Assembly: GCF_900112005.1 (NCBI RefSeq)
Contig: NZ_FOKK01000002.1
Coordinates: 124,001 to 188,000 of the forward strand
DNA from: Algoriphagus aquimarinus
GTDB taxonomy: Bacteria; Bacteroidota; Bacteroidia; Cytophagales; Cyclobacteriaceae
Direction: 5' to 3'
Length of the DNA: 64,000 nt
Shown here: positions 1 to 64,000 of the stretch, piece by piece
Layout: every line of letters starts with the position of its first letter
How positions within the stretch are numbered: position 1 is the first letter of the stretch
Made by a program: the position numbers and the translations under genes
Notes under the pieces: model-generated
What the model was told of the DNA's origin: nothing
Seen by the model: the letters and a program-made list of their open reading frames with translations, nothing else
The model's database searches: none

Positions 1-1
1 C

Positions 2-1966
2 TGTGCAGAAACTACTCAAGAAGTACTTTTAAAAAGAAAACTAGAAAGAAGCGAGCGAAAGCTGAGACTCATCATTCAGCAAGCCCCTGCTTCAATTGCA
101 ACTTTTAAAGGGCCAAACTATGTAACCGATATAGCGAATGCAAATGCATTGCAGCTCTGGGGAAGAGAAGCAGCCGACGTATTGAAAAAACCAATACTTG
201 AAGCTATCCCTGAACTAGCCAAACAGGGAATTAAGGAACTTTTAGACGATGTATATAAAACGGGCAATCGATTTGCAGCTTCTGAACTACCGGTAAAGCT
301 CTATCGCGATGGCAAACTTGAAACCGTCTACATCAACTTTAGCTATGAAGCCCTTTACAATACTGAGGGCATAATAGATGGGATCATAGGCATAGGACAC
401 GATGTCACGGACCAAGTGATGGCTCACAAAAAAATCGAAGCAAATGAGGAGAAGCTCACCATGGTCATTGATGCTTCAGAGCTCGGCACCTATGAATTCA
501 ACATCAAAACCAAGAAATTGGATGGTTCGAAAAAACTCCATGAGATTTTCGGATTATCTATCAATGAAGATATCGACCACACACACTTTGTAAGCTCTAT
601 TCATCCTAAAGACCTGGAGATTAGGAAAGCTGCTTTTGAAAGATCCTATGAAAATGGAATCTTAGAGTACACGAGTAGATTAATTCTACCTGATACTAGT
701 TTCCGTTGGATAGAAGTGAAAGGCAAGGTACACTTTGACGAGGAAAACAACCCTCACAAAGTTCTTGGCACTGTTCGAGACATTACTTCAGACACCTTAA
801 ATAGGCAAAAACTAGAAGAAAGCGAGCAGAAATTCAGACTATTGGCAGATTCTCTTCCTCAACATATATGGACCGCAGATCCTGAAGGAAATCTTAATTA
901 TTTCAACAAATCTGTTTTTGAATTCTCAGGATTTAGCCCTGAAAGACTACATCAAGAAGGATGGCTTGCTATCGTCCATCCTGATGACAAGGAAGGTAAT
1001 ATCAACGCTTGGATCAGCTCTATTTCCACCGGAAAAGATTTCTTATTTGAGCATAGGTTTAGAAAATATGACGGCACCTACAGATGGCAACTAAGCCGTG
1101 CTAAGCCACAGCTCAACGAAGACGGAGAAATCCAGATGTGGGTAGGTTCTAGTACTGACATTCATGATCAGAAGGAGTTCACCAATGAACTGGAGCGCCT
1201 AGTGGTAGAGCGAACGAATGAACTGGCTCAACACGTGAAAGACCTAGCAAATATGAATAAGGAACTTCAATCTTTTGCTTATATCTCCAGCCATGATTTA
1301 CAGGAGCCGCTGCGAAAAATTCAGACTTTTTCTACTCTGCTTTTAGAAAATGAATACGAGAACCTCACAGATGATGGCAAGGAGCATTTTAAAAGAATGC
1401 AAAATGCTGCGAAGCGTATGCAGACACTTATTGCTGACCTCCTCTCCTACTCCCGAACTTCTATAGCTGAGCGTAAATTCGAACCAACTGATCTAAATAA
1501 ATTAATTACAGAGGTGAAAATGGATTTGAAGGAAGAGCTAGCCTTCCATCAAGCAGTAATTAATACAGACGAGCTCTGCATAATCAATATTATTCCTTTT
1601 CAATTTCGACAGTTATTGCAAAATCTAATCAGCAATTCTCTGAAGTTCTCTGTCAAAGACAGGGAGCCACATATCAGTATCAGCAGCGAAAAAGGCCTTG
1701 GAAGGGATTTCGATTTAGAAAGACTATCTCCAAGTATAAACTATTGCCATATTCGTATTTCTGATAATGGAATCGGTTTTGAGTCTATCTATAGTGAAAG
1801 GATTTTTGAATTATTCCAAAGACTTCACGGTAAGGATCAATTTCAGGGCACAGGAATAGGTTTGGCTATCGTAAAAAAAATCGTGGACAATCACAACGGA
1901 TATATCACAGCTCAAGGCACACCTAACCAAGGCGCTACCTTTGATATTTATTTGCCAGAAAATTAA
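2..1966 (+). CDS. Multi-PAS sensor histidine kinase, 5' end outside the window
   Basis: The reading frame is already open at the window edge and encodes PAS sequence well before the first possible internal start (TTG at 149), so the gene is 5'-truncated by the window and not by mutation. In order it carries the end of a PAS domain, two more PAS/PAC units (about nt 430-800 and 810-1180), a short coiled coil, a HisKA domain with the phospho-accepting His codon at 1292 (motif SSHDLQEPLRK), and an HATPase_c domain with N box (LLQNLISNSLKF), DNGIGF and GTGIGLAIVKK boxes. It should autophosphorylate on His and pass phosphate to a response regulator. No regulator lies downstream in the window, and the ligand is unknown. 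No membrane segment is visible in the part present, so it may be cytoplasmic. Confidence 0.93.
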   Translation, partial: CAETTQEVLLKRKLERSERKLRLIIQQAPASIATFKGPNYVTDIANANALQLWGREAADVLKKPILEAIPELAKQGIKELLDDVYKTGNRFAASELPVKLYRDGKLETVYINFSYEALYNTEGIIDGIIGIGHDVTDQVMAHKKIEANEEKLTMVIDASELGTYEFNIKTKKLDGSKKLHEIFGLSINEDIDHTHFVSSIHPKDLEIRKAAFERSYENGILEYTSRLILPDTSFRWIEVKGKVHFDEENNPHKVLGTVRDITSDTLNRQKLEESEQKFRLLADSLPQHIWTADPEGNLNYFNKSVFEFSGFSPERLHQEGWLAIVHPDDKEGNINAWISSISTGKDFLFEHRFRKYDGTYRWQLSRAKPQLNEDGEIQMWVGSSTDIHDQKEFTNELERLVVERTNELAQHVKDLANMNKELQSFAYISSHDLQEPLRKIQTFSTLLLENEYENLTDDGKEHFKRMQNAAKRMQTLIADLLSYSRTSIAERKFEPTDLNKLITEVKMDLKEELAFHQAVINTDELCIINIIPFQFRQLLQNLISNSLKFSVKDREPHISISSEKGLGRDFDLERLSPSINYCHIRISDNGIGFESIYSERIFELFQRLHGKDQFQGTGIGLAIVKKIVDNHNGYITAQGTPNQGATFDIYLPEN

Positions 1967-2055
1967 CTAGTCCAACAGTTGAATAAAAGCCTTTTCCGGC
2001 TGAATTTGCATCACTTGGTGAAGAGGCCTATCTTATTTCCTTAAACCCTATAGCC

Positions 2056-3576
2056 ATGCCTGCTTTTTCAATTCTAGTGTTACTGCTTACACTTTTTTCA
2101 AGTCCTCAAAAACCTAAAGCATCTCAAGTAAAACAACCCAATATTCTTTTTTTAATAGCTGATGATTGGTCATTCCCACATGCAGGAGTCTATGGAGATC
2201 CGGTGGTGCGCACCCCAACATTCGATCGCTTGGCTGCCGAAGGGGCATTATTCACCAATGCATATACCGCTTCACCTTCCTGCTCACCTTCCCGTGCTGC
2301 TGTTCTATTAGGCAGGTATCCTCACCAGAATGAAGATGGAGGCAATCTCTGGTCAGAATTCCCAGCTCAATACCCTACGTATGTCAGCCTGTTAGAAAAA
2401 GATGGGTACTTCACAGGATCAACTCGAAAAGGCTGGGGACCAGGGGATTTTAAAGTTAGGGGAATGGAACATAATCCATCCGGCAAAACCTATGAGGATT
2501 TCAAATCTTTTCTAGCCGAAAAACCCAAAGATCAGGCATTCACCTTCTGGTTTGGGAGCACAGACCCTCATCGTGAATATGTCCCTAATACAGGCATACA
2601 AACCGGGATGGACTTGGACGATGTGGTAGTTCCAGGCTTTTTCCCTGATGTGGAATGTGTCAGAAATGATATTCTAGACTACTATTTTGAGATAGAAAGA
2701 TTCGATAGAGAAAGTGGTCAACTGATCAAAATGCTAGAGGAAGCTGGCGAACTTGACAATACAATCATCGTCATGACAAGCGATAACGGTATGCCTTTTC
2801 CACGAGCAAAAGCTAATTTATACGACTACGGCACTAGGATGCCGCTTGTGATCAGATGGCCGCAAAAAGTAAAAGAAGGAACCGTCATCGATGACTTTGT
2901 GAATTTTGTAGACTTTGCTCCGAGCTTTGTAGAAGCGGCAGGATTAAGTCCAGAAGGAATGTCTGGACAATCACTATGGCCTCTGTTGGCGGGTGAAAAA
3001 CAAAACCGGGAACAGGTTTATTTGGAGCGGGAGCGCCATGCAAATGTGAGAAAAGGCGACCTCTCTTATCCTATGCGAGCTGTCAGAGATCATCAATACC
3101 TATATATCAGAAATATGATGCCTGAACGAAATCCTGCCGGAGACCCCACTGTTCACCAATCCGTGGGTCAATATGGAGATATCGACAATTCCATCACCAA
3201 GTACCTGATCATGAGTTTGGAAGGAAAGTCCAAAGTAGGGTCACCTGATTACTTCAAATTAGCATTTGACAAAAGACCACAAGAGGAGCTCTACGATGTA
3301 ATTAAAGACCCCTACCAACTGCATAATTTGGCTGGAGACAAAACCTATGCAACTGTCAAAGACCAAATGAGGAAAAACCTGCAAAGCTGGATGACAGAAA
3401 CCGGAGACTTGAGAGCCAGCGATCCCCGTTCCTTGTATTGGGATGAAGTCCGGTACACTCCCAATTATCAAATGAAAGATTTCGATTACAAGAAAGGCAT
3501 AGAAGATTACAAGATTAAGCCTCCTTTTGGAAAATATGCAAAAGAAGGAATTCCCTGCCTCGACATAATACCTTAA
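2056..3576 (+). CDS. Sulfatase of the alkaline phosphatase superfamily, secreted
   Basis: The protein has 506 residues and probably hydrolyses sulfate esters or N-sulfates of sugars in the periplasm or outside the cell. A hydrophobic N-terminus (residues 1-17) looks like a signal peptide. The core begins at NILFLIADDW, where D36 and D37 are metal ligands. The Cys-type motif CSPSR (residues 76-80, followed by AAVLLGRYP) contains the cysteine that family members convert to formylglycine. A later TSDNGMPFPRAK supplies further metal-site residues. Similarity of layout to N-sulfoglucosamine sulfohydrolase-type enzymes is inferred, and the substrate cannot be read from sequence. It lies 89 nt after the kinase gene and before an SDR gene on the same strand. 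No sulfatase-maturing enzyme is in the window. Confidence 0.92.
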   Translation: MPAFSILVLLLTLFSSPQKPKASQVKQPNILFLIADDWSFPHAGVYGDPVVRTPTFDRLAAEGALFTNAYTASPSCSPSRAAVLLGRYPHQNEDGGNLWSEFPAQYPTYVSLLEKDGYFTGSTRKGWGPGDFKVRGMEHNPSGKTYEDFKSFLAEKPKDQAFTFWFGSTDPHREYVPNTGIQTGMDLDDVVVPGFFPDVECVRNDILDYYFEIERFDRESGQLIKMLEEAGELDNTIIVMTSDNGMPFPRAKANLYDYGTRMPLVIRWPQKVKEGTVIDDFVNFVDFAPSFVEAAGLSPEGMSGQSLWPLLAGEKQNREQVYLERERHANVRKGDLSYPMRAVRDHQYLYIRNMMPERNPAGDPTVHQSVGQYGDIDNSITKYLIMSLEGKSKVGSPDYFKLAFDKRPQEELYDVIKDPYQLHNLAGDKTYATVKDQMRKNLQSWMTETGDLRASDPRSLYWDEVRYTPNYQMKDFDYKKGIEDYKIKPPFGKYAKEGIPCLDIIP

Positions 3577-3655
3577 TTAAGAACTTGCACAAGGTTTAGA
3601 CTAAATTCAAATCCTCAGCTCGAGTCTTTTACGCATTTCTATTAAAACCAATACA

Positions 3656-4414
3656 ATGAGATTGCACCAAAAAACAGCCATCATAACTGGTGCTACCAGT
3701 GGCATGGGAAAAGCCATGGCCGAACGTTTTGTCAGCGAAGGAGCTTCCGTAATTTTGAGCGGGCGTGACGAGCTTCGAGGTAGGGAGTTAGAAAAAAAAC
3801 TGATTCAAAAGGGCGGAAAGGCAGTTTTCATTGCAGGCGACATTTCTCAAATAGCAGTAAATGAAACGTTGGTTAGGGAGGCTGTTCAAAATTTCGGAAA
3901 GCTGGATATTGTCGTCACAAATGCTGGAAAATTAGGATTGGGATCGGTGACGGACATTTCCTTTGAAGAATGGAATGAAACCATAAGTGCTAATCTGACC
4001 TCCGTGTTTTACCTAAGTAGGTTTGCGATTCCTGAAATGCAGAAAAATGGCAAGGGAGTCATTCTCGCAAACAGTTCGATTGCAGCATTTAAAAGTTTTC
4101 CCAAACATGCAGCCTATTGCGCTAGCAAAGCAGCCTTGGTTGCCTTGGTGAAAGAAATGGCATTGGATTACGGCCCCACGATCCGTGTGAACACAATTTG
4201 CCCCGGTCCGGTCGATACACCTATGATTTGGGATTCAGCCAAAGCCTTTGATCATCCTGACACCATCGTGCAGCAAACGGCCAACAATACGATGATGAAG
4301 CGACTTGGGAATCCCGAAGATATTGCTTCACTGGCCTTGTTTCTCGTTTCCGATGAAGCATCATGGATTACAGGTTCTGCCTATACGATTGATGGTGGGA
4401 TTTTGGTTAAATAA
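3656..4414 (+). CDS. SDR-family NAD(P)-dependent oxidoreductase
   Basis: This 252-residue classical short-chain dehydrogenase has the dinucleotide motif TGATSGMG at residues 11-18, NAG at about 89-91, a catalytic Ser near 140 and YCASK (Y154, K158). The C-terminal SDEASWITGSAYTIDGG is typical of the family. It should oxidise or reduce an alcohol/carbonyl pair using NAD(P)(H) in the cytoplasm. The substrate is unknown. It follows the sulfatase by 79 nt on the same strand, so a link to sugar breakdown is possible but unproven. Confidence 0.9.
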   Translation: MRLHQKTAIITGATSGMGKAMAERFVSEGASVILSGRDELRGRELEKKLIQKGGKAVFIAGDISQIAVNETLVREAVQNFGKLDIVVTNAGKLGLGSVTDISFEEWNETISANLTSVFYLSRFAIPEMQKNGKGVILANSSIAAFKSFPKHAAYCASKAALVALVKEMALDYGPTIRVNTICPGPVDTPMIWDSAKAFDHPDTIVQQTANNTMMKRLGNPEDIASLALFLVSDEASWITGSAYTIDGGILVK

Positions 4415-4806
4415 TAGCTTCGCTTGAATAGGCTGCACGAAGACATTTATAAAAAAATACCTTCTCATTATTCTAGCTACTTTTCGCGCTTCCTTTTTAA
4501 ATAAAAAATAGGCTCCTCGATAAATACAATCTTGAAGCCTGATCCATGCATTCCGAGTATGTCCACAGGCGTGAATAACTAGGTGATAACTGCTCGAAAC
4601 CGTTAAGTTCCGAGCATTATCAATGTAAAACAGCGTTAGTTTTAATTGGTAATAATGTGAGGATACATGATCCTATTAATTTTTAGAAATGATTCGAAAT
4701 TGTGCTTTCCCTGATCCTAAATGAGCTAGTTCCTCATTCACTGAGACAATGGGAAGTATGTGCTGGTTATATTTTTATGATAATCAGTTGAAATGTAAAG
4801 CTGAAT
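4415..4806. other. 392-nt gap between convergent genes
   Basis: The stretch separates the SDR gene (+) from the DUF418 gene (-). No reading frame, RNA gene or usual terminator with a U-tract was recognised. The only ordered element seen is the inverted repeat listed at 4585-4621. Confidence 0.6.
4585..4621. repeat. Inverted repeat in convergent gap
   Basis: The arms GATAACTGCTCG and CGAGCATTATC pair over 11 bp with one bulged C and a 14-nt loop. There is no U-tract, so an intrinsic terminator is uncertain. It could limit read-through between the two convergent genes. Confidence 0.45.
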
Positions 4807-6123
4807 CTAAAGTGTCTGCACGGGGAGTTTTCGGAAGCCATGGACTTTGCCATAGCTCAGGTTTCTCCAAAGCCATTCGGCTGGACCGTAATGAAAATAG
4901 CGAAGCCAGATTGGGCTAAGGATGAGCTGAAAAATCCAAATACCAAACACCACATAGAGTAGTTCATAGCGCTGAAGCTTGCCAAACATTCCAAAACCTA
5001 CTCCGGTAAATATGATCATACAGATGACCGAATGCATCAAATAATTGGTCAGCGCCATCTTGCCGACAGCCGCTATGCTGGACTTCAGCCAGCCTAGAAT
5101 TGGAGCTTTGCAAAAAAGCATAATCAGACCTACATGGCCCATGGCGACAAAAAGCCGTCCCCAGTAATAGGTAATCATTGATTTGCTCTTGGAAAGGAGC
5201 GAAAAGTTATCTTCCGAGATCAGATTCAACTCGTAGTAATTGATGAGCAACCCAATGGTGTAACCAATCCCTGCCATAGCGAGATAGAACGAATTTGCCT
5301 TTTCACCCGTCAATACTCCCAATTTGAATAGCGCCATCCCTATCAGCATCATACTCAGCACGTCCCAGACATCGTATTTGTAAGGCCAAAGCGTATCAGA
5401 ATCAAAATTTTCAGGAGCTAAATGAGCGACAACTTTGAAATACCCTTTGTGCATCTCGTCATTGTATTCTTGGATAGCCTCAGGACTCCTTTTTTCCTCA
5501 TACTTCTCCCATCTTGTTTTAGCAGATTTGAGCTCCTTGGTCAGTTCTTCTCCTTTGGATTCAACCACCTGCACTTCTTCCAATTCCGCTATCCATTTTT
5601 TAGTGTCGGTATAGTTTACATATAGCCAAAATGTGCCTATTGAAAACAAGACGATAGCAGTTGCAATCAAGAATTTGGGAGCCATGGATCTAAAGGAGTA
5701 GACCAAGAAACCCATCAAAGCATATTGATACAAAATCTCTCCAGTCCATAAGAGCAAGTAGCCATGGATCAACCCAAAGACTAATAGCCAAGTAATTCTT
5801 CTAAAGTAAATATCGGCCGCTTTGATCCCTGCTCCTTTTTTGAGCAAGCGATCTAAAAACATAAACATCCCGACTCCAAAAAGAAGGGAGAATAGGGCCC
5901 TCATAGTACCTTCAAAAAGCATATTGGTGGTCATCCATGTATAGAGATTGAGCCCAGTCGAGCCCCCTGTCACAGTAGGATCACTATAGGACTCGTAAAG
6001 TCCATAGCCATTGATATTCATCAGTAAAATCCCGCAAAGGACAATACCTCGCATTACATCAAGTGATAAAATTCTGTCGGATTGCTTGAGTGGCTTAAAC
6101 TCTTGAAAAGCAGATTCTGTCAT
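4807..6123 (-). CDS. DUF418 (YeiB-type) integral membrane protein
   Basis: The protein has 438 residues. Its N-terminus carries the family signature RILSLDVMRGIVLCGILLMN followed by about eight to ten membrane segments. The C-terminal DUF418 part includes GKMALTNYLMHSVI and ends in the usual WLRYFHYGPAEWLWRNLSYGK block. A charged soluble insert lies roughly at residues 175-235. The biochemical role of the family is not established; it is related to acyltransferase-like membrane proteins. It stands alone between two convergent or divergent gaps. Confidence 0.88.
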   Translation of the reverse strand: MTESAFQEFKPLKQSDRILSLDVMRGIVLCGILLMNINGYGLYESYSDPTVTGGSTGLNLYTWMTTNMLFEGTMRALFSLLFGVGMFMFLDRLLKKGAGIKAADIYFRRITWLLVFGLIHGYLLLWTGEILYQYALMGFLVYSFRSMAPKFLIATAIVLFSIGTFWLYVNYTDTKKWIAELEEVQVVESKGEELTKELKSAKTRWEKYEEKRSPEAIQEYNDEMHKGYFKVVAHLAPENFDSDTLWPYKYDVWDVLSMMLIGMALFKLGVLTGEKANSFYLAMAGIGYTIGLLINYYELNLISEDNFSLLSKSKSMITYYWGRLFVAMGHVGLIMLFCKAPILGWLKSSIAAVGKMALTNYLMHSVICMIIFTGVGFGMFGKLQRYELLYVVFGIWIFQLILSPIWLRYFHYGPAEWLWRNLSYGKVHGFRKLPVQTL

Positions 6124-6333
6124 AGCTTATCTAATCCCGAGAGTTGAAAAGTATTCACTTGTGGCTCAGGAGAATAATAAGCTATCCATTTTCTAATGGA
6201 GGCGAATAAGGTATTGGACTAATGCATATTAAAAGTGTCCAAGCTTAGACATAAATTTCCCAGTAGCATTTCTGCTGAGGCAAACCTGAAGTTGTATAAG
6301 GCTTTAAAAAAATATTATGATAGTGCTCGAAAT

Positions 6334-7965
6334 CTATTTCACTACTATCGATTCCGTAGAAGGCTCAAATCCTATTCGATGCGCCATCACATCAAGTGAA
6401 TCTCCAGCATTCATTTCAAAAGGAAACTGATAAACTGACCAAACGTCTGAAGCATTTTTCCTAAACCCAACCGATGCACCCTTTGTAGCTGAAGATAAAA
6501 ACACCTTCCCATCTTCATAGCGAACTTTTACAGGCTCAGTGATAGGCGCGTGATCCGCTCCTTTCCACCATTGATTTATCATTTCCATTTCTGGAATTGC
6601 GCCTAGATCACCAAAATCCTCTATCCATTTCAGATGCGCCGCTCGAAGCTCAGCCAGTTTATCCGCATAGTCAGGATTTCCAGCTAGGTTATTGAACTCG
6701 TATGGATCAGCCTTAGTATCATAAAGCTCCTCTTCTGGCTTGGATTCATCAAACCATCGCTCTTGATTCACATCCAACTTCCCTTCTTCGTGTAGCTCCA
6801 GTAGATGTACCATCAGTGGATTACTTAATCTAAAACGGATATTCTGATAGTTAGCTTTATCCGTCATGTAGTTCTTGATGTATTTGTATCGCCCATCACT
6901 TACTGCCCGCACTCTATCCACTTCTGAATCCATGCGATCTCGCGCAGCATAGATGTACTTTCTAGGTTCAGATTTTTGATTTCCCATAAATGCCTGCCCC
7001 TGCATATTATTGGGAATTTTCACTCCCGCTAGAGAAAGAACCGTCGGTCCAAAGTCCACAAAGCTCACCAACTGATCATCTATAGTCCCTGGTTTTATAA
7101 AAGGTGCTTTGATGAAAAGAGGAACTCGCAAACCTCTATCATACAACTCGCGCTTATAATAAGGCATTCCATCCCCATGATCTGAGTAATAGAAAATAAT
7201 TGTATTCTCATACAACCCATCATCTTTCAACTGCTGTAGGAGTTCACCCACCTGCGCATCAAAACGCATCACATTTGTAATAAATCGAGCCAAGGTCCTG
7301 CGCGTAATCGAGTCATCAGGATAAACAGGCGGCACCGTCACATCTGCTGGATCCACCAATAAATCCTCATTTTCCCTTGCCCACACCTGAGATTCGTGTG
7401 TAGTCGTGTAATTGAAAATGGAGAAAAATGGCTGGTTCGGATCTTTACGATTTCTCCAATGAGCTGTATTGCTACTCTCATCCCACATTGTTCCGGGTGC
7501 GACAAATTGAAAATCCTCTTTTACATTGTTACTGGTATAATAGCCCGCCATACGCAGGTATTCAGGATAGCCGTGCATCCCTTCAGGAATCATCGCTGAA
7601 TAAGACTTATGATTTGGCGGATAAGCAGACTCATTCCCTTTTGACATGCCGACTGTTCTCATATGCATCGCCCCGATAGAAGTCTGATAGGCACCTGTGA
7701 TCAATGCTGCTCTACTTGGTGCACAAACACCCGCTGTAGAAAAGGCATTTGTAAAAAGCACTCCAGTTTTTGCCAAAGAGTCCAACACCGGGGTTTTCCC
7801 TCCAGTACCTCCATATGCACCCAAATGCTCCGGTGACATATCCTCATTTACTATCCAGATAATATTAGGTCGCTCTGGATATTCTATTTCCGAGGGCGAA
7901 CTAGACTCCTTTTGACAGGAAAAAAACAAAAATGAACCAAGGCAAATGAAAAGAATACACTTCAT
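6334..7965 (-). CDS. Sulfatase lipoprotein with extra C-terminal domain
   Basis: This 543-residue protein begins with a lipoprotein signal (SFLFFSC, lipidated Cys17), so it should be membrane-anchored outside the cytoplasm. The sulfatase core shows NIIWIVNEDMSPEH (E41-D42 at the place of the usual DD), the Cys-type active site CAPSR (81-85) and YYSDHGDGMPYYKRELYDRG. The final 70 residues or so (from PVKVRYEDGK) form a separate beta-type domain resembling those appended to sugar hydrolases. It should need formylglycine maturation. It is divergent from the TIM-barrel gene at 8211, with a 245-nt shared upstream region. It is clearly different from the sulfatase at 2056, so the two are not a recent duplication. 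Confidence 0.92.
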   Translation of the reverse strand: MKCILFICLGSFLFFSCQKESSSPSEIEYPERPNIIWIVNEDMSPEHLGAYGGTGGKTPVLDSLAKTGVLFTNAFSTAGVCAPSRAALITGAYQTSIGAMHMRTVGMSKGNESAYPPNHKSYSAMIPEGMHGYPEYLRMAGYYTSNNVKEDFQFVAPGTMWDESSNTAHWRNRKDPNQPFFSIFNYTTTHESQVWARENEDLLVDPADVTVPPVYPDDSITRRTLARFITNVMRFDAQVGELLQQLKDDGLYENTIIFYYSDHGDGMPYYKRELYDRGLRVPLFIKAPFIKPGTIDDQLVSFVDFGPTVLSLAGVKIPNNMQGQAFMGNQKSEPRKYIYAARDRMDSEVDRVRAVSDGRYKYIKNYMTDKANYQNIRFRLSNPLMVHLLELHEEGKLDVNQERWFDESKPEEELYDTKADPYEFNNLAGNPDYADKLAELRAAHLKWIEDFGDLGAIPEMEMINQWWKGADHAPITEPVKVRYEDGKVFLSSATKGASVGFRKNASDVWSVYQFPFEMNAGDSLDVMAHRIGFEPSTESIVVK

Positions 7966-8210
7966 AGGTAGATGAGTTTGAGCAAATCAAGTTATTGATT
8001 TTACAATAAAAGATAAATGTGTGTAAATATCACCCTGACCTAGAGGTGTTAACCAATTTTCTGCTGTTTGGATTCGGTAAGTTTCTTTGGAATCAAGTTC
8101 AGCTTTGGTAACTTAAAAAGTCATATACTAACAATGAATCTTAGTCTTCAAAATAAGACTAAACCCAAGGTTTCTGAAATAACAGAAGAAACTCCTTTTA
8201 CATTATCAAC

Positions 8211-9152
8211 ATGAACAAAAGAAGAAATTTCCTGAAATCAGCTGGATTAGCTACAGCAGCAATCGGACTAGGAATGCCTCAAATGGCTTTTTCAATGAAG
8301 AAAGCTGCGCCACTTTTCAAAATCTCGCTTGCCGAATGGTCCTTGAATAAGCAACTGTTTGCGGGGAAAATGGATCACTTGGACTTCCCTATGCTTACTA
8401 AAAAAGCTGGGATAGAGGCAGTAGAATATGTAAACCAATTTTTCAAAGACAAAGCCAAAGACATGGCCTATCTGAAGGAAATGAAAACCCGAGCTGATGG
8501 TGAAGGAGTAAGATCTGTTCTAATCATGTGCGACGGTGAAGGGATGCTCGGTGCAGCTTCTCAAGAGGAGCGTACGCAAACAGTGGAGAATCACAAAAAA
8601 TGGGTAGAAGCAGCCAAGTTCTTAGGCTGTCATTCCATCCGTGTAAATGCCTACTCGGCTATTCCGTGGAGCACTTCTGAACAGGATTATAAAACATCCA
8701 GTGATCTTGCTAGTGCAGGCTTACATGAGCTTTGTGAATTTGCAGATGACTTTGATATCAATGTCTTGATCGAGAATCATGGTGGATTCTCCAGTAATGG
8801 GAAATGGCTTGCTGAGATGATCAATAAAGCCGATCATCGCCGAGCTGGGACTTTGCCTGATTTTGGGAATTTCAGAATCGCCAATGAAGATGGAAAAGCT
8901 ATTTCTTATGATTCCTATCGTGGGATAGATGAATTGATGCCTAGAGCAAAAGGTGTCAGTCTAAAACCAACAGTTTGGGACGACCAGGGTAATGAACATC
9001 CTCTTGATTATCCTAAGATGATGAAGCTTGTTTTAGCGCATGATTTCCATGAATACGTAGGAATTGAGCACGGTGAAGCAGGAAGAGAATGGGAAAGCAT
9101 CAAAGAAATCAGACAAGAGCTGGAAGCAGTAAGAAGAACTCTTGAAGCTTAA
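8211..9152 (+). CDS. Exported TIM-barrel sugar isomerase/epimerase-like protein
   Basis: The protein has 313 residues and belongs to the xylose isomerase-like TIM-barrel superfamily, close to hydroxypyruvate isomerase-like proteins of Bacteroidota. The N-terminus (KRRNFLKSAGLATAAIG) has a twin-arginine-like signal, suggesting export. Metal-site-type residues occur in NVLIENHGG and GTLPDFGNF, and near the C-terminus in YVGIEHGE. The exact reaction is unknown; an isomerisation or epimerisation of a sugar acid or ketose is the family expectation. The VOC gene starts only 11 nt downstream, so the two are probably co-transcribed. Confidence 0.86.
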   Translation: MNKRRNFLKSAGLATAAIGLGMPQMAFSMKKAAPLFKISLAEWSLNKQLFAGKMDHLDFPMLTKKAGIEAVEYVNQFFKDKAKDMAYLKEMKTRADGEGVRSVLIMCDGEGMLGAASQEERTQTVENHKKWVEAAKFLGCHSIRVNAYSAIPWSTSEQDYKTSSDLASAGLHELCEFADDFDINVLIENHGGFSSNGKWLAEMINKADHRRAGTLPDFGNFRIANEDGKAISYDSYRGIDELMPRAKGVSLKPTVWDDQGNEHPLDYPKMMKLVLAHDFHEYVGIEHGEAGREWESIKEIRQELEAVRRTLEA

Positions 9153-9163
9153 ATTATTTCAAA

Positions 9164-9550
9164 ATGAAAACTGAATTCCTCTGCACAGTGCCAGTGCTCC
9201 CGTCTCAAAACATAGCTCGAGACATAGATTGGTATTCACACAACTTTGGGTTCGTCAAAACCTTTGGAGATCATATGTATGCTGGCATGCGATTAGAAGA
9301 TATTGTGATCCATCTACAGTGGCATGCAGACACTGCTGCAGATCCTATTTTGGGAGGTTCGGTAGTGAGGATTTTTGTCAAAAATATTGAGCCTTATTTT
9401 GAATCTTTAGTAGTAAAAGGGGTTGTGAAATGTGATAAGCTAATCAAAAATACCCCTTGGGGCACTCATGAGTTTGGTTTATATGATTTGAACAACAATT
9501 CCATTTTCATAGTAGAAGACATAGAAACCTCGGCAGAAATAACTTCCTGA
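9164..9550 (+). CDS. VOC superfamily (glyoxalase/bleomycin-resistance-like) protein 1
   Basis: This small 128-residue protein has the beta-alpha-beta-beta-beta fold signature of the VOC superfamily: TVPVLPSQNIARDIDWYSHNF at the start, IVIHLQWH in the middle and the closing YDLNNNSIFIVED. It probably acts as a dimer. Whether it is an enzyme (lyase, dioxygenase) or a binding protein cannot be told. It is translationally close (11 nt) to the TIM-barrel gene. Its last codons are included in the 148-bp direct repeat described at 9501. Confidence 0.8.
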   Translation: MKTEFLCTVPVLPSQNIARDIDWYSHNFGFVKTFGDHMYAGMRLEDIVIHLQWHADTAADPILGGSVVRIFVKNIEPYFESLVVKGVVKCDKLIKNTPWGTHEFGLYDLNNNSIFIVEDIETSAEITS

Positions 9551-9648
9551 TTTGGACTCTAGGGTTTCAAATCCCTTTTGCTTTTCCCTACTTGCAACAA
9601 TGAAACAACAACTAGGACAAATCGCGATTTTGGTAAGAGATTACGATG
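9501..9648. repeat. Left copy of imperfect direct repeat flanking a gene cassette
   Basis: These 148 bp align without a gap to 11353-11500 with 27 mismatches by hand count (about 82% identity). The repeat spans the last codons of VOC gene 1, the intergenic region and the first 16 codons of a second VOC gene. Similarity stops just after GATTACGATG. The left copy therefore marks one edge of a 1.7-kb insertion between two adjacent VOC genes. Confidence 0.85.
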
Positions 9649-9665
9649 GGCCTATAAATCCTTAA
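9600..9665 (+). pseudogene. 5' fragment of a VOC gene, cut off after 16 codons
   Basis: The frame MKQQLGQIAILVRDYD is identical in protein sequence to the first 16 residues of the intact VOC protein at 11452. It then runs into unrelated sequence and a stop at 9663. The preceding CTTGCAACA is also shared. This is the amputated start of a duplicated gene and is too short to be functional. Confidence 0.85.
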
Positions 9666-9710
9666 ACCAAAGTTTCCGGCATGTATTAACAGCATTCCGA
9701 ATTGTCTACT

Positions 9711-10865
9711 ATGAAATCAGCGTTTCAAATCATTACCATAACAGTGCTCTTGTCCCTCTTTTATGCATGCACTACTACTCCTGAAAGTGCCAAAAAGTCG
9801 CTTATGGATTTTCATGTCGAAGAGGTAACTATCCCCATCGGACCTGAAATTGATCCCTATACCATGGCGCTCCAATATGTTGATGGTGAATTGTTATGGC
9901 ATAATAAAAACCGAAGTACAATCTCAAAAATCGACCTAAAAACTAAACAGGTTTCGGAGTATTATCATTATCAAGAAGAGGGGCCAATGGGAGTTGGTAA
10001 TATTGTGGGCTTTTATGTGTTCAATCAAAACAAAATAGCCTTTCCTACTTCTGGAAGACGGGTATCTATTTATTATATGGATACAGATAAAGTGGACCGT
10101 ATTAAACTGAGTGACTTTAGCCCAGATTATACAGACACCAGATCTAGGACACGTTATACCTCCACATTTCATTTTTGGAATAATAAATTAGTCTTGCCAC
10201 AAACTGTATATTTCAGATATACCCATGAAATTAATGAGGATTTTCTCAAGAATAAAAATCCTTTCTTAATACTGAATTTGGATAATTCTAAAGTGGAAGA
10301 GAGCCCCTATAGACTTTCCAAATCCAATTTTGGAGAAAACTTTAATACACCTAAGATATTATTAGATCATAAAGGAAAGTATTCCTATATCTTACCTTTT
10401 TACTCCAATCAATTGGATGTATTCGATTTAAATAATAGTAACACCAAGTCTTATCAATTACAGACTAATTTAATTCCGGATTTTACCAATAAATTTTTCT
10501 TGCATGAGGAAAGGGTAAATCAATCTTTGGAGGAAAATATGTCAGAATACTTATCCGAGCCTCAAAACCTAGGAATTTTAGTAGATCCCTTCAAAAATTT
10601 GCTTTATCGAATGACCTGGCCAGGAACAGGAGTTCCTGAAGGTGTTTCTTCCATGAAGTTCGTTGCGACTCCCTCCCATTTTATTCTCAGCGTGTATGAT
10701 GAAAATTTTGATTTGAAATATGAATTCGAACTCCCAGAATATGAGTATATCCCGCATCAGTACTTCGTTTCGGAAGCAGGTCTTCACCTGTTTGGAAACC
10801 ATCCCGATCACCCGGACTCCAAAGAAGATCAGCTCGTTATCCATACCTTTGATTTTTCTGATTAG
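9711..10865 (+). CDS. Putative lipoprotein, DUF4221-like beta-propeller type
   Basis: The ATG at 9711 is preferred over the TTG at 9702 because it gives a clean lipoprotein signal (MKSAFQIITITVLLSLFYAC, Cys20). The mature protein of about 365 residues is rich in beta-strand-like repeats (GELLWHNKNRSTISKIDL, NKIAFPTSGRRVSIYYM, GKYSYILPFYSNQLDVFDL), consistent with a propeller. The layout resembles the Bacteroidota DUF4221 family, whose function is unknown. The gene is AT-rich: 31 of 120 bases at 10381-10500 are G or C, against 50 of 120 at 8701-8820. It forms the first half of the cassette between the direct repeats, which suggests horizontal arrival. Confidence 0.75.
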   Translation: MKSAFQIITITVLLSLFYACTTTPESAKKSLMDFHVEEVTIPIGPEIDPYTMALQYVDGELLWHNKNRSTISKIDLKTKQVSEYYHYQEEGPMGVGNIVGFYVFNQNKIAFPTSGRRVSIYYMDTDKVDRIKLSDFSPDYTDTRSRTRYTSTFHFWNNKLVLPQTVYFRYTHEINEDFLKNKNPFLILNLDNSKVEESPYRLSKSNFGENFNTPKILLDHKGKYSYILPFYSNQLDVFDLNNSNTKSYQLQTNLIPDFTNKFFLHEERVNQSLEENMSEYLSEPQNLGILVDPFKNLLYRMTWPGTGVPEGVSSMKFVATPSHFILSVYDENFDLKYEFELPEYEYIPHQYFVSEAGLHLFGNHPDHPDSKEDQLVIHTFDFSD

Positions 10866-11211
10866 TCTGTTGATCGCTTGCACCAGTACCAAGCGAGAAG
10901 AATCTATCATGAAGTTCGCAGAGTTTTATGACCTGCCTTTGGAAGATTATAATCAATTAGTTTTCGTTCCAAATGACGGGTGTGGTTCCTGCATTCGAGA
11001 GGGTAAGGCTTATATCACTACTCATATTGATGATCCAGAAATCCTGCATATTTACGTCTCTAGGTTTCATAGTGATTTATCCTCTTTCAGGGACAAACCA
11101 AATTTTTTGCTAGACAAACAAATGAAAGCGTTGGATTTTGGGATAGTAACCACCGGTGCAATGATCTATGAGGTGAAAAAGGATTCTTTGTATATAATTC
11201 CTATACAATAA
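10792..11211 (+). CDS. Small putative lipoprotein with CGSC motif, overlapping the previous gene
   Basis: The frame is open from an ATG at 10720, but a convincing lipoprotein signal (KKISSLSIPLIFLISLLIAC) begins well inside it, so the TTG at 10792 is chosen; the true start is uncertain. The mature part is about 110 residues and has VFVPNDGCGSCIREG, a CxxC pair in a thioredoxin-like position, then IYVSRFHSD and a beta-rich end. The first codons overlap the 3' end of the preceding lipoprotein gene by 74 nt in another frame, which implies translational coupling. No function is recognised. A redox or metal-binding envelope protein working with its neighbour is only a guess. Confidence 0.62.
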   Translation: METIPITRTPKKISSLSIPLIFLISLLIACTSTKREESIMKFAEFYDLPLEDYNQLVFVPNDGCGSCIREGKAYITTHIDDPEILHIYVSRFHSDLSSFRDKPNFLLDKQMKALDFGIVTTGAMIYEVKKDSLYIIPIQ

Positions 11212-11352
11212 ATTCCCCTTTAAAAGACCCTGCTCTTCGAAACCCTTTATTTAGCCCGGATGTAATCTTGACATTCAATCAAAAGAATTGTAAACTTCAA
11301 CATACACCTTTCTTCCTAATCCTACGAATTACAAATCCTGAACAGAAGAAGG

Positions 11353-11500
11353 CCATTTTCATAGAAGAAGACATATCATCCTCAGCAGAAAAAACTTCAT
11401 GTAATAGCAAATAGGTTTTCAAATTACTTCAGCATTTTCCTACTTGCAACAATGAAACAACAACTTGGACAAATCGCGATTTTAGTTAGAGACTACGACG
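11353..11500. repeat. Right copy of imperfect direct repeat, with remnant VOC tail
   Basis: This is the partner of 9501-9648, at a constant offset of 1852 nt. Its left part can be read as KKAIFIEEDISSSAEKTS, clearly related to the C-terminus of VOC protein 1 (SIFIVEDIETSAEITS), but no gene body precedes it. Its right part is the start of the intact VOC gene 2. It marks the right edge of the cassette. Confidence 0.85.
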
Positions 11501-11838
11501 AGGCTATTGAATACTACACACAGAAGTTAGGTTTTGAACTGATAGAAGACACACATATCAGTGATGTAAAACGCTGGGTGCGCGTTTCTCCTCCAGGTTC
11601 CTCCTGCCAATTGCTCCTTGCAAAAGCAGCCGACGAGCTCCAGCGAAACCAAGTAGGCTTTCAAGCTGGTGGCAGAGTATTTCTGTTTTTGTATACTGAC
11701 GACTTCTACAGAGATTATCATAACTATACAGCCAAAGGCGTTGAATTCATCAGAGAACCTTCTGAAGAAGCTTTTGGTACAGTATCCGTTTTTAAGGATT
11801 TGTATGGTAATCTTTGGGATTTTATTGAAAGGAAATAA
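11452..11838 (+). CDS. VOC superfamily (glyoxalase/bleomycin-resistance-like) protein 2
   Basis: This 128-residue VOC protein has GQIAILVRDYDEAIEYYTQK at the start, a central GGRVFLFLYTDDF and the closing FKDLYGNLWDFIE. The final Glu and early residues at the usual metal-ligand positions suggest a metal-dependent fold, but the reaction is unknown. It is only distantly related to VOC protein 1. Its upstream region and first codons are duplicated at 9501-9648, so it was probably next to VOC gene 1 before the cassette arrived. Confidence 0.85.
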   Translation: MKQQLGQIAILVRDYDEAIEYYTQKLGFELIEDTHISDVKRWVRVSPPGSSCQLLLAKAADELQRNQVGFQAGGRVFLFLYTDDFYRDYHNYTAKGVEFIREPSEEAFGTVSVFKDLYGNLWDFIERK

Positions 11839-11990
11839 GGAATTGTAGGATGATCGATGTCAGTTGACCGATGTAGCTTTTTCGTAAATTTTAAGCAACT
11901 TCTAAGAAGTTCATCTTTCACTTTCATACCTCATGACCGAGTTATTCAAAACAATTCATAATTTTAAATTCACCCATTTTAAATTCCCCA

Positions 11991-12221
11991 TTGGAAACCC
12001 AACCCAATAACCCTCTTCACGGAATCAAACTCGCAGACATCGTTGCGCATCTAGTAGAATGCTATGGATGGGAAGAACTCGGCGAACGAATAACTATCCG
12101 CTGCTTTACGCATGACCCTTCGGTCAATTCAAGCTTGAAATTTCTTAGAAAAACTCCTTGGGCTAGAGAGCGAGTAGAAGGATTGTATTTGAAGTCTTTG
12201 CGTGATGCCAAAAAAGGTTAA
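11991..12221 (+). CDS. VF530 family (DUF2132) small DNA-binding-type protein
   Basis: The 76-residue protein matches the VF530 family over its full length: [20 protein letters not shown], then [15 protein letters not shown] and [17 protein letters not shown]. The start is TTG at 11991; it is chosen because the family begins with the same residues just before PNNPLHG and no ATG is available. The family has a known compact helical fold and is thought to bind DNA, but its role is not established. It is followed at once by a palindromic repeat. Confidence 0.85.
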
Positions 12222-12225
12222 TTAT

Positions 12226-12256
12226 AACCTTTGAGGTCTTCGAGACCTCGAAGGTT
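12226..12256. repeat. 31-nt palindromic element after the VF530 gene
   Basis: The arms AACCTTTGAGGTCT and AGACCTCGAAGGTT pair over 14 positions (one G-U in RNA) around a TCG loop. Palindromes of this AACCTTTGAGGTCT type recur between genes in many Bacteroidota genomes. It begins 4 nt after the VF530 stop codon and may also act as its terminator. Confidence 0.75.
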
Positions 12257-12476
12257 TTGATTGAATAGATTAGCTCCTATCGGAGTGGCTCCGCAAAGGC
12301 TCTTCTCCTTCAAACCCTATTTGGTTCAAGTCTCATGACTTGGACCTACCATAATGAAGTCATCAGACTTCTATTAAATAAGGCTAATGAAAAGGCAATC
12401 ACAAGGCTTCATTCACAGGACACAAGCCTGAATACTTTGCGCCAGAAAAACCTTCTGCGGTTAAAAAAAAGACAAT
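12257..12476. other. Rest of the 306-nt gap before dnaN
   Basis: Between the palindrome and the dnaN terminator no reading frame with family resemblance and no RNA gene was recognised. The whole gap from 12222 to 12527 holds only these two hairpins. Confidence 0.6.
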
Positions 12477-12507
12477 AAAAAAAACCCGAAGGAATCTCCG
12501 GGCTTTT
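12477..12507 (-). terminator. Intrinsic terminator of dnaN
   Basis: Read on the minus strand, GCCCGGAGATTCCTTCGGG forms a hairpin and is followed by eight U residues. It lies 20 nt beyond the dnaN stop codon. Confidence 0.8.
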
Positions 12508-12527
12508 AGTTTTATGGTCTGTGGTTG

Positions 12528-13652
12528 TTATACGTAGTTATTCAACATCACCGGCATTACTAGCATCAGGATGTCTTCATTTTCGTCTTGCTCAGCTGGA
12601 AGGATCAAACCTGCACGGTTAGGAGCAGAGAACTTCAAGCTTACTTGCTTGCAAGAAAGGTTATTCAGCATTTCTACCAAGAATTTCGCGTTGAATCCGA
12701 TTTCGATATCCTCTCCATCGTGCTCACATGAAAGTCTCTCATTCGCCTCATTAGAGAAATCAAGATCTTCAGCAGAAATCATCAATTCGCTACCAGTCAA
12801 TTTCAATCTTACCTGATGCGTAGTTTTATTCGCATAAATCGCAATACGACGAAGTGAGCTCAATAATTCTGAACGATCAATTGTCATGATATTAGGATTC
12901 TCCGCTGGGATTACGTTTTCGTAGTCTGGGAAACGCTCGTCGATCAAACGACAAATCATCTTTATGTTATTGAAGTTGAAATAAGCGTTTGACTGATTGA
13001 ATTCTACTGTCACCGGAAGATTTTCCGAAGGCAATGTTGACTTCAACAAGTTCAGAGCCTTACGCGGAATGATCAAAGTAGCTGCTTCTTGAGAAGCAAT
13101 ATCAACTCTTCTGTATCGAACCAATCTATGTCCGTCTGTAGCTACGAAAGTAGTGCTGGTAGGGCTTAAATTGATGTAAACACCCGTCATAGCTGGACGA
13201 AGCTCATCAGAACTAGTTGCAAAGATTGTATTGGAAACTGCAGAAGCAAGAACCTCGGTGGACATATCCACAGAAGTAGCATTACTTACAGTTGGTATTT
13301 TAGGGAAGTCAGTAGCATTCTCACCTGCCAGTCTATAGCGACCGTTGTCAGAGCTGATTTCTACTGCATAGGTATCATGATCAATGCTGAAAGTAACTGG
13401 CTGCTCAGGAAGATTTTTCAATGTCTCAATCAAAATCTTTGCAGGCACCGCGATATTCCCATCTTCTTTGGCCTCCACGCTGATTTCGGTGATCATAGAA
13501 GTCTGCAAATCAGATGCAGTAATGGTCAATAGACTCTCTTTGATCTCAAAAAGAAAATTTTCCAAAATTGGCACAACGGGATTGGTTGTCACCACACCGT
13601 TGATAGCCGAAAGCTGCTTTAATAAGGCAGAAGAGGAAACAATAAATTTCAT
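12528..13652 (-). CDS. dnaN: DNA polymerase III subunit beta (sliding clamp)
   Basis: The 374-residue length is right for the clamp. The protein begins MKFIVSSSALLKQLSAINGV and has the conserved TDGHRLVRY and ATSSDELRPAMTGVYINL blocks of the second domain, plus ERFPDYENVIP and the C-terminal LMLVMPVML. As a ring dimer it tethers DNA polymerase III to the template. It stands alone with its own terminator, not in a dnaA-dnaN-recF operon, which is usual in Bacteroidota. The gliding operon upstream is 120 nt away on the same strand. Confidence 0.97.
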   Translation of the reverse strand: MKFIVSSSALLKQLSAINGVVTTNPVVPILENFLFEIKESLLTITASDLQTSMITEISVEAKEDGNIAVPAKILIETLKNLPEQPVTFSIDHDTYAVEISSDNGRYRLAGENATDFPKIPTVSNATSVDMSTEVLASAVSNTIFATSSDELRPAMTGVYINLSPTSTTFVATDGHRLVRYRRVDIASQEAATLIIPRKALNLLKSTLPSENLPVTVEFNQSNAYFNFNNIKMICRLIDERFPDYENVIPAENPNIMTIDRSELLSSLRRIAIYANKTTHQVRLKLTGSELMISAEDLDFSNEANERLSCEHDGEDIEIGFNAKFLVEMLNNLSCKQVSLKFSAPNRAGLILPAEQDENEDILMLVMPVMLNNYV

Positions 13653-13772
13653 ATCGTAGGGCTTAATTTATTTTTACTTTTGAATGGGGGTAAATTTATA
13701 AATAAATTCTAATTCGAACCGCCGTATAAATGATTCTCTCAAAAATTAATGAAATAGAAGTACAATAATCAG

Positions 13773-15461
13773 CTAGTTCAATGGCTTGCTGTATTTATTT
13801 CTGCGAATCCACCAGACAATACCACCTAAAAACAATAGCACAACCACTGGTGCCAACACGTTCAGTCCTTGCCAAAAGGTCTTTTGCTGTGCTACTTTCA
13901 TCTTATTCAATGGACGAATCTTGAAAGTTCGAGTACGGGAAGCAATTATCCCTTCTGGATCTCCAAGATACTGGACTAGATTTTTTAGGAAAAGCTTATT
14001 CGCAAAGGTCGTTTGGCTAAACGGATCCTCTCCCAAAGCTAAAGGAGCTCCATCTTCCAAATTAGTTTGTGCCTGAAAAACATCTCCATCTCCTATTACA
14101 ACCACCTTCCCTTGTCCACTTTCCTTAAAATCAGCTTTGGCAAAGCCATCTGGCAAAAATCTATTTTTATATAAGGAAGTAAATTCTCCTTCCAGCAAAT
14201 AGGCAAGAGGTAAGTTCTTCAATCCAAACTGCTTCACATCAGGCTGCTGATCCATATCTGCAAAAGCTACTCGAGCTGGAGCTGGCAAAATCCGAGACAA
14301 ATCTGAGCTAAAGATTAATGGCGTTTTGGTGACACCATCAGCCTTCACAGTATCCAAACTGCTCACAAAACGAAATTGAATTACATCAAGGCCTTTGGTA
14401 ATTGCATGATCCTGTACTCTTCCAGCTAGTACATAAAAAGGCCAAGGCAAAGGCACCAATTGTTGCTGATCGCCGAAATTTCCTCCCATCACAGGGAAAT
14501 AGCCGAAGTTCAAATCCTGAATTAAATCCTTGTTGACACGGATTCCATAGCGGAAAAGCAGATTATCCAAGCCCAAATCAATCGGCATAGCCAAGGTTCC
14601 TTGACCGCCTGCATTCTCTATTTCCACAGCGACTCCATCTAGTAGCACCACTAGGTTTCCTCCGCCCATGACATACTGATCAAGTAAGTAAACCTCGCGC
14701 TCAGTATAGCTTTCTTTTGGACCTTGGATAAAAATCATCTTAAAACCAGCCAAATCTGCTGGTTTCTCAGCTTGCTCAAGTGGGACCTTAAACAATTCAA
14801 AATCCCCATCCAATGCTTCTACCAACCCAAAGCCTTCATCTGAACTCATTTCCCCGTGGCCCATAATCATCGCGATGGATGAGGACTCAGGAGAAATCAA
14901 CTTACGAATAGCATTGCTCAACTCGAATTCCAGGTTTTCAATGGATTGATTAAGGATTTGATCCTGCCCCATTCCCCGATCGCCGCTTAGTACTAAAGCA
15001 CCTGTTTCATATTCGGCATTACTAACCAAAATCCCTGGGAAAATCAGCTGCTCTTGTTGACCAGAATTTCTCAGCACAGCTAAGTTTGTCGGATTGATCC
15101 CATAATCCGATAAGGTCAAAATAAAATCTACTCGTTCGCTTTCTGGCAAACTCAACGGATCAAAATAAGAATAGGTGATCTTTTCAGGACTGTATGAATT
15201 GAAGGTTCTAACTGTCTCTTCGATTGATTTCTGCAGACGTCGCATTTCGCCTGGAAGATTCTCCCCCATCAAAAGAATCTCCACATGAAGTGGTTCAGTA
15301 ATTCCAGTGAGCACTGCTTCCGTAGCAGGATGCAAGGAATAGCGATTCTCCTCTGTTAGGTCAATCCTAAAATTCAAAAATAACGCTAGTAAAACGAACA
15401 CTAGAATCCCTCCAAAAAGGAGCAACCAAGGCTTAGCGATATATAGAACCGACTTTTTCAT
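13773..15461 (-). CDS. gldG: Gliding-associated ABC transporter substrate-binding protein GldG
   Basis: The start at 15461 (MKKSVLYIAKPWLLLFGGIL) is chosen because its ATG overlaps the gldF stop by 4 nt (ATGA) and puts the membrane segment at the N-terminus; the frame is open 14 codons further upstream inside gldF. The 562-residue protein has an N-terminal membrane anchor, a large periplasmic domain of the ABC_transp_aux type (SSIAMIMGHGEMSSDEGFGL, VVLLDGVAVEIENAGGQG) and a C-terminal membrane segment (VLAPVVVLLFLGGIVWWIRR). GldA, GldF and GldG together support gliding motility in Bacteroidota; the transported substrate is unknown. Confidence 0.93.
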   Translation of the reverse strand: MKKSVLYIAKPWLLLFGGILVFVLLALFLNFRIDLTEENRYSLHPATEAVLTGITEPLHVEILLMGENLPGEMRRLQKSIEETVRTFNSYSPEKITYSYFDPLSLPESERVDFILTLSDYGINPTNLAVLRNSGQQEQLIFPGILVSNAEYETGALVLSGDRGMGQDQILNQSIENLEFELSNAIRKLISPESSSIAMIMGHGEMSSDEGFGLVEALDGDFELFKVPLEQAEKPADLAGFKMIFIQGPKESYTEREVYLLDQYVMGGGNLVVLLDGVAVEIENAGGQGTLAMPIDLGLDNLLFRYGIRVNKDLIQDLNFGYFPVMGGNFGDQQQLVPLPWPFYVLAGRVQDHAITKGLDVIQFRFVSSLDTVKADGVTKTPLIFSSDLSRILPAPARVAFADMDQQPDVKQFGLKNLPLAYLLEGEFTSLYKNRFLPDGFAKADFKESGQGKVVVIGDGDVFQAQTNLEDGAPLALGEDPFSQTTFANKLFLKNLVQYLGDPEGIIASRTRTFKIRPLNKMKVAQQKTFWQGLNVLAPVVVLLFLGGIVWWIRRNKYSKPLN

Positions 15462-16177
15462 TTGTTTCTCAAAACCAAAACTGCCCCACCCAAAAACAAC
15501 CAAATCATACCGAACAAAAAGAATATATCTGCTGAATCAATCACTCCTCTGCTCAGATTAATGTAATGAAAACTCAAACTCAGATCCGATGCCCAATAGG
15601 AAAGATTCCCAAGCTGCATATCTCCCAAAGCTGAGAATCCGAAATACAAAACGAAGCATAAAAACACACCCAGCACGAAAGCAACAACCTGCTGGGAAGT
15701 AAGAGCACTTGCAAACAAACCCACTGCAGCGAATACCGCTCCGATCATAATTAATCCTATCCAGGAGCCAAAAAAGCCTGCTTGATCTAAATTTCCAATC
15801 GGGTCTCCCAATTGGATAATGCTATAAAAATAAAGTAGTGTAGGCAAAAGCGCCACGAGAACAAGGCAAAGCAAGGCTAAGTATTTGGCCAGAATGATCT
15901 GAACCAAAGAAAGCGGGGACGTTCTTAAAAGCTCCCAAGTCCCCGTCTTGCGCTCATCCGCAATAGCTCGCATAGAAAGCGCTGGCACAAGGAAGGTGAA
16001 TACATAAGGTGTATAAGTGAATAATGCTTCTAGATCTGCAAAACCATATTCGAGCACGCTGCTTTCTGGAAATACCCAGACGATCAAACCAAGCGCTACC
16101 AGAAACAATGCTAACACCAGATAGCCCAAAAGGCTTCCGAAAAAGGCATTGATTTCTTTCAGAAAAAGGCTTTGCAT
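15458..16177 (-). CDS. gldF: Gliding motility ABC transporter permease GldF
   Basis: This 239-residue ABC-2 type permease has about six membrane segments. It starts MQSLFLKEINAFFGSLLGYL and shows the typical ERKTGTWELLRTSPLS loop after the second segment. It lies 3 nt after gldA and overlaps gldG by 4 nt, so the three are one operon. In Flavobacterium gldA is encoded away from gldFG; here the full transporter is contiguous. Confidence 0.93.
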   Translation of the reverse strand: MQSLFLKEINAFFGSLLGYLVLALFLVALGLIVWVFPESSVLEYGFADLEALFTYTPYVFTFLVPALSMRAIADERKTGTWELLRTSPLSLVQIILAKYLALLCLVLVALLPTLLYFYSIIQLGDPIGNLDQAGFFGSWIGLIMIGAVFAAVGLFASALTSQQVVAFVLGVFLCFVLYFGFSALGDMQLGNLSYWASDLSLSFHYINLSRGVIDSADIFFLFGMIWLFLGGAVLVLRNK

Positions 16178-16180
16178 AGT

Positions 16181-17089
16181 TTAGGCGTTGGTGATTTCCC
16201 GAAAGATTAATTCCAGATTCTTTTTACTTTGATTGAGGCTGATCAAATTTAATGAACGCTCATGAATGACTTGCATTATTACTTTTCTGGCCGATGCTGG
16301 ATCAGTGGTAGAAACAAGTAATTCACGTTCTCCCTTTGCGCCAAAGTCTATCTTATCCAAATTAGCAAACCACTCTAGCTCCAGCTCCTCTTCGGTCTCC
16401 AGAATTAGTATCGTCTCGTTAGAGTTGGATTTCAAATTTGAAAGTGAATCAGAAGCTAGGATTTTCCCTTTGTTGATGATGACTACATCATGGCAAATAG
16501 CCTCTACTTCCTGCATAATGTGCGTGGAAAGAATAAGGGTTTTGTCTCGAGCTACTTCCTGAATCAGGTTTCTGATTTCTACCAATTGATTTGGGTCGAG
16601 ACCAGTCGTAGGCTCATCCAAAATAATCACTTGGGGATCATGGATCAATGCTCGAGCCAAACCTACTCGCTGTCGATAACCTTTGGAAAGCTGTCCGATT
16701 TTCTTGTGCTGCTCAGGTTCAAGCCCTGTGCGATTCAGCATCTCCTTCGTTCTGGATTTCAATAATTGCCCTGACATCCCGTATAATCCACCAGAGAATT
16801 CAAGGAATTCCCGTACATACATATCGAGGTAAAGTGGATTGTGCTCAGGCAAGTAGCCGATCAGGCGGCTAACTTCCTTGGGTGAATTTAGAGCATCCAT
16901 ACCCATCACTTTCACATCGCCCGAATCGGCAGACAAAAAACCGGTTATGATTTTCATCGTGGTAGATTTCCCCGCACCATTTGGCCCCAAAAAACCAAGA
17001 ATTCTTCCCGGCGTTGCCGAAAAAGATACTTCATCAAGCGCTTTTTGATTTCCGTACAGTTTGGTGAGTTTGGATACTTCGAGTGACAT
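16181..17089 (-). CDS. gldA: Gliding motility ABC transporter ATPase GldA
   Basis: The 302-residue ATP-binding protein contains Walker A GPNGAGKST, the Q-loop region IGYLPEHNPLY, the signature LSKGYRQRVGLA and Walker B VIILDEPTTGLD, followed by the H-loop (LILSTHIMQE). A C-terminal extension of about 85 residues is typical of DrrA/GldA-type ATPases. The GldA assignment rests on the adjacency to gldF and gldG. It is the first gene of the operon and would energise GldF. Confidence 0.93.
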   Translation of the reverse strand: MSLEVSKLTKLYGNQKALDEVSFSATPGRILGFLGPNGAGKSTTMKIITGFLSADSGDVKVMGMDALNSPKEVSRLIGYLPEHNPLYLDMYVREFLEFSGGLYGMSGQLLKSRTKEMLNRTGLEPEQHKKIGQLSKGYRQRVGLARALIHDPQVIILDEPTTGLDPNQLVEIRNLIQEVARDKTLILSTHIMQEVEAICHDVVIINKGKILASDSLSNLKSNSNETILILETEEELELEWFANLDKIDFGAKGERELLVSTTDPASARKVIMQVIHERSLNLISLNQSKKNLELIFREITNA

Positions 17090-17176
17090 GTAGCTTTTTT
17101 AGTCAGATCAAAAGTAAGGAAAAAATGCAGTTCCCTTTAGTTACCTAAGATTTGCCAGAGATTGTGAGCAAGGAAG

Positions 17177-17215
17177 TTTTATCTGACTTGAAAATGCTGT
17201 TCAAGTCAGATAAAA
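17177..17215 (-). terminator. Long perfect hairpin after the thiol-disulfide gene
   Basis: The arms TTTTATCTGACTTGAA and TTCAAGTCAGATAAAA pair perfectly over 16 bp around a 7-nt loop, 11 nt after the stop codon at 17227. The U-rich outer arm makes a terminator likely, although the stem is AT-rich. It may work in both directions. Confidence 0.7.
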
Positions 17216-17226
17216 TTTGATAAAAA

Positions 17227-17751
17227 CTATTTGCCTGAAGCCAATTTCTCTAGCAATAGATCAATGTCGGTAATCCCTACGTATTCAGCCACCAACTGCT
17301 TTTTAGCATCATAAACAAAAATAGATGGGACACTTTTTATTTGGTAGTAACTAGCAACTTTCATCTCTGCGTCTAAAAGGAAGTTAACAAAGCCTTTGTC
17401 TTTTATCCCTAAGCCGGTTACAAAGCCAATCATTTCGCCCACAGGCTCGACAGTCGTAAAGATTAGATTATAGTCCTTAAACTCATCTATTCTTTTAGAA
17501 ATCAACCCAAGTTCTTCTTGGCACAAATGACAAGTGGAGTTGAAATAGACATAGAGTGTAGGTTTGCTTCCAGCCAACTGATGAATTGACTTAGGCTCTC
17601 CGTTTATATCGTTCAATGTGAAATCTGGAAGGACACTTGGCGCTGTCAAAGTCGAAGCTTCTGCGGTAGTGCCCAGCTGCGATAGATACCCTAGATATGT
17701 TCCGCCACCTATAAGGATGACAAGAAGGATAATTAAATTTGTCTTTTTCAT
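17227..17751 (-). CDS. Thioredoxin-like (TlpA/AhpC-TSA type) membrane-anchored protein
   Basis: The start at 17751 gives MKKTNLIILLVILIGGGTYL, a signal or anchor helix; an ATG 13 codons upstream would bury it and is less likely. The 174-residue protein has a thioredoxin fold with PDFTLNDINGEP, then LYVYFNSTCHLCQEEL containing the CHLC redox pair, and the cis-proline region SVPSIFVYD. It should face the periplasm and exchange thiols. Partner proteins are not visible, and the flanking genes appear unrelated. Confidence 0.85.
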   Translation of the reverse strand: MKKTNLIILLVILIGGGTYLGYLSQLGTTAEASTLTAPSVLPDFTLNDINGEPKSIHQLAGSKPTLYVYFNSTCHLCQEELGLISKRIDEFKDYNLIFTTVEPVGEMIGFVTGLGIKDKGFVNFLLDAEMKVASYYQIKSVPSIFVYDAKKQLVAEYVGITDIDLLLEKLASGK

Positions 17752-17807
17752 TGCTTCGGTCTGTTGAGAAATCTTGCGCAAATTAAACACTTAACACAGC
17801 CAAAACA

Positions 17808-17847
17808 ATTCTAAAGCATGCGAAAACACTGACGCCTGCTTTAGAAT
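17808..17847. repeat. Inverted repeat upstream of the thiol-disulfide gene
   Basis: The arms ATTCTAAAGCA and TGCTTTAGAAT pair perfectly over 11 bp around an 18-nt loop. It lies 57-96 nt upstream of the start at 17751. It could be an operator or a second terminator for the gene further upstream. Confidence 0.5.
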
Positions 17848-17870
17848 GAAGTGACACTAGTAAATAGAAA

Positions 17871-17902
17871 ACTCCTTCAAGACGCGACTAGCTCGAAGGA
17901 GT
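17871..17902 (-). terminator. Probable terminator of the SDR gene
   Basis: The arms ACTCCTTC and GAAGGAGT form an 8-bp stem with a 16-nt loop. Read on the minus strand they are followed by UUUUC. It lies 20 nt after the stop codon at 17923. Confidence 0.6.
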
Positions 17903-17922
17903 CTAACATTGAAATAATAGAC

Positions 17923-18621
17923 TTACTTCTTTCCTTTAGGTCTCAACGGCCTACATTCCACATCTGCCACGAAGTAATTCGGATGCGTTTCCAGTGTTTG
18001 CACGATGGTCAACGCGACATCCTGAGGACGCATCATATTTTCATTGGCATTGGCGCCCTCTATCTCATCGAAGAAATTGGTTTGCGTAGATCCCGGATAG
18101 ATGGTAGAAACTTTGATCCCAAAATCCCGAAGCTCCATATACATGGAATGTGATATTCCGCGCACCGCATGTTTTGTCCCTACATATCCTGCAAAATTTG
18201 CTACGCCATTCAGTCCAGCGATAGAGGCAATGTTTAAAATATGTCCTTCATCAGCAGCTTTCATCGCTGGAACCAATCTCTTGCTCACGTAGAAAATCCC
18301 GTGGACATTGGTGTCAAACATGGCTTTCCAATCCTCAGAGGACATTTCTTCGAATTTTCCAGAAACACCAAACCCCGCATTATTTACTAGTATTCTGATA
18401 TCAGAACCCAGCTTACTTGTCGTCTCTTGAAAAGCTTTTTCTACTGACTCCTCTTTTGAAACATCACAGGTGAAAAAATGAAAGTTCTCATGCTGAAAAC
18501 CCGGATCATTTCTACCCCACCCCACAACGACAGTTCCTTTTTCAATTAACAATTTGACTACTTCCAGTCCTATTCCTTTACTCACGCCAGTTACTACAGC
18601 GATCTGATTATTGAGTTGCAT
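17923..18621 (-). CDS. SDR-family oxidoreductase
   Basis: The 232-residue classical SDR has TGVSKGIG at residues 12-19, NNAG in the fourth strand region, a catalytic Ser (NIASIAGL) and YVGTK as the Tyr-Lys pair. It ends with a Lys-rich tail (RPLRPKGKK). It resembles 3-oxoacyl-ACP-reductase-type SDRs of unknown substrate. It is divergent from the M20 hydrolase gene at 18769. Confidence 0.9.
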   Translation of the reverse strand: MQLNNQIAVVTGVSKGIGLEVVKLLIEKGTVVVGWGRNDPGFQHENFHFFTCDVSKEESVEKAFQETTSKLGSDIRILVNNAGFGVSGKFEEMSSEDWKAMFDTNVHGIFYVSKRLVPAMKAADEGHILNIASIAGLNGVANFAGYVGTKHAVRGISHSMYMELRDFGIKVSTIYPGSTQTNFFDEIEGANANENMMRPQDVALTIVQTLETHPNYFVADVECRPLRPKGKK

Positions 18622-18714
18622 AGATTCTTGTTCAAATGATTTATACTACAAAAGTATTTCAGGTGAAATAGTTCTTTTACACTAAGAGTTTCCTCTCTAT
18701 TCCCTCCAAAAAGC

Positions 18715-18743
18715 TTGAGCATTAGCACATTTTTCTAAATTTG
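18715..18743 (+). promoter_or_regulatory. Bacteroidota-type promoter for the M20 hydrolase gene
   Basis: TTG at 18715 (-33 element) and TAAATTTG at 18736 (-7 element, consensus TAnnTTTG) are separated by 18 nt. Transcription would start some 20 nt before the ATG at 18769. This is assigned by match to the known consensus only. Confidence 0.55.
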
Positions 18744-18768
18744 AATAACAGCAAGACAAACCAGAACC

Positions 18769-20070
18769 ATGAAAAAACTTTTAGGTCCCTTACTTCTTTT
18801 TCCGTTGTTGATCGGAACAGGCACTCTAGTCGCACAAACTGAGCTCCGTCCAGCTATCGACACCAAAGCCAATTCAATCGAATCAAAAGTGATTGAGTGG
18901 CGCCGAGATATTCACATGTATCCTGAGCTAGGAAATCAGGAAACGCGGACGGCAAAAAAAATCGCTGATCACCTTCGCTCACTTGGAATAGAAGTCACCG
19001 AAAATGTAGCCGTTACTGGTGTAGTTGGTGTGTTAAAAGGCGGAAAGCCTGGTCCAACTGTCGCTCTTCGAGCTGATATGGACGGATTGCCAGTGACCGA
19101 GCGGAATGAATTACCCTTCAAATCAGTGAATACCGCGACTTACAACGGTCAGGAAACTGGCGTGATGCATGCCTGTGGTCACGATTCTCACGTCGCAATC
19201 CTCATGGGAGTAGCCGAAGTCCTCGCCAGCATGAAGGATGATCTGGAAGGAACAGTAAAGTTCATATTCCAGCCGGCGGAGGAAGGTGTTTTTGATGCAG
19301 ACATGGCCGGAGCTGAGCTTATGGTAAAAGAAGGTGTGATGGAAGATGTGGATGCGGTTTTCGGATTACATATCAATTCGCAGACAGAAGTTGGGAAGAT
19401 TGGCTATAGATCTGGGCCAATCATGGCAGCAGTGGACAATCTGGAAATCACCGTCAAAGGTGTACAAGCCCATGGAGCTTATCCTTGGTCAAGTGTAGAT
19501 CCAATCGTAACCAGTTCGCAGATTATCATGGGACTTCAGACTATTCTCTCCAGAAGTGTGAATGTCACCCAAAACCCAGCCGTAGTCACCATAGGAGCCA
19601 TTCATGGAGGAATCCGTCACAATATTATCCCAGAAGAAGTCAAATTGATAGGAACAGTTAGAACTTTCGGCGATGAGCAACAAAAGCTTGTACATAAGCG
19701 AATCAATGAGATTGTGATCAATATTGCTGAAAGCGCAGGAGCTACCGTAGACTTGAAGCTTGAGAAACTATATCCTTCCACCGTAAATAACCCTGATTTG
19801 ACAAAGGAAATGTTACCATCATTGGAAGCCGCAGCCGGTGCTGAAAATTTAATCTATCTCAATCCAGTAACAGGTGCTGAAGATTTCAGTTTTTTCCAAA
19901 GAGAAAAGCCAGGCGTGTTTATCTTTCTTGGAGGCATGAAAAAAGGCGGGGATCCCTTGACAACTCCATCGCATCACACACCAGGATTCTACATCGACGA
20001 AGGTGGATTTGTATTAGGAATGCGCGTGTTGAGTTACTTTGTAGTTGACTACATGGGACAGAATAAGTAG
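18769..20070 (+). CDS. M20 family amidohydrolase, secreted
   Basis: The 433-residue protein has a signal peptide (MKKLLGPLLLFPLLIGTGTL, cleavage near VAQ). The M20D peptidase core follows: WRRDIHMYPELG, VALRADMDGLPV, the metal-site HACGHDSHVA and FQPAEEG with the catalytic Glu, and a late HHTPGFYIDE. The family removes acyl groups from amino acids (hippurate, N-acetyl, indole-acetyl conjugates). Export suggests action on external N-acyl compounds or peptides. Substrate is unknown. Confidence 0.92.
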   Translation: MKKLLGPLLLFPLLIGTGTLVAQTELRPAIDTKANSIESKVIEWRRDIHMYPELGNQETRTAKKIADHLRSLGIEVTENVAVTGVVGVLKGGKPGPTVALRADMDGLPVTERNELPFKSVNTATYNGQETGVMHACGHDSHVAILMGVAEVLASMKDDLEGTVKFIFQPAEEGVFDADMAGAELMVKEGVMEDVDAVFGLHINSQTEVGKIGYRSGPIMAAVDNLEITVKGVQAHGAYPWSSVDPIVTSSQIIMGLQTILSRSVNVTQNPAVVTIGAIHGGIRHNIIPEEVKLIGTVRTFGDEQQKLVHKRINEIVINIAESAGATVDLKLEKLYPSTVNNPDLTKEMLPSLEAAAGAENLIYLNPVTGAEDFSFFQREKPGVFIFLGGMKKGGDPLTTPSHHTPGFYIDEGGFVLGMRVLSYFVVDYMGQNK

Positions 20071-20102
20071 AGAGTATTTAGTCTCAAATATCAAGACATA
20101 AA

Positions 20103-20131
20103 AAAACCCGATTCGAAATGAATCGGGTTTT
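20103..20131. terminator. Bidirectional terminator
   Basis: The arms AAAACCCGATTC and GAATCGGGTTTT are perfectly complementary with a 5-nt loop. It sits between the convergent M20 (+) and helicase (-) genes and carries a U-tract on either strand. Confidence 0.88.
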
Positions 20132-20163
20132 GTGCTTTATAAGGATAAGTATAAACTTTAAAC

Positions 20164-21537
20164 CTACTTCCCCTTATTTTTCTGATGCTTAGTCTTCAGC
20201 TGATTTCTGTTGGTTTTGGCTTTGGAGTTCTTATTTCCACGCTTCTTCTCTTTTTCCTGTGCCTCTAAGTGTGCATTTGGCTTTTTATATTCTTTCTTCT
20301 CATGGAATGCTCCTTTGTAATCAGGATTATCCCGTTGTAGCAAGCGATCCAATTCACGTGCATAAGCTTGTTTTTCCTCAAAAGGCGTAGCAGTCACATC
20401 CACCTCAGCAGGGATTTCTGCTTCCTCCACTTTCATTCGGATGATCTCTTCGATCTTATCGAAGTGGTAAGTTTCTGCTGGGTTGACGAAACTGATCGCC
20501 TTTCCTTCTTTCTCAGCTCTACCAGTTCTACCTATTCTATGCACATAATCCTCATAGATCAATGGCACATCGAAGTTGATCACGTGCGACACCATGGTCA
20601 CATCCAAGCCTCTGGAAGCAACATCCGTTGCAACAAGAATTCGAACATCACCTCCTTTGAAATCTTCAATGGAATTGATTCTTGTATTCTGTCCCTTATT
20701 CGCATGGATTACCCTTACATCACCGAAGTTTCGATTATTCAAAAACGCAAAAACCTCTTCTGCATTTCTTCTTGATCTGGTAAAAATAATAGCTCTATTA
20801 ACCTCCTCATTTTTAAATAACTGAGCGAGGAGATTTAGTTTTGTTCTAATATTTGGCACCAAGTATTTCAACTGACCAATTGTCTCCGCAGTAGTCGCCT
20901 GAGGAGTCACCTCCACGCGCTCTGGAAACTCCAGAAACTCCGCAGCAAAACGATCGATTCGCTCTCCAAAAGTTGCAGAGAACAATAAGTTTTGCCTTTT
21001 AATAGGAATGATTTCCAAAATCGACCGGATCTGAGGCATAAAACCCATATCCATCATTTTGTCAGCTTCATCTAAAACCAAGGTTTTAATTTCTTTAGTC
21101 AGGATTTTTCCTTTTCTATAGATATCCAGAAATCTCCCTGGAGTAGTTACAATGATATCAACTCCTTTTTCTAGGATTTCAATCTGAGTCTTTGGACCCA
21201 AACCTCCATAAAGAGCCACCATTCTGAGATCGGTATGCTTTGACATTTGAACAACCACTTCTTCGATCTGCATCACCAACTCACGCGTAGGCGCCATAAT
21301 CACCGCTCTCGCGTGATCGCCTTGCGCGTATTTCACCTTCATAAGTAGAGGCAACACATAGGCTGCGGTCTTTCCTGTTCCTGTCTGAGCTATCCCTAAT
21401 ACGTCATGGCCAGCAAGCGCAAGTGGAATTGCTTTTTCCTGAATAGGCGTAGGATGAACATATCCAGCATCCGCCACGGCATTTAATAGCTGTCGATTTA
21501 GCTTAAATGCTTCAAAAGTTGAGGCCTCATTGCTCAT
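20164..21537 (-). CDS. DEAD-box RNA helicase (RhlE-like)
   Basis: The 457-residue protein has all helicase motifs: Q motif PTPIQEKAIP, motif I AQTGTGKT, Ia PTRELVMQ, TPGR, DEAD in VLDEADKMMDMGF, SAT (LLFSATF), and VATDVASRGLDV and HRIGRTGR in the second RecA domain. A Lys/Asn-rich tail of about 50 residues should bind RNA. It probably unwinds RNA in ribosome assembly or mRNA decay. Its gene starts 47 nt from the divergent dihydroorotase gene. Confidence 0.95.
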   Translation of the reverse strand: MSNEASTFEAFKLNRQLLNAVADAGYVHPTPIQEKAIPLALAGHDVLGIAQTGTGKTAAYVLPLLMKVKYAQGDHARAVIMAPTRELVMQIEEVVVQMSKHTDLRMVALYGGLGPKTQIEILEKGVDIIVTTPGRFLDIYRKGKILTKEIKTLVLDEADKMMDMGFMPQIRSILEIIPIKRQNLLFSATFGERIDRFAAEFLEFPERVEVTPQATTAETIGQLKYLVPNIRTKLNLLAQLFKNEEVNRAIIFTRSRRNAEEVFAFLNNRNFGDVRVIHANKGQNTRINSIEDFKGGDVRILVATDVASRGLDVTMVSHVINFDVPLIYEDYVHRIGRTGRAEKEGKAISFVNPAETYHFDKIEEIIRMKVEEAEIPAEVDVTATPFEEKQAYARELDRLLQRDNPDYKGAFHEKKEYKKPNAHLEAQEKEKKRGNKNSKAKTNRNQLKTKHQKNKGK

Positions 21538-21584
21538 GATTCGTTAATTTTGATTGAAATAGTAAAATCCTAAAAGGAGAAAAG

Positions 21585-22928
21585 ATGAAAAGTATTCTGA
21601 TCACCGGTGCAAATATAGTCAATGAAGGCCGGATAAGTCTTGGCGATGTGTTAGTAGAAAATGGAAGAATTTCAAAACTGGGGGAAGATCTCAGTACTGA
21701 GCAGGCAGATATCCACATTGACGGAACTGGAAAACATCTTTTCCCTGGCCTAATTGATGATCAAGTACACTTCAGAGAGCCTGGGCTTACGCATAAAGCA
21801 GAGATCTATACCGAGGCAAAAGCTGGCGTAGCCGGCGGTACTACTTCCTATATGGAAATGCCGAATACAATCCCTCAAGCAACAACTCTAGAATTACTCG
21901 AGCAGAAATATTCCCGAGCAGCTGAAGTTTCGATGGCTAATTATTCCTTTTTCATGGGAGCGACTAATAGCAATCTGGATGAGATCATGAAGGTCAATTT
22001 CGAAGAAGTGTGCGGATTGAAGATTTTCCAAGGTTCTTCCACCGGAAATATGGTGGTGGATAATATTGAGTCTTTGGAAGGAATTTTCAAAGAATGTAAA
22101 GCAATCATAGCAATACACAGCGAAAATGACAGCATCATCAAAGCAAATTTCGATGAATATAAAGCTATCTATGGTGATGACATCCCTGTGAAGTTTCACC
22201 CAAAGATCAGGTCAGAAGAAGCTTGTTATGATGCTTCGAGTCGTGCTGTAGCTATGGCCAAAAAACATGGAACGCGCCTCCACATTCTCCATATCAGTAC
22301 AGCGAAGGAATTGGAGCTTTTCACCAATACTATTCCGCTAGAAGAGAAAAAAGTGACAGCAGAAGCCTGCATCCACCATATGTGGTTCTCTGAGGAAGAT
22401 TATGACACCAAAGGAAATCTGATCAAATGGAATCCAGCTGTAAAAACAGCCAAAGACCGAGAAGCTATTTTCAATGCTATGCTGGACGGCACCATTGACG
22501 TGGTTGCCACAGATCATGCTCCGCATACGCTGGAGGAAAAAGCCCAAGTTTATACTAAAGCCCCTTCTGGCGGACCACTGAATCAACACAGCTTAGTTGC
22601 CATGCTTGACTTCTATCATCAAGGCAAAATCAGCTTAGAGAAAATCGCACTAAAAATGAGTCATAACGTAGCAACTTTGTTCCATATCAAGGATCGAGGA
22701 TTTATAAAAGAAGGATATTATGCTGATTTGGTACTCGTAGACTTAAATAATCCATGGAAAGTAGAAAAAGAAAATATTTTATCTAAGTGTGGATGGTCAC
22801 CTTTTGAAGGTCATACTTTTCAGTCAAAAGTCACACACACAGTCGTTTCTGGACATTTAGCGTTCGAAAACGGAGCATTCCACGAAGAAAAGAAAGGTGA
22901 GCGACTTAAATTTTCAAGAAAATTTTAG
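21585..22928 (+). CDS. pyrC: Dihydroorotase
   Basis: The 447-residue amidohydrolase has the metal-binding DDQVHFREPGLTHKAEIYTE near residue 60 (HxR in place of the usual HxH, as in class I dihydroorotases), AHSEND, LHILHIST and VATDHAPH with the catalytic Asp. It cyclises carbamoyl-aspartate to dihydroorotate in pyrimidine synthesis. An allantoinase or hydantoinase is the alternative, but the HFREPG motif and the context of a single housekeeping copy favour dihydroorotase. pyrD lies separately at 44-45 kb. Confidence 0.9.
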   Translation: MKSILITGANIVNEGRISLGDVLVENGRISKLGEDLSTEQADIHIDGTGKHLFPGLIDDQVHFREPGLTHKAEIYTEAKAGVAGGTTSYMEMPNTIPQATTLELLEQKYSRAAEVSMANYSFFMGATNSNLDEIMKVNFEEVCGLKIFQGSSTGNMVVDNIESLEGIFKECKAIIAIHSENDSIIKANFDEYKAIYGDDIPVKFHPKIRSEEACYDASSRAVAMAKKHGTRLHILHISTAKELELFTNTIPLEEKKVTAEACIHHMWFSEEDYDTKGNLIKWNPAVKTAKDREAIFNAMLDGTIDVVATDHAPHTLEEKAQVYTKAPSGGPLNQHSLVAMLDFYHQGKISLEKIALKMSHNVATLFHIKDRGFIKEGYYADLVLVDLNNPWKVEKENILSKCGWSPFEGHTFQSKVTHTVVSGHLAFENGAFHEEKKGERLKFSRKF

Positions 22929-22936
22929 AAATCATC

Positions 22937-22967
22937 TTGCGCTGATATAGGTAAATTATTACTTTTG
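22937..22967 (+). promoter_or_regulatory. Promoter of tRNA-His
   Basis: TTG at 22937 and TACTTTTG at 22960 are separated by 20 nt, an exact match to the Bacteroidota -33/-7 consensus. The tRNA begins 37 nt downstream. Confidence 0.7.
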
Positions 22968-23004
22968 CAGACCGTTTGGAAGAAACCAGTTCAAACGTAT
23001 AAAT

Positions 23005-23079
23005 GGTGATTGTAGCTCAGTTGGTTAGAGCGCTGGTTTGTGGATCCAGAGGTCGCCGGTTCGAACCCGGTCTTTCACC
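23005..23079 (+). tRNA. tRNA-His (anticodon GTG)
   Basis: A cloverleaf is visible. The D arm is GCTC/GAGC, the anticodon loop is TTGTGGA with GTG at positions 34-36, and the T arm is GCCGG-TTCGAAC-CCGGT. An extra 5' G at 23005 pairs with C73, the hallmark of tRNA-His. CCA is not encoded. The acceptor stem GTGATTG/CTTTCAC leaves two adjacent T-T oppositions, and the anticodon stem ends in a further T31-T39 opposition. Confidence 0.9.
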
Positions 23080-23083
23080 CTAA

Positions 23084-23111
23084 GTAAAGCCCCTCAATCG
23101 AGGGGCTTTAC
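23084..23111 (+). terminator. Terminator of tRNA-His
   Basis: The arms GTAAAGCCCCTC and GAGGGGCTTTAC are perfectly complementary over 12 bp with a 4-nt loop, directly after the tRNA. The U-tract is poor. Confidence 0.8.
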
Positions 23112-23173
23112 TGTTATTAGGCCTCTGTTGGCATAGCATTTGATAAATCGTGCCAGAACTAAACCAACTTCAG

Positions 23174-23314
23174 ATGTTTACTTTGTTCAAAACTTCGCCA
23201 AAATTCCCTCAAGTGAAACCCATCAATATCAGGATGGCAAAAAGCTATTTGATGAAATTTGAAGAATCGCTAAGAAATTTCGAAGAAATCCAAAAAGAAG
23301 CGATTCATTCCTGA
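23174..23314 (+). CDS. Possible small protein (46 residues), unrecognised
   Basis: An open frame from ATG at 23174 (or GTG at 23150) ends at 23314. The product is basic, with an amphipathic, charged second half (MAKSYLMKFEESLRNFEEIQ). No family is recognised and no ribosome-binding site is seen. It lies in the 312-nt gap between the tRNA terminator and the debranching gene, where nothing else was found apart from AT-rich sequence. It could be a gene remnant or chance. Confidence 0.25.
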   Translation: MFTLFKTSPKFPQVKPINIRMAKSYLMKFEESLRNFEEIQKEAIHS

Positions 23315-23423
23315 TTTTCTCTACAAAAACAAAAGGTTATGGAAACATAACCTTAATTTTTTTCCATTTCATTTTTCTTGTCGGTGCAAAACTCTATTTT
23401 TAGCAACATAGAATTTTTCCCCC

Positions 23424-25340
23424 ATGAGTTATATCCATTTCGATAAAACACAACTAATCAATCTGAATTACTCACTCGAAAGAGAGACTATCAGATCTAA
23501 CCGCTCTGGTGCTTATACCAGCACTTCGATTATTGGTTGTAATACTAGAAAGTACCATGGACTGCTAGTAGTCCCTCAGCCTCAAATCGACTCTCAAAGC
23601 CACGTTATGCTTTCTACTGTCCATGAGACGGTCATTCAGCACGGGGCGAGCTTCAATTTGGGTATTAGTAAATTCCCAGGAAATTACTCTCCAAGAGGCC
23701 ACAAATACCTGGAAGACTTTGATTCTGAGCCTATTCCAAAATTGACATATCGGGTGGGTGGAGTGCTCTTGCAGAAGGAATTGATCTTGGACACCAACCG
23801 TGATCGTTTGATGATTCGCTACACGCTCTTAGATGCGCATTCTCCTACAAAAATCAGGATAGCACCATTCCTAGCTTTTAGAGGATTTCATGACCTCTCC
23901 AAAGCAAATACTTACATCAACAAAAAATATAAGAAAGCATCAAACGGGGCGGTATTCCACCTTTACGATGCTTACGATCCGCTTTTTCTGCAAGTTTCCA
24001 AGAAAGTAGACTTCGTTCCAGCTCCTGACTGGTATTATAATATTGAGTATATCATCGAACGAGAGCGAGGATATGATTATCAGGAAGACTTGTACGTTCC
24101 TGGATATTTCGAATTTGATATAGAAAAAGGCGAATCTGTCATTTTTTCTGCAGGGCTGACAGAGGCTGATCCAAAAACACGTCAAAATGCCTTTGACAAA
24201 GAAATCGCCAGAAGAACTCCAAGAAATAATTTTGAAAACTGTCTTAAAAACTCGGCCGGACAATTTATCCGGCAGCGAGACGGAGATACTAGAGTTATAG
24301 CCGGATACCCTTGGTTTGGGTGGTGGGGAAGAGATACGTTTGTAGCAGCTCCTGGGCTAACACTTTCTACAGGGAATCCTAAGACCTTTTTAGACATTAT
24401 GGACACTATGTCTCGTGATCTTAAAGGCCCACTTTTCCCTAATGTAGGCAGCGGTGTGACGACCAATATGAATTCTATTGATGCACCCCTCTGGTATTTC
24501 TGGGCATTGCAGCAATACATTAAATACACAGGAGACAGTAAGACCATCAAAGACCGCTACCTAGGCAAAATGAAAGGGATTATTGATGGCTACCTAAAAG
24601 GCACCGATTTCAATATCCATGTTCAGGAAAATGGTCTAGTATACGGCGGCGAAGAAGGCAAAGCACTTACTTGGATGGATGCAGTCACCCCAGATGGGCC
24701 TGTAACTCCGAGAACTGGATGTCCTGTAGAAATTCAGGCACTTTGGTATAATGCCCTATGCTTCTATCATGAATTGACGGGCGATGAAGAAATCGCAAGT
24801 CACGCGGCAAAAATCAGCTCAACGTTCGAAAAGGAATTCTGGTCAGAAGAACATGGCTATTTGGCAGATTTTATAAATGGTGAGGAAAAGGATTGGTCTA
24901 TACGTCCAAATATGATTTTTGCCACATCACTACCCTATGTGATGCTCAGCGATGATAAATGTGATCAGGTGCTAGAAACAGCAAAAGCAAAACTTCTTAC
25001 TACTAGGGGAATGCGTTCGCTATCACCTGATGACCCGGCATACAAAGGCTATTATTTCGGAGATCAAATAAGTAGAGATCAAGCTTACCATAATGGTACA
25101 GTGTGGGTTTGGCCGCTTGGGCATTTTGTAGAGGGATATATTAGGCTTCATGGTAAATCAGGAGCGAATTTTATACAAAAAATCGTAAAAGGTTTTGACG
25201 GCGTGATGACGCAATATGGCGTGGGAGCAGTAGCAGAGATATATGATGGGGATCCACCGCATCGCCCGAAAGGCGCGATTTCACAGGCGTGGAGCGTATC
25301 AGAATTGCTTAGAATGATGGATTTGGTCAAAAAGATATAA
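23424..25340 (+). CDS. Glycogen debranching enzyme (amylo-alpha-1,6-glucosidase, GH133 type)
   Basis: The 638-residue cytoplasmic protein has the N-terminal bacterial/archaeal debranching domain (NRSGAYTSTSIIGCNTRKYH) and the C-terminal six-hairpin GDE_C domain with YPWFGWWGRDTFVAAPGLTL, LTWMDAV and DQAYHNGTVWVWPLGHF. It should release glucose from alpha-1,6 branch points of glycogen-like glucans. It opens a three-gene operon: the glycosyltransferase starts 10 nt later. No glgP, glgB or glgC is nearby. Confidence 0.93.
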   Translation: MSYIHFDKTQLINLNYSLERETIRSNRSGAYTSTSIIGCNTRKYHGLLVVPQPQIDSQSHVMLSTVHETVIQHGASFNLGISKFPGNYSPRGHKYLEDFDSEPIPKLTYRVGGVLLQKELILDTNRDRLMIRYTLLDAHSPTKIRIAPFLAFRGFHDLSKANTYINKKYKKASNGAVFHLYDAYDPLFLQVSKKVDFVPAPDWYYNIEYIIERERGYDYQEDLYVPGYFEFDIEKGESVIFSAGLTEADPKTRQNAFDKEIARRTPRNNFENCLKNSAGQFIRQRDGDTRVIAGYPWFGWWGRDTFVAAPGLTLSTGNPKTFLDIMDTMSRDLKGPLFPNVGSGVTTNMNSIDAPLWYFWALQQYIKYTGDSKTIKDRYLGKMKGIIDGYLKGTDFNIHVQENGLVYGGEEGKALTWMDAVTPDGPVTPRTGCPVEIQALWYNALCFYHELTGDEEIASHAAKISSTFEKEFWSEEHGYLADFINGEEKDWSIRPNMIFATSLPYVMLSDDKCDQVLETAKAKLLTTRGMRSLSPDDPAYKGYYFGDQISRDQAYHNGTVWVWPLGHFVEGYIRLHGKSGANFIQKIVKGFDGVMTQYGVGAVAEIYDGDPPHRPKGAISQAWSVSELLRMMDLVKKI

Positions 25341-25350
25341 AAGACTTTTT

Positions 25351-26637
25351 ATGAAGGTGCTAATGTTTGGGTGGGAATTCCCACCACATATTTCAGGAGG
25401 TCTTGGGACAGCGTGCTATGGTTTGGTCAAAGGAATGGCCCATCACAATCAAGACATAATATTTGTAGTACCTAAACTCTGGGGAGACGAGGAACCGCTG
25501 GCAGATTTTGTCAATGCGAGTGACGTCACCATTGATTACCGTGAAAAACGGTTTAAAAAATTCTGGAAAAACCTCACTTACCTAGAAGTAAGTAGCTTTC
25601 TAGTCCCATATCTGGGTCCAGATGAATTTAAAAAATACACAGACTACGCTATCCACGACAGGACTGATGTAGATGAAAGTGTATTTTCAAATAAATTTGA
25701 ATTCAGTGGCAAGTATGGCAAAGACTTGATGATGGAAGTTTCTCGCTATGCACTAGTAGCAGCACACATTGCCAAATCCAAAGAACACGACATCATTCAC
25801 GCACACGATTGGCTTTCTTTCCCTGCCGGAATAGCAGCAAAAGAAATCAGTGGCAAGCCACTGGTTGCTCACGTGCACGCAACTGAATTTGATCGCTCAG
25901 GCGAATCTGTTAATCAGGTAGTTTATGACATTGAAAGAGCTGGAATGCATGCTGCAGACCATATAGTCGCAGTAAGTCAACTGACCAAGAATATTATCAT
26001 CAAGAAATATGGAATACCTGCTAGCAAGGTAACGGTGCTTCACAATGCAGTATTGGACGCAAGCATAATTAAGTCTAGCTACAAAAAGAAGGTTCCAGAA
26101 AAAATAGTAACCTTCTTAGGAAGAATCACCTTTCAGAAAGGCCCTGAATATTTTGTGGAAGCAGCCAAAAAAGTTATCGAGCGAGATCCTAATGTGCGCT
26201 TTGTAATGGCTGGTAACGGAGATTTATTGAATCGAATGATCGACCGCGTAGCCGAGCTTCGAATGGGTACCAAATTCCATTTCACCGGCTTTCTAAAAGG
26301 TGATGATGTAGATCACATGTATGCTATCTCAGATGTATACGTGATGCCTTCCGTATCTGAGCCCTTTGGGATTTCTCCTTTAGAAGCTGTAAGACACAAC
26401 ACACCAGTGATTATCTCTAAGCAGTCTGGCGTAGCTGAGGTCCTAAATAACGCTATCAAGGTTGACTTTTGGGACATAGACTCTACTGCAGATGCCATTT
26501 TCGCACTGCTACATTATGATGGTATTGCCAAAATGTTCAAAGAACTGGGAACTGAAGAATTGAAAAAATTAAAATGGGAGCATGTGGCTGAAAAACTTGT
26601 CAATGTGTACCAAAAAACATTATCGCAGAAACCATGA
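25351..26637 (+). CDS. GT4/GT5-type glycosyltransferase (glucan synthase-like)
   Basis: The 428-residue GT-B protein starts MKVLMFGWEFPPHISGGLGT, which resembles the KxGGL loop of glycogen synthases. It has a middle AHDWLSFPAG and VAHVHATEFDRSG, then GRITFQKGPEYFVEA and the nucleotide-sugar site SEPFGISPLEAVRHNTPVI (E-x7-E). In this operon it probably elongates an alpha-1,4-glucan from UDP- or ADP-glucose, but the acceptor and donor are inferred from context. It overlaps the GH57 gene by 4 nt (ATGA). Confidence 0.88.
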   Translation: MKVLMFGWEFPPHISGGLGTACYGLVKGMAHHNQDIIFVVPKLWGDEEPLADFVNASDVTIDYREKRFKKFWKNLTYLEVSSFLVPYLGPDEFKKYTDYAIHDRTDVDESVFSNKFEFSGKYGKDLMMEVSRYALVAAHIAKSKEHDIIHAHDWLSFPAGIAAKEISGKPLVAHVHATEFDRSGESVNQVVYDIERAGMHAADHIVAVSQLTKNIIIKKYGIPASKVTVLHNAVLDASIIKSSYKKKVPEKIVTFLGRITFQKGPEYFVEAAKKVIERDPNVRFVMAGNGDLLNRMIDRVAELRMGTKFHFTGFLKGDDVDHMYAISDVYVMPSVSEPFGISPLEAVRHNTPVIISKQSGVAEVLNNAIKVDFWDIDSTADAIFALLHYDGIAKMFKELGTEELKKLKWEHVAEKLVNVYQKTLSQKP

Positions 26638-27851
26638 GAACCATATGCTTTTACTTCCAGGTTCATCAGCCATACCGTCTGAAGCCTTATCGTTTTTTTG
26701 ACATCGGAGACGATCATCATTATTGGGACGATTTTTCCAATCGCAGTATCATGAGAAAAGTAGCTCAAAAATGCTACCTACCTATGAATGCTTTGCTGTT
26801 GGAGATGATACACAAGTATGATGGTGCCTTTAAAGTAAGTTTCTCCATGTCGGGTGTATATCTGGACCAACTTGAAGCTTATGCTCCAGATGTTCTGGAA
26901 AGCTTTCAGAAACTTGTTGCCACAGGTCATTGCGAATTGCTCAACGAGACCTATGCACACACTTTAGCAGCTTTGAAAAGCAAAGATGAGTTTCAAAGCA
27001 TGGTGAAAAAACATCAGGAAAAAATCAAGAAACTTTTCAATGGGTATCAGCCAAAAGTATTTAGAAACACAGAGCTAATCTATTCAGATCAGATTGGAGC
27101 TATGGTTGCGGAAATGGGATTTGATGCCATTCTAACAGAAGGCGCAAAGCACATTCTGGGATGGAAAAGCCCTAATTATGTGTACTGCAATAGCATAGAT
27201 CCTAAACTAAAAGTATTACTCAAAAACTTCCAGCTCTCTGATGATATCGCATTTAGATTTGGAAATAAAGGCTGGGAAGATTATCCGCTTACTACAGACA
27301 AGTTTGTTAAATGGATAAATGATGTTCCTGAAGATGAAGAGACAATTAATCTATTTATGGATTATGAGACCTTCGGCGAGCATCAGTGGGCAGAGACGGG
27401 GATTTTTGAATTCATGAAGGCTCTTCCTGAAGCTGTATTCAGCAAGACTAACTTCACTTTTTCCACTCCATCTGAGGTGGCGGCTAAGATCCCGCCAGTT
27501 GGAAAAATCCATGTTCCTATCCCTATTTCTTGGGCAGATGAAGAGCGAGATTTAACAGCGTGGCTAGGAAATGATCTTCAGGATGAAGCCTTTGACAGGT
27601 TGTTTGAAATGGAAGAATTGGTCAAAAGTATTGATGACGATGATATTCAGCGAGATTGGACCTACTTACAGACCAGTGATCACTTCTACTACATGTGTAC
27701 CAAGTTCTTCTCTGACGGAGATATTCACGCGTATTTCAGTCCTTATGAATCACCTTACGAAGCTTTTATCAATTACATGAATGTGCTAAGTGACTTCATG
27801 ATAAGAGTGAAAGAAAAGATTAGCGAAAATAAAGCTAGCCAATTGAACTAG
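26634..27851 (+). CDS. Glycoside hydrolase family 57 (alpha-amylase/glucanotransferase type)
   Basis: The 405-residue protein has GH57 features: N-terminal FYFQVHQPYRLKPYRFF, GHCELLNETYAHTLA around the expected nucleophile region and FMDYETFGEHQWAETGIFEF around the acid/base region. No signal peptide is present, so it acts inside the cell on alpha-1,4-glucans. Translational coupling to the glycosyltransferase and closeness to the debranching enzyme point to storage-glucan turnover. It could be amylase, branching enzyme or 4-alpha-glucanotransferase. Confidence 0.9.
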   Translation: MRTICFYFQVHQPYRLKPYRFFDIGDDHHYWDDFSNRSIMRKVAQKCYLPMNALLLEMIHKYDGAFKVSFSMSGVYLDQLEAYAPDVLESFQKLVATGHCELLNETYAHTLAALKSKDEFQSMVKKHQEKIKKLFNGYQPKVFRNTELIYSDQIGAMVAEMGFDAILTEGAKHILGWKSPNYVYCNSIDPKLKVLLKNFQLSDDIAFRFGNKGWEDYPLTTDKFVKWINDVPEDEETINLFMDYETFGEHQWAETGIFEFMKALPEAVFSKTNFTFSTPSEVAAKIPPVGKIHVPIPISWADEERDLTAWLGNDLQDEAFDRLFEMEELVKSIDDDDIQRDWTYLQTSDHFYYMCTKFFSDGDIHAYFSPYESPYEAFINYMNVLSDFMIRVKEKISENKASQLN

Positions 27852-27862
27852 TTATTATCTAT

Positions 27863-27902
27863 AAAAGCAAAAAGACCGATCACGATCGGTCTTTTTGCTT
27901 TT
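27863..27902. terminator. Strong bidirectional terminator
   Basis: The arms AAAAGCAAAAAGACCGATC and its exact complement (19 bp each) meet around a central AC. It closes both the glucan operon (+) and the PQQ-propeller gene (-). Confidence 0.9.
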
Positions 27903-27924
27903 ATATGGCTCAAATTATTCTAAC

Positions 27925-29844
27925 CTAGAACACATATCCATGGACCTCTTTTTTGGAAGGTTTGTAGAATATCATTCCGTTTTCTGGGTCAGAATCAAAA
28001 GTAGGTTCTTTGTCATTCAACTTGATTTCGCCAGTTGATTTCCCACTAACTTTATCAACTCTCACCAATCCATTCCCATCTCCTACATCGGTTAAAATAA
28101 AAGAGTTTGTCCCTCTTGATATTGTTGCCTTGAACCTCTTTCCTGCTGCTGCCGCCATACCATCTGCGATACCTGAGTAGAAGTCCGCTTGACGCTTATA
28201 ATCTTCGCCATACTTGTTGTAACTCACATTAGAGTAGGTATTGTGGTTTGCTCCAGCTGCCGCAGAAGAGGCCACCGTCATGGCCAAAGCTGCTACTTGT
28301 ACTGTACGCAATGCAATCCTACCGGCAAGCGATATCTTAGGAGAAGGCCAGTGACCTTGATACAACACTCTGCCTGAATCATCGAAACCCAACATATTTT
28401 GGCTTGAGGATAACACGAAATTAGTTCCAGTATATTCCAATTGATCTGGAGTCTCCTTTTCCTTGAATTTGATATCATCTATGATCACGCGCTTCTCCCC
28501 TGTAATCAAATCCACATTATATATCTTACCATTTGCATAGAAAATCTCTTCAATCATAGAAGGTTTTGCTCTTAAAACAGTCTCGCCTTTAATCATGTTT
28601 TTACCGTCCCAAATCGGTTTCCCATCAAAATCAAACAATCCAATTGAGCCATCCTCATTTCTATACATAATCCCCGCACCTGTTAACTGGTCAATTTCAA
28701 TCCCTTTGATTTTCTCAGACCACTTTTCCTCACCCGTGTGCTTATCCAATACGGTCAGGTATTTCCCCTTCTCACCAACAGCTATACCGTGTTCTCCTCC
28801 CATATCCACGACTACTCCATCTAGCTTTTTAGCCGTCCATTTCACTTCTCCAGACTCTGAATCAAATAAGGTGAAATTCTTCTCATCTGCTGCGATCACA
28901 CCATAATGCTCAGCACTAAGCATGGGGGCATCTTTTGAGGAAAGTTCCTTTTCCCACTTCACATTTCCTGAGTTAAGATCCAAGGCGGTAAGCAATCCAT
29001 TACTTCCTTTTTTCTGATAGATATAGCCGTCTGTCACATTCAAATTAGCTCCAAATGACTGGAATGTATTTTTCTTTTCTGCTACAGCATATGACCATAA
29101 CACCTTTCCTGTTTTCGCATCTACCTTTGACGCAATATTATCCCCAAGCAAAAAGAGATTACCATCCTCTGTGATCAAAGGTTCAAAATTAGCATTCACC
29201 TGGTCATTAGCCCACAACTCCTTTCCAGACTCCAAGTCAATCAATTTGGTGAGTTGATAAGAAGGGGTTCCTTGAGCTTTGATATCAATCCATGTGCCTG
29301 ACACCATCACAGCCTTCAATTCAGGTATGTAGGCACTCCCTTCATAATTAAAAGTAGCGGTCTCAGAACCCATTGCCTTAAGGGAAGTAAGAACCTTCTG
29401 TGTTGGAAAACCTGCTTTGGCTGGAGATGTCACTACTTCACCCGTACGAAGATTCAGCACAACAAAGTTTTTTACAGATACCCAGTCAGTATATTTTATA
29501 ACAGCAAAATCTGACACTTTAGGATCTGAATCATCGGTCAATACCTGAATCAATGCCTCGGTATATTTCTGGTTTTTCCCATCCGCACCTTTTATTGCCT
29601 TAGCAGAATTGTAGAGATCCTCATTTGACCACAATAACTTTCCATTGGTAGCATCTACACCATGCAACCCCCAGTCAGAACTACCAATGAGTAGAATTTT
29701 ATTTGGTGTGTATCTGGTCCATTCTACACCTTTGTCCAGCGTCACTTTCCAGGCTGGTTCTTGAGCAAAACTTGAAGTCACTGCCGCTAGGATTAGGGCT
29801 AGGCTTAAGCAGATTTTTGATTTTAATGAGTAGGAATTTTTCAT
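27925..29844 (-). CDS. Secreted PQQ-type beta-propeller protein
   Basis: The 639-residue protein has a signal peptide ending SSFAQ (about residue 27) and repeated propeller blades of the type GKLLWSNEDL, GKELWANDQ, GKVLWSYAV and GNVKWEKELS, each with a Trp-containing strand. Around residues 515-535 a hydrophobic Ala-rich stretch (VAALAMTVASSAAAGANHN) interrupts the repeats and is followed by a Tyr-rich segment. It is probably a periplasmic or surface scaffold protein. It is not a dehydrogenase by any visible motif. Related to BamB-like folds only in the general sense. Confidence 0.82.
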   Translation of the reverse strand: MKNSYSLKSKICLSLALILAAVTSSFAQEPAWKVTLDKGVEWTRYTPNKILLIGSSDWGLHGVDATNGKLLWSNEDLYNSAKAIKGADGKNQKYTEALIQVLTDDSDPKVSDFAVIKYTDWVSVKNFVVLNLRTGEVVTSPAKAGFPTQKVLTSLKAMGSETATFNYEGSAYIPELKAVMVSGTWIDIKAQGTPSYQLTKLIDLESGKELWANDQVNANFEPLITEDGNLFLLGDNIASKVDAKTGKVLWSYAVAEKKNTFQSFGANLNVTDGYIYQKKGSNGLLTALDLNSGNVKWEKELSSKDAPMLSAEHYGVIAADEKNFTLFDSESGEVKWTAKKLDGVVVDMGGEHGIAVGEKGKYLTVLDKHTGEEKWSEKIKGIEIDQLTGAGIMYRNEDGSIGLFDFDGKPIWDGKNMIKGETVLRAKPSMIEEIFYANGKIYNVDLITGEKRVIIDDIKFKEKETPDQLEYTGTNFVLSSSQNMLGFDDSGRVLYQGHWPSPKISLAGRIALRTVQVAALAMTVASSAAAGANHNTYSNVSYNKYGEDYKRQADFYSGIADGMAAAAGKRFKATISRGTNSFILTDVGDGNGLVRVDKVSGKSTGEIKLNDKEPTFDSDPENGMIFYKPSKKEVHGYVF

Positions 29845-29916
29845 AGTAAAAAGATTTTACTCAAAGCTATGAGGTAGCTCCTACTCAATCCATACGCCAT
29901 CTGCCCTATATCTTAG

Positions 29917-29943
29917 GCAAAAAAAAGAGCCTCGAAAGGCTCT
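29917..29943 (-). terminator. Terminator of panB
   Basis: On the minus strand AGAGCCT-TTCG-AGGCTCT is followed by eight or more U residues. It lies 13 nt after the panB stop codon. Confidence 0.9.
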
Positions 29944-29955
29944 GGATTCATTTGA

Positions 29956-30777
29956 TCAATAACTCTCTCCCTCATTCGGAAAATCCTTGCTCTTCACATC
30001 TTTGATATATTGGCCGAAGGCCTCCATCATTATTCCTTGTAGATCGGCGTATTGCCTTAAGAACCTTGGTTTGAATTCTTGAGTGATTCCCAGCATATCG
30101 TGCATCACTAATACCTGACCATCCACTCCTCCTCCTGCTCCAATACCTATAATGGGAATGGATACAGACTCAGCTACTTTCTTGGCTAGATCAGCAGGGA
30201 TTTTCTCCACCACTATCGCAAAACAGCCTAGCTCTTCCAAAAGCTTTGCATCCTCCAAAAGCTTATTGGCTTCTGTATCTTCTTTGGCTCTTACAGTATA
30301 TGTTCCAAACTTATATATTGACTGAGGAGTCAACCCCAAATGCCCCATTACCGGAACACCCGCACTTAATATTCTAGCAACTGATTCTTTAATCTCAGAT
30401 CCACCCTCTACTTTGACAGCATGTGCACCAGATTCTTTCATGATCCGAATAGTGGAGCGCAATGCCTCCGAGCTATTTCCTTGGTAACTCCCAAAAGGAA
30501 TATCCACGACCACAAAAGACCTACTTACAGCACGGACTACAGCTGAAGCATGGTAGATCATTTGATCCAATGTGATAGGCAGAGTAGTCTCATGACCAGC
30601 CATGACATTGGATGCCGAATCGCCTACCAAGATGATATCGATCCCAGCCGCATCAACGATTTTGGCCATAGAATAATCATAGGCTGTGAGCATGGAGATC
30701 TTCTCACCACGATCTTTCATTTCCTGAAGAATGTGCGTGGTAATTCGCTTGACGTTAGCAGATGAGTGTACAGACAT
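29956..30777 (-). CDS. panB: 3-methyl-2-oxobutanoate hydroxymethyltransferase
   Basis: The 273-residue protein shows the full family signature: [62 protein letters not shown] and [11 protein letters not shown](V)DGQVLV. It transfers a hydroxymethyl group from 5,10-methylene-tetrahydrofolate to ketoisovalerate, the first step to pantothenate. It follows the phosphoribosyltransferase gene by 4 nt and shares its operon. panC and panD are not in the window. Confidence 0.97.
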
Positions 30778-30781
30778 AATA

Positions 30782-31285
30782 TTAGTGGAGATGAACGCAG
30801 AAATTATCTCCTGAGAAATCTACTTTGATATGTTCATTAAGAGTAGTAGAAAGTTCGAAGCCCGTGTAATCGGGACGAATTGGAAAAAGTCCATGACTAC
30901 GGTTTACCAGCACGGCTATTTCCATTTTATAAAGCTCCTCATCCAAAAATGGCTTCATGGCATATACCAACGTTTTGCCAGTATTGAGCACATCGTCCAC
31001 AAGGATCAATGTTTTCCCTTGTAGATCAATTTCATTAGAAAGCTGAACTTCCTCAGAAGCAACATGCGCTTTATCCAAAATAATTTTGACTTGCTCTATT
31101 TCTAAAGGGGAAATCGCTTTCAGTTCTGTTGCTAAAAGATTAGCCAGAATTTCTCCCATTCCAGAAATCCCTGCTAACACAACGGCTTTTGAATTGAGAT
31201 TCCTTTCGTAGATCTCATAGGCCATTCTCGTGATTTTCTTCTTTATCTGCTGGTGATTGAGTACTTCGCTCATGGTGTTTTTCAA
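30782..31285 (-). CDS. Phosphoribosyltransferase (PyrR-like)
   Basis: The 167-residue protein (a second ATG four codons in is equally possible) has the PRPP-binding motif [19 protein letters not shown] and the N-terminal [13 protein letters not shown] helix of PyrR-type enzymes. It could act as a pyrimidine-sensing regulator, a uracil phosphoribosyltransferase or both. No PyrR-type RNA site was recognised in the window. It is the first gene of the operon with panB. Confidence 0.85.
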
Positions 31286-31334
31286 AAATGAAAATTAGGC
31301 CAATTCTACTTGGATTCAAAATTAAGAGAACAGC

Positions 31335-32258
31335 TTATCTATAGTCGTCTTCCTCATTTAGTATATTCAAATAGCTTTCATATCGGTAAGGATGAATATA
31401 TCCGGCCTCCACTTTCTCCAGCACGACACAGCCTGGCTCATTCACATGTTGACAATTATTGTATTTGCATTGTCCTAGGTATTTTCTCATTTCAGGAAAA
31501 TAATGTGAAAGCTCATTATCCTCAATATCAAGTATCCCAAACTCCTTAATCCCAGGAGTATCTATCAAATCACCTCCGTATTCTAAGGCAAAAAGCTCTG
31601 CAAAAGTAGTCGTGTGAACACCTTTAGCTGTAAAGCCCGAAACCTCCTTGGTATGCTGAGTGGCAGCAGGAACTAAAGCATTCAACAAAGTGGACTTGCC
31701 AACTCCAGAATGTCCAGATATTAACGTGGACTTACCTGCCAGAACTGATTTGAATTTATCTTTCAAATTCTCCTCTTTCAAGGCTGAAACTTCAATCACC
31801 TGATACCCCAATGGCTCGTAGATCTCATGAATATCCAACAGCCAGTCATCCGCCTTCTCACCAGACATCTGATCCATTTTGTTCACCACCAAAATTGCAG
31901 GAATCCTAAAACTCTCTGTACTGACAAGAAATCTATCAATAAAGCCTAAGGATGTTCTTGGGCTTTTCATGGTAATAACCAGTATCGCTTGATCAAGATT
32001 GCTGGCAATGATATGTGAAAAATGTTGCTTTCGCGTAGACTTTCGTATCACATAGTTTTCTCTAGGCAAAATATCAAAAATCACTGCCGTCTCCTGATTT
32101 TCTTCCCTATCCATCTCCACCCAATCACCCACCGCAATAGGATTGGTCAGCTTAAGGTCATCTTGCTTAAACTTCCCCTTCAATCGGCAAGCAACGACTT
32201 CGTCGTCGGATTGCACCAAATACCAACTTCCGGTAGATTTTATAACTCTTCCTTTCAT
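31335..32258 (-). CDS. rsgA: Ribosome small-subunit-dependent GTPase A
   Basis: The 307-residue protein has an N-terminal OB fold (GRVIKSTGSWYLVQ), a circularly permuted GTPase in which the G4 motif VNKMDQM precedes G1 GHSGVGKSTLLNAL and G3 DTPGIKEFGI, and a C-terminal zinc knuckle (CKYNNCQHVNEPGC). It acts in late maturation of the 30S subunit. It lies 49 nt upstream of the phosphoribosyltransferase gene on the same strand. Confidence 0.96.
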   Translation of the reverse strand: MKGRVIKSTGSWYLVQSDDEVVACRLKGKFKQDDLKLTNPIAVGDWVEMDREENQETAVIFDILPRENYVIRKSTRKQHFSHIIASNLDQAILVITMKSPRTSLGFIDRFLVSTESFRIPAILVVNKMDQMSGEKADDWLLDIHEIYEPLGYQVIEVSALKEENLKDKFKSVLAGKSTLISGHSGVGKSTLLNALVPAATQHTKEVSGFTAKGVHTTTFAELFALEYGGDLIDTPGIKEFGILDIEDNELSHYFPEMRKYLGQCKYNNCQHVNEPGCVVLEKVEAGYIHPYRYESYLNILNEEDDYR

Positions 32259-32360
32259 CTGTTAATTATTGTTTTTTAGCGATCATACCGATAGCTATCT
32301 GGCGAAATCTAGCAAGGCTTATACTTATCCTAATATGTATCTCTTGCGTCATGATCGAAT

Positions 32361-33605
32361 TCATGCTCTTGACACTAGTTTCTCTACCTTGTTAATGATT
32401 TTTGCCGCAGCTCCCATATTCATTTCCACCCATTTTCGAGCTGAATCCGCACTGTCTAGATAGAAATCTGGCTGCTCCATTTTCTCAAAAACTAACTTTA
32501 AACTCTCCACATCACTGACCTCAAACCCACAACCATTCGCCTGACTTTCTGCCGATTCTGGAAATTTAGAGGTGTTTTTCAACTTCCCAAAAATCACAGG
32601 TATGCCGAACCCAAGCGGTTCCAAAATATTATGTAGCCCTTTGCCAAATGCTCCGCCTACATAAGCGACCTTGGCAAATTGATACAATGAACTTAGCATT
32701 CCAATATTATCTATGAAAAGTACGTCAGCTGCCTCCTTCTTATCCCATTTCGAATACCTAGCTGTGGTTAAAGATAGCTGGTCTGCCCATCGCTTCATCG
32801 GTTCCGGATTCAAATCATGTGGAGCAATAATCCATCGATACCCAGGATTAGCATTCATCAACGGAATAAGCAAATCCATATCTTCCTGCCAAACCGAACC
32901 TGCAACCACAGTCGGGAAGTTACCTACCCAATCAAGTAGCTCAGGGAAATCTTTACGATTTCTGGCGGTCTCTGCCACTCTATCAAATCGCGTATCCCCA
33001 GCTATACTTGCAGTAGAATAGTCAATCGCCTGGAGTAAGTCGAGCGTATTTTGATTTTGAGTGAAAATATAATCGAATTGAAAAAGAATCTTTCTAAAGA
33101 ACCCATCTCGCTTAAAATAAATCTGATCAGGTCTAAAGGATGCAGAAAAAAGGAAAAGTGGAATTCCTCTTGATTTTATAGCATCTATATGATGATGCCA
33201 GAGATCGTATTTCACAAAAAATACAATACTTGGCTGCAATACATTTAAAAACTTCTCTGCCATAGTTTTACTATCCAGAGGCAAATAAGTAATGAAGTCC
33301 ACAAAGGGTTGACTCTTTTTGATCACATTATCAAAACCTGATGGACTAAAAAAACTTACTACGATTAGTTGGTTAGGTTGCACACGTTTTAATTCGACAA
33401 TCACAGGCTTAGCTTGCTCATACTCACCTAATGAAGCCACATGAAACCACGCCAAAGCACCAGGATTGTTAGACCTAAACTCTACAAGTCTCAGAAATAG
33501 ATTTTTTCTACTAGAAGAGAAATGTCTAATTTTGGGAATGAACAGTCCGCCAAGGAGCAAAAGTATCCTGGCAAAAAATATCCCGATTCTATAAATCCAT
33601 TTCAT
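32361..33605 (-). CDS. waaA: 3-deoxy-D-manno-octulosonic acid transferase
   Basis: The 414-residue inner-membrane GT30 protein has an N-terminal membrane helix, the catalytic region GALAWFHVASLGEYEQAKPV with its acidic residue, IAPHDLNPEPMKRW and FGKGLHNILEPLGFGIPVIF. It adds Kdo to lipid A precursor, so the organism makes lipopolysaccharide-type lipid A. It lies 102 nt upstream of rsgA on the same strand. Confidence 0.95.
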   Translation of the reverse strand: MKWIYRIGIFFARILLLLGGLFIPKIRHFSSSRKNLFLRLVEFRSNNPGALAWFHVASLGEYEQAKPVIVELKRVQPNQLIVVSFFSPSGFDNVIKKSQPFVDFITYLPLDSKTMAEKFLNVLQPSIVFFVKYDLWHHHIDAIKSRGIPLFLFSASFRPDQIYFKRDGFFRKILFQFDYIFTQNQNTLDLLQAIDYSTASIAGDTRFDRVAETARNRKDFPELLDWVGNFPTVVAGSVWQEDMDLLIPLMNANPGYRWIIAPHDLNPEPMKRWADQLSLTTARYSKWDKKEAADVLFIDNIGMLSSLYQFAKVAYVGGAFGKGLHNILEPLGFGIPVIFGKLKNTSKFPESAESQANGCGFEVSDVESLKLVFEKMEQPDFYLDSADSARKWVEMNMGAAAKIINKVEKLVSRA

Positions 33606-33796
33606 TTGTCAAAAGTAGCCATTTGACGGGAAATAGTTTTATTCGCAAAAAATTCACCTAGGGAAGATCGTTAATACACTGATTTTGAGATTTTCATGAA
33701 AAAAAAGACAAATTCAGCCGTGCATTTTCCCCTAAAAATAAGTACTTTCAAAACCTTCGTTTTTTAAGTAGCGTGTTCAGTTAGAGTTTAAATAAT

Positions 33797-34282
33797 ATGA
33801 TTAGAGTTTTATTTGTTTGTCTAGGTAATATTTGCCGTTCACCTTTAGCTGAAGCTATTTTTACTCATAAGGTGCAGGCTGCAGGAATGCAGGCACAATT
33901 TAAGAGTGACAGTGCAGGTACATCTGATTTCCATATTGGAGAATTACCAGACGAGCGAACTATAAAGTGTGCTGCTAAATACAACCTGCCTCTGAAGCAC
34001 CGTGGCAGACAAGTTAACCGTACGGATTTTAGAGATTTCGAGTATATCCTGGCTATGGATGACAATAACCTTAGAAATTTAAACAACCTAAAAGCCAGAT
34101 ACGGCTTCGCTGACAAAGAAATCTACTTGATGCGAGATTTTGTGACGGAAACACAGGGCATGCCCGTTCCTGATCCCTATTATGGCGGAGAAGAAGGATT
34201 TGAGGAAATATATCAGATTTTGGATGAGGCCCTTGACAGTTTCCTGGCACAGGTGAAAGCTACTCACCATCTCTACGCTTAA
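33797..34282 (+). CDS. Low-molecular-weight protein tyrosine phosphatase
   Basis: The 161-residue protein carries the P-loop VLFVCLGNICRSPLAEAIF (CX5RS) at residues 4-22 and the acid loop VPDPYYGG near residue 125. It dephosphorylates phosphotyrosine or similar substrates in the cytoplasm. No tyrosine kinase or exopolysaccharide gene is adjacent. It is divergent from waaA with a 191-nt upstream region. Confidence 0.94.
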   Translation: MIRVLFVCLGNICRSPLAEAIFTHKVQAAGMQAQFKSDSAGTSDFHIGELPDERTIKCAAKYNLPLKHRGRQVNRTDFRDFEYILAMDDNNLRNLNNLKARYGFADKEIYLMRDFVTETQGMPVPDPYYGGEEGFEEIYQILDEALDSFLAQVKATHHLYA

Positions 34283-34436
34283 GAAAAGCGAGTTTTTAAG
34301 CAGCTTTTTTTTCAAAAAATAGAATCTTTTTTATTACTACCTGAGCTTGATAATCAAGTAGCTAGGTATAGCCTATCCTGCAGGAATTGAGGTATTATCA
34401 ATGAATTTGCAAGATAGGCCAGTATGTCTTTAAGGA

Positions 34437-35561
34437 TTAGGCAAGTTTCAATGTTACTTTCTCCCCTGTCTTTACAGCTTTGAAAATAGCATCGATAATC
34501 TTCATATCCTTCACTCCCTCTTCTCCATTCACTGGAACTTCGGGCTTTTTTCCGTCAAAAATAATCGCTGCCATCTCATCCATCTGCACAGCTTGATGGG
34601 TAGTGTGGGGCTTATCTAATGGGCCTTGATTAGTTTTTCCTTTGATAGGCCCATAACCTGTAGATGGCTGCATTTCTGCCCAGCCTTTTGTTCCATTGAG
34701 GAAAAAACGATCTAAATTATTCATACTATAGGTAGAAAGACAGGATGCAACAGCCCCACTTGGAAATCCCATTTGAAACTGTATTGTCTCATCGATTCCC
34801 TCTTTGAATTTCTCAGGATTATTCTTTGTCTCTTGAGCAGTCACCCAGATTGGGTCTTCTCCCAACATATATCTAGCTCCATTGATGGAGTAAATACCTA
34901 TATCCATCATCGCTCCACCACCCGAAAGTGACTTTTGTAATCTCCATTGACTAGGATCACCAATAATAAATCCACTTAGTCCTTGAAAAAACAAAGGAGT
35001 TCCAAACTCACCAGCCTTTCGCATTTTAATCACTTCCAATGTATTTGCTTCGAAGTGCATTCTATACCCGATTAGTAAATGGACCCCCGCAGCTTTGCAA
35101 GCATCTATCATCGCTTGCCCATCTGCCGCATTGACCGCCATAGGCTTTTCACAGATCGCATGCTTACCTGCTTTCGCTACTCGAATCACCTGATCCTTGT
35201 GTAAGCCATTTGGTGTGATTACATAGACAGCATCGATGTCTGGATTATCCTTGATCGCATCGAAGTTTTCATAATTGTAGCAGTTTTTAGCAGGAATACC
35301 ATACTTGGTTTTCCATGCTTCCACTTTTGAAGGAGTGCCACTGATTACTCCCACCAACTTGGTTCTTTTAGTTTCTTGAATAGCCTCGGCTACTCTTGTG
35401 CCATAGCTCCCTAAACCCATGATAGCTACTCGTAATGGCTTTTCGTCCATTTTTTTAGCATCGAGAAAATTAGGCATTGCAGAAATTGGGTTAAATGTTG
35501 AAATATTTAATGCTAAGGCTGAAAGCCCAGCTTTTTGGAGAAAAATTCTTCTGGATTTCAT
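34437..35561 (-). CDS. Gfo/Idh/MocA family oxidoreductase, exported (1)
   Basis: The 374-residue protein has a twin-arginine-type signal (MKSRRIFLQKAGLSALAL), a Rossmann GLGSYGTRVAEAI motif and the EKP motif (AICEKPMAVNAADG), followed by the typical C-terminal domain GGGAMMDIGIYSINGARYM. Such enzymes reduce or oxidise sugars or cyclitols with bound NAD(P). It resembles glucose-fructose oxidoreductase-like proteins, but the substrate is unknown. It is divergent from the paralogous gene at 35798. Confidence 0.9.
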   Translation of the reverse strand: MKSRRIFLQKAGLSALALNISTFNPISAMPNFLDAKKMDEKPLRVAIMGLGSYGTRVAEAIQETKRTKLVGVISGTPSKVEAWKTKYGIPAKNCYNYENFDAIKDNPDIDAVYVITPNGLHKDQVIRVAKAGKHAICEKPMAVNAADGQAMIDACKAAGVHLLIGYRMHFEANTLEVIKMRKAGEFGTPLFFQGLSGFIIGDPSQWRLQKSLSGGGAMMDIGIYSINGARYMLGEDPIWVTAQETKNNPEKFKEGIDETIQFQMGFPSGAVASCLSTYSMNNLDRFFLNGTKGWAEMQPSTGYGPIKGKTNQGPLDKPHTTHQAVQMDEMAAIIFDGKKPEVPVNGEEGVKDMKIIDAIFKAVKTGEKVTLKLA

Positions 35562-35797
35562 GAAAAGGTAGGTTTAATGGTCATTGTTAGCTTGAAAATA
35601 AGGAATAAAAACCAAACTTCATTTTAAGAGAATTTCGTCTCTTTGTAAATTGTTCGAAGCCAATAGCCTATTGTATTGAAAAATTTATTTTGAATAGTTC
35701 AAAAGACTACCTACAAGCTCCATTCATCTAATTTCATTTGCTAAGGATTTCTGTTTTTGTATCTTAAGAGATGCAATAAACCTCAAACCCAATCTAA

Positions 35798-37165
35798 ATG
35801 AATACACTCAATAGAAGAGATTTTCTCAAAGGCTCTTCCGCGTTAGCAACACTAGCAAGTTTCGGCCTTTTAGGCATGGACTTCAAAGATCGAGAAGGCC
35901 CCTTACAGGTGGCTCTAATCGGAGCAGGCTGGTATGGAAAATCGGATCTTTTTCGACTCATCCAAGTAGCAGATGTAGAAGTAGTCGGTCTTTGTGATCC
36001 AGATAAAAATATGCTGAAAGCCGCAGGAGATATGGTGGCTACTCGACAAAAATCTGGAAAAGTCCCCGCACTCTATGAAGATTACAAGGAACTTTTGGCC
36101 AAAGAAAAGCCAGAGTATGTAATCATCGGCTCACCTGATCACTGGCATGCACTAATGTGCATCGATGCACTGAAAGCAGGAGCTCACGTCTATGTACAAA
36201 AGCCTATTTCGGTGGACGTCATTGAAGGAGAAGCCATGATTGCTGCTGCCAGGAAATATAATAAGAAAGTACAAGTGGGAACTCAACGTAAAAGTACCCC
36301 ACATCTGATCGATGCAAAAGAGCAGATCATTGATACAGGAAAGTTGGGGAAAATATCTCATGTGGAAATTTGCTGTTATTTCCACATGCGTGCCAACGGA
36401 AACCCTCCAGTAGAACCAGTGCCTGAATTCTTCAATTACGATCTGTGGACAGGCCCAGCCCCTTTGAGACCATATGATGGAATCCCTCACAGACGATGGT
36501 GGAGAACATTTATAGAATATGGAAATGGCATCACTGGAGACATGTGTGTGCACATGCTTGACACCGTTCGCTGGATGCTTGATTTGGGATGGCCTACTCA
36601 GATCACATCCACAGGAGGTATTTACGTGCAAAAAGACGGCAAGTCAAATATTTCAGACACCCAATCGGCAATTTTTGAGTATCCTGAATTAAACGTTGTT
36701 TGGCAACATAGAACATGGGGTAATCCAGACGATGCAAATTATCCTTGGGCATTTAAGATTTTTGGAGATAAGGGAATGCTGGCAGGGAGCACCATGCAGG
36801 CAGATTACACTCCTTTAGATAAGGATGAAAAGCCAATTCATTTTGATTGTCTTTTCGAGCGTGAAAAATATCCGGAAGATGTTACTGAGCCAGATATAGA
36901 ACTTAATGCAGCACCTGCTACCCGACTACACATGCAGGACTGGTTGAAAGCTATCGGAAACGATACACTTCCAATTGCTGACATAGAAGAAGGGCATATT
37001 TCTACCGCCTCCTGCATCTTGGCAAATATCTCCATGGATTTGGGAGGTAGAGCGCTGAAATACGATCCAAAGACAATGACAGTGATTGGTGACAAAGAGG
37101 CGACAGGGCGATTAAGAAGACCATATAGAAAGGGATACACTCACCCTGAGCCAACCAAAGTCTAA
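35798..37165 (+). CDS. Gfo/Idh/MocA family oxidoreductase, exported (2)
   Basis: The 455-residue protein has a twin-arginine signal (NRRDFLKGSSALATLASFG), a Rossmann motif ALIGAGWYGKSDL, the QKPISVDVIEGE version of the EKP block and the long C-terminal domain with MCVHMLDTVRWML. It is of the longer Bacteroidota type often found with sugar-breakdown genes. It is only distantly similar to the divergent neighbour at 34437. A clear terminator follows. Confidence 0.92.
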   Translation: MNTLNRRDFLKGSSALATLASFGLLGMDFKDREGPLQVALIGAGWYGKSDLFRLIQVADVEVVGLCDPDKNMLKAAGDMVATRQKSGKVPALYEDYKELLAKEKPEYVIIGSPDHWHALMCIDALKAGAHVYVQKPISVDVIEGEAMIAAARKYNKKVQVGTQRKSTPHLIDAKEQIIDTGKLGKISHVEICCYFHMRANGNPPVEPVPEFFNYDLWTGPAPLRPYDGIPHRRWWRTFIEYGNGITGDMCVHMLDTVRWMLDLGWPTQITSTGGIYVQKDGKSNISDTQSAIFEYPELNVVWQHRTWGNPDDANYPWAFKIFGDKGMLAGSTMQADYTPLDKDEKPIHFDCLFEREKYPEDVTEPDIELNAAPATRLHMQDWLKAIGNDTLPIADIEEGHISTASCILANISMDLGGRALKYDPKTMTVIGDKEATGRLRRPYRKGYTHPEPTKV

Positions 37166-37184
37166 TTACTTCATAAAAAACATG

Positions 37185-37224
37185 GAAGCCGAGTCTCATA
37201 AAAAGGGGCTCGGCTTCTATTTTT
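37185..37224 (+). terminator. Terminator after the oxidoreductase gene
   Basis: The arms GAAGCCGAG and CTCGGCTTC form a 9-bp stem, followed by TATTTTT. It lies 20 nt after the stop codon. Confidence 0.85.
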
Positions 37225-37265
37225 AACTACAATCGAGATAAATTGGCGTTTTATTTTTACTGCCT

Positions 37266-37760
37266 ATGATTCAAATAAACCCAGCAACGAAAGAAGACTT
37301 GAAAATAGTCCAATCCATCGCAAAGCGCACCTGGCCTGATACTTTTGGAACAATCCTTAGTTCCGAGCAAATCGATTACATGCTAAACTGGTTTTACGAC
37401 ATTGCTCATCTAAAAGAGCAAGTTGAACTGGGACATACTTTTCTTCTCGCAGATGAGGATGGAGAAAAGTTGGGCTTTACAGGTATTGAAATCAATCAGG
37501 AACCGGGGAGAACGAAGATTCATAAAATCTACATTCTTCCTACAGCTCAAGGAAAAGGAGTTGGTAAGAAATTGATCAACGCGATCAAGGAAATTGCTTT
37601 GAGAAATGAACAATCTAGCCTCCTGCTAAACGTAAATAAGTACAATCAGGGAGCGATAGACTTCTACGAATACCTAGGTTTTGTCAACATTAAAAGTGAA
37701 ATCATCGACATCGGAAATGGCTATGTGATGGATGATTATGTATTTGAACTGAAACTTTGA
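37266..37760 (+). CDS. GNAT family N-acetyltransferase
   Basis: The 164-residue protein has the acetyl-CoA site KIYILPTAQGKGVGKKLINA and the later NVNKYNQGAIDFYEYLGF motif. It should acetylate a primary amine (amino acid, protein N-terminus, polyamine or antibiotic). The substrate cannot be told. It stands alone, convergent with truA. Confidence 0.9.
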   Translation: MIQINPATKEDLKIVQSIAKRTWPDTFGTILSSEQIDYMLNWFYDIAHLKEQVELGHTFLLADEDGEKLGFTGIEINQEPGRTKIHKIYILPTAQGKGVGKKLINAIKEIALRNEQSSLLLNVNKYNQGAIDFYEYLGFVNIKSEIIDIGNGYVMDDYVFELKL

Positions 37761-37892
37761 TTTTTTTTCTCGCTACGTCGCAGCGATGCAACGTTAGAAT
37801 ATTTTAAGTTTTATGCTTCACCTTTAGTTATCAGCTTCTCTCAAATGGCCATTTAGAAGGTTCTTTTTTAGTTCTTCAGCCTTTTAAAACCC

Positions 37893-38678
37893 TCAAAGGT
37901 TTGTCAACAAGGTCTCCCAAAGCACCAACCCATTTGACGGTGCTGGAGGTAGTTTCTCGAATCTTTCCGGAAAATCAAATCGACTAGTAATCTCAGCTAA
38001 CTCCATTTCTTGGCTACCAATTTGCCAAACGACTGACATCATCATGCGTACTTGATGATGAAGAAAACCTGTTCCCGTGATTTCGAAGTAAAAGATTTCT
38101 TCTGGGAAAAATTGACCCAAGAACTCCTTTGAAGTAAAAATATCAGCAGATAAAACTTCACGCTTATAGTCCGTCTTATTTTCTGAAGGTTTGCAAAAAC
38201 CCTTAAAATCATGGCTTCCTGTGAACAGTTTACAAGCTTCCTTCATTGCTTCCCAATTCAATTCACCAGGCAGATTGACCATAAAAGCCGAAGCAAAAGG
38301 ATGAAAAGACTGAGAATTAGTGAAGTAGTACCGATAGGTTTTTTCAGTTACAGAGTGGATCAAATTAAAGTCTGTGGCAACCTCCAGCACGGAATTAAGT
38401 CGAATATCCTGAGGCAGATGGGCATTGAATTGAGGCAGAAGTGTGCTCATATCTACTTTTTCCCGAAGGAAAACCTGCACATATCCACCGATACAAGAAA
38501 CGCCAGCGTCAGTCCTGCTTGCTCCGATCAGAGAAAAGTCCTCATGCCCCATTACGTGCCGAAGGACTCGCTCCAACCTCCGCTGGACAGTCTGCTGATT
38601 CGGTTGTGGCGCCCAGCCTTTATAACGGGCACCGAAATACGAAATGGAAAAGAGGTAAGAATATGGCCGGGATTGCAA
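37893..38678 (-). CDS. truA: tRNA pseudouridine synthase A
   Basis: The 261-residue protein has the catalytic SRTDAGVSC block (Asp), an N-terminal YLFSISYFGARYKGWAPQP, and FHHQVR-type GTGFLHHQVRMMMSVVW. It makes pseudouridine at positions 38-40 of tRNAs. It is single and divergent from the DUF4160 gene. Confidence 0.95.
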   Translation of the reverse strand: MQSRPYSYLFSISYFGARYKGWAPQPNQQTVQRRLERVLRHVMGHEDFSLIGASRTDAGVSCIGGYVQVFLREKVDMSTLLPQFNAHLPQDIRLNSVLEVATDFNLIHSVTEKTYRYYFTNSQSFHPFASAFMVNLPGELNWEAMKEACKLFTGSHDFKGFCKPSENKTDYKREVLSADIFTSKEFLGQFFPEEIFYFEITGTGFLHHQVRMMMSVVWQIGSQEMELAEITSRFDFPERFEKLPPAPSNGLVLWETLLTNL

Positions 38679-38756
38679 GAGAGATAATGTTTATAATTGA
38701 CAAAGATAATAATCTGCAGCCGGATGAAATTTAAACTTGAATTGCTAAATAAGATT

Positions 38757-39005
38757 ATGCCAACTGTTCTTTACATTTCAGGATGGAGACTATTCTTCTA
38801 TTCGAATGAAGGAGCAGAACCTATTCATATCCATGCTCAAAAAGGAGACATGGAATGTAAATTTTGGGTATTTGTTGAAAAGGTGGACATTAAGGAAGCC
38901 TTCTCGTATAATCTGAGTACTACAGGAAGAAAAGAAATCAGAAAATTAATTTTCAAGAATTTTGACTTAATTATAGATTCCTGGAACACATATTTCAATA
39001 AGTAA
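38757..39005 (+). CDS. DUF4160 domain protein
   Basis: The start at 38757 gives MPTVLYISGWRLFFYSNEGA, the usual beginning of this family; an upstream in-frame ATG at 38697 adds residues not found in it. The 82-residue protein has PIHIHAQKG, the conserved His-rich strand, and a C-terminal helix. The family is paired with DUF2442 across bacteria and has been suspected to form toxin-antitoxin-like modules. No activity is established. The partner gene starts 4 nt later. Confidence 0.85.
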   Translation: MPTVLYISGWRLFFYSNEGAEPIHIHAQKGDMECKFWVFVEKVDIKEAFSYNLSTTGRKEIRKLIFKNFDLIIDSWNTYFNK

Positions 39006-39009
39006 CTAT

Positions 39010-39240
39010 ATGAAAGTTAGCTATCACATATCTGATATAAGTTTTATCGAAGACAGGATGGTTCTCTCTGTAGATGAGCGCGAAATAACAGTTGAATTAG
39101 CAGATATTTCCGATAAACTTTTGGCCGCTTCAGACATGGAGCGATCAATTTATAAAATCTCTCCTTCTGGTTATGGCATTCACTGGCCGTTAATCGATGA
39201 AGACCTTTCCGTTGAAAAATTGATGAAGGATAACCAATGA
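39010..39240 (+). CDS. DUF2442 domain protein
   Basis: The 76-residue protein shows the family pattern: strands DISFIEDRMVLSVDEREI, and the closing GYGIHWPLIDEDLSVEKLM. It lies 4 nt after the DUF4160 gene and 1 nt before a small membrane-protein frame, so all three are probably one transcript. The role in the pair (antitoxin, adaptor) is inference from neighbourhood. Confidence 0.87.
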   Translation: MKVSYHISDISFIEDRMVLSVDEREITVELADISDKLLAASDMERSIYKISPSGYGIHWPLIDEDLSVEKLMKDNQ

Positions 39241-39241
39241 G

Positions 39242-39391
39242 ATGGATTCATTAAACCCTGGAAAAGGATGGGCTGGGAGATTACATAGAATCGAAGGTGT
39301 ACCACTAATTGTTTACTTAATATTCCTAACCTTACTCTTGATCACCATCTTTTATTTTTGGTTGAAAATTAGGAAGGAGAAAAAAAAATAG
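39242..39391 (+). CDS. Small single-pass membrane protein (49 residues)
   Basis: The ATG lies 1 nt after the DUF2442 stop codon. The product has a polar N-terminus (MDSLNPGKGWAGRLHRIEG), one membrane helix (about residues 21-41, PLIVYLIFLTLLLITIFYFW) and a Lys-rich tail (KIRKEKKK). The spacing and the clean charge layout support a real gene. No family is recognised. The positive tail suggests the N-terminus is outside and the C-terminus inside. Confidence 0.6.
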   Translation: MDSLNPGKGWAGRLHRIEGVPLIVYLIFLTLLLITIFYFWLKIRKEKKK

Positions 39392-39475
39392 AAAAAGTGA
39401 AATGTCCATTTTGAAAGAATTAAATGGTTTTAAGAAGCCTTCTAAAAAACGTTAGTTCAATATTTTTAGGCAAAA

Positions 39476-40681
39476 TTAATCCCTCAAAACAGGCTGCGTC
39501 CATGCAACTTCTGTATCGCCCAACTGATAAGGATTCTCTTTTAGTTTGGAAGAAATTATTTTTGCACGTACATACATATCATCTGCATCTAAAGTATAAG
39601 ATGCTTTTTGACCCTGCTCATCTTTCAGTAATACTCCACTAGCTTCAGGATTTGATTTCTTTGTTCCAAAAAACTGAATTGTATAGGTAACTCCTTGTTC
39701 AGGTTGTACCCCGACACTGAGTGTTTTCCCATCGAAATCTACAGACTCTAAAGTCACTCCGGTGCTGGAATAGAAATCCCCACGCTCCATAGCCTCCACC
39801 AGAGATGCTGGCTCCAAACTTTCGGACAAAACCATTACCCAACCTCTACCTGGATTGCTACTGTTCTCATCAAACACATGGTAATTATGAGCATCATCTA
39901 CAGCCAGACCATAAAGCAGTGGCTTGTTTGCTTGAAGGTAAGCCGACTGAACTTTGTCCCATAACACTTCCATGCTTGGTCGGAGTGAATCCCCGTAGTT
40001 ATGAACCTGTGGATGACCATTAAACACTTCGAAGAATCTTTCTCCGTCCAAAGCAATAATGTCCTCAGGAGTTATCGCCCAGATAAAGTTCGGATGATTG
40101 ATATGCAGAAACATAGGCACTCCGGTAGAGTCCCGCTGTGCTTTTACTTTATCAAGACTCCGCTGCATTACTTCTGAAACTGAATTACCACCTTGAGGCT
40201 CTATTTTTTCTCGGATATTGGTGACGTTCATATGAAGAGGTTTCTTATCATATGAATCTGTCAACTCCTGTGATTTTATAATCAAAAACTCACCCTCTTC
40301 TTCAAACATCGGCGCATATTCAGCCAGTGTTTTCAGCTTTACTTCAATTCTCCCTACAGAGTCTTTTCTGTATTCAACTCCACTTTCCCCATATTTGGCT
40401 AGGTATTTTTCGAAGCCAGCTTCATGCGAAGGAGATTTAGGCAGAAGCTTCCATTTCTCGCCTTCCGCCAATGTATTATGATCAGAAAGCACTACAAAAT
40501 CGTAGTCATGTGACTTATACCAATCCATAATCATCTCAGGATAATCGTCCCCATCGCTCCAGTAAGAATGCGTGTGCAGATTGCCTTTATACCATTGTTT
40601 GGTAGATTTTAACTGTTCTTTTGTGGCACATGAAAAAATGCCAATCGAAAAAATGGATAAATAAAGTAAGAATGTTCGCAT
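39476..40681 (-). CDS. PHP-domain phosphoesterase lipoprotein
   Basis: The 401-residue protein has a lipoprotein signal (SIFSIGIFSC, Cys18) and a PHP domain with metal ligands in GNLHTHSYWSDGDDYPE and VVLSDHNTLAEG, a later FLHINHPNFIWA and AVDDAHNY. A C-terminal beta domain follows. It should hydrolyse a phosphoester in the periplasm; the substrate is unknown. It is monocistronic. Confidence 0.88.
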   Translation of the reverse strand: MRTFLLYLSIFSIGIFSCATKEQLKSTKQWYKGNLHTHSYWSDGDDYPEMIMDWYKSHDYDFVVLSDHNTLAEGEKWKLLPKSPSHEAGFEKYLAKYGESGVEYRKDSVGRIEVKLKTLAEYAPMFEEEGEFLIIKSQELTDSYDKKPLHMNVTNIREKIEPQGGNSVSEVMQRSLDKVKAQRDSTGVPMFLHINHPNFIWAITPEDIIALDGERFFEVFNGHPQVHNYGDSLRPSMEVLWDKVQSAYLQANKPLLYGLAVDDAHNYHVFDENSSNPGRGWVMVLSESLEPASLVEAMERGDFYSSTGVTLESVDFDGKTLSVGVQPEQGVTYTIQFFGTKKSNPEASGVLLKDEQGQKASYTLDADDMYVRAKIISSKLKENPYQLGDTEVAWTQPVLRD

Positions 40682-40776
40682 AATTGTGGCCGGTTGAAGG
40701 ATCGCCTAAAGATAAGAAACCCCTTGAATTCTATTAGTTAGGCTCAAGTTATCAAATTCTTTTAAGGCCTTAAACC

Positions 40777-40803
40777 AAAAAAACCACCTCTTTCAAGGTG
40801 GTT
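40777..40803 (-). terminator. Terminator of the LolA gene
   Basis: On the minus strand AACCACCT-TGAAAG-AGGTGGTT is followed by a run of U. It lies 43 nt after the LolA stop codon. Confidence 0.85.
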
Positions 40804-40846
40804 CATGTTTATTGTGAAATTAAGGTCACTTCATAAAATCTATCTC

Positions 40847-41500
40847 TTATCTTAAATCAATAATTTCAATTCCAGGATATTGCTTAGCATCAAATACAAA
40901 ATAGGATGACGGAAGATTCGCATTAAGCTGTAGATTTTTAAAGGTGTAAGAAAAAACCCCTCCTTGACCATCAAACATTTCCCAGCCTAGAAGATTTGAG
41001 CTGCTTTTATCAATCATCAATTTTACTTGCTCGAAAGGCGCATTGTTCTTTTCAGCAAGTAATTCGACAACATGAGCTATTTTGCCTTGAAATTGCTTTT
41101 CTCCTATCAATTTATAGCTATAGCCTGATTCATAAAGTCGGTAGATATTAGAAGGCGTAAGCTCTCCTTCCATTTGATTGGCGTCGTTTACGGTAACTTC
41201 CTTGTAATTATCCGATTGGATAAAAGTCCAAACCGTTTTGCCATCATTATAAATTTCCTGATCTGGCAGCTTGAGTCTATACTGCTCACCTTTCACCGCG
41301 ATATCTCCTGTTTGGCGATCACCAGGTCCAGAGGCATCTTGGAAAGTGAAGTCAAAATTAGCCGTGAAACCATTCATTGCTTGAAACTTTTTGCTCATGG
41401 CATCCAAAACAGTTTTTGCTTTTGGATCTTTTTGAGCGTTGGCTTCGAATGATAATAGTAAGGCTAGAAAAAGAGTATAAACTAGGGCGAATTTTTTCAT
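40847..41500 (-). CDS. LolA-like outer-membrane lipoprotein carrier
   Basis: The 217-residue protein has a signal peptide (LFLALLLSFEANAQ) and the LolA-type core: VLDAMSKKFQAMNGFTANFD, GDIAVKGEQYRLKLPDQEIY and DGKTVWTFIQSDNY, ending in a short SSYFVFDAKQYPGIEII. It ferries lipoproteins through the periplasm. It lies 33 nt downstream of ftsK on the same strand, the usual ftsK-lolA order. Confidence 0.88.
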   Translation of the reverse strand: MKKFALVYTLFLALLLSFEANAQKDPKAKTVLDAMSKKFQAMNGFTANFDFTFQDASGPGDRQTGDIAVKGEQYRLKLPDQEIYNDGKTVWTFIQSDNYKEVTVNDANQMEGELTPSNIYRLYESGYSYKLIGEKQFQGKIAHVVELLAEKNNAPFEQVKLMIDKSSSNLLGWEMFDGQGGVFSYTFKNLQLNANLPSSYFVFDAKQYPGIEIIDLR

Positions 41501-41533
41501 GTAAAGGAGCTGCTTGAACTACTTGAACAGCTT

Positions 41534-44026
41534 TTACAAACTATTCAATAACCGTTCCAAACTAGCTTCATCTTGAACGAGCACTTCCCGAGCTTTTGAT
41601 CCTTCGAATGCTCCCACTATACCAGCAGCTTCCAATTGATCGATGATTCTTCCCGCACGATTGTAGCCCAACTTAAGTTTTCGCTGAATCAAAGAAGTAC
41701 TTCCTTGCTGATGCATTACAAGAAGTCTTGCTGCATCATTGAAAAGTGGATCGAGATCCGAAAAATCAACACTTCCGATAGAATTATCAGAATCTTCTCC
41801 TTCAAACTCAGGAAGTAAATAAGCATCTGAATAACCTTTTTGCTCTCCAACCCAATCACAAATAGCATCTACTTCAGGCGTATCTAAGAATGCACATTGG
41901 ATACGCGTTATCTCTGATCCGTGGGATAAGAGCATATCTCCCATACCAATAAGCTGATCTGCTCCGCCCGTATCGAGGATAGTTCGGCTATCGATTTTGG
42001 AAGTCACACGGAAAGAAAGACGTGCGGGGAAGTTCGCCTTGATAATACCGGTAATTACATTTACAGATGGTCTTTGGGTGGCGACAACCAAGTGAATACC
42101 AATTGCTCTGGCAAGCTGTGCCAGACGGGCGATTGGACCTTCGATCTCCTTGCCAGCAGTCATCATCAAATCTGCTAATTCGTCAATTACCAATACAATG
42201 TATGGCATGAAGCGATGGCCATTGTCTGGATTAAGCTTGCGCGCGACGAATTTCGCGTTGTATTCTTTCAGGTTTCTTGTACCTGCGTCTTTCAATAAAT
42301 TATATCGATTATCCATCTCGATACAAAGAGAATTCAGCGTGTAAATCACCTTTTTGGTATCGGTAATAATAGCTTCTTCAGCGCCTGGAAGCTTAGCCAA
42401 AAAGTGTCTTTCGATCTTATTGAAAAGTGTTAATTCTACCTTTTTTGGATCTATTAGGACAAACTTCAATTGAGATGGATGCTTCTTGTAAATCAAAGAA
42501 GCCAAGATCATATTCAATCCTACAGACTTACCTTGACCAGTAGCACCTGCCATAAGTAAGTGAGGCATTTTTGCCAAGTCCACCACAAACACTTCGTTGG
42601 AAATAGTCTTTCCCAATGCAATTGGTAAATCCTTGTCCGAACGCATAAATTTCTCTGTACCCAAAACTGCCCGGGCAGGCACTAGCTCTCTATTTTTGTT
42701 AGGAACCTCTATACCGATAGTTCCTTTTCCTGGTATCGGAGCAATAATCCTAATTCCCAAAGCTGCCAAGCTCAAGGCGATATCATCCTCCAAATTTTTG
42801 ATTTTGGAGATTTTCACACCCGGTTCAGGGACGATTTCATAAAGTGTAACTGTCGGCCCAATGGTCGCTTTGATCTCCTGAATTCCGATCTTGAAGTTTT
42901 CAAGCGTCTCTACAATCTTGTTTTTATTGTCTTCAAGTTCCTGACGGCTTACCGTTACTTTCTGAACGTCATATTCATTGAGCAAATCAAGCGTAGGGTA
43001 TTTGTAATGTGGAAGGTCGAGTGTAGGATCATAAGCATCCAAATTCTCAACCTCTTCCGCAGTTTTCTCTTCACCGATTGGCTTAACTACAGAGAAATTA
43101 TTACTCTCCACAACTTTTTCATGCGCTCGCTCCACTACAGGATCGAGGATATTTAATTGTGGAACATCGAATGCAATTTCTTCTTTTTTAGGCTTTGGTT
43201 TGGACTCTGGTTTGAGTTCAATTGGAGCATTGAGATTATCTTCCTTAATCGTCCAAGAGCTCCCATCGTCATCGATTTCTTCTTCCTCATCCAACTCATC
43301 CTCATCTTTGAAAGGGTTTTTCACTGGAGAGGCCGCGTCTACTTCCAACTCATCATCGTCCATGTCTGAATCTGAAGATTTGCTACTGAACCAATCTAAT
43401 TTGTCAATATCAAAGAAGAAAATCACGAAAATAAGCATGGATCCACCCAATAATATGAATGTTCCCCAACTCAGAAAATCTGCTGAAAGCTTAGCCAATT
43501 CATACCCAAATCCTCCTGAAAGGAAGCTCCAGTAGGAATATCCCTGAATCAAAATCACAATGTAGCCAGTCAATAAACCGAGCCAGAACGTGAAGAAAAG
43601 CGCGAAAGTAGTATAACGTGTGAGAGAAACCAGCGAGATTTTGAACGCCCACTTGAATCCCAATAAAAACAGAAATGGAGGAAATAAGAATGCCGCAACT
43701 CCAAACCAACGATAGATCATCCAGTTTCCAGCCTGTGCTCCCAGATAACCCAGCCAGTTGGTTGATTCACGAGCCGTTTCCCGAATCGCTTCACTACTAT
43801 TGTTCATGACCAAACTCTGATCTGCAGGACCATTCAATAGGTAGCTGATAAAAGCGATCATTAAAAAGAAAGCGATTGACATCAACAAAATGCCAAATGT
43901 CAAGACTAGCTTGGTCGTATTAAACTTCCCAAAAGAAAAACTCGGCGCTTTGAAGCCAACTCCTTTCTTTTTGGTGGGTTCTGCTTTTTTTCTAAAAGTA
44001 TTGGTCCTAGGTGAATTGGTGGCCAT
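41534..44026 (-). CDS. ftsK: DNA translocase FtsK
   Basis: The 830-residue protein has four N-terminal membrane helices (about residues 40-210), an acidic linker, and an AAA motor with AGATGQGKSVGLNMILASLI (Walker A), FVLIDPKKVELTLF and VLVIDELADLMM (Walker B). The C-terminal winged-helix gamma domain (GSTSLIQRKLKLGYNRAGRI) reads KOPS-like sites. It moves chromosome ends through the closing septum. Its position before lolA is conserved. Confidence 0.97.
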   Translation of the reverse strand: MATNSPRTNTFRKKAEPTKKKGVGFKAPSFSFGKFNTTKLVLTFGILLMSIAFFLMIAFISYLLNGPADQSLVMNNSSEAIRETARESTNWLGYLGAQAGNWMIYRWFGVAAFLFPPFLFLLGFKWAFKISLVSLTRYTTFALFFTFWLGLLTGYIVILIQGYSYWSFLSGGFGYELAKLSADFLSWGTFILLGGSMLIFVIFFFDIDKLDWFSSKSSDSDMDDDELEVDAASPVKNPFKDEDELDEEEEIDDDGSSWTIKEDNLNAPIELKPESKPKPKKEEIAFDVPQLNILDPVVERAHEKVVESNNFSVVKPIGEEKTAEEVENLDAYDPTLDLPHYKYPTLDLLNEYDVQKVTVSRQELEDNKNKIVETLENFKIGIQEIKATIGPTVTLYEIVPEPGVKISKIKNLEDDIALSLAALGIRIIAPIPGKGTIGIEVPNKNRELVPARAVLGTEKFMRSDKDLPIALGKTISNEVFVVDLAKMPHLLMAGATGQGKSVGLNMILASLIYKKHPSQLKFVLIDPKKVELTLFNKIERHFLAKLPGAEEAIITDTKKVIYTLNSLCIEMDNRYNLLKDAGTRNLKEYNAKFVARKLNPDNGHRFMPYIVLVIDELADLMMTAGKEIEGPIARLAQLARAIGIHLVVATQRPSVNVITGIIKANFPARLSFRVTSKIDSRTILDTGGADQLIGMGDMLLSHGSEITRIQCAFLDTPEVDAICDWVGEQKGYSDAYLLPEFEGEDSDNSIGSVDFSDLDPLFNDAARLLVMHQQGSTSLIQRKLKLGYNRAGRIIDQLEAAGIVGAFEGSKAREVLVQDEASLERLLNSL

Positions 44027-44079
44027 GTATGCGATTCAAATCCGATTTAAGATAAGATTAATGAATTTAGATTGACAAA

Positions 44080-45120
44080 TTATTGCGAAAAATGAGCCAA
44101 TAATCCTTTTTTAATCTTTTTGATCAGCCCAGGTCCCTCATAAATCATGCCCGAGTAGACTTGAACCAAGCTGGCTCCAGCTTCGAGTTTTTCTATGGCG
44201 TCTTCAGCAGAAAAGATTCCGCCTACTCCAATGATTGGGAAAGCCTTGTTAGACTTTTCAGATAGATATCGGATAACTTCTGTACTTCTTTTTCCTAAAA
44301 TTTTCCCACTCACACCACCTGCTCCTATGGACTCAACTTCTTCCTTGGAAGTGCTCAATTGTGAACGATCTATAGTGGTGTTGGTCGCTATTACACCATC
44401 AATTTTGGTTTCCTGCACGATTTCGATGATATCGTCCAGTTGTCCATCTGTCAAATCAGGAGCAATTTTCAGAAGTATAGGCTTAGGAGTTGGCTTGAGG
44501 TCATTCGCATTTTTCACCGCTTGGAGCAGAGCTTTAAGAGGTTCCTTTTCCTGAAGGTCGCGAAGATTGGGTGTATTCGGCGAACTCACATTTACTACGA
44601 AATAATCTACGTGATCATGTAACGCCTCCAGACAAATCAAATAATCGTCCACCGCATTCTCGTTTGGAGTGACTTTATTTTTACCAATATTCCCTCCTAC
44701 CAGTACGTTTGACTTTCGCTTTTTCAATCGCTCCACAGCTTCGAACACGCCACCATTATTGAACCCCATGCGATTGATCAGAGATTCGTCTTGCGGCAAT
44801 CTAAATAGTCTAGGTTGTGGGTTTCCTTCTTGAGGTTTGGGAGTCAACGTTCCTATCTCAATAAAGCCAAAACCTAACATCGCCATTTCGTCGATCACCT
44901 TGGCGTCTTTGTCAAAACCAGCTGCCAATCCAACAGGATTTTTGAATTTCAACCCAAAAACCTCTCGTTCCAAGCTTTTGTCTTCCAGATGAAAAGTTGA
45001 TTCAACTATCGACCCTATTACTGGAAGATTGAAAGTTAACCGAGTTAGATCCACCGTGAAGTGATGAGCGTCTTCTGGTTTTTTAAGGAAAAAGAGGGGT
45101 TTGAGTAGTGATTTGTACAC
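44080..45120 (-). CDS. pyrD: Dihydroorotate dehydrogenase (quinone)
   Basis: The GTG at 45120 is chosen because it yields the family start [20 protein letters not shown]; an ATG 24 codons upstream (45192) is possible but adds residues not typical of the family. The 346-residue class 2 enzyme has [50 protein letters not shown] and the FMN loop [11 protein letters not shown]. It oxidises dihydroorotate with quinone at the inner membrane. It is single-gene here. Confidence 0.93.
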
Positions 45121-45381
45121 GTAGATTTGGATTGCGTTCGGAAGGCAAAGATACCTTTTTATAAAATTTGAAGATTGGAAAAGTGAAATCAATTCTTAGA
45201 AAAGAGAGTTTTACAGCAAAGTCTACAGAGGATGGCACAGCGAGCCTATGTCACCTTAACTGTTTCAAGTCTGCAGCCTTGCACGATAAATAGCTGTAAT
45301 ACTGACCGCTTGACATCTAGACGAGTAAATCTCAGCACTTTTGAATTTACAATTCCTTTGAGCCTTGCACCTCATACCAAA

Positions 45382-45413
45382 AAAAGGCTACTGGATTTCT
45401 CCAATAGCCTTTT
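45382..45413 (-). terminator. Terminator of the M28 peptidase gene
   Basis: The arms AAAAGGCTA and TAGCCTTTT, with an inner TGGA/TCCA, form a strong hairpin with a U-tract on the minus strand. It lies 22 nt after the stop codon. Confidence 0.85.
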
Positions 45414-45435
45414 GAATTCTTAGAATCCAGCTTAA

Positions 45436-46932
45436 TTATCTAGCTGGTCTATTGTTTGTCCCATCAACTCTTGGTTTGTTTTCTCTGTTGGCTACATCCC
45501 AAACTGTGTGGAAAATAAGTCTTGCTCTCTTTTCCATTAGCGGAAATTCAATTTTGTCCACCGTATCAGTTACTTGATGGTAATCATCATGTACACCGTT
45601 GAAGAAAAACGCAACTGGGATATTATGCTTTGCAAAATTGTAATGATCTGATCTGTAATAGAATCTATTTGGATCGTCCTCAGCATCATATCTGTAATCC
45701 AAGATTAAATCAGAGTAAGTGATGTTGTTGTATTCTAAGATTTTTTTCAAATCTGTAGATAGCATTTCAGAACCGATTACATACACGAAGTCAGTGTTTT
45801 CAGCATCTTGGTATTCGTAGTCAATTCTACCCACCATGTCAATATTGAAATTCACTACTGTGTTTTCCAATGGGAAGATAGGATGATCAGAGTAGTACTC
45901 AGAACCCAAAAGGCCTTTTTCTTCACCTGTTACATTTAGAAAAAGAATTGATCTTCTTGGCTTGATACCGTCTTTTGCAGCTGCAGCAAATGCCTCAGCA
46001 ATTTCCGTAACAGAAACAGTTCCTGATCCATCATCATCAGCTCCGTTGAAAACTTCGCCTGTGCTGCTCACACCTACGTGATCGTAGTGAGAAGAGATTA
46101 CTACTAGCTCCTCCTTCTTGTCAGTTCCTTCTAAGTAGCCCATTACATTTGAGCTTTCTACGTCTTCGACTTTCTTTTCGATCTGGTAAGTCGCCTTTTG
46201 AGACTTGATAGATTCAGGATTTGTTTTCGCTGCTTCTTTCAAAGCCTCCAAAGGAGTTCCGAACAATTCAGCCATTTTATCAGAGCTAACCATGAATACT
46301 GGTTTTTGCTCAATCTCCTTTGCGAAACCAACTCTACCTTTTCCAGCTAAGCTTTGGTAACGGCCAGCAATTCGATCAAAGTTTGCTTGACCTTCCATGC
46401 TTACGATTACAATACCCGCTGCTCCAGCTTCCATTACTTTAGTCAGAAGGTCATTAGATCTTACGCCTACAGCCCAGATACCAACCAACTTCCCTTTTAC
46501 GTCAACTTTAGCCAAGTTTTCGTCAGAAACTAATCCTAGGAATACAAGGTCAGTTTTAGACGCTTTCTTCATATCTCCATCACCGATGAAAACAAAATCT
46601 TTATTGTTAACAAGTTTGTTTTTGCCAACTTTCAAAGAAACTTCCCCGAAAGATGTGCTAACTAACTCAACAGCCTGAAGGTAACTTCCAGCTACTGGGC
46701 CACTCAAACCAATTTTTTTGTAGAAATCTGCCAAGTAATTAGCAGCAACTTTTTGCTCTTCAGAACCTGTGTCTCTGCCTTTCATTTCGTCAGAAGCGAG
46801 GTAGGTAAGACGTTCTTTAAGGTCTCCAGCGGTGATTGTGTTGGCATACTTCACCTGTGCAGGTTGCTGTGCCAACGACGGTAGAGCAAGGCCTAAAGCC
46901 ATTGCGCCCGTCAATAACAGACTTTTATTCAT
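45436..46932 (-). CDS. M28 family zinc aminopeptidase, secreted
   Basis: The 498-residue protein has a signal peptide (LLLTGAMALGLALPSLAQ), a protease-associated domain (about 115-235) inserted before the catalytic part, and M28 metal motifs SSHYDHVGV, NGADDDGSGT, NVTGEEKGLLGSEYY and NIDMVGR, with a late YRSDHYNF. It should remove N-terminal amino acids from peptides outside the cytoplasm. Confidence 0.93.
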   Translation of the reverse strand: MNKSLLLTGAMALGLALPSLAQQPAQVKYANTITAGDLKERLTYLASDEMKGRDTGSEEQKVAANYLADFYKKIGLSGPVAGSYLQAVELVSTSFGEVSLKVGKNKLVNNKDFVFIGDGDMKKASKTDLVFLGLVSDENLAKVDVKGKLVGIWAVGVRSNDLLTKVMEAGAAGIVIVSMEGQANFDRIAGRYQSLAGKGRVGFAKEIEQKPVFMVSSDKMAELFGTPLEALKEAAKTNPESIKSQKATYQIEKKVEDVESSNVMGYLEGTDKKEELVVISSHYDHVGVSSTGEVFNGADDDGSGTVSVTEIAEAFAAAAKDGIKPRRSILFLNVTGEEKGLLGSEYYSDHPIFPLENTVVNFNIDMVGRIDYEYQDAENTDFVYVIGSEMLSTDLKKILEYNNITYSDLILDYRYDAEDDPNRFYYRSDHYNFAKHNIPVAFFFNGVHDDYHQVTDTVDKIEFPLMEKRARLIFHTVWDVANRENKPRVDGTNNRPAR

Positions 46933-47139
46933 CAGTTTATAGTTAGGTTTTAATTCAGAAAGAAATCAATTGCAAGCACTCTATTACGAAGAAGAGCAAC
47001 TATAGGCTAATTTCAATCTATTTGCATTTCAGGCGCTAAACTAGAGAATTTTTCTACCCAACAATAAACCGCTTATATATTTTGATGTAACTCACCCGAA
47101 ATAATGGGGATCATGAAAGCTTTATCTTTCAATAAATTG

Positions 47140-47147
47140 TACCTTCG
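47140..47147 (+). promoter_or_regulatory. Probable -7 element for gcvP
   Basis: TACCTTCG matches the Bacteroidota -7 consensus TAnnTTTG in seven of eight positions. The -33 element is not clear. The ATG is at 47206. Confidence 0.4.
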
Positions 47148-47205
47148 CACCTTGAAAAATTAGAGGATTTCAAACCCAAATAGTTCATCGTCTTAACGTT
47201 CTTAT

Positions 47206-50094
47206 ATGAAGATCAATCTTTCTAATGCTGTCAAATTTGAGAGCAGACACAATGGCCCGACAGATGCAGAAATCTCAGCAATGCTGGAGAAAATCGGAGC
47301 TTCATCTTTAGAGGAATTAATCAACCAGACTGTACCAAAGTCTATCCAATTGGATCGCCCGTTGGATCTTCCTGCTGCAAAATTGGAATCTGAGTTTTTG
47401 AAAGATTTCAAAAAACTTGCTTCTAAAAACAAAGTATTCAAGTCATTTATTGGCTTGGGTTACTATGACACATTAGTGCCAGGGGTGATTTTGAGAAATG
47501 TACTTGAGAATCCAGGATGGTATACTGCTTATACTCCTTACCAAGCTGAAATAGCTCAAGGTAGACTAGAAGCTTTGATCAATTTCCAAACTGTTATAAT
47601 GGAATTGACAGGAATGGAACTTGCGAATGCTTCACTTCTTGACGAAGGTACTGCTGCAGCTGAAGCGATGAATATGCTTTTTGCAGTGAAACCTAGAGAA
47701 AAAAAGAACGCCACGAAATTCTTTGTAGACGAAAAAGTATTCCCTCAAACTAAAGCTGTTCTAGAAACTAGAGCTGAGCCAGTAGGAATTGAGTTGGTAT
47801 ACGGATCTATTGATTCCTTGGACTTGACAGATGAGAATCTATTCGGAGTGCTCTTCCAATATCCTGATGCAGACGGTGAAGCACGTGATTACTCTGCTAT
47901 CGTCGCCGCTGCCAAAGAAAATAATGTAACAACAGCTTTCGCTGCTGATCTTTTAGCATTGACGCTTTTGACTGCCCCGGGTGAAATGGGAGCGGATGTC
48001 GTGATCGGTTCTTCTCAGCGTTTTGGTGTGCCAATGGGTTACGGTGGACCACACGCTGGTTTCTTCGCAACGAAGGAAGCTTACAAGCGTCAGATCCCAG
48101 GAAGAATCATCGGTGTTTCTCAGGATCGCGAAGGTAATAAAGCCTACAGAATGGCTTTACAAACACGTGAGCAGCACATTAAAAGAGAAAAAGCAACTTC
48201 AAATATTTGTACTGCACAAGTACTATTGGCTGTCATGGCTAGTTTCTATGCAGTTTATCACGGTCCAAAAGGACTGAAGAACATTGCACTTAGAACTCAT
48301 GGACTAGCGAAACTTACTGCTAAGTCTCTTGAGCAGTTAGGCTATGAGGTTACTTCCAAGAATTATTTTGACACCATCAAAGTAAGCATAGAAGCTAAAT
48401 CTCTTAATGCAATCCAATCTTTGGCTCTTTCTGCGGAAATGAATTTCCGTTACGATTACGATACAGTTTTCTTGACTTTTGACGAAGCGAAGACTTTAGA
48501 AGATATCGCTTCAGTAGTTGAGGTTTTTGCGAAAGCAAAAGGAGTGGAAGCTCCAGATCTTTCGGCTCTGGCTTCAGAAATTGAATTGGATTTGCCAGAA
48601 GGATTAGTAAGAACTTCTGAGTATTTGACTCACCCAGTATTCAATGATTTCCAGAGTGAGCACGAGATGCTTCGCTACATTAAGCGTTTGGAGAATAAGG
48701 ATTTGTCATTGGTACACTCTATGATTTCTCTAGGCTCATGCACAATGAAGCTTAATGCTACAGCGGAAATGATCCCTGTCACTTGGCCTGAGTTTGGACA
48801 AATGCACCCATTTGCTCCAACCGATCAGACTGCTGGATACCAGGAGCTTTTTGCAAACTTGAGACATTGGTTGAATGAAATCACTGGTTTTGCAGATACT
48901 TCACTTCAGCCAAATTCTGGCGCACAAGGTGAGTTTGCTGGACTAATGGTAATTCGTGCCTATCACCAAAGCAGAGGCGATCACCACAGAAATGTGGCCT
49001 TGATCCCTACTTCCGCTCACGGTACAAACCCTGCTTCTGCTGTAATGGCTGGAATGAAAGTGGTTTTAGTGAAATGTGACGAAAAAGGAAATATTGACAT
49101 CGAAGACTTGAGAGCAAAAGCAACAGCTAATGCAAATGAGTTGTCGTCTCTTTTGGTGACTTACCCATCTACTCACGGAGTATTTGAAGTGGCTATTCAG
49201 GAGATCTGCGAAATCATTCACGAAAACGGTGGACAGGTTTACATGGACGGAGCTAATATGAATGCTCAGGTGGGATTGACTAGCCCAGGCAGAATTGGAG
49301 CTGACGTTTGTCATTTGAATCTTCACAAAACCTTCTGTATTCCTCACGGTGGTGGTGGACCAGGCATGGGCCCAATCTGTGTTGCAAGTCATTTGGCTCC
49401 CTTCCTTCCAGGAAACCCAGTGGTGAAAGCTGGTGGTGAGCAGGCAGTTTCTTCTATTTCGGCAGCACCTTATGGTAGTGCGAGCATTTTGCCAATCTCT
49501 TATGCTTACATCGCAATGATGGGAGGAGATGGTTTGACAAATGCTACGAAAATGGCAATCCTAAATGCTAACTACATTAAGGAAAGATTGAAAGATCATT
49601 TCCCTATTTTATATACAGGAACGCAGGGAAGAGCGGCTCACGAAATGATCGTCGATTGCCGAGCTTTTAAGGAAGTAGGAGTGGAAGTAGAAGATATCGC
49701 TAAGCGATTGATGGATTATGGTTACCACGCGCCTACAGTTTCTTTCCCAGTAGCTGGCACCTTGATGATCGAGCCAACTGAGTCTGAAACTAAAGCTGAA
49801 TTGGATAAATTCTGTGATGCATTACTTTCTATCCGTGCGGAGATCCAAGAGATCGAAGATGGCGCAGCTGATCGAGTAGAAAACGTTTTGAAAAATGCGC
49901 CTCACACGGCAATGATGGTTCTTACAGATAAGTGGGAATTGCCTTATTCTAGAGAAAAAGCCGTTTATCCTCTTGAGTATGTGAAAGGAAATAAATTCTG
50001 GCCAAGCGTAAGAAGAATTGATTCGGCCTTCGGAGACAGAAATTTGATCTGTAGCTGTATACCAGTAGAAGATTACGCAAGTGAAGAAGCTTAA
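47206..50094 (+). CDS. gcvP: Glycine dehydrogenase (decarboxylating), P protein
   Basis: The 962-residue single-chain P protein comprises both halves of the fold. The N-terminal half starts [17 protein letters not shown] and contains [11 protein letters not shown] and [15 protein letters not shown]. The second half contains [19 protein letters not shown], where K is the PLP lysine. It decarboxylates glycine and passes the aminomethyl group to the lipoylated H protein. gcvT and gcvH are not nearby, but lipA (lipoyl synthase) lies 1.2 kb downstream on the other strand. Confidence 0.98.
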
Positions 50095-50117
50095 TTAGCT
50101 TAAGATAAAGAGTGAAG

Positions 50118-50145
50118 AGGCTACCAATTAGGTAGCCTTTTTTTT
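50118..50145 (+). terminator. Terminator of gcvP
   Basis: The arms AGGCTACC and GGTAGCCT with a 5-nt loop are followed by eight T. It lies 23 nt after the gcvP stop codon. Confidence 0.92.
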
Positions 50146-50148
50146 GGC

Positions 50149-50460
50149 TTAGAGTAACGGCATCTTATCTTCTTCAGAAAGTTGAATTTCCAAACCTCCG
50201 ATTTTTGAAGCCACAAAATTATAGACTATTGCCCCTAATGCCCCTACTATAAAACCTATGATTCCATACAAAATCGGGAAGACAATAGCCATTCCAACAC
50301 CTAATCCTAGGCCATAAGAATACATTTCATTCCCTAAGAGTCCTGAAAATATGGAAAAGAAAAGCGCATAAAATATTCCAATCACAAAGCCTAAACCACC
50401 AAGTGTCAAGCCGTAAATTTTTGCTGCGGAAGAAATTCCGATTTTTTCAATTTTTACCAT
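50149..50460 (-). CDS. Small membrane protein, tandem paralog A
   Basis: The 103-residue protein has a soluble N-terminus (MVKIEKIGISSAAKIYGLTL), a hydrophobic stretch about residues 20-43, and a second hydrophobic region about 50-88 probably forming two helices, then a short acidic tail (QLSEEDKMPLL). No family is firmly recognised. It is the downstream copy of a pair with the gene at 50749, about three-quarters identical in protein sequence by eye. Confidence 0.75.
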   Translation of the reverse strand: MVKIEKIGISSAAKIYGLTLGGLGFVIGIFYALFFSIFSGLLGNEMYSYGLGLGVGMAIVFPILYGIIGFIVGALGAIVYNFVASKIGGLEIQLSEEDKMPLL

Positions 50461-50526
50461 TTGCTTTTAGTTTAATGTGAATTCGACCAGTTTTAATAGA
50501 CATCAAAATATTGAAAAATTAAGCAT

Positions 50527-50554
50527 AAAAAAAGCGCACCAGTAAAGTGTGCTT
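50527..50554 (-). terminator. Terminator of paralog B
   Basis: AAGCGCAC and GTGTGCTT pair with one G-U, followed on the minus strand by a U-tract. It lies about 195 nt after the stop codon of the gene at 50749 and about 70 nt before the start of paralog A. A near copy exists at 51117-51143. Confidence 0.65.
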
Positions 50555-50748
50555 GTGAAATTGGCGAAGAAAAATCACTTAGTCATCCTTCTCAGCATGG
50601 CAAAAAGAACTCACAAATAGATCTATTTAGCTCAAGACTTCAGTTTTGGACCTATCGCAATTTACGCTCTTGGCCTACTTTTCTATGAGATATGTTTCAA
50701 CGTAATTCTTTATAGTTGGAGCACACGCTATAATCCTCATTTATCTTT

Positions 50749-51060
50749 TCATAAAGGAATTTCATCATCCTTTGAAAGCTGGATTTCCAGTCCGCCAATT
50801 TTCGAAGCCACAAAATTATAGATTACTGATCCCAGTGCTCCTATAATAAAGCCCATTATTCCATACATAATTGGAAAAGCGATTACCATTACTATCCCTA
50901 AACCACCTGCACTGGAGATAGGAAAAGAGTTTCCTAGTAAGCCAGAGAATGCAGATAGGAACAATGCATAGAATATGCCTATCACAAAGCCAAGAATGCC
51001 AAGTGTCAGACCATAGATTTTGGCAGCGGAAGAAACTCCTATTTTTTCAATTTTTACCAT
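50749..51060 (-). CDS. Small membrane protein, tandem paralog B
   Basis: The 103-residue protein matches paralog A almost throughout: MVKIEKIGVSSAAKIYGLTL at the start, YNFVASKIGGLEIQLS near the end, with the centre (SFPISSAGGLGIVM) the main difference. It has the same three-helix layout. The short sequence before the start codon and the upstream hairpin are also shared, so the whole unit was copied, not just the coding part. Function unknown. Confidence 0.75.
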   Translation of the reverse strand: MVKIEKIGVSSAAKIYGLTLGILGFVIGIFYALFLSAFSGLLGNSFPISSAGGLGIVMVIAFPIMYGIMGFIIGALGSVIYNFVASKIGGLEIQLSKDDEIPL

Positions 51061-51116
51061 TTGGTTAAAAGTTTAGTGTGAGATATACTTCCTCAAAATA
51101 TTAAAAAATTAGGCAT

Positions 51117-51143
51117 AAAAAAAGCACACCCGAAAGTGTGCTT
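51117..51143 (-). terminator. Terminator downstream of lipA
   Basis: AAGCACAC and GTGTGCTT form a perfect 8-bp stem with a U-tract on the minus strand. It lies 166 nt after the lipA stop codon. It is the counterpart of 50527-50554, placed likewise before a paralog gene. Confidence 0.7.
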
Positions 51144-51308
51144 ATACTATTCGTCTATGAAATTTATGAATAGATTCTTTTTTACAAAGAGGAAAAAGAG
51201 TCAAACGAATTGATTGACAGTAGCGAATTCGATACTTCGGCCACCCGTCTTCGGTCTTCTGTCCGGTCAACCAAAGGAAATAGGGACCAGTATCAATTAG
51301 CGTAAAAT

Positions 51309-52187
51309 CTAGACATTAACGTGTCTCTCTGCATGATAAGATGATCTTACTAGCGGACCAGACTCTACATATTTCAAACCTCTTGCCAGTCCTTCTTCTC
51401 TATATTCTGCGAAAAGATCCGGATGTATAAACTCAGCAACTTCTATGTGCATCTTGGTAGGCTGAAGGTATTGTCCTAGGGTCAGGATATCACAACCATG
51501 CGCAGCTAGATCATCCATGGCTTTTAACACCTCTTCCTTTTTCTCTCCCAAACCAAGCATCATACCTGTTTTGGTTCTTTTACCAAACTCCTTGGTCAAT
51601 TTGGTTTGTTCTAATGAACGAGCATATTTTGCCTGTGGTCGAACTCTTCTATAAAGACTTTCCACTGTTTCCATATTATGAGAAACAACTTCCTGTCCAG
51701 CGCTGATCATACGATATAATGCATCCCAATTTGATTTTACATCTGGGATCAAAGTTTCAATAGTAGTCTCAGGAGAAAGCTCTTTGGTCTGAACGACGGT
51801 TTGATACCATATTTCAGCTCCTTTATCTTTCAACTCATCTCTATTCACGGAAGTTAAAACCGCATGTTTTACTCCCATGAGTTTAATAGCTTCGGCAACT
51901 CTTCTAGGTTCGTCAGTATCATACTCAGGCGGTCGGCCAGTCGCTACTGCACAAAATGAGCAGGAACGCGTACATACATTTCCTAAAATCATAAAGGTGG
52001 CGGTGCCTGCGCCCCAGCATTCACCCATGTTCGGGCAATTGCCGCTTTCGCATATCGTATGAAGCTTATGCTCATCGACTAATTTGCGGACTTTGGCGTA
52101 TTCTTTTCCTACCGGAAGTTTAACTCTAAGCCAATCAGGCTTTTTTCTTCGAGTGGCTTCTTGGGAAATTACAGGTAATTCGATCAT
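51309..52187 (-). CDS. lipA: Lipoyl synthase
   Basis: The 292-residue radical-SAM enzyme has the auxiliary cluster motif [12 protein letters not shown], the SAM cluster CTRSCSFC (CX3CX2C), [10 protein letters not shown], and the C-terminal [17 protein letters not shown] with the Ser ligand RSSYHA. It inserts sulfur into octanoyl groups of lipoyl domains, including GcvH and the 2-oxo acid dehydrogenases. It lies downstream of the gene at 52242 on the same strand with a 54-nt gap. Confidence 0.97.
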
Positions 52188-52241
52188 TGATTTCTGATTT
52201 GATGCAAAGGTAACTCAGCCAAGGTCAAAACCCAAGTTGAC

Positions 52242-52970
52242 TTACCGTCTGAACCCGTAGAAAAACGTGAAGTACGCGGACTGGAACAACTGTCGGTTTT
52301 CTGTAGTAGGGATCAACGGGATTTCTTTGGTAAAACCTTCAAGCATGTATCCAAGTTCCAATCCCATTGCATTTGAGCGAAAAACCCCAAATTCAAAATT
52401 AAGAGCTGCTTTTAAATTACCTCCGAACGCAAACTCTGATTGTCCTATACCTTCGAAAAGCCTACCAGTGCCCAAAATATTAAATCGGCTTTGATGAACT
52501 TCAGGATTGTACTGCTCGCGAACCGTTTCTACACGGTTTAGCGCATACTCTATATAATAAGGTGCGATTATACCAAAGGATGGTCCAATCGCTGCTAACG
52601 CAGAAACTTGAACACCTTGATTAGGTGCTTTTTTAAAAAGAATTATCTCACGACCATATTGAGGTCTAATCGAATAGAGGTAGTTGGACTTCCCGAAAAT
52701 ATAGCTGTTACCCAGAACTGTGTTGTATCGGATTTCCTTAGGGTTTTTGACATTGGAAAGCTCCAACGCCAAAAAACTAAACTGGGTATCGTCGATTCGC
52801 GTTCCTACTTTGAACACAAAACCTCCGATCAGTCCGCCGTTAGTGTTTTTGTTGCCGCCAAACATGTATTCCTTATCGTATTCATAGTTGCCTATATCTT
52901 CTCTTTGGGCAAAAGATTCTATGGAAAAGGAAAGTAATAGAAGTGGTAAAATGAATTTCAGCTTGGTCAT
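52242..52970 (-). CDS. Putative outer-membrane beta-barrel protein
   Basis: The 242-residue protein has a signal peptide (FILPLLLLSFSIESFAQ) and alternating strands such as GGLIGGFVFKVGTRI, YLYSIRPQYGREIILF and FGVFRSNAMGLELGYMLEGF. It ends in an aromatic strand (YFTFFYGFRR). The pattern fits an eight-to-ten-strand barrel, but no family is recognised. Position before lipA may be incidental. Confidence 0.65.
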   Translation of the reverse strand: MTKLKFILPLLLLSFSIESFAQREDIGNYEYDKEYMFGGNKNTNGGLIGGFVFKVGTRIDDTQFSFLALELSNVKNPKEIRYNTVLGNSYIFGKSNYLYSIRPQYGREIILFKKAPNQGVQVSALAAIGPSFGIIAPYYIEYALNRVETVREQYNPEVHQSRFNILGTGRLFEGIGQSEFAFGGNLKAALNFEFGVFRSNAMGLELGYMLEGFTKEIPLIPTTENRQLFQSAYFTFFYGFRR

Positions 52971-53040
52971 TCGAATTGGTCGAAAATATAGCCCTATTTT
53001 TGGGTGTTAGTATTTTAACTGATTTTAAAAATAAGAGTTT

Positions 53041-53445
53041 ATGCCCACTATAAAAAGTTCATATTTAGGGAATTTGAGAACAGAATCTGAGCACTTGCAA
53101 TCAAGCGTGAAAATACTGACTGATGCTCCCGTGGATAATAACGGAAAAGGAGAAGCTTTTTCTCCGACCGACTTGGTAGCTAGCGCTTTAGGAAGCTGCA
53201 TGGTTACAATCATGGGAATTGTCGCGAATCGGGATTCAGTTTCATTGGATGGATTAACTTGGGAAGTAACCAAAATAATGCAAGGATCACCTAGAAAAAT
53301 AAATGAAATCATTGTTGATTTTAATTGGGATAACCCAATAACTGACACGTCGATGATCCAAAAATTGAAAAATGCTGCAAAAACTTGTCCAGTTGCGTTA
53401 AGCTTGGATTCGGAAATTAAGCAGACTTTGAATTTCAATTTCTGA
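53041..53445 (+). CDS. OsmC family protein
   Basis: The 134-residue protein has the two redox cysteines of OsmC/Ohr enzymes in SALGSCMVTIMG and KTCPVALSL, and the family GEAFSPTDLVA motif before the first. These proteins reduce organic hydroperoxides. A possible -7 element TATTTTTG lies at 52995. An open frame on the other strand covers the same region and is a shadow. Confidence 0.92.
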   Translation: MPTIKSSYLGNLRTESEHLQSSVKILTDAPVDNNGKGEAFSPTDLVASALGSCMVTIMGIVANRDSVSLDGLTWEVTKIMQGSPRKINEIIVDFNWDNPITDTSMIQKLKNAAKTCPVALSLDSEIKQTLNFNF

Positions 53446-53594
53446 ATGCAAAAGTAAAGGAAAATCGAAATCTAGAATGACTAGTCTCTATCAAGGATGT
53501 TACATCTATCTTCGGTCCTCCAACCTTCAAACTAAAGAAATTAAGTTTGCTAGTATTATTTAGAACACTGTAAAAGTATATAAACCCATCTATT

Positions 53595-54503
53595 ATGAGC
53601 TATTTATTTGAATCCTTCAAGGGCTGGAAAAGCTATTGCGAAGAGAAGAATCTAACCCTACCAGAATCTGTCATCGAATATGAAGTAGATCAGAAAAATG
53701 GAACAGATGAAAAGATTAAAGCGGGACTTCTTCAGGCATATGGCGTGATGAAAGATGCGGTGAAGACTGGGTTGGAAGAAGAAATGACTTCTCGCTCTGG
53801 AATGATTAATAACGGAGCTAAGAAAGTTTTCAATCACCCTTTGTCAGTCCTATCACCTGAATTCCAGAAGTTGATCTCCCGGGCTTTGGCTGCCAAAGAA
53901 GTGAATTCTTGCATGGGCAGAGTGGTAGCCGCGCCTACAGCAGGTGCAAGCGGCATCCTCCCTGGCACGTTGGTGACACTTCAAGAAATTCACGGCTTAA
54001 CTGATGAGCAAATTGTAGATGGACTGTTAGTAGGTGCTGGCATTGCTTTGATCATAGAAGAAAAAGCAAGTTTGGCTGGTGCTGTTGGTGGTTGTCAAGC
54101 TGAAACAGGCTCTGCAGCAGCTATGGCTTCAGGTGCTATTGTATACTGTTTAGGTGGAAATACTGATCAGATTTATAATGCAGTCGCTATTACAATTCAG
54201 TGTATGCTGGGATTAGTGTGTGATCCTGTCGCAGGCTTAGTAGAAGTTCCTTGTGTGGTACGAAATGCAAGTGCAGCTGCGATTGCTTTCAGTTCAGCTC
54301 AAATAGCTTTGGCAAATGTAAGTGCCGTGATCCCAGTTGATGAATGTATAGACGCGATGGGTGAGGTAGGCGCCTCAATGGAAAGTAGGTATAAGGAAAC
54401 CGCTATGGGTGGATTGGCTGCTACCTTGACAGGTCAGGCCATTGCTGATCGGGTACTCATAAAAGACATAGAAATCTTACCCGACGAAGAATTAGAGGAA
54501 TAG
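53595..54503 (+). CDS. sdaAA: L-serine dehydratase, iron-sulfur type, alpha subunit
   Basis: The 302-residue protein matches the alpha domain of the 4Fe-4S serine dehydratases: CMGRVVAAPTAGASGILPGT, LAGAVGGCQAETGSAAAMAS, and CDPVAGLVEVPCVVRNAS, with three or more conserved Cys that bind the cluster. It converts serine to pyruvate and ammonia. The usual beta subunit is not next to it in this window, so it must be elsewhere or dispensable. It ends 12 nt inside the convergent gene at 54492. Confidence 0.93.
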   Translation: MSYLFESFKGWKSYCEEKNLTLPESVIEYEVDQKNGTDEKIKAGLLQAYGVMKDAVKTGLEEEMTSRSGMINNGAKKVFNHPLSVLSPEFQKLISRALAAKEVNSCMGRVVAAPTAGASGILPGTLVTLQEIHGLTDEQIVDGLLVGAGIALIIEEKASLAGAVGGCQAETGSAAAMASGAIVYCLGGNTDQIYNAVAITIQCMLGLVCDPVAGLVEVPCVVRNASAAAIAFSSAQIALANVSAVIPVDECIDAMGEVGASMESRYKETAMGGLAATLTGQAIADRVLIKDIEILPDEELEE

Positions 54504-54950
54504 ATTCTTAATAAACGGAACCGCTAAAAGATGATCTATACTCAAACTGAAAACAACCGCCCAGAAGCAGGCGCTCCAAAACATATGAAAATAAATGTGT
54601 CTTTTCTTGACACCAAAAGAAACCATGATTAGCGTTCCTCCTATTGGAGAAAGTAGTATTGGGGTAAATAAAGCGATACCTATTTCACCGTATTTTTTCC
54701 AAAGCTGAACTATCCTCCTATTCTTCTTTGAGAAAACTAGTTTTGGTTTTGTAAATATTTTTTCATCTAAAGTATCTTTTATCCTTGTACCTACTAAAGT
54801 GAAAATCACAACGCTGGTCATCATTCCTGCGACTGTTACTAGCACATTCTGCCATACACTATACCCCGCAGCTGATCCTAATACTGGTCCCGCAAGAAAC
54901 TTGAACCAACATAAAAAGTAGATTCCCAGTAAGGTCAGAATAGATTCCAT
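54492..54950 (-). CDS. Small integral membrane protein
   Basis: The 152-residue protein has four hydrophobic segments and a central soluble loop. The motif YGEIGIALFTPILLSPIGGT resembles the SNARE-associated/small multidrug-export type of membrane proteins, but the match is too loose for a name. Its start codon overlaps the stop codon of the exchanger gene at 54950 by 1 nt, so both are co-translated. It may assist ion transport or be unrelated. Confidence 0.7.
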   Translation of the reverse strand: MESILTLLGIYFLCWFKFLAGPVLGSAAGYSVWQNVLVTVAGMMTSVVIFTLVGTRIKDTLDEKIFTKPKLVFSKKNRRIVQLWKKYGEIGIALFTPILLSPIGGTLIMVSFGVKKRHIYFHMFWSACFWAVVFSLSIDHLLAVPFIKNLFL

Positions 54951-55888
54951 TATAACAGGAAGAACAAATAGGCAAAGTAGCTTAGTAAGAGAAGAGATCC
55001 TTCAACTTTTGAAACCCTCATCTTCGTACGCATCAACACGAATAGAAAGAGAGTAATTCCAAGCATCCATAAGAAATCAGAATCTATAAATGCTTGCGAC
55101 ACGCCAATCGGCTTGATGATCGCCGTAATCCCAATAATAGATAGAATATTCATGATATTACTTCCTAGGATATTACCTAAGGCTAAATCCGTTCGCTTCG
55201 ATAATGCAGCGATTATAGAGGTAATAAGTTCAGGTAAGCTTGTGCCAATGGCAATAATGGTCACACCAATTATGCGCTCAGAAACTCCGAACTCCCTGGA
55301 TATTTTCACTGCATTATTGACTAATAGTTCAGATCCTAGGTACAAACCTATCACGCCTCCAACAAATAAAGCAATGGATGTAAACCATGTATAGCTCTTC
55401 ACCTGCTCTATTTCTTCTTCCACTTCAGTATTATCAACTAAATCTGCTGTCGGACTTTTGAACAGGTAGATGTTAAATGTGATGAACAAGCCAAATAGTA
55501 GAATGCCTTCCCAAAATCCGATGAGCCCATTATAGCTTAAACCGTAAAAAAGTATTGAAACTAGTAACGTAACTAAATAATCAAATCGGATGTGAGTTTT
55601 TCGGATTAGAATGGGATAAAATATCCCGCTTATTCCTAGCACCAGAGCAATATTGGCAATATTGGATCCAATCACATTTCCAATAGATATATCACTGTTT
55701 CCCTTGAGGGCGGCATTCACACTTACTAATAGCTCCGGTGCAGATGTACCAAAAGCTACCACAGTCATCCCAATTAGTCCTGCACTCATCCCGAGCTTTA
55801 CAGCCATAGCGGAAGCACCATCTACAAGAATTTTACCGCCATAAAGTAAAATGACCAAACCAAGAAATAATAGGAAATAAGGTAGCAT
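54950..55888 (-). CDS. Calcium/sodium antiporter (CaCA family, YrbG-like)
   Basis: The start at 55888 (MLPYFLLFLGLVILLYGGKI) is preferred over an ATG 15 codons upstream because it avoids overlapping upp. The 312-residue protein has ten or so membrane helices and the two alpha repeats VVAFGTSAPELLVS-GNVIGSNIANI and IIAIGTSLPELITS-GNILGSNIMNI, with opposite orientation typical of CaCA exchangers. It should exchange Ca or Na ions across the inner membrane. Confidence 0.92.
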   Translation of the reverse strand: MLPYFLLFLGLVILLYGGKILVDGASAMAVKLGMSAGLIGMTVVAFGTSAPELLVSVNAALKGNSDISIGNVIGSNIANIALVLGISGIFYPILIRKTHIRFDYLVTLLVSILFYGLSYNGLIGFWEGILLFGLFITFNIYLFKSPTADLVDNTEVEEEIEQVKSYTWFTSIALFVGGVIGLYLGSELLVNNAVKISREFGVSERIIGVTIIAIGTSLPELITSIIAALSKRTDLALGNILGSNIMNILSIIGITAIIKPIGVSQAFIDSDFLWMLGITLFLFVLMRTKMRVSKVEGSLLLLSYFAYLFFLL

Positions 55889-55895
55889 GTAGTAA

Positions 55896-56540
55896 TTAAA
55901 GTTTTGGGCCAAAAGCAAGATCTCCAGCATCACCTAGTCCAGGGACGATGTAGGATTGGTGATTTAATTTATCGTCAATCGCTCCCAGCCAAAGTGAATA
56001 AGAGCAAGAGATGTTTTTACTGAGGTATTCTATGCCCTCAGGTGCTGCAATTACAGAAGCAATGTGAATGTGCTTTGGTGTGCCGTAAGAAAGAATAGAT
56101 TGAATCGATTCTACTAGAGACTTACCAGTAGCGAGCATAGGGTCAGCAAGAATTATTGTCCTACCCTCTACGCTTGGACTAGCGTGATACCCCAACTGAA
56201 CGGTGATTTCTCCAGGCTCACTCTCATCTCGAAAAGCACCTATAAACCCACTGTCTGCCTGATCGAAATAGTTTAAAAAACCATGGTAAAATGGCAACGA
56301 TGCCCGCATCACGGATATGATTACAGGTTGCTCTATTGGATTCAGTGCCGAAGATGATGTAAGGGGAGTTTCTATTACCTCGGAAACATATTCAAATGAC
56401 TTGGATATTTCATAAGCCATTATTTCACCCATCCGCTCCAGGTTTCTTCGAAAGCGCATTCTATCATTTTGAATGCGGATATCTCTCATTTCACGCAGGA
56501 AGCGATTGGCTAGTGATGGTGTATCAGATAGAACAAACAT
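55896..56540 (-). CDS. upp: Uracil phosphoribosyltransferase
   Basis: The 214-residue protein has the PRPP site ILADPMLATGKSLVESI and the C-terminal uracil-binding VPGLGDAGDLAFGP. It makes UMP from uracil and PRPP. It lies 7 nt upstream of the exchanger gene on the same strand, which suggests a common transcript. Confidence 0.96.
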   Translation of the reverse strand: MFVLSDTPSLANRFLREMRDIRIQNDRMRFRRNLERMGEIMAYEISKSFEYVSEVIETPLTSSSALNPIEQPVIISVMRASLPFYHGFLNYFDQADSGFIGAFRDESEPGEITVQLGYHASPSVEGRTIILADPMLATGKSLVESIQSILSYGTPKHIHIASVIAAPEGIEYLSKNISCSYSLWLGAIDDKLNHQSYIVPGLGDAGDLAFGPKL

Positions 56541-56552
56541 GCTGCGAAGATA

Positions 56553-56580
56553 AAATAAAAACTCGGGCTGATAGCCCAGT
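56553..56580 (-). terminator. Terminator upstream of upp
   Basis: On the minus strand ACTGGGCT-ATC-AGCCCGAGT is followed by UUUUUAUUUU. It should end the ABC exporter operon. Confidence 0.85.
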
Positions 56581-56597
56581 TTATATTGTCATTAAAT

Positions 56598-56650
56598 TTC
56601 GATGCTTTGTCAAAAGCTTCTTTCTACCTAGATTTTAACAAAGCATCGAA
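56598..56650 (-). repeat. Long-range perfect inverted repeat next to the permease stop codon
   Basis: The arms TTCGATGCTTTGT (56598) and ACAAAGCATCGAA (56638) are perfectly complementary over 13 bp with a 27-nt loop. The inner arm abuts the permease stop codon at 56651. A terminator with U-tract stands 18 nt further on, so this hairpin may rather protect the 3' end of the mRNA. Confidence 0.65.
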
Positions 56651-57961
56651 TCAATTATTGGTTTTGATCCACTTCCAAAGCGTCTTGTAACTTGGCTTAG
56701 TGCCATGCATTAGAATCCCGATTCTGTAGATTTTTCCAGCTACCCAGGTAGTAAAGAGAAAACCCACAATCAAAAGTCCCATTGAAAGCATAAGCTCCCA
56801 AATTGGCACACCATAGCTAACCCTTCCCATCATTGCTATTGGCGAGGTTAAGGGTACGACCGAAAGCCAAAATGAGGTAGTGCTGTTAGGATCATTCAAA
56901 ACAAACACAAACAAGCCCATGTAGGCAACTATCAAAGGTATAGTCACAGGCAACATAAACTGTTGAGCATCTGAGGGAGCATCTACAGCCGAACCAATTG
57001 CTGCAAACAAGGCCCCATAAAGTAAATATCCTCCCAAAAAGTAAAAGACAAAACTTAATACAATTTGAATGTAATTGATACCTGAAAGCACTAGTAGAAT
57101 ATCGCCCATGTCAGTGTTTTGGGCTAACCCTTGAGCCAATTCAGGATTAGCGAGCTCCATCGCCTGCTGCTGAGGCATCTGCATACCAAGGAAACCCGTA
57201 ACGATAGTGGTAAGGGTTCCGATTAACACAATCCAAATCAACAGTTGAGTCAGGCCTACTCCAGCGATTCCAATAATTTTGCCGAGCATCAGCTGAAATG
57301 GCTTCAGTGAGGAAACTAAAATCTCGACGATCCTACTGGACTTCTCCTCAATAACACCTTGCATTATCTGATTTCCATAAATGAAAATAAACATGTAGAT
57401 CAGTATTCCTGCTACAAATCCTATGGCATAATTCACTGTAGCATCACTTACAGTTTCGGTACCTTCATCATCTAAGGTGATCGATTTGATTGCTACTTTT
57501 GTTCGGACATCATTGATGATTTTGGGATCAATCCCACTTTCGAAAAGCCGTTGCTCTTCGATTTTTTTTCGCAAATTATTTTCCAAGTAACTGATCAAAC
57601 TCATACTTGGATTCTCCTCTCCATAAAAGGAAATCCCACTTGGATCTTCTATATCAAATTCTGGAATATGCAGGAAACCATAGCGATCCCCATCCTGGAC
57701 TAGCTTCTTCGCTTTTTCAGAACTTAAATCGGAAAAGGAAAAAGCATATTGCTCTGAGCTCTCCAAGAAAAACAGCTTATTATCGTCTACTACTTCTATA
57801 ATTCGAAGGGCTTGATTATCCTCTTCTTCTAAAGCTATCCAGACAAAGACTCCCATGATAGCCGGAAAAATCAATGGAGTTAATAAAGTAACGAGTAAAA
57901 AAGACTTCTTTTTGACACGTGATACATACTCACGTTGAATCACTAACCAGATCTTATCCAT
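56651..57961 (-). CDS. ABC exporter permease (NatB-like)
   Basis: The 436-residue ABC-2 type permease has an N-terminal helix, a large extracytoplasmic domain (about residues 50-180) and a C-terminal block of about five helices with GNQIMQGVIEEKSSRIVEIL, the conserved ABC-2 motif. It overlaps the ATPase gene by 8 nt. The NatAB system exports Na in Bacillus; export of another substrate is equally possible. Confidence 0.9.
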   Translation of the reverse strand: MDKIWLVIQREYVSRVKKKSFLLVTLLTPLIFPAIMGVFVWIALEEEDNQALRIIEVVDDNKLFFLESSEQYAFSFSDLSSEKAKKLVQDGDRYGFLHIPEFDIEDPSGISFYGEENPSMSLISYLENNLRKKIEEQRLFESGIDPKIINDVRTKVAIKSITLDDEGTETVSDATVNYAIGFVAGILIYMFIFIYGNQIMQGVIEEKSSRIVEILVSSLKPFQLMLGKIIGIAGVGLTQLLIWIVLIGTLTTIVTGFLGMQMPQQQAMELANPELAQGLAQNTDMGDILLVLSGINYIQIVLSFVFYFLGGYLLYGALFAAIGSAVDAPSDAQQFMLPVTIPLIVAYMGLFVFVLNDPNSTTSFWLSVVPLTSPIAMMGRVSYGVPIWELMLSMGLLIVGFLFTTWVAGKIYRIGILMHGTKPSYKTLWKWIKTNN

Positions 57962-58847
57962 TCTCTGTTGACTTTACCTGGTGAATAAAAATTTCTTCCA
58001 TGCTTGGTATAAGCTCTTGGAATCTACTCACTTGCCCGTATTGCATTAATTCATTAAGCAGATCGTTCGGCTTCTTTCCGCTGAGCGGAAGTGTGAAATT
58101 GAAACTACCTTCATCTTCTTTAGATATCCACTCTGTAGGCAAATCTTTCTTAAGTTGATCTAATGTGACGGAATAGACCTCTGGCCGATAAGTGGATTTA
58201 AGCTTTTTGATCGTGCCGTCAAGTATTTTTTTGGAGCGATTGATCATTGCTACCTGATCACACAGGAGTTCGACTGACTCCATACGATGAGTACTTAGGA
58301 TCACAGTTGTGCCCTTCTCTTTAAGTTCCAAAATCTCATTTTTGATAATCTCAGCATTTACTGGGTCAAAGCCTGAAAATGGCTCGTCAAGAATCAAAAG
58401 CGGGGGATTGTGAATAATGGTGGAAATAAATTGGACTTTCTGAGCCATCCCTTTAGAGAGGTCTTCAATCTTCTTGTCTTTCCAAGTTTCCATTTCTAGC
58501 TTCTCCAGCCAGTATTTGATTTTTATCTTGGCTTCCTGTGGACTTAATCCTTTGAGTCTGGCAAAATAAAGCATCTGATCCCAGACCTTCATTTTCTTAT
58601 AAAGGCCTCGCTCTTCAGGTAGATATCCGATTAATTCAATATGCTTTGGAGCCAGAAGTTCTCCACCTATGTAGACTTCACCGCTATCACCATCAATAAT
58701 CTGATTGATAATCCGGATCAACGTAGTCTTACCTGCTCCATTCGGACCAAGTAGTCCAAACACAACTCCTTCAGACACATTCAAATCTACATCTGTAAGC
58801 GCTTTATTGACTCCGTAAGACTTATTAAGCTTTTCTATTTTTAGCAT
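57954..58847 (-). CDS. ABC exporter ATPase (NatA-like)
   Basis: The 297-residue protein has Walker A GPNGAGKTT, the Q-loop (YLPEERGLYKK), the signature LSKGMAQKVQF and Walker B LLILDEPFSGFD, followed by VILSTHRMES. The DUF4162-type C-terminal region of about 80 residues is usual for this subfamily. It heads the two-gene exporter operon. Confidence 0.93.
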   Translation of the reverse strand: MLKIEKLNKSYGVNKALTDVDLNVSEGVVFGLLGPNGAGKTTLIRIINQIIDGDSGEVYIGGELLAPKHIELIGYLPEERGLYKKMKVWDQMLYFARLKGLSPQEAKIKIKYWLEKLEMETWKDKKIEDLSKGMAQKVQFISTIIHNPPLLILDEPFSGFDPVNAEIIKNEILELKEKGTTVILSTHRMESVELLCDQVAMINRSKKILDGTIKKLKSTYRPEVYSVTLDQLKKDLPTEWISKEDEGSFNFTLPLSGKKPNDLLNELMQYGQVSRFQELIPSMEEIFIHQVKSTENG

Positions 58848-58864
58848 GATCCAAAAAATAGGGA

Positions 58865-59752
58865 TTATTCTACAACTAATGAACCGACTCCCACATCAAT
58901 GATCAATTCCATTAATCTAGGGTCCGTGGCATCATAGCCTTTAGTGACGTAGGTCCCTTTTTCTAATGATTTTAAATATTTCGGCAAGGTAGTTTTACAC
59001 ATAGCCGTTGTTCTCATTTTTATTTTGATAGGAAATGAATCCGAAGGTAGTTTCAAATGGAGTGAACCCGCTCCTACAGCAGCAATTACCTGACTACCAT
59101 TGGGCATTCCTTCAGAGAAAGTCAAATCAATCTTGCCATAATTCACCTCAAAAATCATCTTTTTAGCATTCGTGAAATTGGCATTTTCAATCACTACTGT
59201 CCCCATGTTCAAGGTAACAAGCAGCGTATCCATCTGGACTTGGTTCGGAGAATTACTTCCATAACGAATAGTCACGTCGGCACTGGCACTTTTCACCTTC
59301 AGCTGATTGATGGTCAAATTCGCCAAGTCAAAATCCGACTTGCCCATTCCCAAATTAAAATCAAGATGATAGAGGTAATTAGTACTCAAGCCCACATTCC
59401 AGCTATGGTCAAAGTCATCGCCAGAACCTGAGAATAATTTGGACGTGATACTTTTCCCTAAGTTTTCAGACTCCACATTCTTATGAATTAAAGAAGTCTG
59501 TAGGATATTATTGGAGATTTTATGGGAAAATACAGGAAGTATATTCGCCTTTTCTAGATGTCCATGAATATAGACAGGGTCGGAAGATTTGGTTCGCCTC
59601 ATCTGAGTGGCACTCTTATAAGTAGTGAACTCAAGAGCAACCATATCAAAACCGTCTTTTTCTGTCGCTTTGAACTCTTTGACTAGTTGCGCCTTACTCA
59701 CAGCTACCCATCCAATCATCATCAGAAAAAGCAGACACAATTTTCTAAGCAT
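58865..59752 (-). CDS. Secreted protein with repetitive beta (toast-rack-like) domain
   Basis: The 295-residue protein has a signal peptide (LCLLFLMMIGWVAVSKAQ). Its second half shows the repeating LTINQLKVKSASADVTIRYG, VVIENANFTNAKKMIFEV and VGAGSLHLKLP strands typical of parallel-beta adhesin-like or LiaF C-terminal domains. No function is known. It ends 17 nt before the ATPase start and is on the same strand, so it may belong to the exporter operon. Confidence 0.65.
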   Translation of the reverse strand: MLRKLCLLFLMMIGWVAVSKAQLVKEFKATEKDGFDMVALEFTTYKSATQMRRTKSSDPVYIHGHLEKANILPVFSHKISNNILQTSLIHKNVESENLGKSITSKLFSGSGDDFDHSWNVGLSTNYLYHLDFNLGMGKSDFDLANLTINQLKVKSASADVTIRYGSNSPNQVQMDTLLVTLNMGTVVIENANFTNAKKMIFEVNYGKIDLTFSEGMPNGSQVIAAVGAGSLHLKLPSDSFPIKIKMRTTAMCKTTLPKYLKSLEKGTYVTKGYDATDPRLMELIIDVGVGSLVVE

Positions 59753-59796
59753 ACGGTAAGGTTACGAGGCGTCTTTAAAAAGGTTTTTTAAAAATA

Positions 59797-59824
59797 TAAA
59801 AAAAGCCAGAATTACTTCCGGCTT
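59797..59824 (-). terminator. Terminator of dnaJ
   Basis: AAGCCGGAA-GTAA-TTCTGGCTT on the minus strand is followed by seven U. It lies 9 nt after the dnaJ stop codon. Confidence 0.88.
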
Positions 59825-59832
59825 ATTTTATA

Positions 59833-60951
59833 TTAAAAGAACTCTTTCATCTTATCGAAGAATGATTTTTCGCTATTTCCAGGGTCAGGTTTAAAATTAT
59901 CCGAGTCCTTGAAATTCTCCAACGTTTCTTTTTCCTCCCTTGACAAATGCGTAGGTGTCCACACATTTACCATGATGAGTTGATCTCCTTTAGCGTATCC
60001 ATTGATATCTTTGATCCCTTTTCCTTTCAAGCGGAGCATCTTACCGCTTTGAGTTCCTTGATCAATTTTTATCTTCACTTTTCCTTCAATAGTAGGTACT
60101 TCTACCGAAGCACCTAGAGCTGCATCTATAAAGGAAACGTATAGATCATAAATCACATTGTTCCCATCACGCTGAAGAAGCTTATCCTCAATTTCCTCAA
60201 TTACAATAAGCAGGTCACCAGCGATTCCACCAGGAATCTCATTCCCTTTTCCAGACATACTTAGCTGCATTCCTTCAGCCACACCTCCTGGGATATTTAT
60301 AGAGATTACCTCCTCTTTTACTATCAGGCCTCTAGCATCTGCATCTGCAGGCTTTTTGTCGACAATCTGACCACTACCTCCACAAACTCCACATGTGCTA
60401 GCTGAAACCATCTGGCCAAGCATGGTATTGACAACCTTCTTCACTTGTCCAGCACCTTGACAAGTAGAACAGGTCTTAAACGTCACTCCATCTGCTATCA
60501 GATGGCGTTTAACCTTTATCTTCTTTTCTACTCCATTTGCAATCTCGGCAAGGGTCATTTTCATCTTCACGCGAAGATTTGTTCCTTTCTTAGTACGTCG
60601 GCCACCGCCGCCGCCACCGAAGAACGAACCAAATCCGCCACCTCCTCCGCCGCCGCCGAAAATATCGCCGAATTGGGAAAAGATATCATCCATATTCATT
60701 CCACCGCCGCCATATCCTCCAGCACCGCCTACACCTTGATGACCGAATTGATCGTAACGTTGTTTTTTCTCTGAGTTACTTAGAACCTCGTAAGCTTCGG
60801 CTGCCTCCTTGAATTTATCTTCAGCTGCAGGATTATCAGGATTTTTATCAGGGTGATATTGAATCGCTAATTTCCTGTAAGCTTTCTTTATTTCGTCTGC
60901 GGAAGCGGATTTCGCTACTCCAAGTACTTCGTAATAATCTCTTTTAGCCAT
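59833..60951 (-). CDS. dnaJ: Chaperone DnaJ
   Basis: The 372-residue protein has a J domain with [10 protein letters not shown] (HPD), a Gly/Phe-rich linker with long Gly runs (nt about 60600-60730), a zinc region and two substrate-binding beta domains. The zinc region has only two CxxCxGxG motifs ([16 protein letters not shown]) instead of the four of E. coli DnaJ. That reduced form is my recollection of the phylum and should not be read as damage. It hands unfolded proteins to DnaK with GrpE, whose gene is 4 nt upstream. Confidence 0.96.
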
Positions 60952-60955
60952 AATC

Positions 60956-61528
60956 TTATGCTCCTATCACTACTTTTGCGTAGCGTACTACTTTACCTCC
61001 TAGGACGTAACCTTTTTCGATTACATCGACCACTTTTCCTTTCAGCGCCTCACTTGGTGCTGGGATCTGAGTGATTGCTTCTTGAGTTTCTGCATCGAAC
61101 GCATTACCAATCAGGTTATCCATTGGTTTTAAACCTTTCGATTCTAGGATTTTTACTAATTTTTGAAAAATAAGAAGGTTACCCTCTCTCACTTTTGAAC
61201 CTTCTGTATCATTCTCACTCGCCTTGAAGGCACGTTCAAAGTCATCGACTACTGGAATCAAATCCCTCAACATATCTTCAGAAGCGGTGGTAATTAAATC
61301 CAAACGCTCCTTAGCGGTTCTTTTTCTATAATTCTCAAAATCTGAGTATAGACGTAAATATTTATCTTTCAGATCAGCGACCTCGTATTCAAGCTTATTC
61401 TCTTCAGATACAGCCTGAGATTCTAAGCCCTCGAAATCCACTTCAGAAGAAGTGTTCTCAACTGTGTCTTCATTAAGTTTCTCGTCCTTAAAATTCATTT
61501 CTTGATCCACTTGTTCGTTATTATTCAT
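60956..61528 (-). CDS. grpE: Nucleotide exchange factor GrpE
   Basis: The start at 61528 ([13 protein letters not shown]) is one of two close ATGs; another lies five codons upstream. The 190-residue protein has an acidic tail, a long coiled coil ([21 protein letters not shown]) and the C-terminal beta block [20 protein letters not shown]. It releases ADP from DnaK. grpE and dnaJ are adjacent, whereas dnaK is not in the window. Confidence 0.95.
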
Positions 61529-61611
61529 AATTGAAATAGACAATAATTGGAGCTATGAGCTTATCAATATTGTTGCCAGCGCACTTTCTCTGACAAACTG
61601 ACACCTTAACC

Positions 61612-62607
61612 TTAACCTTCGTGAATAGCCTGCCAGATTAGATCCTTGAGCCTGTCAAGATTGTACTGAGAGACAGATGAAATAAAAACGTGAGGAATTC
61701 CCTTTGGCACTTCCTTCTCCATTTCTTTGATTAGTTCCTCGTCCAGCATATCTGTCTTAGATATAGCCAAGAGTCTTCTTTTATCAAGAAGTTCGGGATT
61801 ATATTTCTCCAATTCACCTAGAAGAATTTTGTATTGCTCTGCGATATCAGGTGCATCGGCAGGTACCATGAAAAGCAAAATCGAGTTACGCTCAATATGA
61901 CGAAGGAATCGAATACCAAGACCTTTCCCCTCCGCTGCTCCTTCAATAATCCCAGGAATATCAGCCATGACAAAGGACTGATCACCATGATAGCCAACTA
62001 CTCCTAGATTAGGAACCAGTGTAGTAAATGGATAATCCCCTATCTCTGGTCTAGCAGCTGATATGGATGAAAGCAAAGTTGATTTACCTGCATTTGGAAA
62101 TCCTACCAAACCAACATCAGCGAGAAGCTTTAGCTCTAGAATGATCCACTCTTCTATTCCTTCTTCACCTGGCTGAGAATAATGTGGCGCTTGATTAGTC
62201 GATGTTTTGAAATGGTCATTTCCCAAACCACCTCTTCCACCTTTGGTCAGAATAATTTCCTGTCCATCTTCGGTGATTTCAAATCGCTTCTCTCCTGTCT
62301 CAGCATCTTTGGCAATAGTTCCAAGAGGTACTTCTAGGATCATGTCCTTTCCGTCCGCTCCAGTTCTTCTTCCACCTTCTCCGCTTTTACCAGCATCAGC
62401 TATCACATGTTTTTTATATTTCAGATGGAGTAACGTCCACACTTGGGTAGTACCTCTTACTATAATGTGTCCACCTCTTCCACCGTCACCACCATCGGGA
62501 CCACCTTTTGGAACGTGCTTTTCTCTTCGAAAATGAGTCGACCCAGGTCCACCTGCGCCTGATCGGGAGCAGAACTTAACGTAATCTATGAAATTTGAAT
62601 CAGCCAT
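61612..62607 (-). CDS. obgE: GTPase ObgE
   Basis: The 331-residue protein has the N-terminal Gly-rich Obg fold ([20 protein letters not shown]) and a GTPase domain with [14 protein letters not shown] (G1), [16 protein letters not shown] (G3) and AISKTD (G4). It is involved in ribosome assembly and stress control. It ends 69 nt upstream of grpE and is separated from adk by a terminator. Confidence 0.97.
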
Positions 62608-62620
62608 TTTTTGATAAAGA

Positions 62621-62647
62621 AAAAGGCTAAGCTTAAAAGCCTAGCCA
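62621..62647 (-). terminator. Terminator of adk
   Basis: On the minus strand GGCTAGGCTT-TT-AAGCTTAGCC pairs with one mismatch and is followed by UUUUU. It lies 35 nt after the adk stop codon. Confidence 0.8.
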
Positions 62648-62681
62648 AATATGAATTGCAAAATTAGGAAAATAAAGGGAA

Positions 62682-63254
62682 TCAGTAGCTATCAATCACC
62701 GAAGTGATGTCATTGAAGATTTGGTTGATTTCTCCTACACCATTGATTTTCTGAAGTTTGCTTTGCGAAGCATAATAGTCAGCCACAGGAAGAGTCTCGT
62801 CTAAGTACACTTTTATCCTTGTATTGATTTTCTCATCATCCTGATCATCCACACGATTAGAGGTTTTACCTCTTTCCTTGATTCTAACTCGTAACACCTC
62901 CTCAGGGACATCCAACGCTATCATTCCATTGATCTGTAGCTTGTGATGAGATAGCATTTCGTCCAGCGCTTCAGCCTGAGCGGTAGTACGTGGAAACCCA
63001 TCAAAAATAAATCCGCGAGCGTCCTTAGTTTCATTGATTTTGTCCTCTACCATACCGATTACTACTTCGTCAGGTACTAGACGGCCTTCGTTCATGTACT
63101 TTTTTGCGAGCTGACCGAGTTCCGTACCTTCTCCTAGATGCTTTCTAAAAAGATCTCCTGTAGATAAGTGCGTGAGTCCGTATTTCTCGATAAGCTTTTC
63201 ACTTTGAGTGCCTTTGCCTGCACCCGGAGGGCCAAATAATACAATATTATACAT
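62682..63254 (-). CDS. adk: Adenylate kinase
   Basis: The 190-residue protein has the P-loop LFGPPGAGKGTQ, THLSTGDLFRKHL, FDGFPRTTAQAEAL and RVDDQDDEKINTRI. It lacks the long zinc LID insert, so it is the short form. It interconverts ATP, AMP and ADP. It follows hpt by 15 nt. Confidence 0.97.
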   Translation of the reverse strand: MYNIVLFGPPGAGKGTQSEKLIEKYGLTHLSTGDLFRKHLGEGTELGQLAKKYMNEGRLVPDEVVIGMVEDKINETKDARGFIFDGFPRTTAQAEALDEMLSHHKLQINGMIALDVPEEVLRVRIKERGKTSNRVDDQDDEKINTRIKVYLDETLPVADYYASQSKLQKINGVGEINQIFNDITSVIDSY

Positions 63255-63269
63255 TCGTAAGTCTATTAT

Positions 63270-63806
63270 TTAAGGAGTACTGAGTTGATAAATATCGGAT
63301 AGATTCCTACCCAAACCATCGTAATCAAGGCCGTAACCAACCACAAATTTATTGGGAATTTCAAAACCGACATAATCTAAAGCGTAATTAAAACGAAAAG
63401 CGTCAGGTTTATGCAGCAGTGTGACTATGGAAAGTTTGGCAGGATTGAATTCGGAAAGTGCCTTTAACAAATAATCCATGCTGATTCCTGTATCCACTAT
63501 ATCTTCTACGATCAGAACACTTTTGCCTTCAATTTTTTCTTCCAAACCCAATATAGAACGTACTTTTCCAGTAGATTCTGTACCCGAATAGCTACTTACC
63601 TTTATAAAAGAAGTGGAGAGAGGTAGGTCGATATACCTACACAGGTCTGCCATAAATACAAATGAGCCATTCAAAATTCCAAGAACAATTAATTCCTCCC
63701 CTGTAAAGTCTGCGGTGATTGCCTGCCCAAGCTGGGAATTCCGTTGATTAATTTTCTCAGCGCTGAGATATATTTCAAATTCTTTGTCTTTTACTACTAT
63801 ATTCAT
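63270..63806 (-). CDS. hpt: Hypoxanthine phosphoribosyltransferase
   Basis: The 178-residue protein has the PRPP motif VLIVEDIVDTGISMDYLL and the purine-site region VGFEIPNKFVVGYGLDYDGLGRNL. It salvages hypoxanthine and guanine. It is in an operon with adk and, 9 nt upstream, the peptidase gene. Confidence 0.95.
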   Translation of the reverse strand: MNIVVKDKEFEIYLSAEKINQRNSQLGQAITADFTGEELIVLGILNGSFVFMADLCRYIDLPLSTSFIKVSSYSGTESTGKVRSILGLEEKIEGKSVLIVEDIVDTGISMDYLLKALSEFNPAKLSIVTLLHKPDAFRFNYALDYVGFEIPNKFVVGYGLDYDGLGRNLSDIYQLSTP

Positions 63807-63815
63807 TCTATATAA

Positions 63816-64000
63816 TTAGAGTCTTTCCAATAAATAAGGATAAATCTTAATCATTGCTTCCAAATCAGCTAAGGAGACTTTTTCATCAGGCGTGTGGACA
63901 TTCTCCTCAGCCGCACCGATAAAACACCAATCAATGGCATATGGAGAAAACTGAACTTCTCTACCGTCGCTGCCGCCGTACTCTTCAACTTCAAGCTGAT
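63816..64000 (-). CDS. C-terminal end of a M20-type metallopeptidase, 5' part outside window
   Basis: Sixty-one codons and the stop are present; the gene continues past the window. The sequence ([32 protein letters not shown]) resembles the end of M20/M25 dipeptidases, in which the HTP(D/N)E motif carries a metal ligand. Its stop codon lies 9 nt before the hpt start, so they are one transcript. Confidence 0.65.

Follow-up and report, generated by a model that had tools for sequence, protein, structure and literature searches.

Lipoprotein genes between two copies of a VOC gene junction in Algoriphagus: a locus that fits the exchange of a ready-made allele between species

Campbell-type integration of a circular molecule leaves the insert between two direct copies of its target. 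In template switching, an insertion and a duplication of the adjoining sequence can arise in a single event, and allelic exchange by homologous recombination in conserved flanking genes is likewise a known process. The IS200/IS605 family of transposable elements is described in the excerpt of PMC2817692 as making no larger target duplications. The locus presented in this study lies in a 64-kb stretch of Algoriphagus DNA (hereafter, the window), where direct copies of the target stand on both sides of an insert, a feature expected of Campbell-type integration. The finding fits the exchange of a ready-made allele through recombination in the genes on either side and speaks against entry into the window's lineage by Campbell integration.

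Anatomy of the duplicated junction

The two repeat copies (Table 1) align without gaps, with 27 of 148 bases mismatched (blastn E 5.6e-37, far above chance), and a repeat search extends them to 162 nt at 80% identity (9494-9655 and 11346-11507). Each copy spans the tail of VOC gene 1 (VOC1), a spacer, and the head of VOC gene 2 (VOC2); the left copy ends in a cut-off VOC2 head, and the right copy runs into the intact VOC2. This arrangement, including the mismatch count, the amputated VOC2, and the body-less VOC1 tail, had been described in the original prediction and was confirmed by the alignment and the open reading frames. With an 11-base seed, only three families of direct repeats of at least 60 nt were found in the window; one is the VOC junction repeat, and the other two are parts of a second repeat. 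The VOC junction repeat itself ends at approximately 9648, since the window from approximately 9645-9649 aligns with the end of a peptide gene in the genome G064 and in A. locisalis.

Table 1. Features of the locus (positions in the window)
Feature	Position	Strand	Basis
VOC gene 1, 128 aa, glyoxalase/bleomycin-resistance-like, intact	9164..9550	+	ORF
Left repeat copy: VOC1 tail, type A spacer, first 49 bases of VOC2	9501..9648	+	
Inferred left switch, A. aquimarinus-like to A. locisalis-like	9511..9514	.	informative sites
Probable 3'-end remnant of a lost small peptide gene, deletion-joined to the VOC2 stub	9649..9665	+	alignment
DUF4221 lipoprotein gene, 384 aa	9711..10865	+	PF13970, E 9.3e-20
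Small lipoprotein gene with CGSC motif, overlaps the DUF4221 gene in a different reading frame	10720..11211	+	ORF
Unusually conserved block, 95% identical to A. locisalis versus 79-83% in surrounding genes	11180..11397	+	
Piece of a dispersed palindromic (REP/TIR-like) repeat	11219..11339	+	similarity to other Algoriphagus genomes
Right repeat copy: body-less VOC1 tail, spacer (VOC2-side half type A, other half ambiguous), VOC2 head	11353..11500	+	
Inferred right switch, back to A. aquimarinus-like	11447..11449	.	informative sites
VOC gene 2, 128 aa, intact	11452..11838	+	PF00903, E 1.4e-18

VOC1 matched no Pfam family at an E of 0.001, and its NCBIfam bleomycin-binding matches (best E 2.8e-7) were all under the cut-off. 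Between the repeat copies lie the DUF4221 lipoprotein gene, the small lipoprotein gene, and the piece of palindromic repeat. No other genes are present there, and no transposase profile was matched in the cassette; the original statement that a transposase is absent is therefore correct for the cassette, as judged from the ORFs and the profile searches. The DUF4221 gene scores 71.9 bits against PF13970 (gathering cut-off, 23.4) and is thus a member of this family. Compared with A. locisalis, dN and dS are 0.14 and 0.93 for the DUF4221 gene and 0.06 and 1.2 for the small lipoprotein gene. The start codon of the latter is uncertain; a lipobox was placed by eye near 10866-10881. Matches to the small lipoprotein occur in 7 of 72 genomes of the genus (its own counted, three weak), and its predicted structure, with a mean pLDDT of 38, was left out of account. 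The peptide-gene remnant is seen where window positions 9645-11169 align with positions 1463-2987 of the locus L170, in which the peptide ORF occupies 1256-1486; in A. locisalis (L068), the match to the end of the peptide gene extends up to 3220. The 76-aa peptide of G064 matched no Pfam or NCBIfam family.

The AT-richness that had been noted for the cassette is real but mild overall, and it is ordinary for the DUF4221 family in this genome. The G+C content of 9649-11352 is 36.6%, versus 40.7% for the whole window, and 5 of 623 overlapping 1.7-kb stretches are equally G+C-poor. The stretch with 26% G+C falls inside the DUF4221 gene, which as a whole has 36.0%; the matched stretches of the genome's other 19 DUF4221 matches lie between 33.3 and 43.2%, and one such stretch contains 120 bases at 25.8%, as low as in the cassette. 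A foreign origin deduced from base composition was rejected, the G+C content of the cassette being within the range of these matches.

Filled and empty sites in the genus

A. locisalis carries the same cassette at the same site with the same two junction copies. VOC1 stands directly upstream of VOC2 without a cassette at 11 of 57 loci of the genus, including that of the sister A. aquimarinus; in two of the 11 (G021 and G019), only part of VOC1 matched. Relatives of the cassette were found at other sites in other Algoriphagus genomes. The claim of an insertion, which was to be judged by empty VOC1-VOC2 sites and by cassettes elsewhere, is borne out by the empty sites, and not all relatives carry the cassette. 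Given the match with A. locisalis and the absence of the cassette at these 11 loci, the structure probably arose a single time and was shared afterwards. The presence of both copies in A. locisalis also implies that the duplication predates the sharing of the allele, and this one relative is enough to establish that order.

The spacer is of type A in A. locisalis and A. winogradskyi and of type B in A. aquimarinus, A. chordae, and A. yeomjeoni. In the long empty spacers of A. antarcticus (309 bp) and G018 (253 bp), a search for cassette remnants gave no match beyond the VOC1 tail. In the A. antarcticus spacer, 40 bp are of type B; they lie 109 bp upstream of VOC2 and are separated from it by unrelated DNA, which shows that the junction acquires inserts. 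Such an acquisition is compatible with a history in two steps, i.e., a tandem duplication of the junction followed later by insertion of the operon between the copies. This was the alternative in the original prediction, and it explains the anatomy equally well, with neither step dated. However, nine aligned empty-site sequences show no insert-free tandem junction (besides these, the alignments covered the spacers of A. antarcticus and G018), and a history in two steps is regarded as unlikely.

Other arrangements of DUF4221 genes were also considered. Upstream of VOC2, a DUF4221-like gene is present at 10 of 57 loci (A. locisalis apart), but it is 21-35% identical and in the opposite orientation; it is a different gene, and DUF4221 was rejected as an ancestral neighbor of VOC2. 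A general tendency of DUF4221 genes to insert with duplicated flanks is not supported by seven other genome stretches around single or paired DUF4221 matches. Three of these have no direct repeat of at least 35 nt; among the other four, one has a tRNA-like pair (by eye), two have repeats approximately 1.1 kb apart that resemble tandem gene copies, and one has two short families. No flank repeat was found at the DUF4221 array of A. locisalis (best E 0.42). The DUF4221 gene at the VOC site of A. locisalis groups with that genome's own array (tree support, 85); the cassette is therefore not a single block that was shared cleanly. In the papers searched, the term DUF4221 was not found, and nothing on this locus appeared under Algoriphagus transfer, template switching, duplicated flanks, or REPINs.

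Spacer types, switch points, and the history of the allele

Among the genomes compared, A. aquimarinus is the nearest relative of the window (dnaN 97% identical, versus at most 90% for the others). The median 150-base identity between the two is 91%, and other species mostly show 71-87% outside dnaN. Both junction copies of the window are 74-75% identical to A. aquimarinus. In the spacer half adjoining VOC2, both copies are closer to A. locisalis and A. winogradskyi (2-7 differences in 26 sites) than to the type B species (12-14 in 25-26 sites). The half away from VOC2 in the right copy is ambiguous, with 8-10 of 24 differences to type A and 9-11 of 24 to A. aquimarinus or A. chordae, and the tree of the spacer and the VOC2 head puts this copy with types B and C (support, 72). 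Over 56 positions of the VOC1 tail, the window and A. locisalis show 2 differences between their right copies (tree support, 99), and every other pairing of the four copies shows 8-10. Since these right copies share changes, the divergence between copies need not require a diverged donor.

The VOC1 body groups with A. aquimarinus, and the trees of the VOC1 body and the junction conflict with supports of 99 and 100, the junction being short (a spacer of approximately 50 bp and 75 columns in the conflict tree). The switch points that bound the conflicting block lie in homologous sequence. On the left, 59 of 74 informative sites are aquimarinus-like before the switch and 4 of 28 after it (p 1.6e-9); on the right, locisalis-like sites drop from 15 of 21 before to 14 of 60 after (p 1.4e-4), and in each case 0 of 500 permutations were as good. 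The VOC2 start follows A. aquimarinus. In the tree of the VOC2 body, the window groups with A. chordae rather than with A. aquimarinus (support, 93), owing to a patch at approximately 11621-11760, and the locus is thus a mosaic of more than two parts. The spacer type, the tree conflict, and the switch points together indicate that DNA of a related but diverged species, as had been claimed, was probably involved.

The original prediction ascribed the locus to the single-crossover (Campbell-like) integration of a related but diverged DNA. In this reading, a circular DNA with the cassette and its own diverged VOC1-VOC2 junction would have recombined once with the resident junction. Such an event yields a cassette between two direct copies, and both the relatives of the cassette at other Algoriphagus sites and the ambiguous half of the right spacer speak for it. 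A single crossover into the window's lineage is nevertheless disfavored because one native and one foreign junction would be expected, yet the VOC2-side half of the spacer is of type A in both copies and the sister A. aquimarinus has type B; given the ambiguous other half, this argument appears strong but not complete. The switch points are approximately 85 bp apart in repeat coordinates (9512 versus 11448, equivalent to 9596) and do not share a crossover point. Furthermore, the same duplication is already present in A. locisalis, and no match was found for the DUF4221 protein in 72,556 plasmid records or for the small lipoprotein in 50,697 phage records, although the source may be unsampled. 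The insertion and the probable contribution of a diverged species stand, but a single crossover as the cause of the 18% divergence is not supported, as A. locisalis shares both copies. We judge an integration of this kind improbable; it may have been the first event in an ancestor.

Had the cassette been inserted long ago, in an ancestor shared by this group of Algoriphagus, the divergence between the cassettes of the window and A. locisalis (79-83% identity), which resembles that of the neighboring genes, would be accounted for. Vertical descent would then have been followed by losses in A. aquimarinus, A. yeomjeoni, A. chordae, and others through repeat recombination or type B replacement; the direct repeats permit clean excision, and the two A. 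locisalis copies are identical over the 67 bp adjoining VOC2. On the other hand, several independent losses would be needed, and excision should leave a type A spacer, whereas A. aquimarinus, A. chordae, and A. yeomjeoni have type B. This history is possible, though rather doubtful.

We favor, with a probability of roughly 0.58, a one-time duplicative insertion in a type A Algoriphagus, after which the finished allele was exchanged between species by recombination in the flanks. The inserted DNA would have been an operon for three products (a short exported peptide, the DUF4221 lipoprotein, and the small lipoprotein) with a piece of palindromic repeat at its end, and it would have entered once between VOC1 and VOC2 of a recipient with a type A spacer. 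Approximately 150 bp of the target would have been duplicated in the same event, the single step being our reading of the one structure that the two genomes share, and the duplication would have kept both VOC genes whole. As a guess, the route may have been illegitimate joining, e.g., staggered-break fill-in or replication template switching; the positions of the first joins are not pinned down by any clear microhomology. Two non-homologous joins are required for any origin, and one duplicative insertion is preferred because it requires nothing further. The finished allele, i.e., the cassette with both copies, would then have passed between species by homologous recombination in the VOC flanks, and one exchange, marked by the observed switch points, would have brought it into the window's lineage. 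We infer this direction, and it could be the reverse. Subsequently, the copies would have diverged, parts would have been homogenized in A. locisalis, and the peptide gene would have been lost in the window. As a possible donor, A. locisalis shows 79-83% identity across the cassette genes and 95% across the 218-bp block; nothing nearer was present among the genomes compared.

The right border and comparison with known systems

The 218-bp block at the right border is unexpectedly conserved, with 11 of 218 positions differing from A. locisalis (Fisher p 1e-9; the limits of the block were picked after the profile was seen). This uneven identity (95% at 11180-11397 and 79-83% in the genes) counts against the exchange of a finished allele, as do the shortness of the junction, the ambiguous half of the right spacer, the VOC2 body tree, and the grouping of the A. 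locisalis DUF4221 gene with its own array. An RNA structure in the block was dropped as an explanation, with no Rfam match in 9100-12000 at an E of 0.5 and a fold z of -0.26. A sigma-70-like pattern is located at 11268-11296; the region 9400-11600 contains 4 such patterns, fewer than the 7.4 in shuffles. A microhomology at the right border, TGAACA (in the repeat and VOC1, by eye), was not counted, as the joined sequence fits only with two added bases. It is conceivable, but very unlikely, that the duplicated junction acts as a self-contained exchangeable allele, which would enter by flank recombination, leave cleanly via its own repeats, and cycle through the genus at one site without an enzyme of its own, each copy keeping one VOC gene whole. 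The conserved border, as a promoter or recombination signal, might help to keep it.

The palindromic repeat is similar to three places in G066 (E 9e-9 to 2e-3), two in G085, and one in G035, and the two G085 relatives stand on either side of a RAYT (REP-associated tyrosine transposase) gene. Folding of one of the G066 copies gives a long hairpin (z -3.3), and the window piece shows no such fold. The window's genome has six RAYT-profile matches, of which one is above the cut-off and contains a stop codon. A RAYT/REP (IS200/IS605-like) transposition that brought in the operon, with the palindromic repeat as its end, would draw on these relationships. However, the element is found only at the right border, where it is truncated at the join, no second copy was found in the cassette of the window or of A. 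locisalis, and approximately 150 bp is duplicated, unlike in the IS200/IS605 family as excerpted in PMC2817692. Such a transposition is most improbable.

For most readers, this is ordinary bacterial genome evolution. The locus illustrates how accessory lipoprotein genes can take up a constant position in the chromosome with no mobile element in evidence, and it cautions against reading plasmid-like integration from every insert bracketed by a diverged direct repeat. As far as the excerpts of PMC2817692 and PMC3733652 describe them, RAYT/REPtron elements resemble it in the right-border piece, which is related to copies flanking a RAYT gene in another Algoriphagus, and differ from it in the cassette without a transposase or a left-end copy, the truncated element, and the duplicated target. 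The locus departs from Campbell-type integration in the non-native half-spacer common to both copies and in the occurrence of the same structure in a relative. Template-switching duplications with inserts differ in that this locus, the event being old, retains no diagnostic microhomology. The likeness to allelic exchange consists of a divergent block whose two switch points lie within or beside conserved genes and of alleles that differ in gene content; the difference is that the exchanged allele here itself carries the duplicated junction with its insert.

Anatomy of the duplicated junction and the cassette

The cassette and its borders are listed in the table below. The diverged 148-bp direct repeat of the original prediction was confirmed, with the two copies aligning without gaps at 27 mismatches in 148 positions, and a repeat finder extends the pair to 162 nt at 80% identity. 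The DUF4221 gene between the copies matches PF13970 in a profile search (E 9.3e-20); the small lipoprotein gene matches no family in the Pfam and NCBIfam profile searches, apart from one sub-threshold Pfam match. The predicted AT richness is real but is a trait shared by this genome's DUF4221 genes, i.e., G+C is 36.0% in the cassette gene and 33.3-43.2% in the other 19 DUF4221 matches. Twelve of the 20 matches in all stand in a single tandem row on contig C35 (locus L060, ~1000-14700). Between the window and A. locisalis, dN and dS are 0.14 and 0.93 for the DUF4221 gene and 0.06 and 1.2 for the small lipoprotein gene, and because of these ratios both genes are considered to be under selective maintenance. 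An envelope lipoprotein pair, once accompanied by an exported peptide, is the most that the sequence would support as a function.

Features of the VOC1-VOC2 region in the window and of the corresponding junction copies in A. locisalis
Feature	Position	Strand	Content
VOC1	9164..9550	+	
Left copy	9501-9648		VOC1 3' end, spacer and first 49 bases of VOC2 (ORF reading)
DUF4221 gene	9711..10865		
Small lipoprotein gene	10720..11211		
Conserved right border	11180-11397		lipoprotein gene end, repeat piece, dead VOC1 tail
Repeat piece	11219-11339		
Right copy	11353-11500		bodiless VOC1 tail, spacer and head of whole VOC2 (ORF reading)
VOC2	11452..11838	+	
A. locisalis junction copies	L068 2706-2843 and 4895-5032		87% identical to each other

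Elsewhere in the window, a diverged tandem duplication (50155-51066; unit ~600 bp, 72-77% identical) lies inside the 1.2 kb between glycine dehydrogenase-like and lipoyl synthase-like genes, which were named by eye, and contains no ORF of at least 120 aa.

Occurrence of the cassette and of empty sites in Algoriphagus

The VOC2 protein search led to Algoriphagus genomes. The dnaN gene is 97% identical to that of A. aquimarinus (a relative genome) and 89-90% identical to those of the next five genomes, which include A. chordae, A. yeomjeoni, A. locisalis, and A. winogradskyi. Around the locus, aligned stretches mostly share 87-92% identity with A. aquimarinus (80-84% next to VOC2); with these four species the figure outside dnaN is mostly 71-87%. 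A. aquimarinus is therefore the closest relative among the genomes compared.

The genus set comprised 72 genomes including the window's own, and VOC2 was searched in the other 71. The locus was obtained in 57, a match without a locus in three (G006, G032, and a fragment in G029), and no match in 11. The empty site was found in 11 of the 57 loci, in which VOC1 lies directly upstream without the cassette at a gap of 32 to 309 bases; this count includes two genomes (G021 and G019) in which VOC1 matched in part only. One locus, that of A. locisalis, carries the cassette, and in the other 45 VOC1 was not found within the upstream DNA of at most ~1.5 kb, which was clearly shorter in four. The xylose-isomerase-like gene preceding VOC1 (8211-9152) has no blastn match in the DNA compared around VOC2 from A. 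locisalis, A. yeomjeoni, A. winogradskyi, or A. boritolerans.

In A. locisalis, alignment places the cassette between the same two genes with the same two junction copies. It extends further to the left and retains the remains of a short exported peptide gene, apparently frame-shifted; in another genome, G064, the intact gene precedes a related DUF4221 gene. In the window this gene is missing, and its final bases adjoin the VOC2 stub at ~9649. The cassette is a true insertion with duplicated edges, which is old and common to the window and A. locisalis.

The small lipoprotein was matched in seven of the 72 genomes, the window's own included: at the VOC1-VOC2 site in A. locisalis, in G064 and G063 (72-74%), where its contig is not the one that carries VOC2, and weakly (24-27%) in the remaining three. 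A distant DUF4221-like gene in the opposite orientation occurs upstream of VOC2 in 10 of the 57 loci, A. locisalis apart (L008, L010, L013, L021, L215, L216, L218, L219, L224, and L229). A. locisalis has a second DUF4221 array (L168 7333-11200), the units of which end in a small-lipoprotein signal peptide that continues into the beginning of the following gene.

Two ancestries at the junction

Three VOC1-VOC2 spacer types were assigned by eye: type A in both window copies, both A. locisalis copies, and the A. winogradskyi empty site, type B in A. aquimarinus, A. chordae, and A. yeomjeoni, and type C in four others. Over the whole spacer, 43-58% of sites differ between types A and B, and 16-34% between type A copies. 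The typing depends on the half adjoining VOC2 (0-7 of 26 differences within A, 12-14 of 25-26 between A and B); in the far half, similarity of the window's right copy to A does not exceed that to B.

In the VOC1 body tree the window groups with A. aquimarinus (support 99); in the junction tree (window left copy, 75 columns) it sits with A. locisalis and A. winogradskyi, apart from the type B species (support 100). At sites that distinguish A. aquimarinus and A. locisalis, the window switches at 9511-9514 (aquimarinus-like at 59 of 74 sites before and 4 of 28 after) and returns at 11447-11449 (locisalis-like at 15 of 21 before and 14 of 60 after), and for each switch 0 of 500 permutations was as good. 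The first 180 bases of the VOC2 body are A. aquimarinus-like; in the VOC2 body tree the window groups with A. chordae (support 93), an effect of a patch at ~11621-11760.

Identity to A. aquimarinus is 74-75% in the two window copies, against a median of 91% for 150-base windows. Equally low values occur in 19 and 21 of 908 windows, some at these same positions and others near 6200, 12100-12230, and 18080-18350, and patches of divergence are therefore not unique to the junction. At 18001-18500 and 11621-11760, the window resembles A. chordae more than A. aquimarinus, and these patches are further signs of between-species exchange.

The original prediction invoked a Campbell-like integration, i.e., a single crossover with related but diverged DNA that had its own junction copy. 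Had such a crossover occurred in a type B chromosome, one of the two spacers would be expected to be of type B; the locus has no complete B spacer, and the proposal is not supported for the window's lineage. Because of the VOC2 body tree and the far-half ambiguity in the right spacer, we weight it slightly higher, although still improbable, and the best explanation slightly lower. The most economical history, to which we assign a probability of about 0.58, is that a single insertion with duplication would have occurred in a type A lineage, and the complete allele would then have been exchanged via recombination in the VOC genes. Ordinary recombination has probably carried the cassette from one species to another, and the direction is read from type B being common to A. 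aquimarinus and two other species. The first insertion requires two non-homologous joins under any model, and both joins in one duplicative event would be simplest.

Over the VOC1 tail, the right copies of the window and A. locisalis join (support 99) and differ at just 2 of 56 sites, compared with 8-10 of 56 for the other pairs among the four copies, which places the duplication before the sharing. The tree of the spacer and VOC2 head joins the two A. locisalis copies (support 70), with the window's right copy falling on the B/C side (support 72). The A. locisalis copies share an identical run of 67 bases that ends in VOC2, pointing to gene conversion between the two. We count against the favoured history this B/C-side placement, the far-half ambiguity, the VOC2 body tree, the conserved right border, and the grouping of the A. 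locisalis DUF4221 gene at the VOC site with its own genome's array on another contig (support 85).

In A. antarcticus, a 40-bp type B spacer piece (L071 4852-4891; 82.5% identical to A. aquimarinus, E 3e-7) ends 109 bp before VOC2, with unrelated DNA between. DNA therefore seems to have entered the VOC1-VOC2 junction on more than one occasion.

The right border and its repeat piece

The right border, the limits of which were set after viewing the identity profile, is 95% identical to A. locisalis, and the genes on either side are 79-83% identical. Neither RNA structure in a fold test nor a known family in an Rfam search accounts for this conservation; a recent separate exchange is possible. 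The repeat piece, which we label REP/TIR-like, resembles a dispersed repeat found at three places in G066 (E 9e-9 to 2e-3), at one in G035, and at two in G085, one on each flank of a REP-associated tyrosine transposase (RAYT) gene (NF047646, E 5.7e-30). One G066 copy folds as a long hairpin (z -3.3); the window piece gave no hairpin in the fold test. The element is taken to be a hitch-hiker or a break point, and at most a candidate vehicle. RAYT genes are described in the literature (PMC2817692, PMC3733652) as flanked by REPs in inverted orientation or by long terminal inverted repeats, whereas the two repeat matches in G085 have the same orientation.
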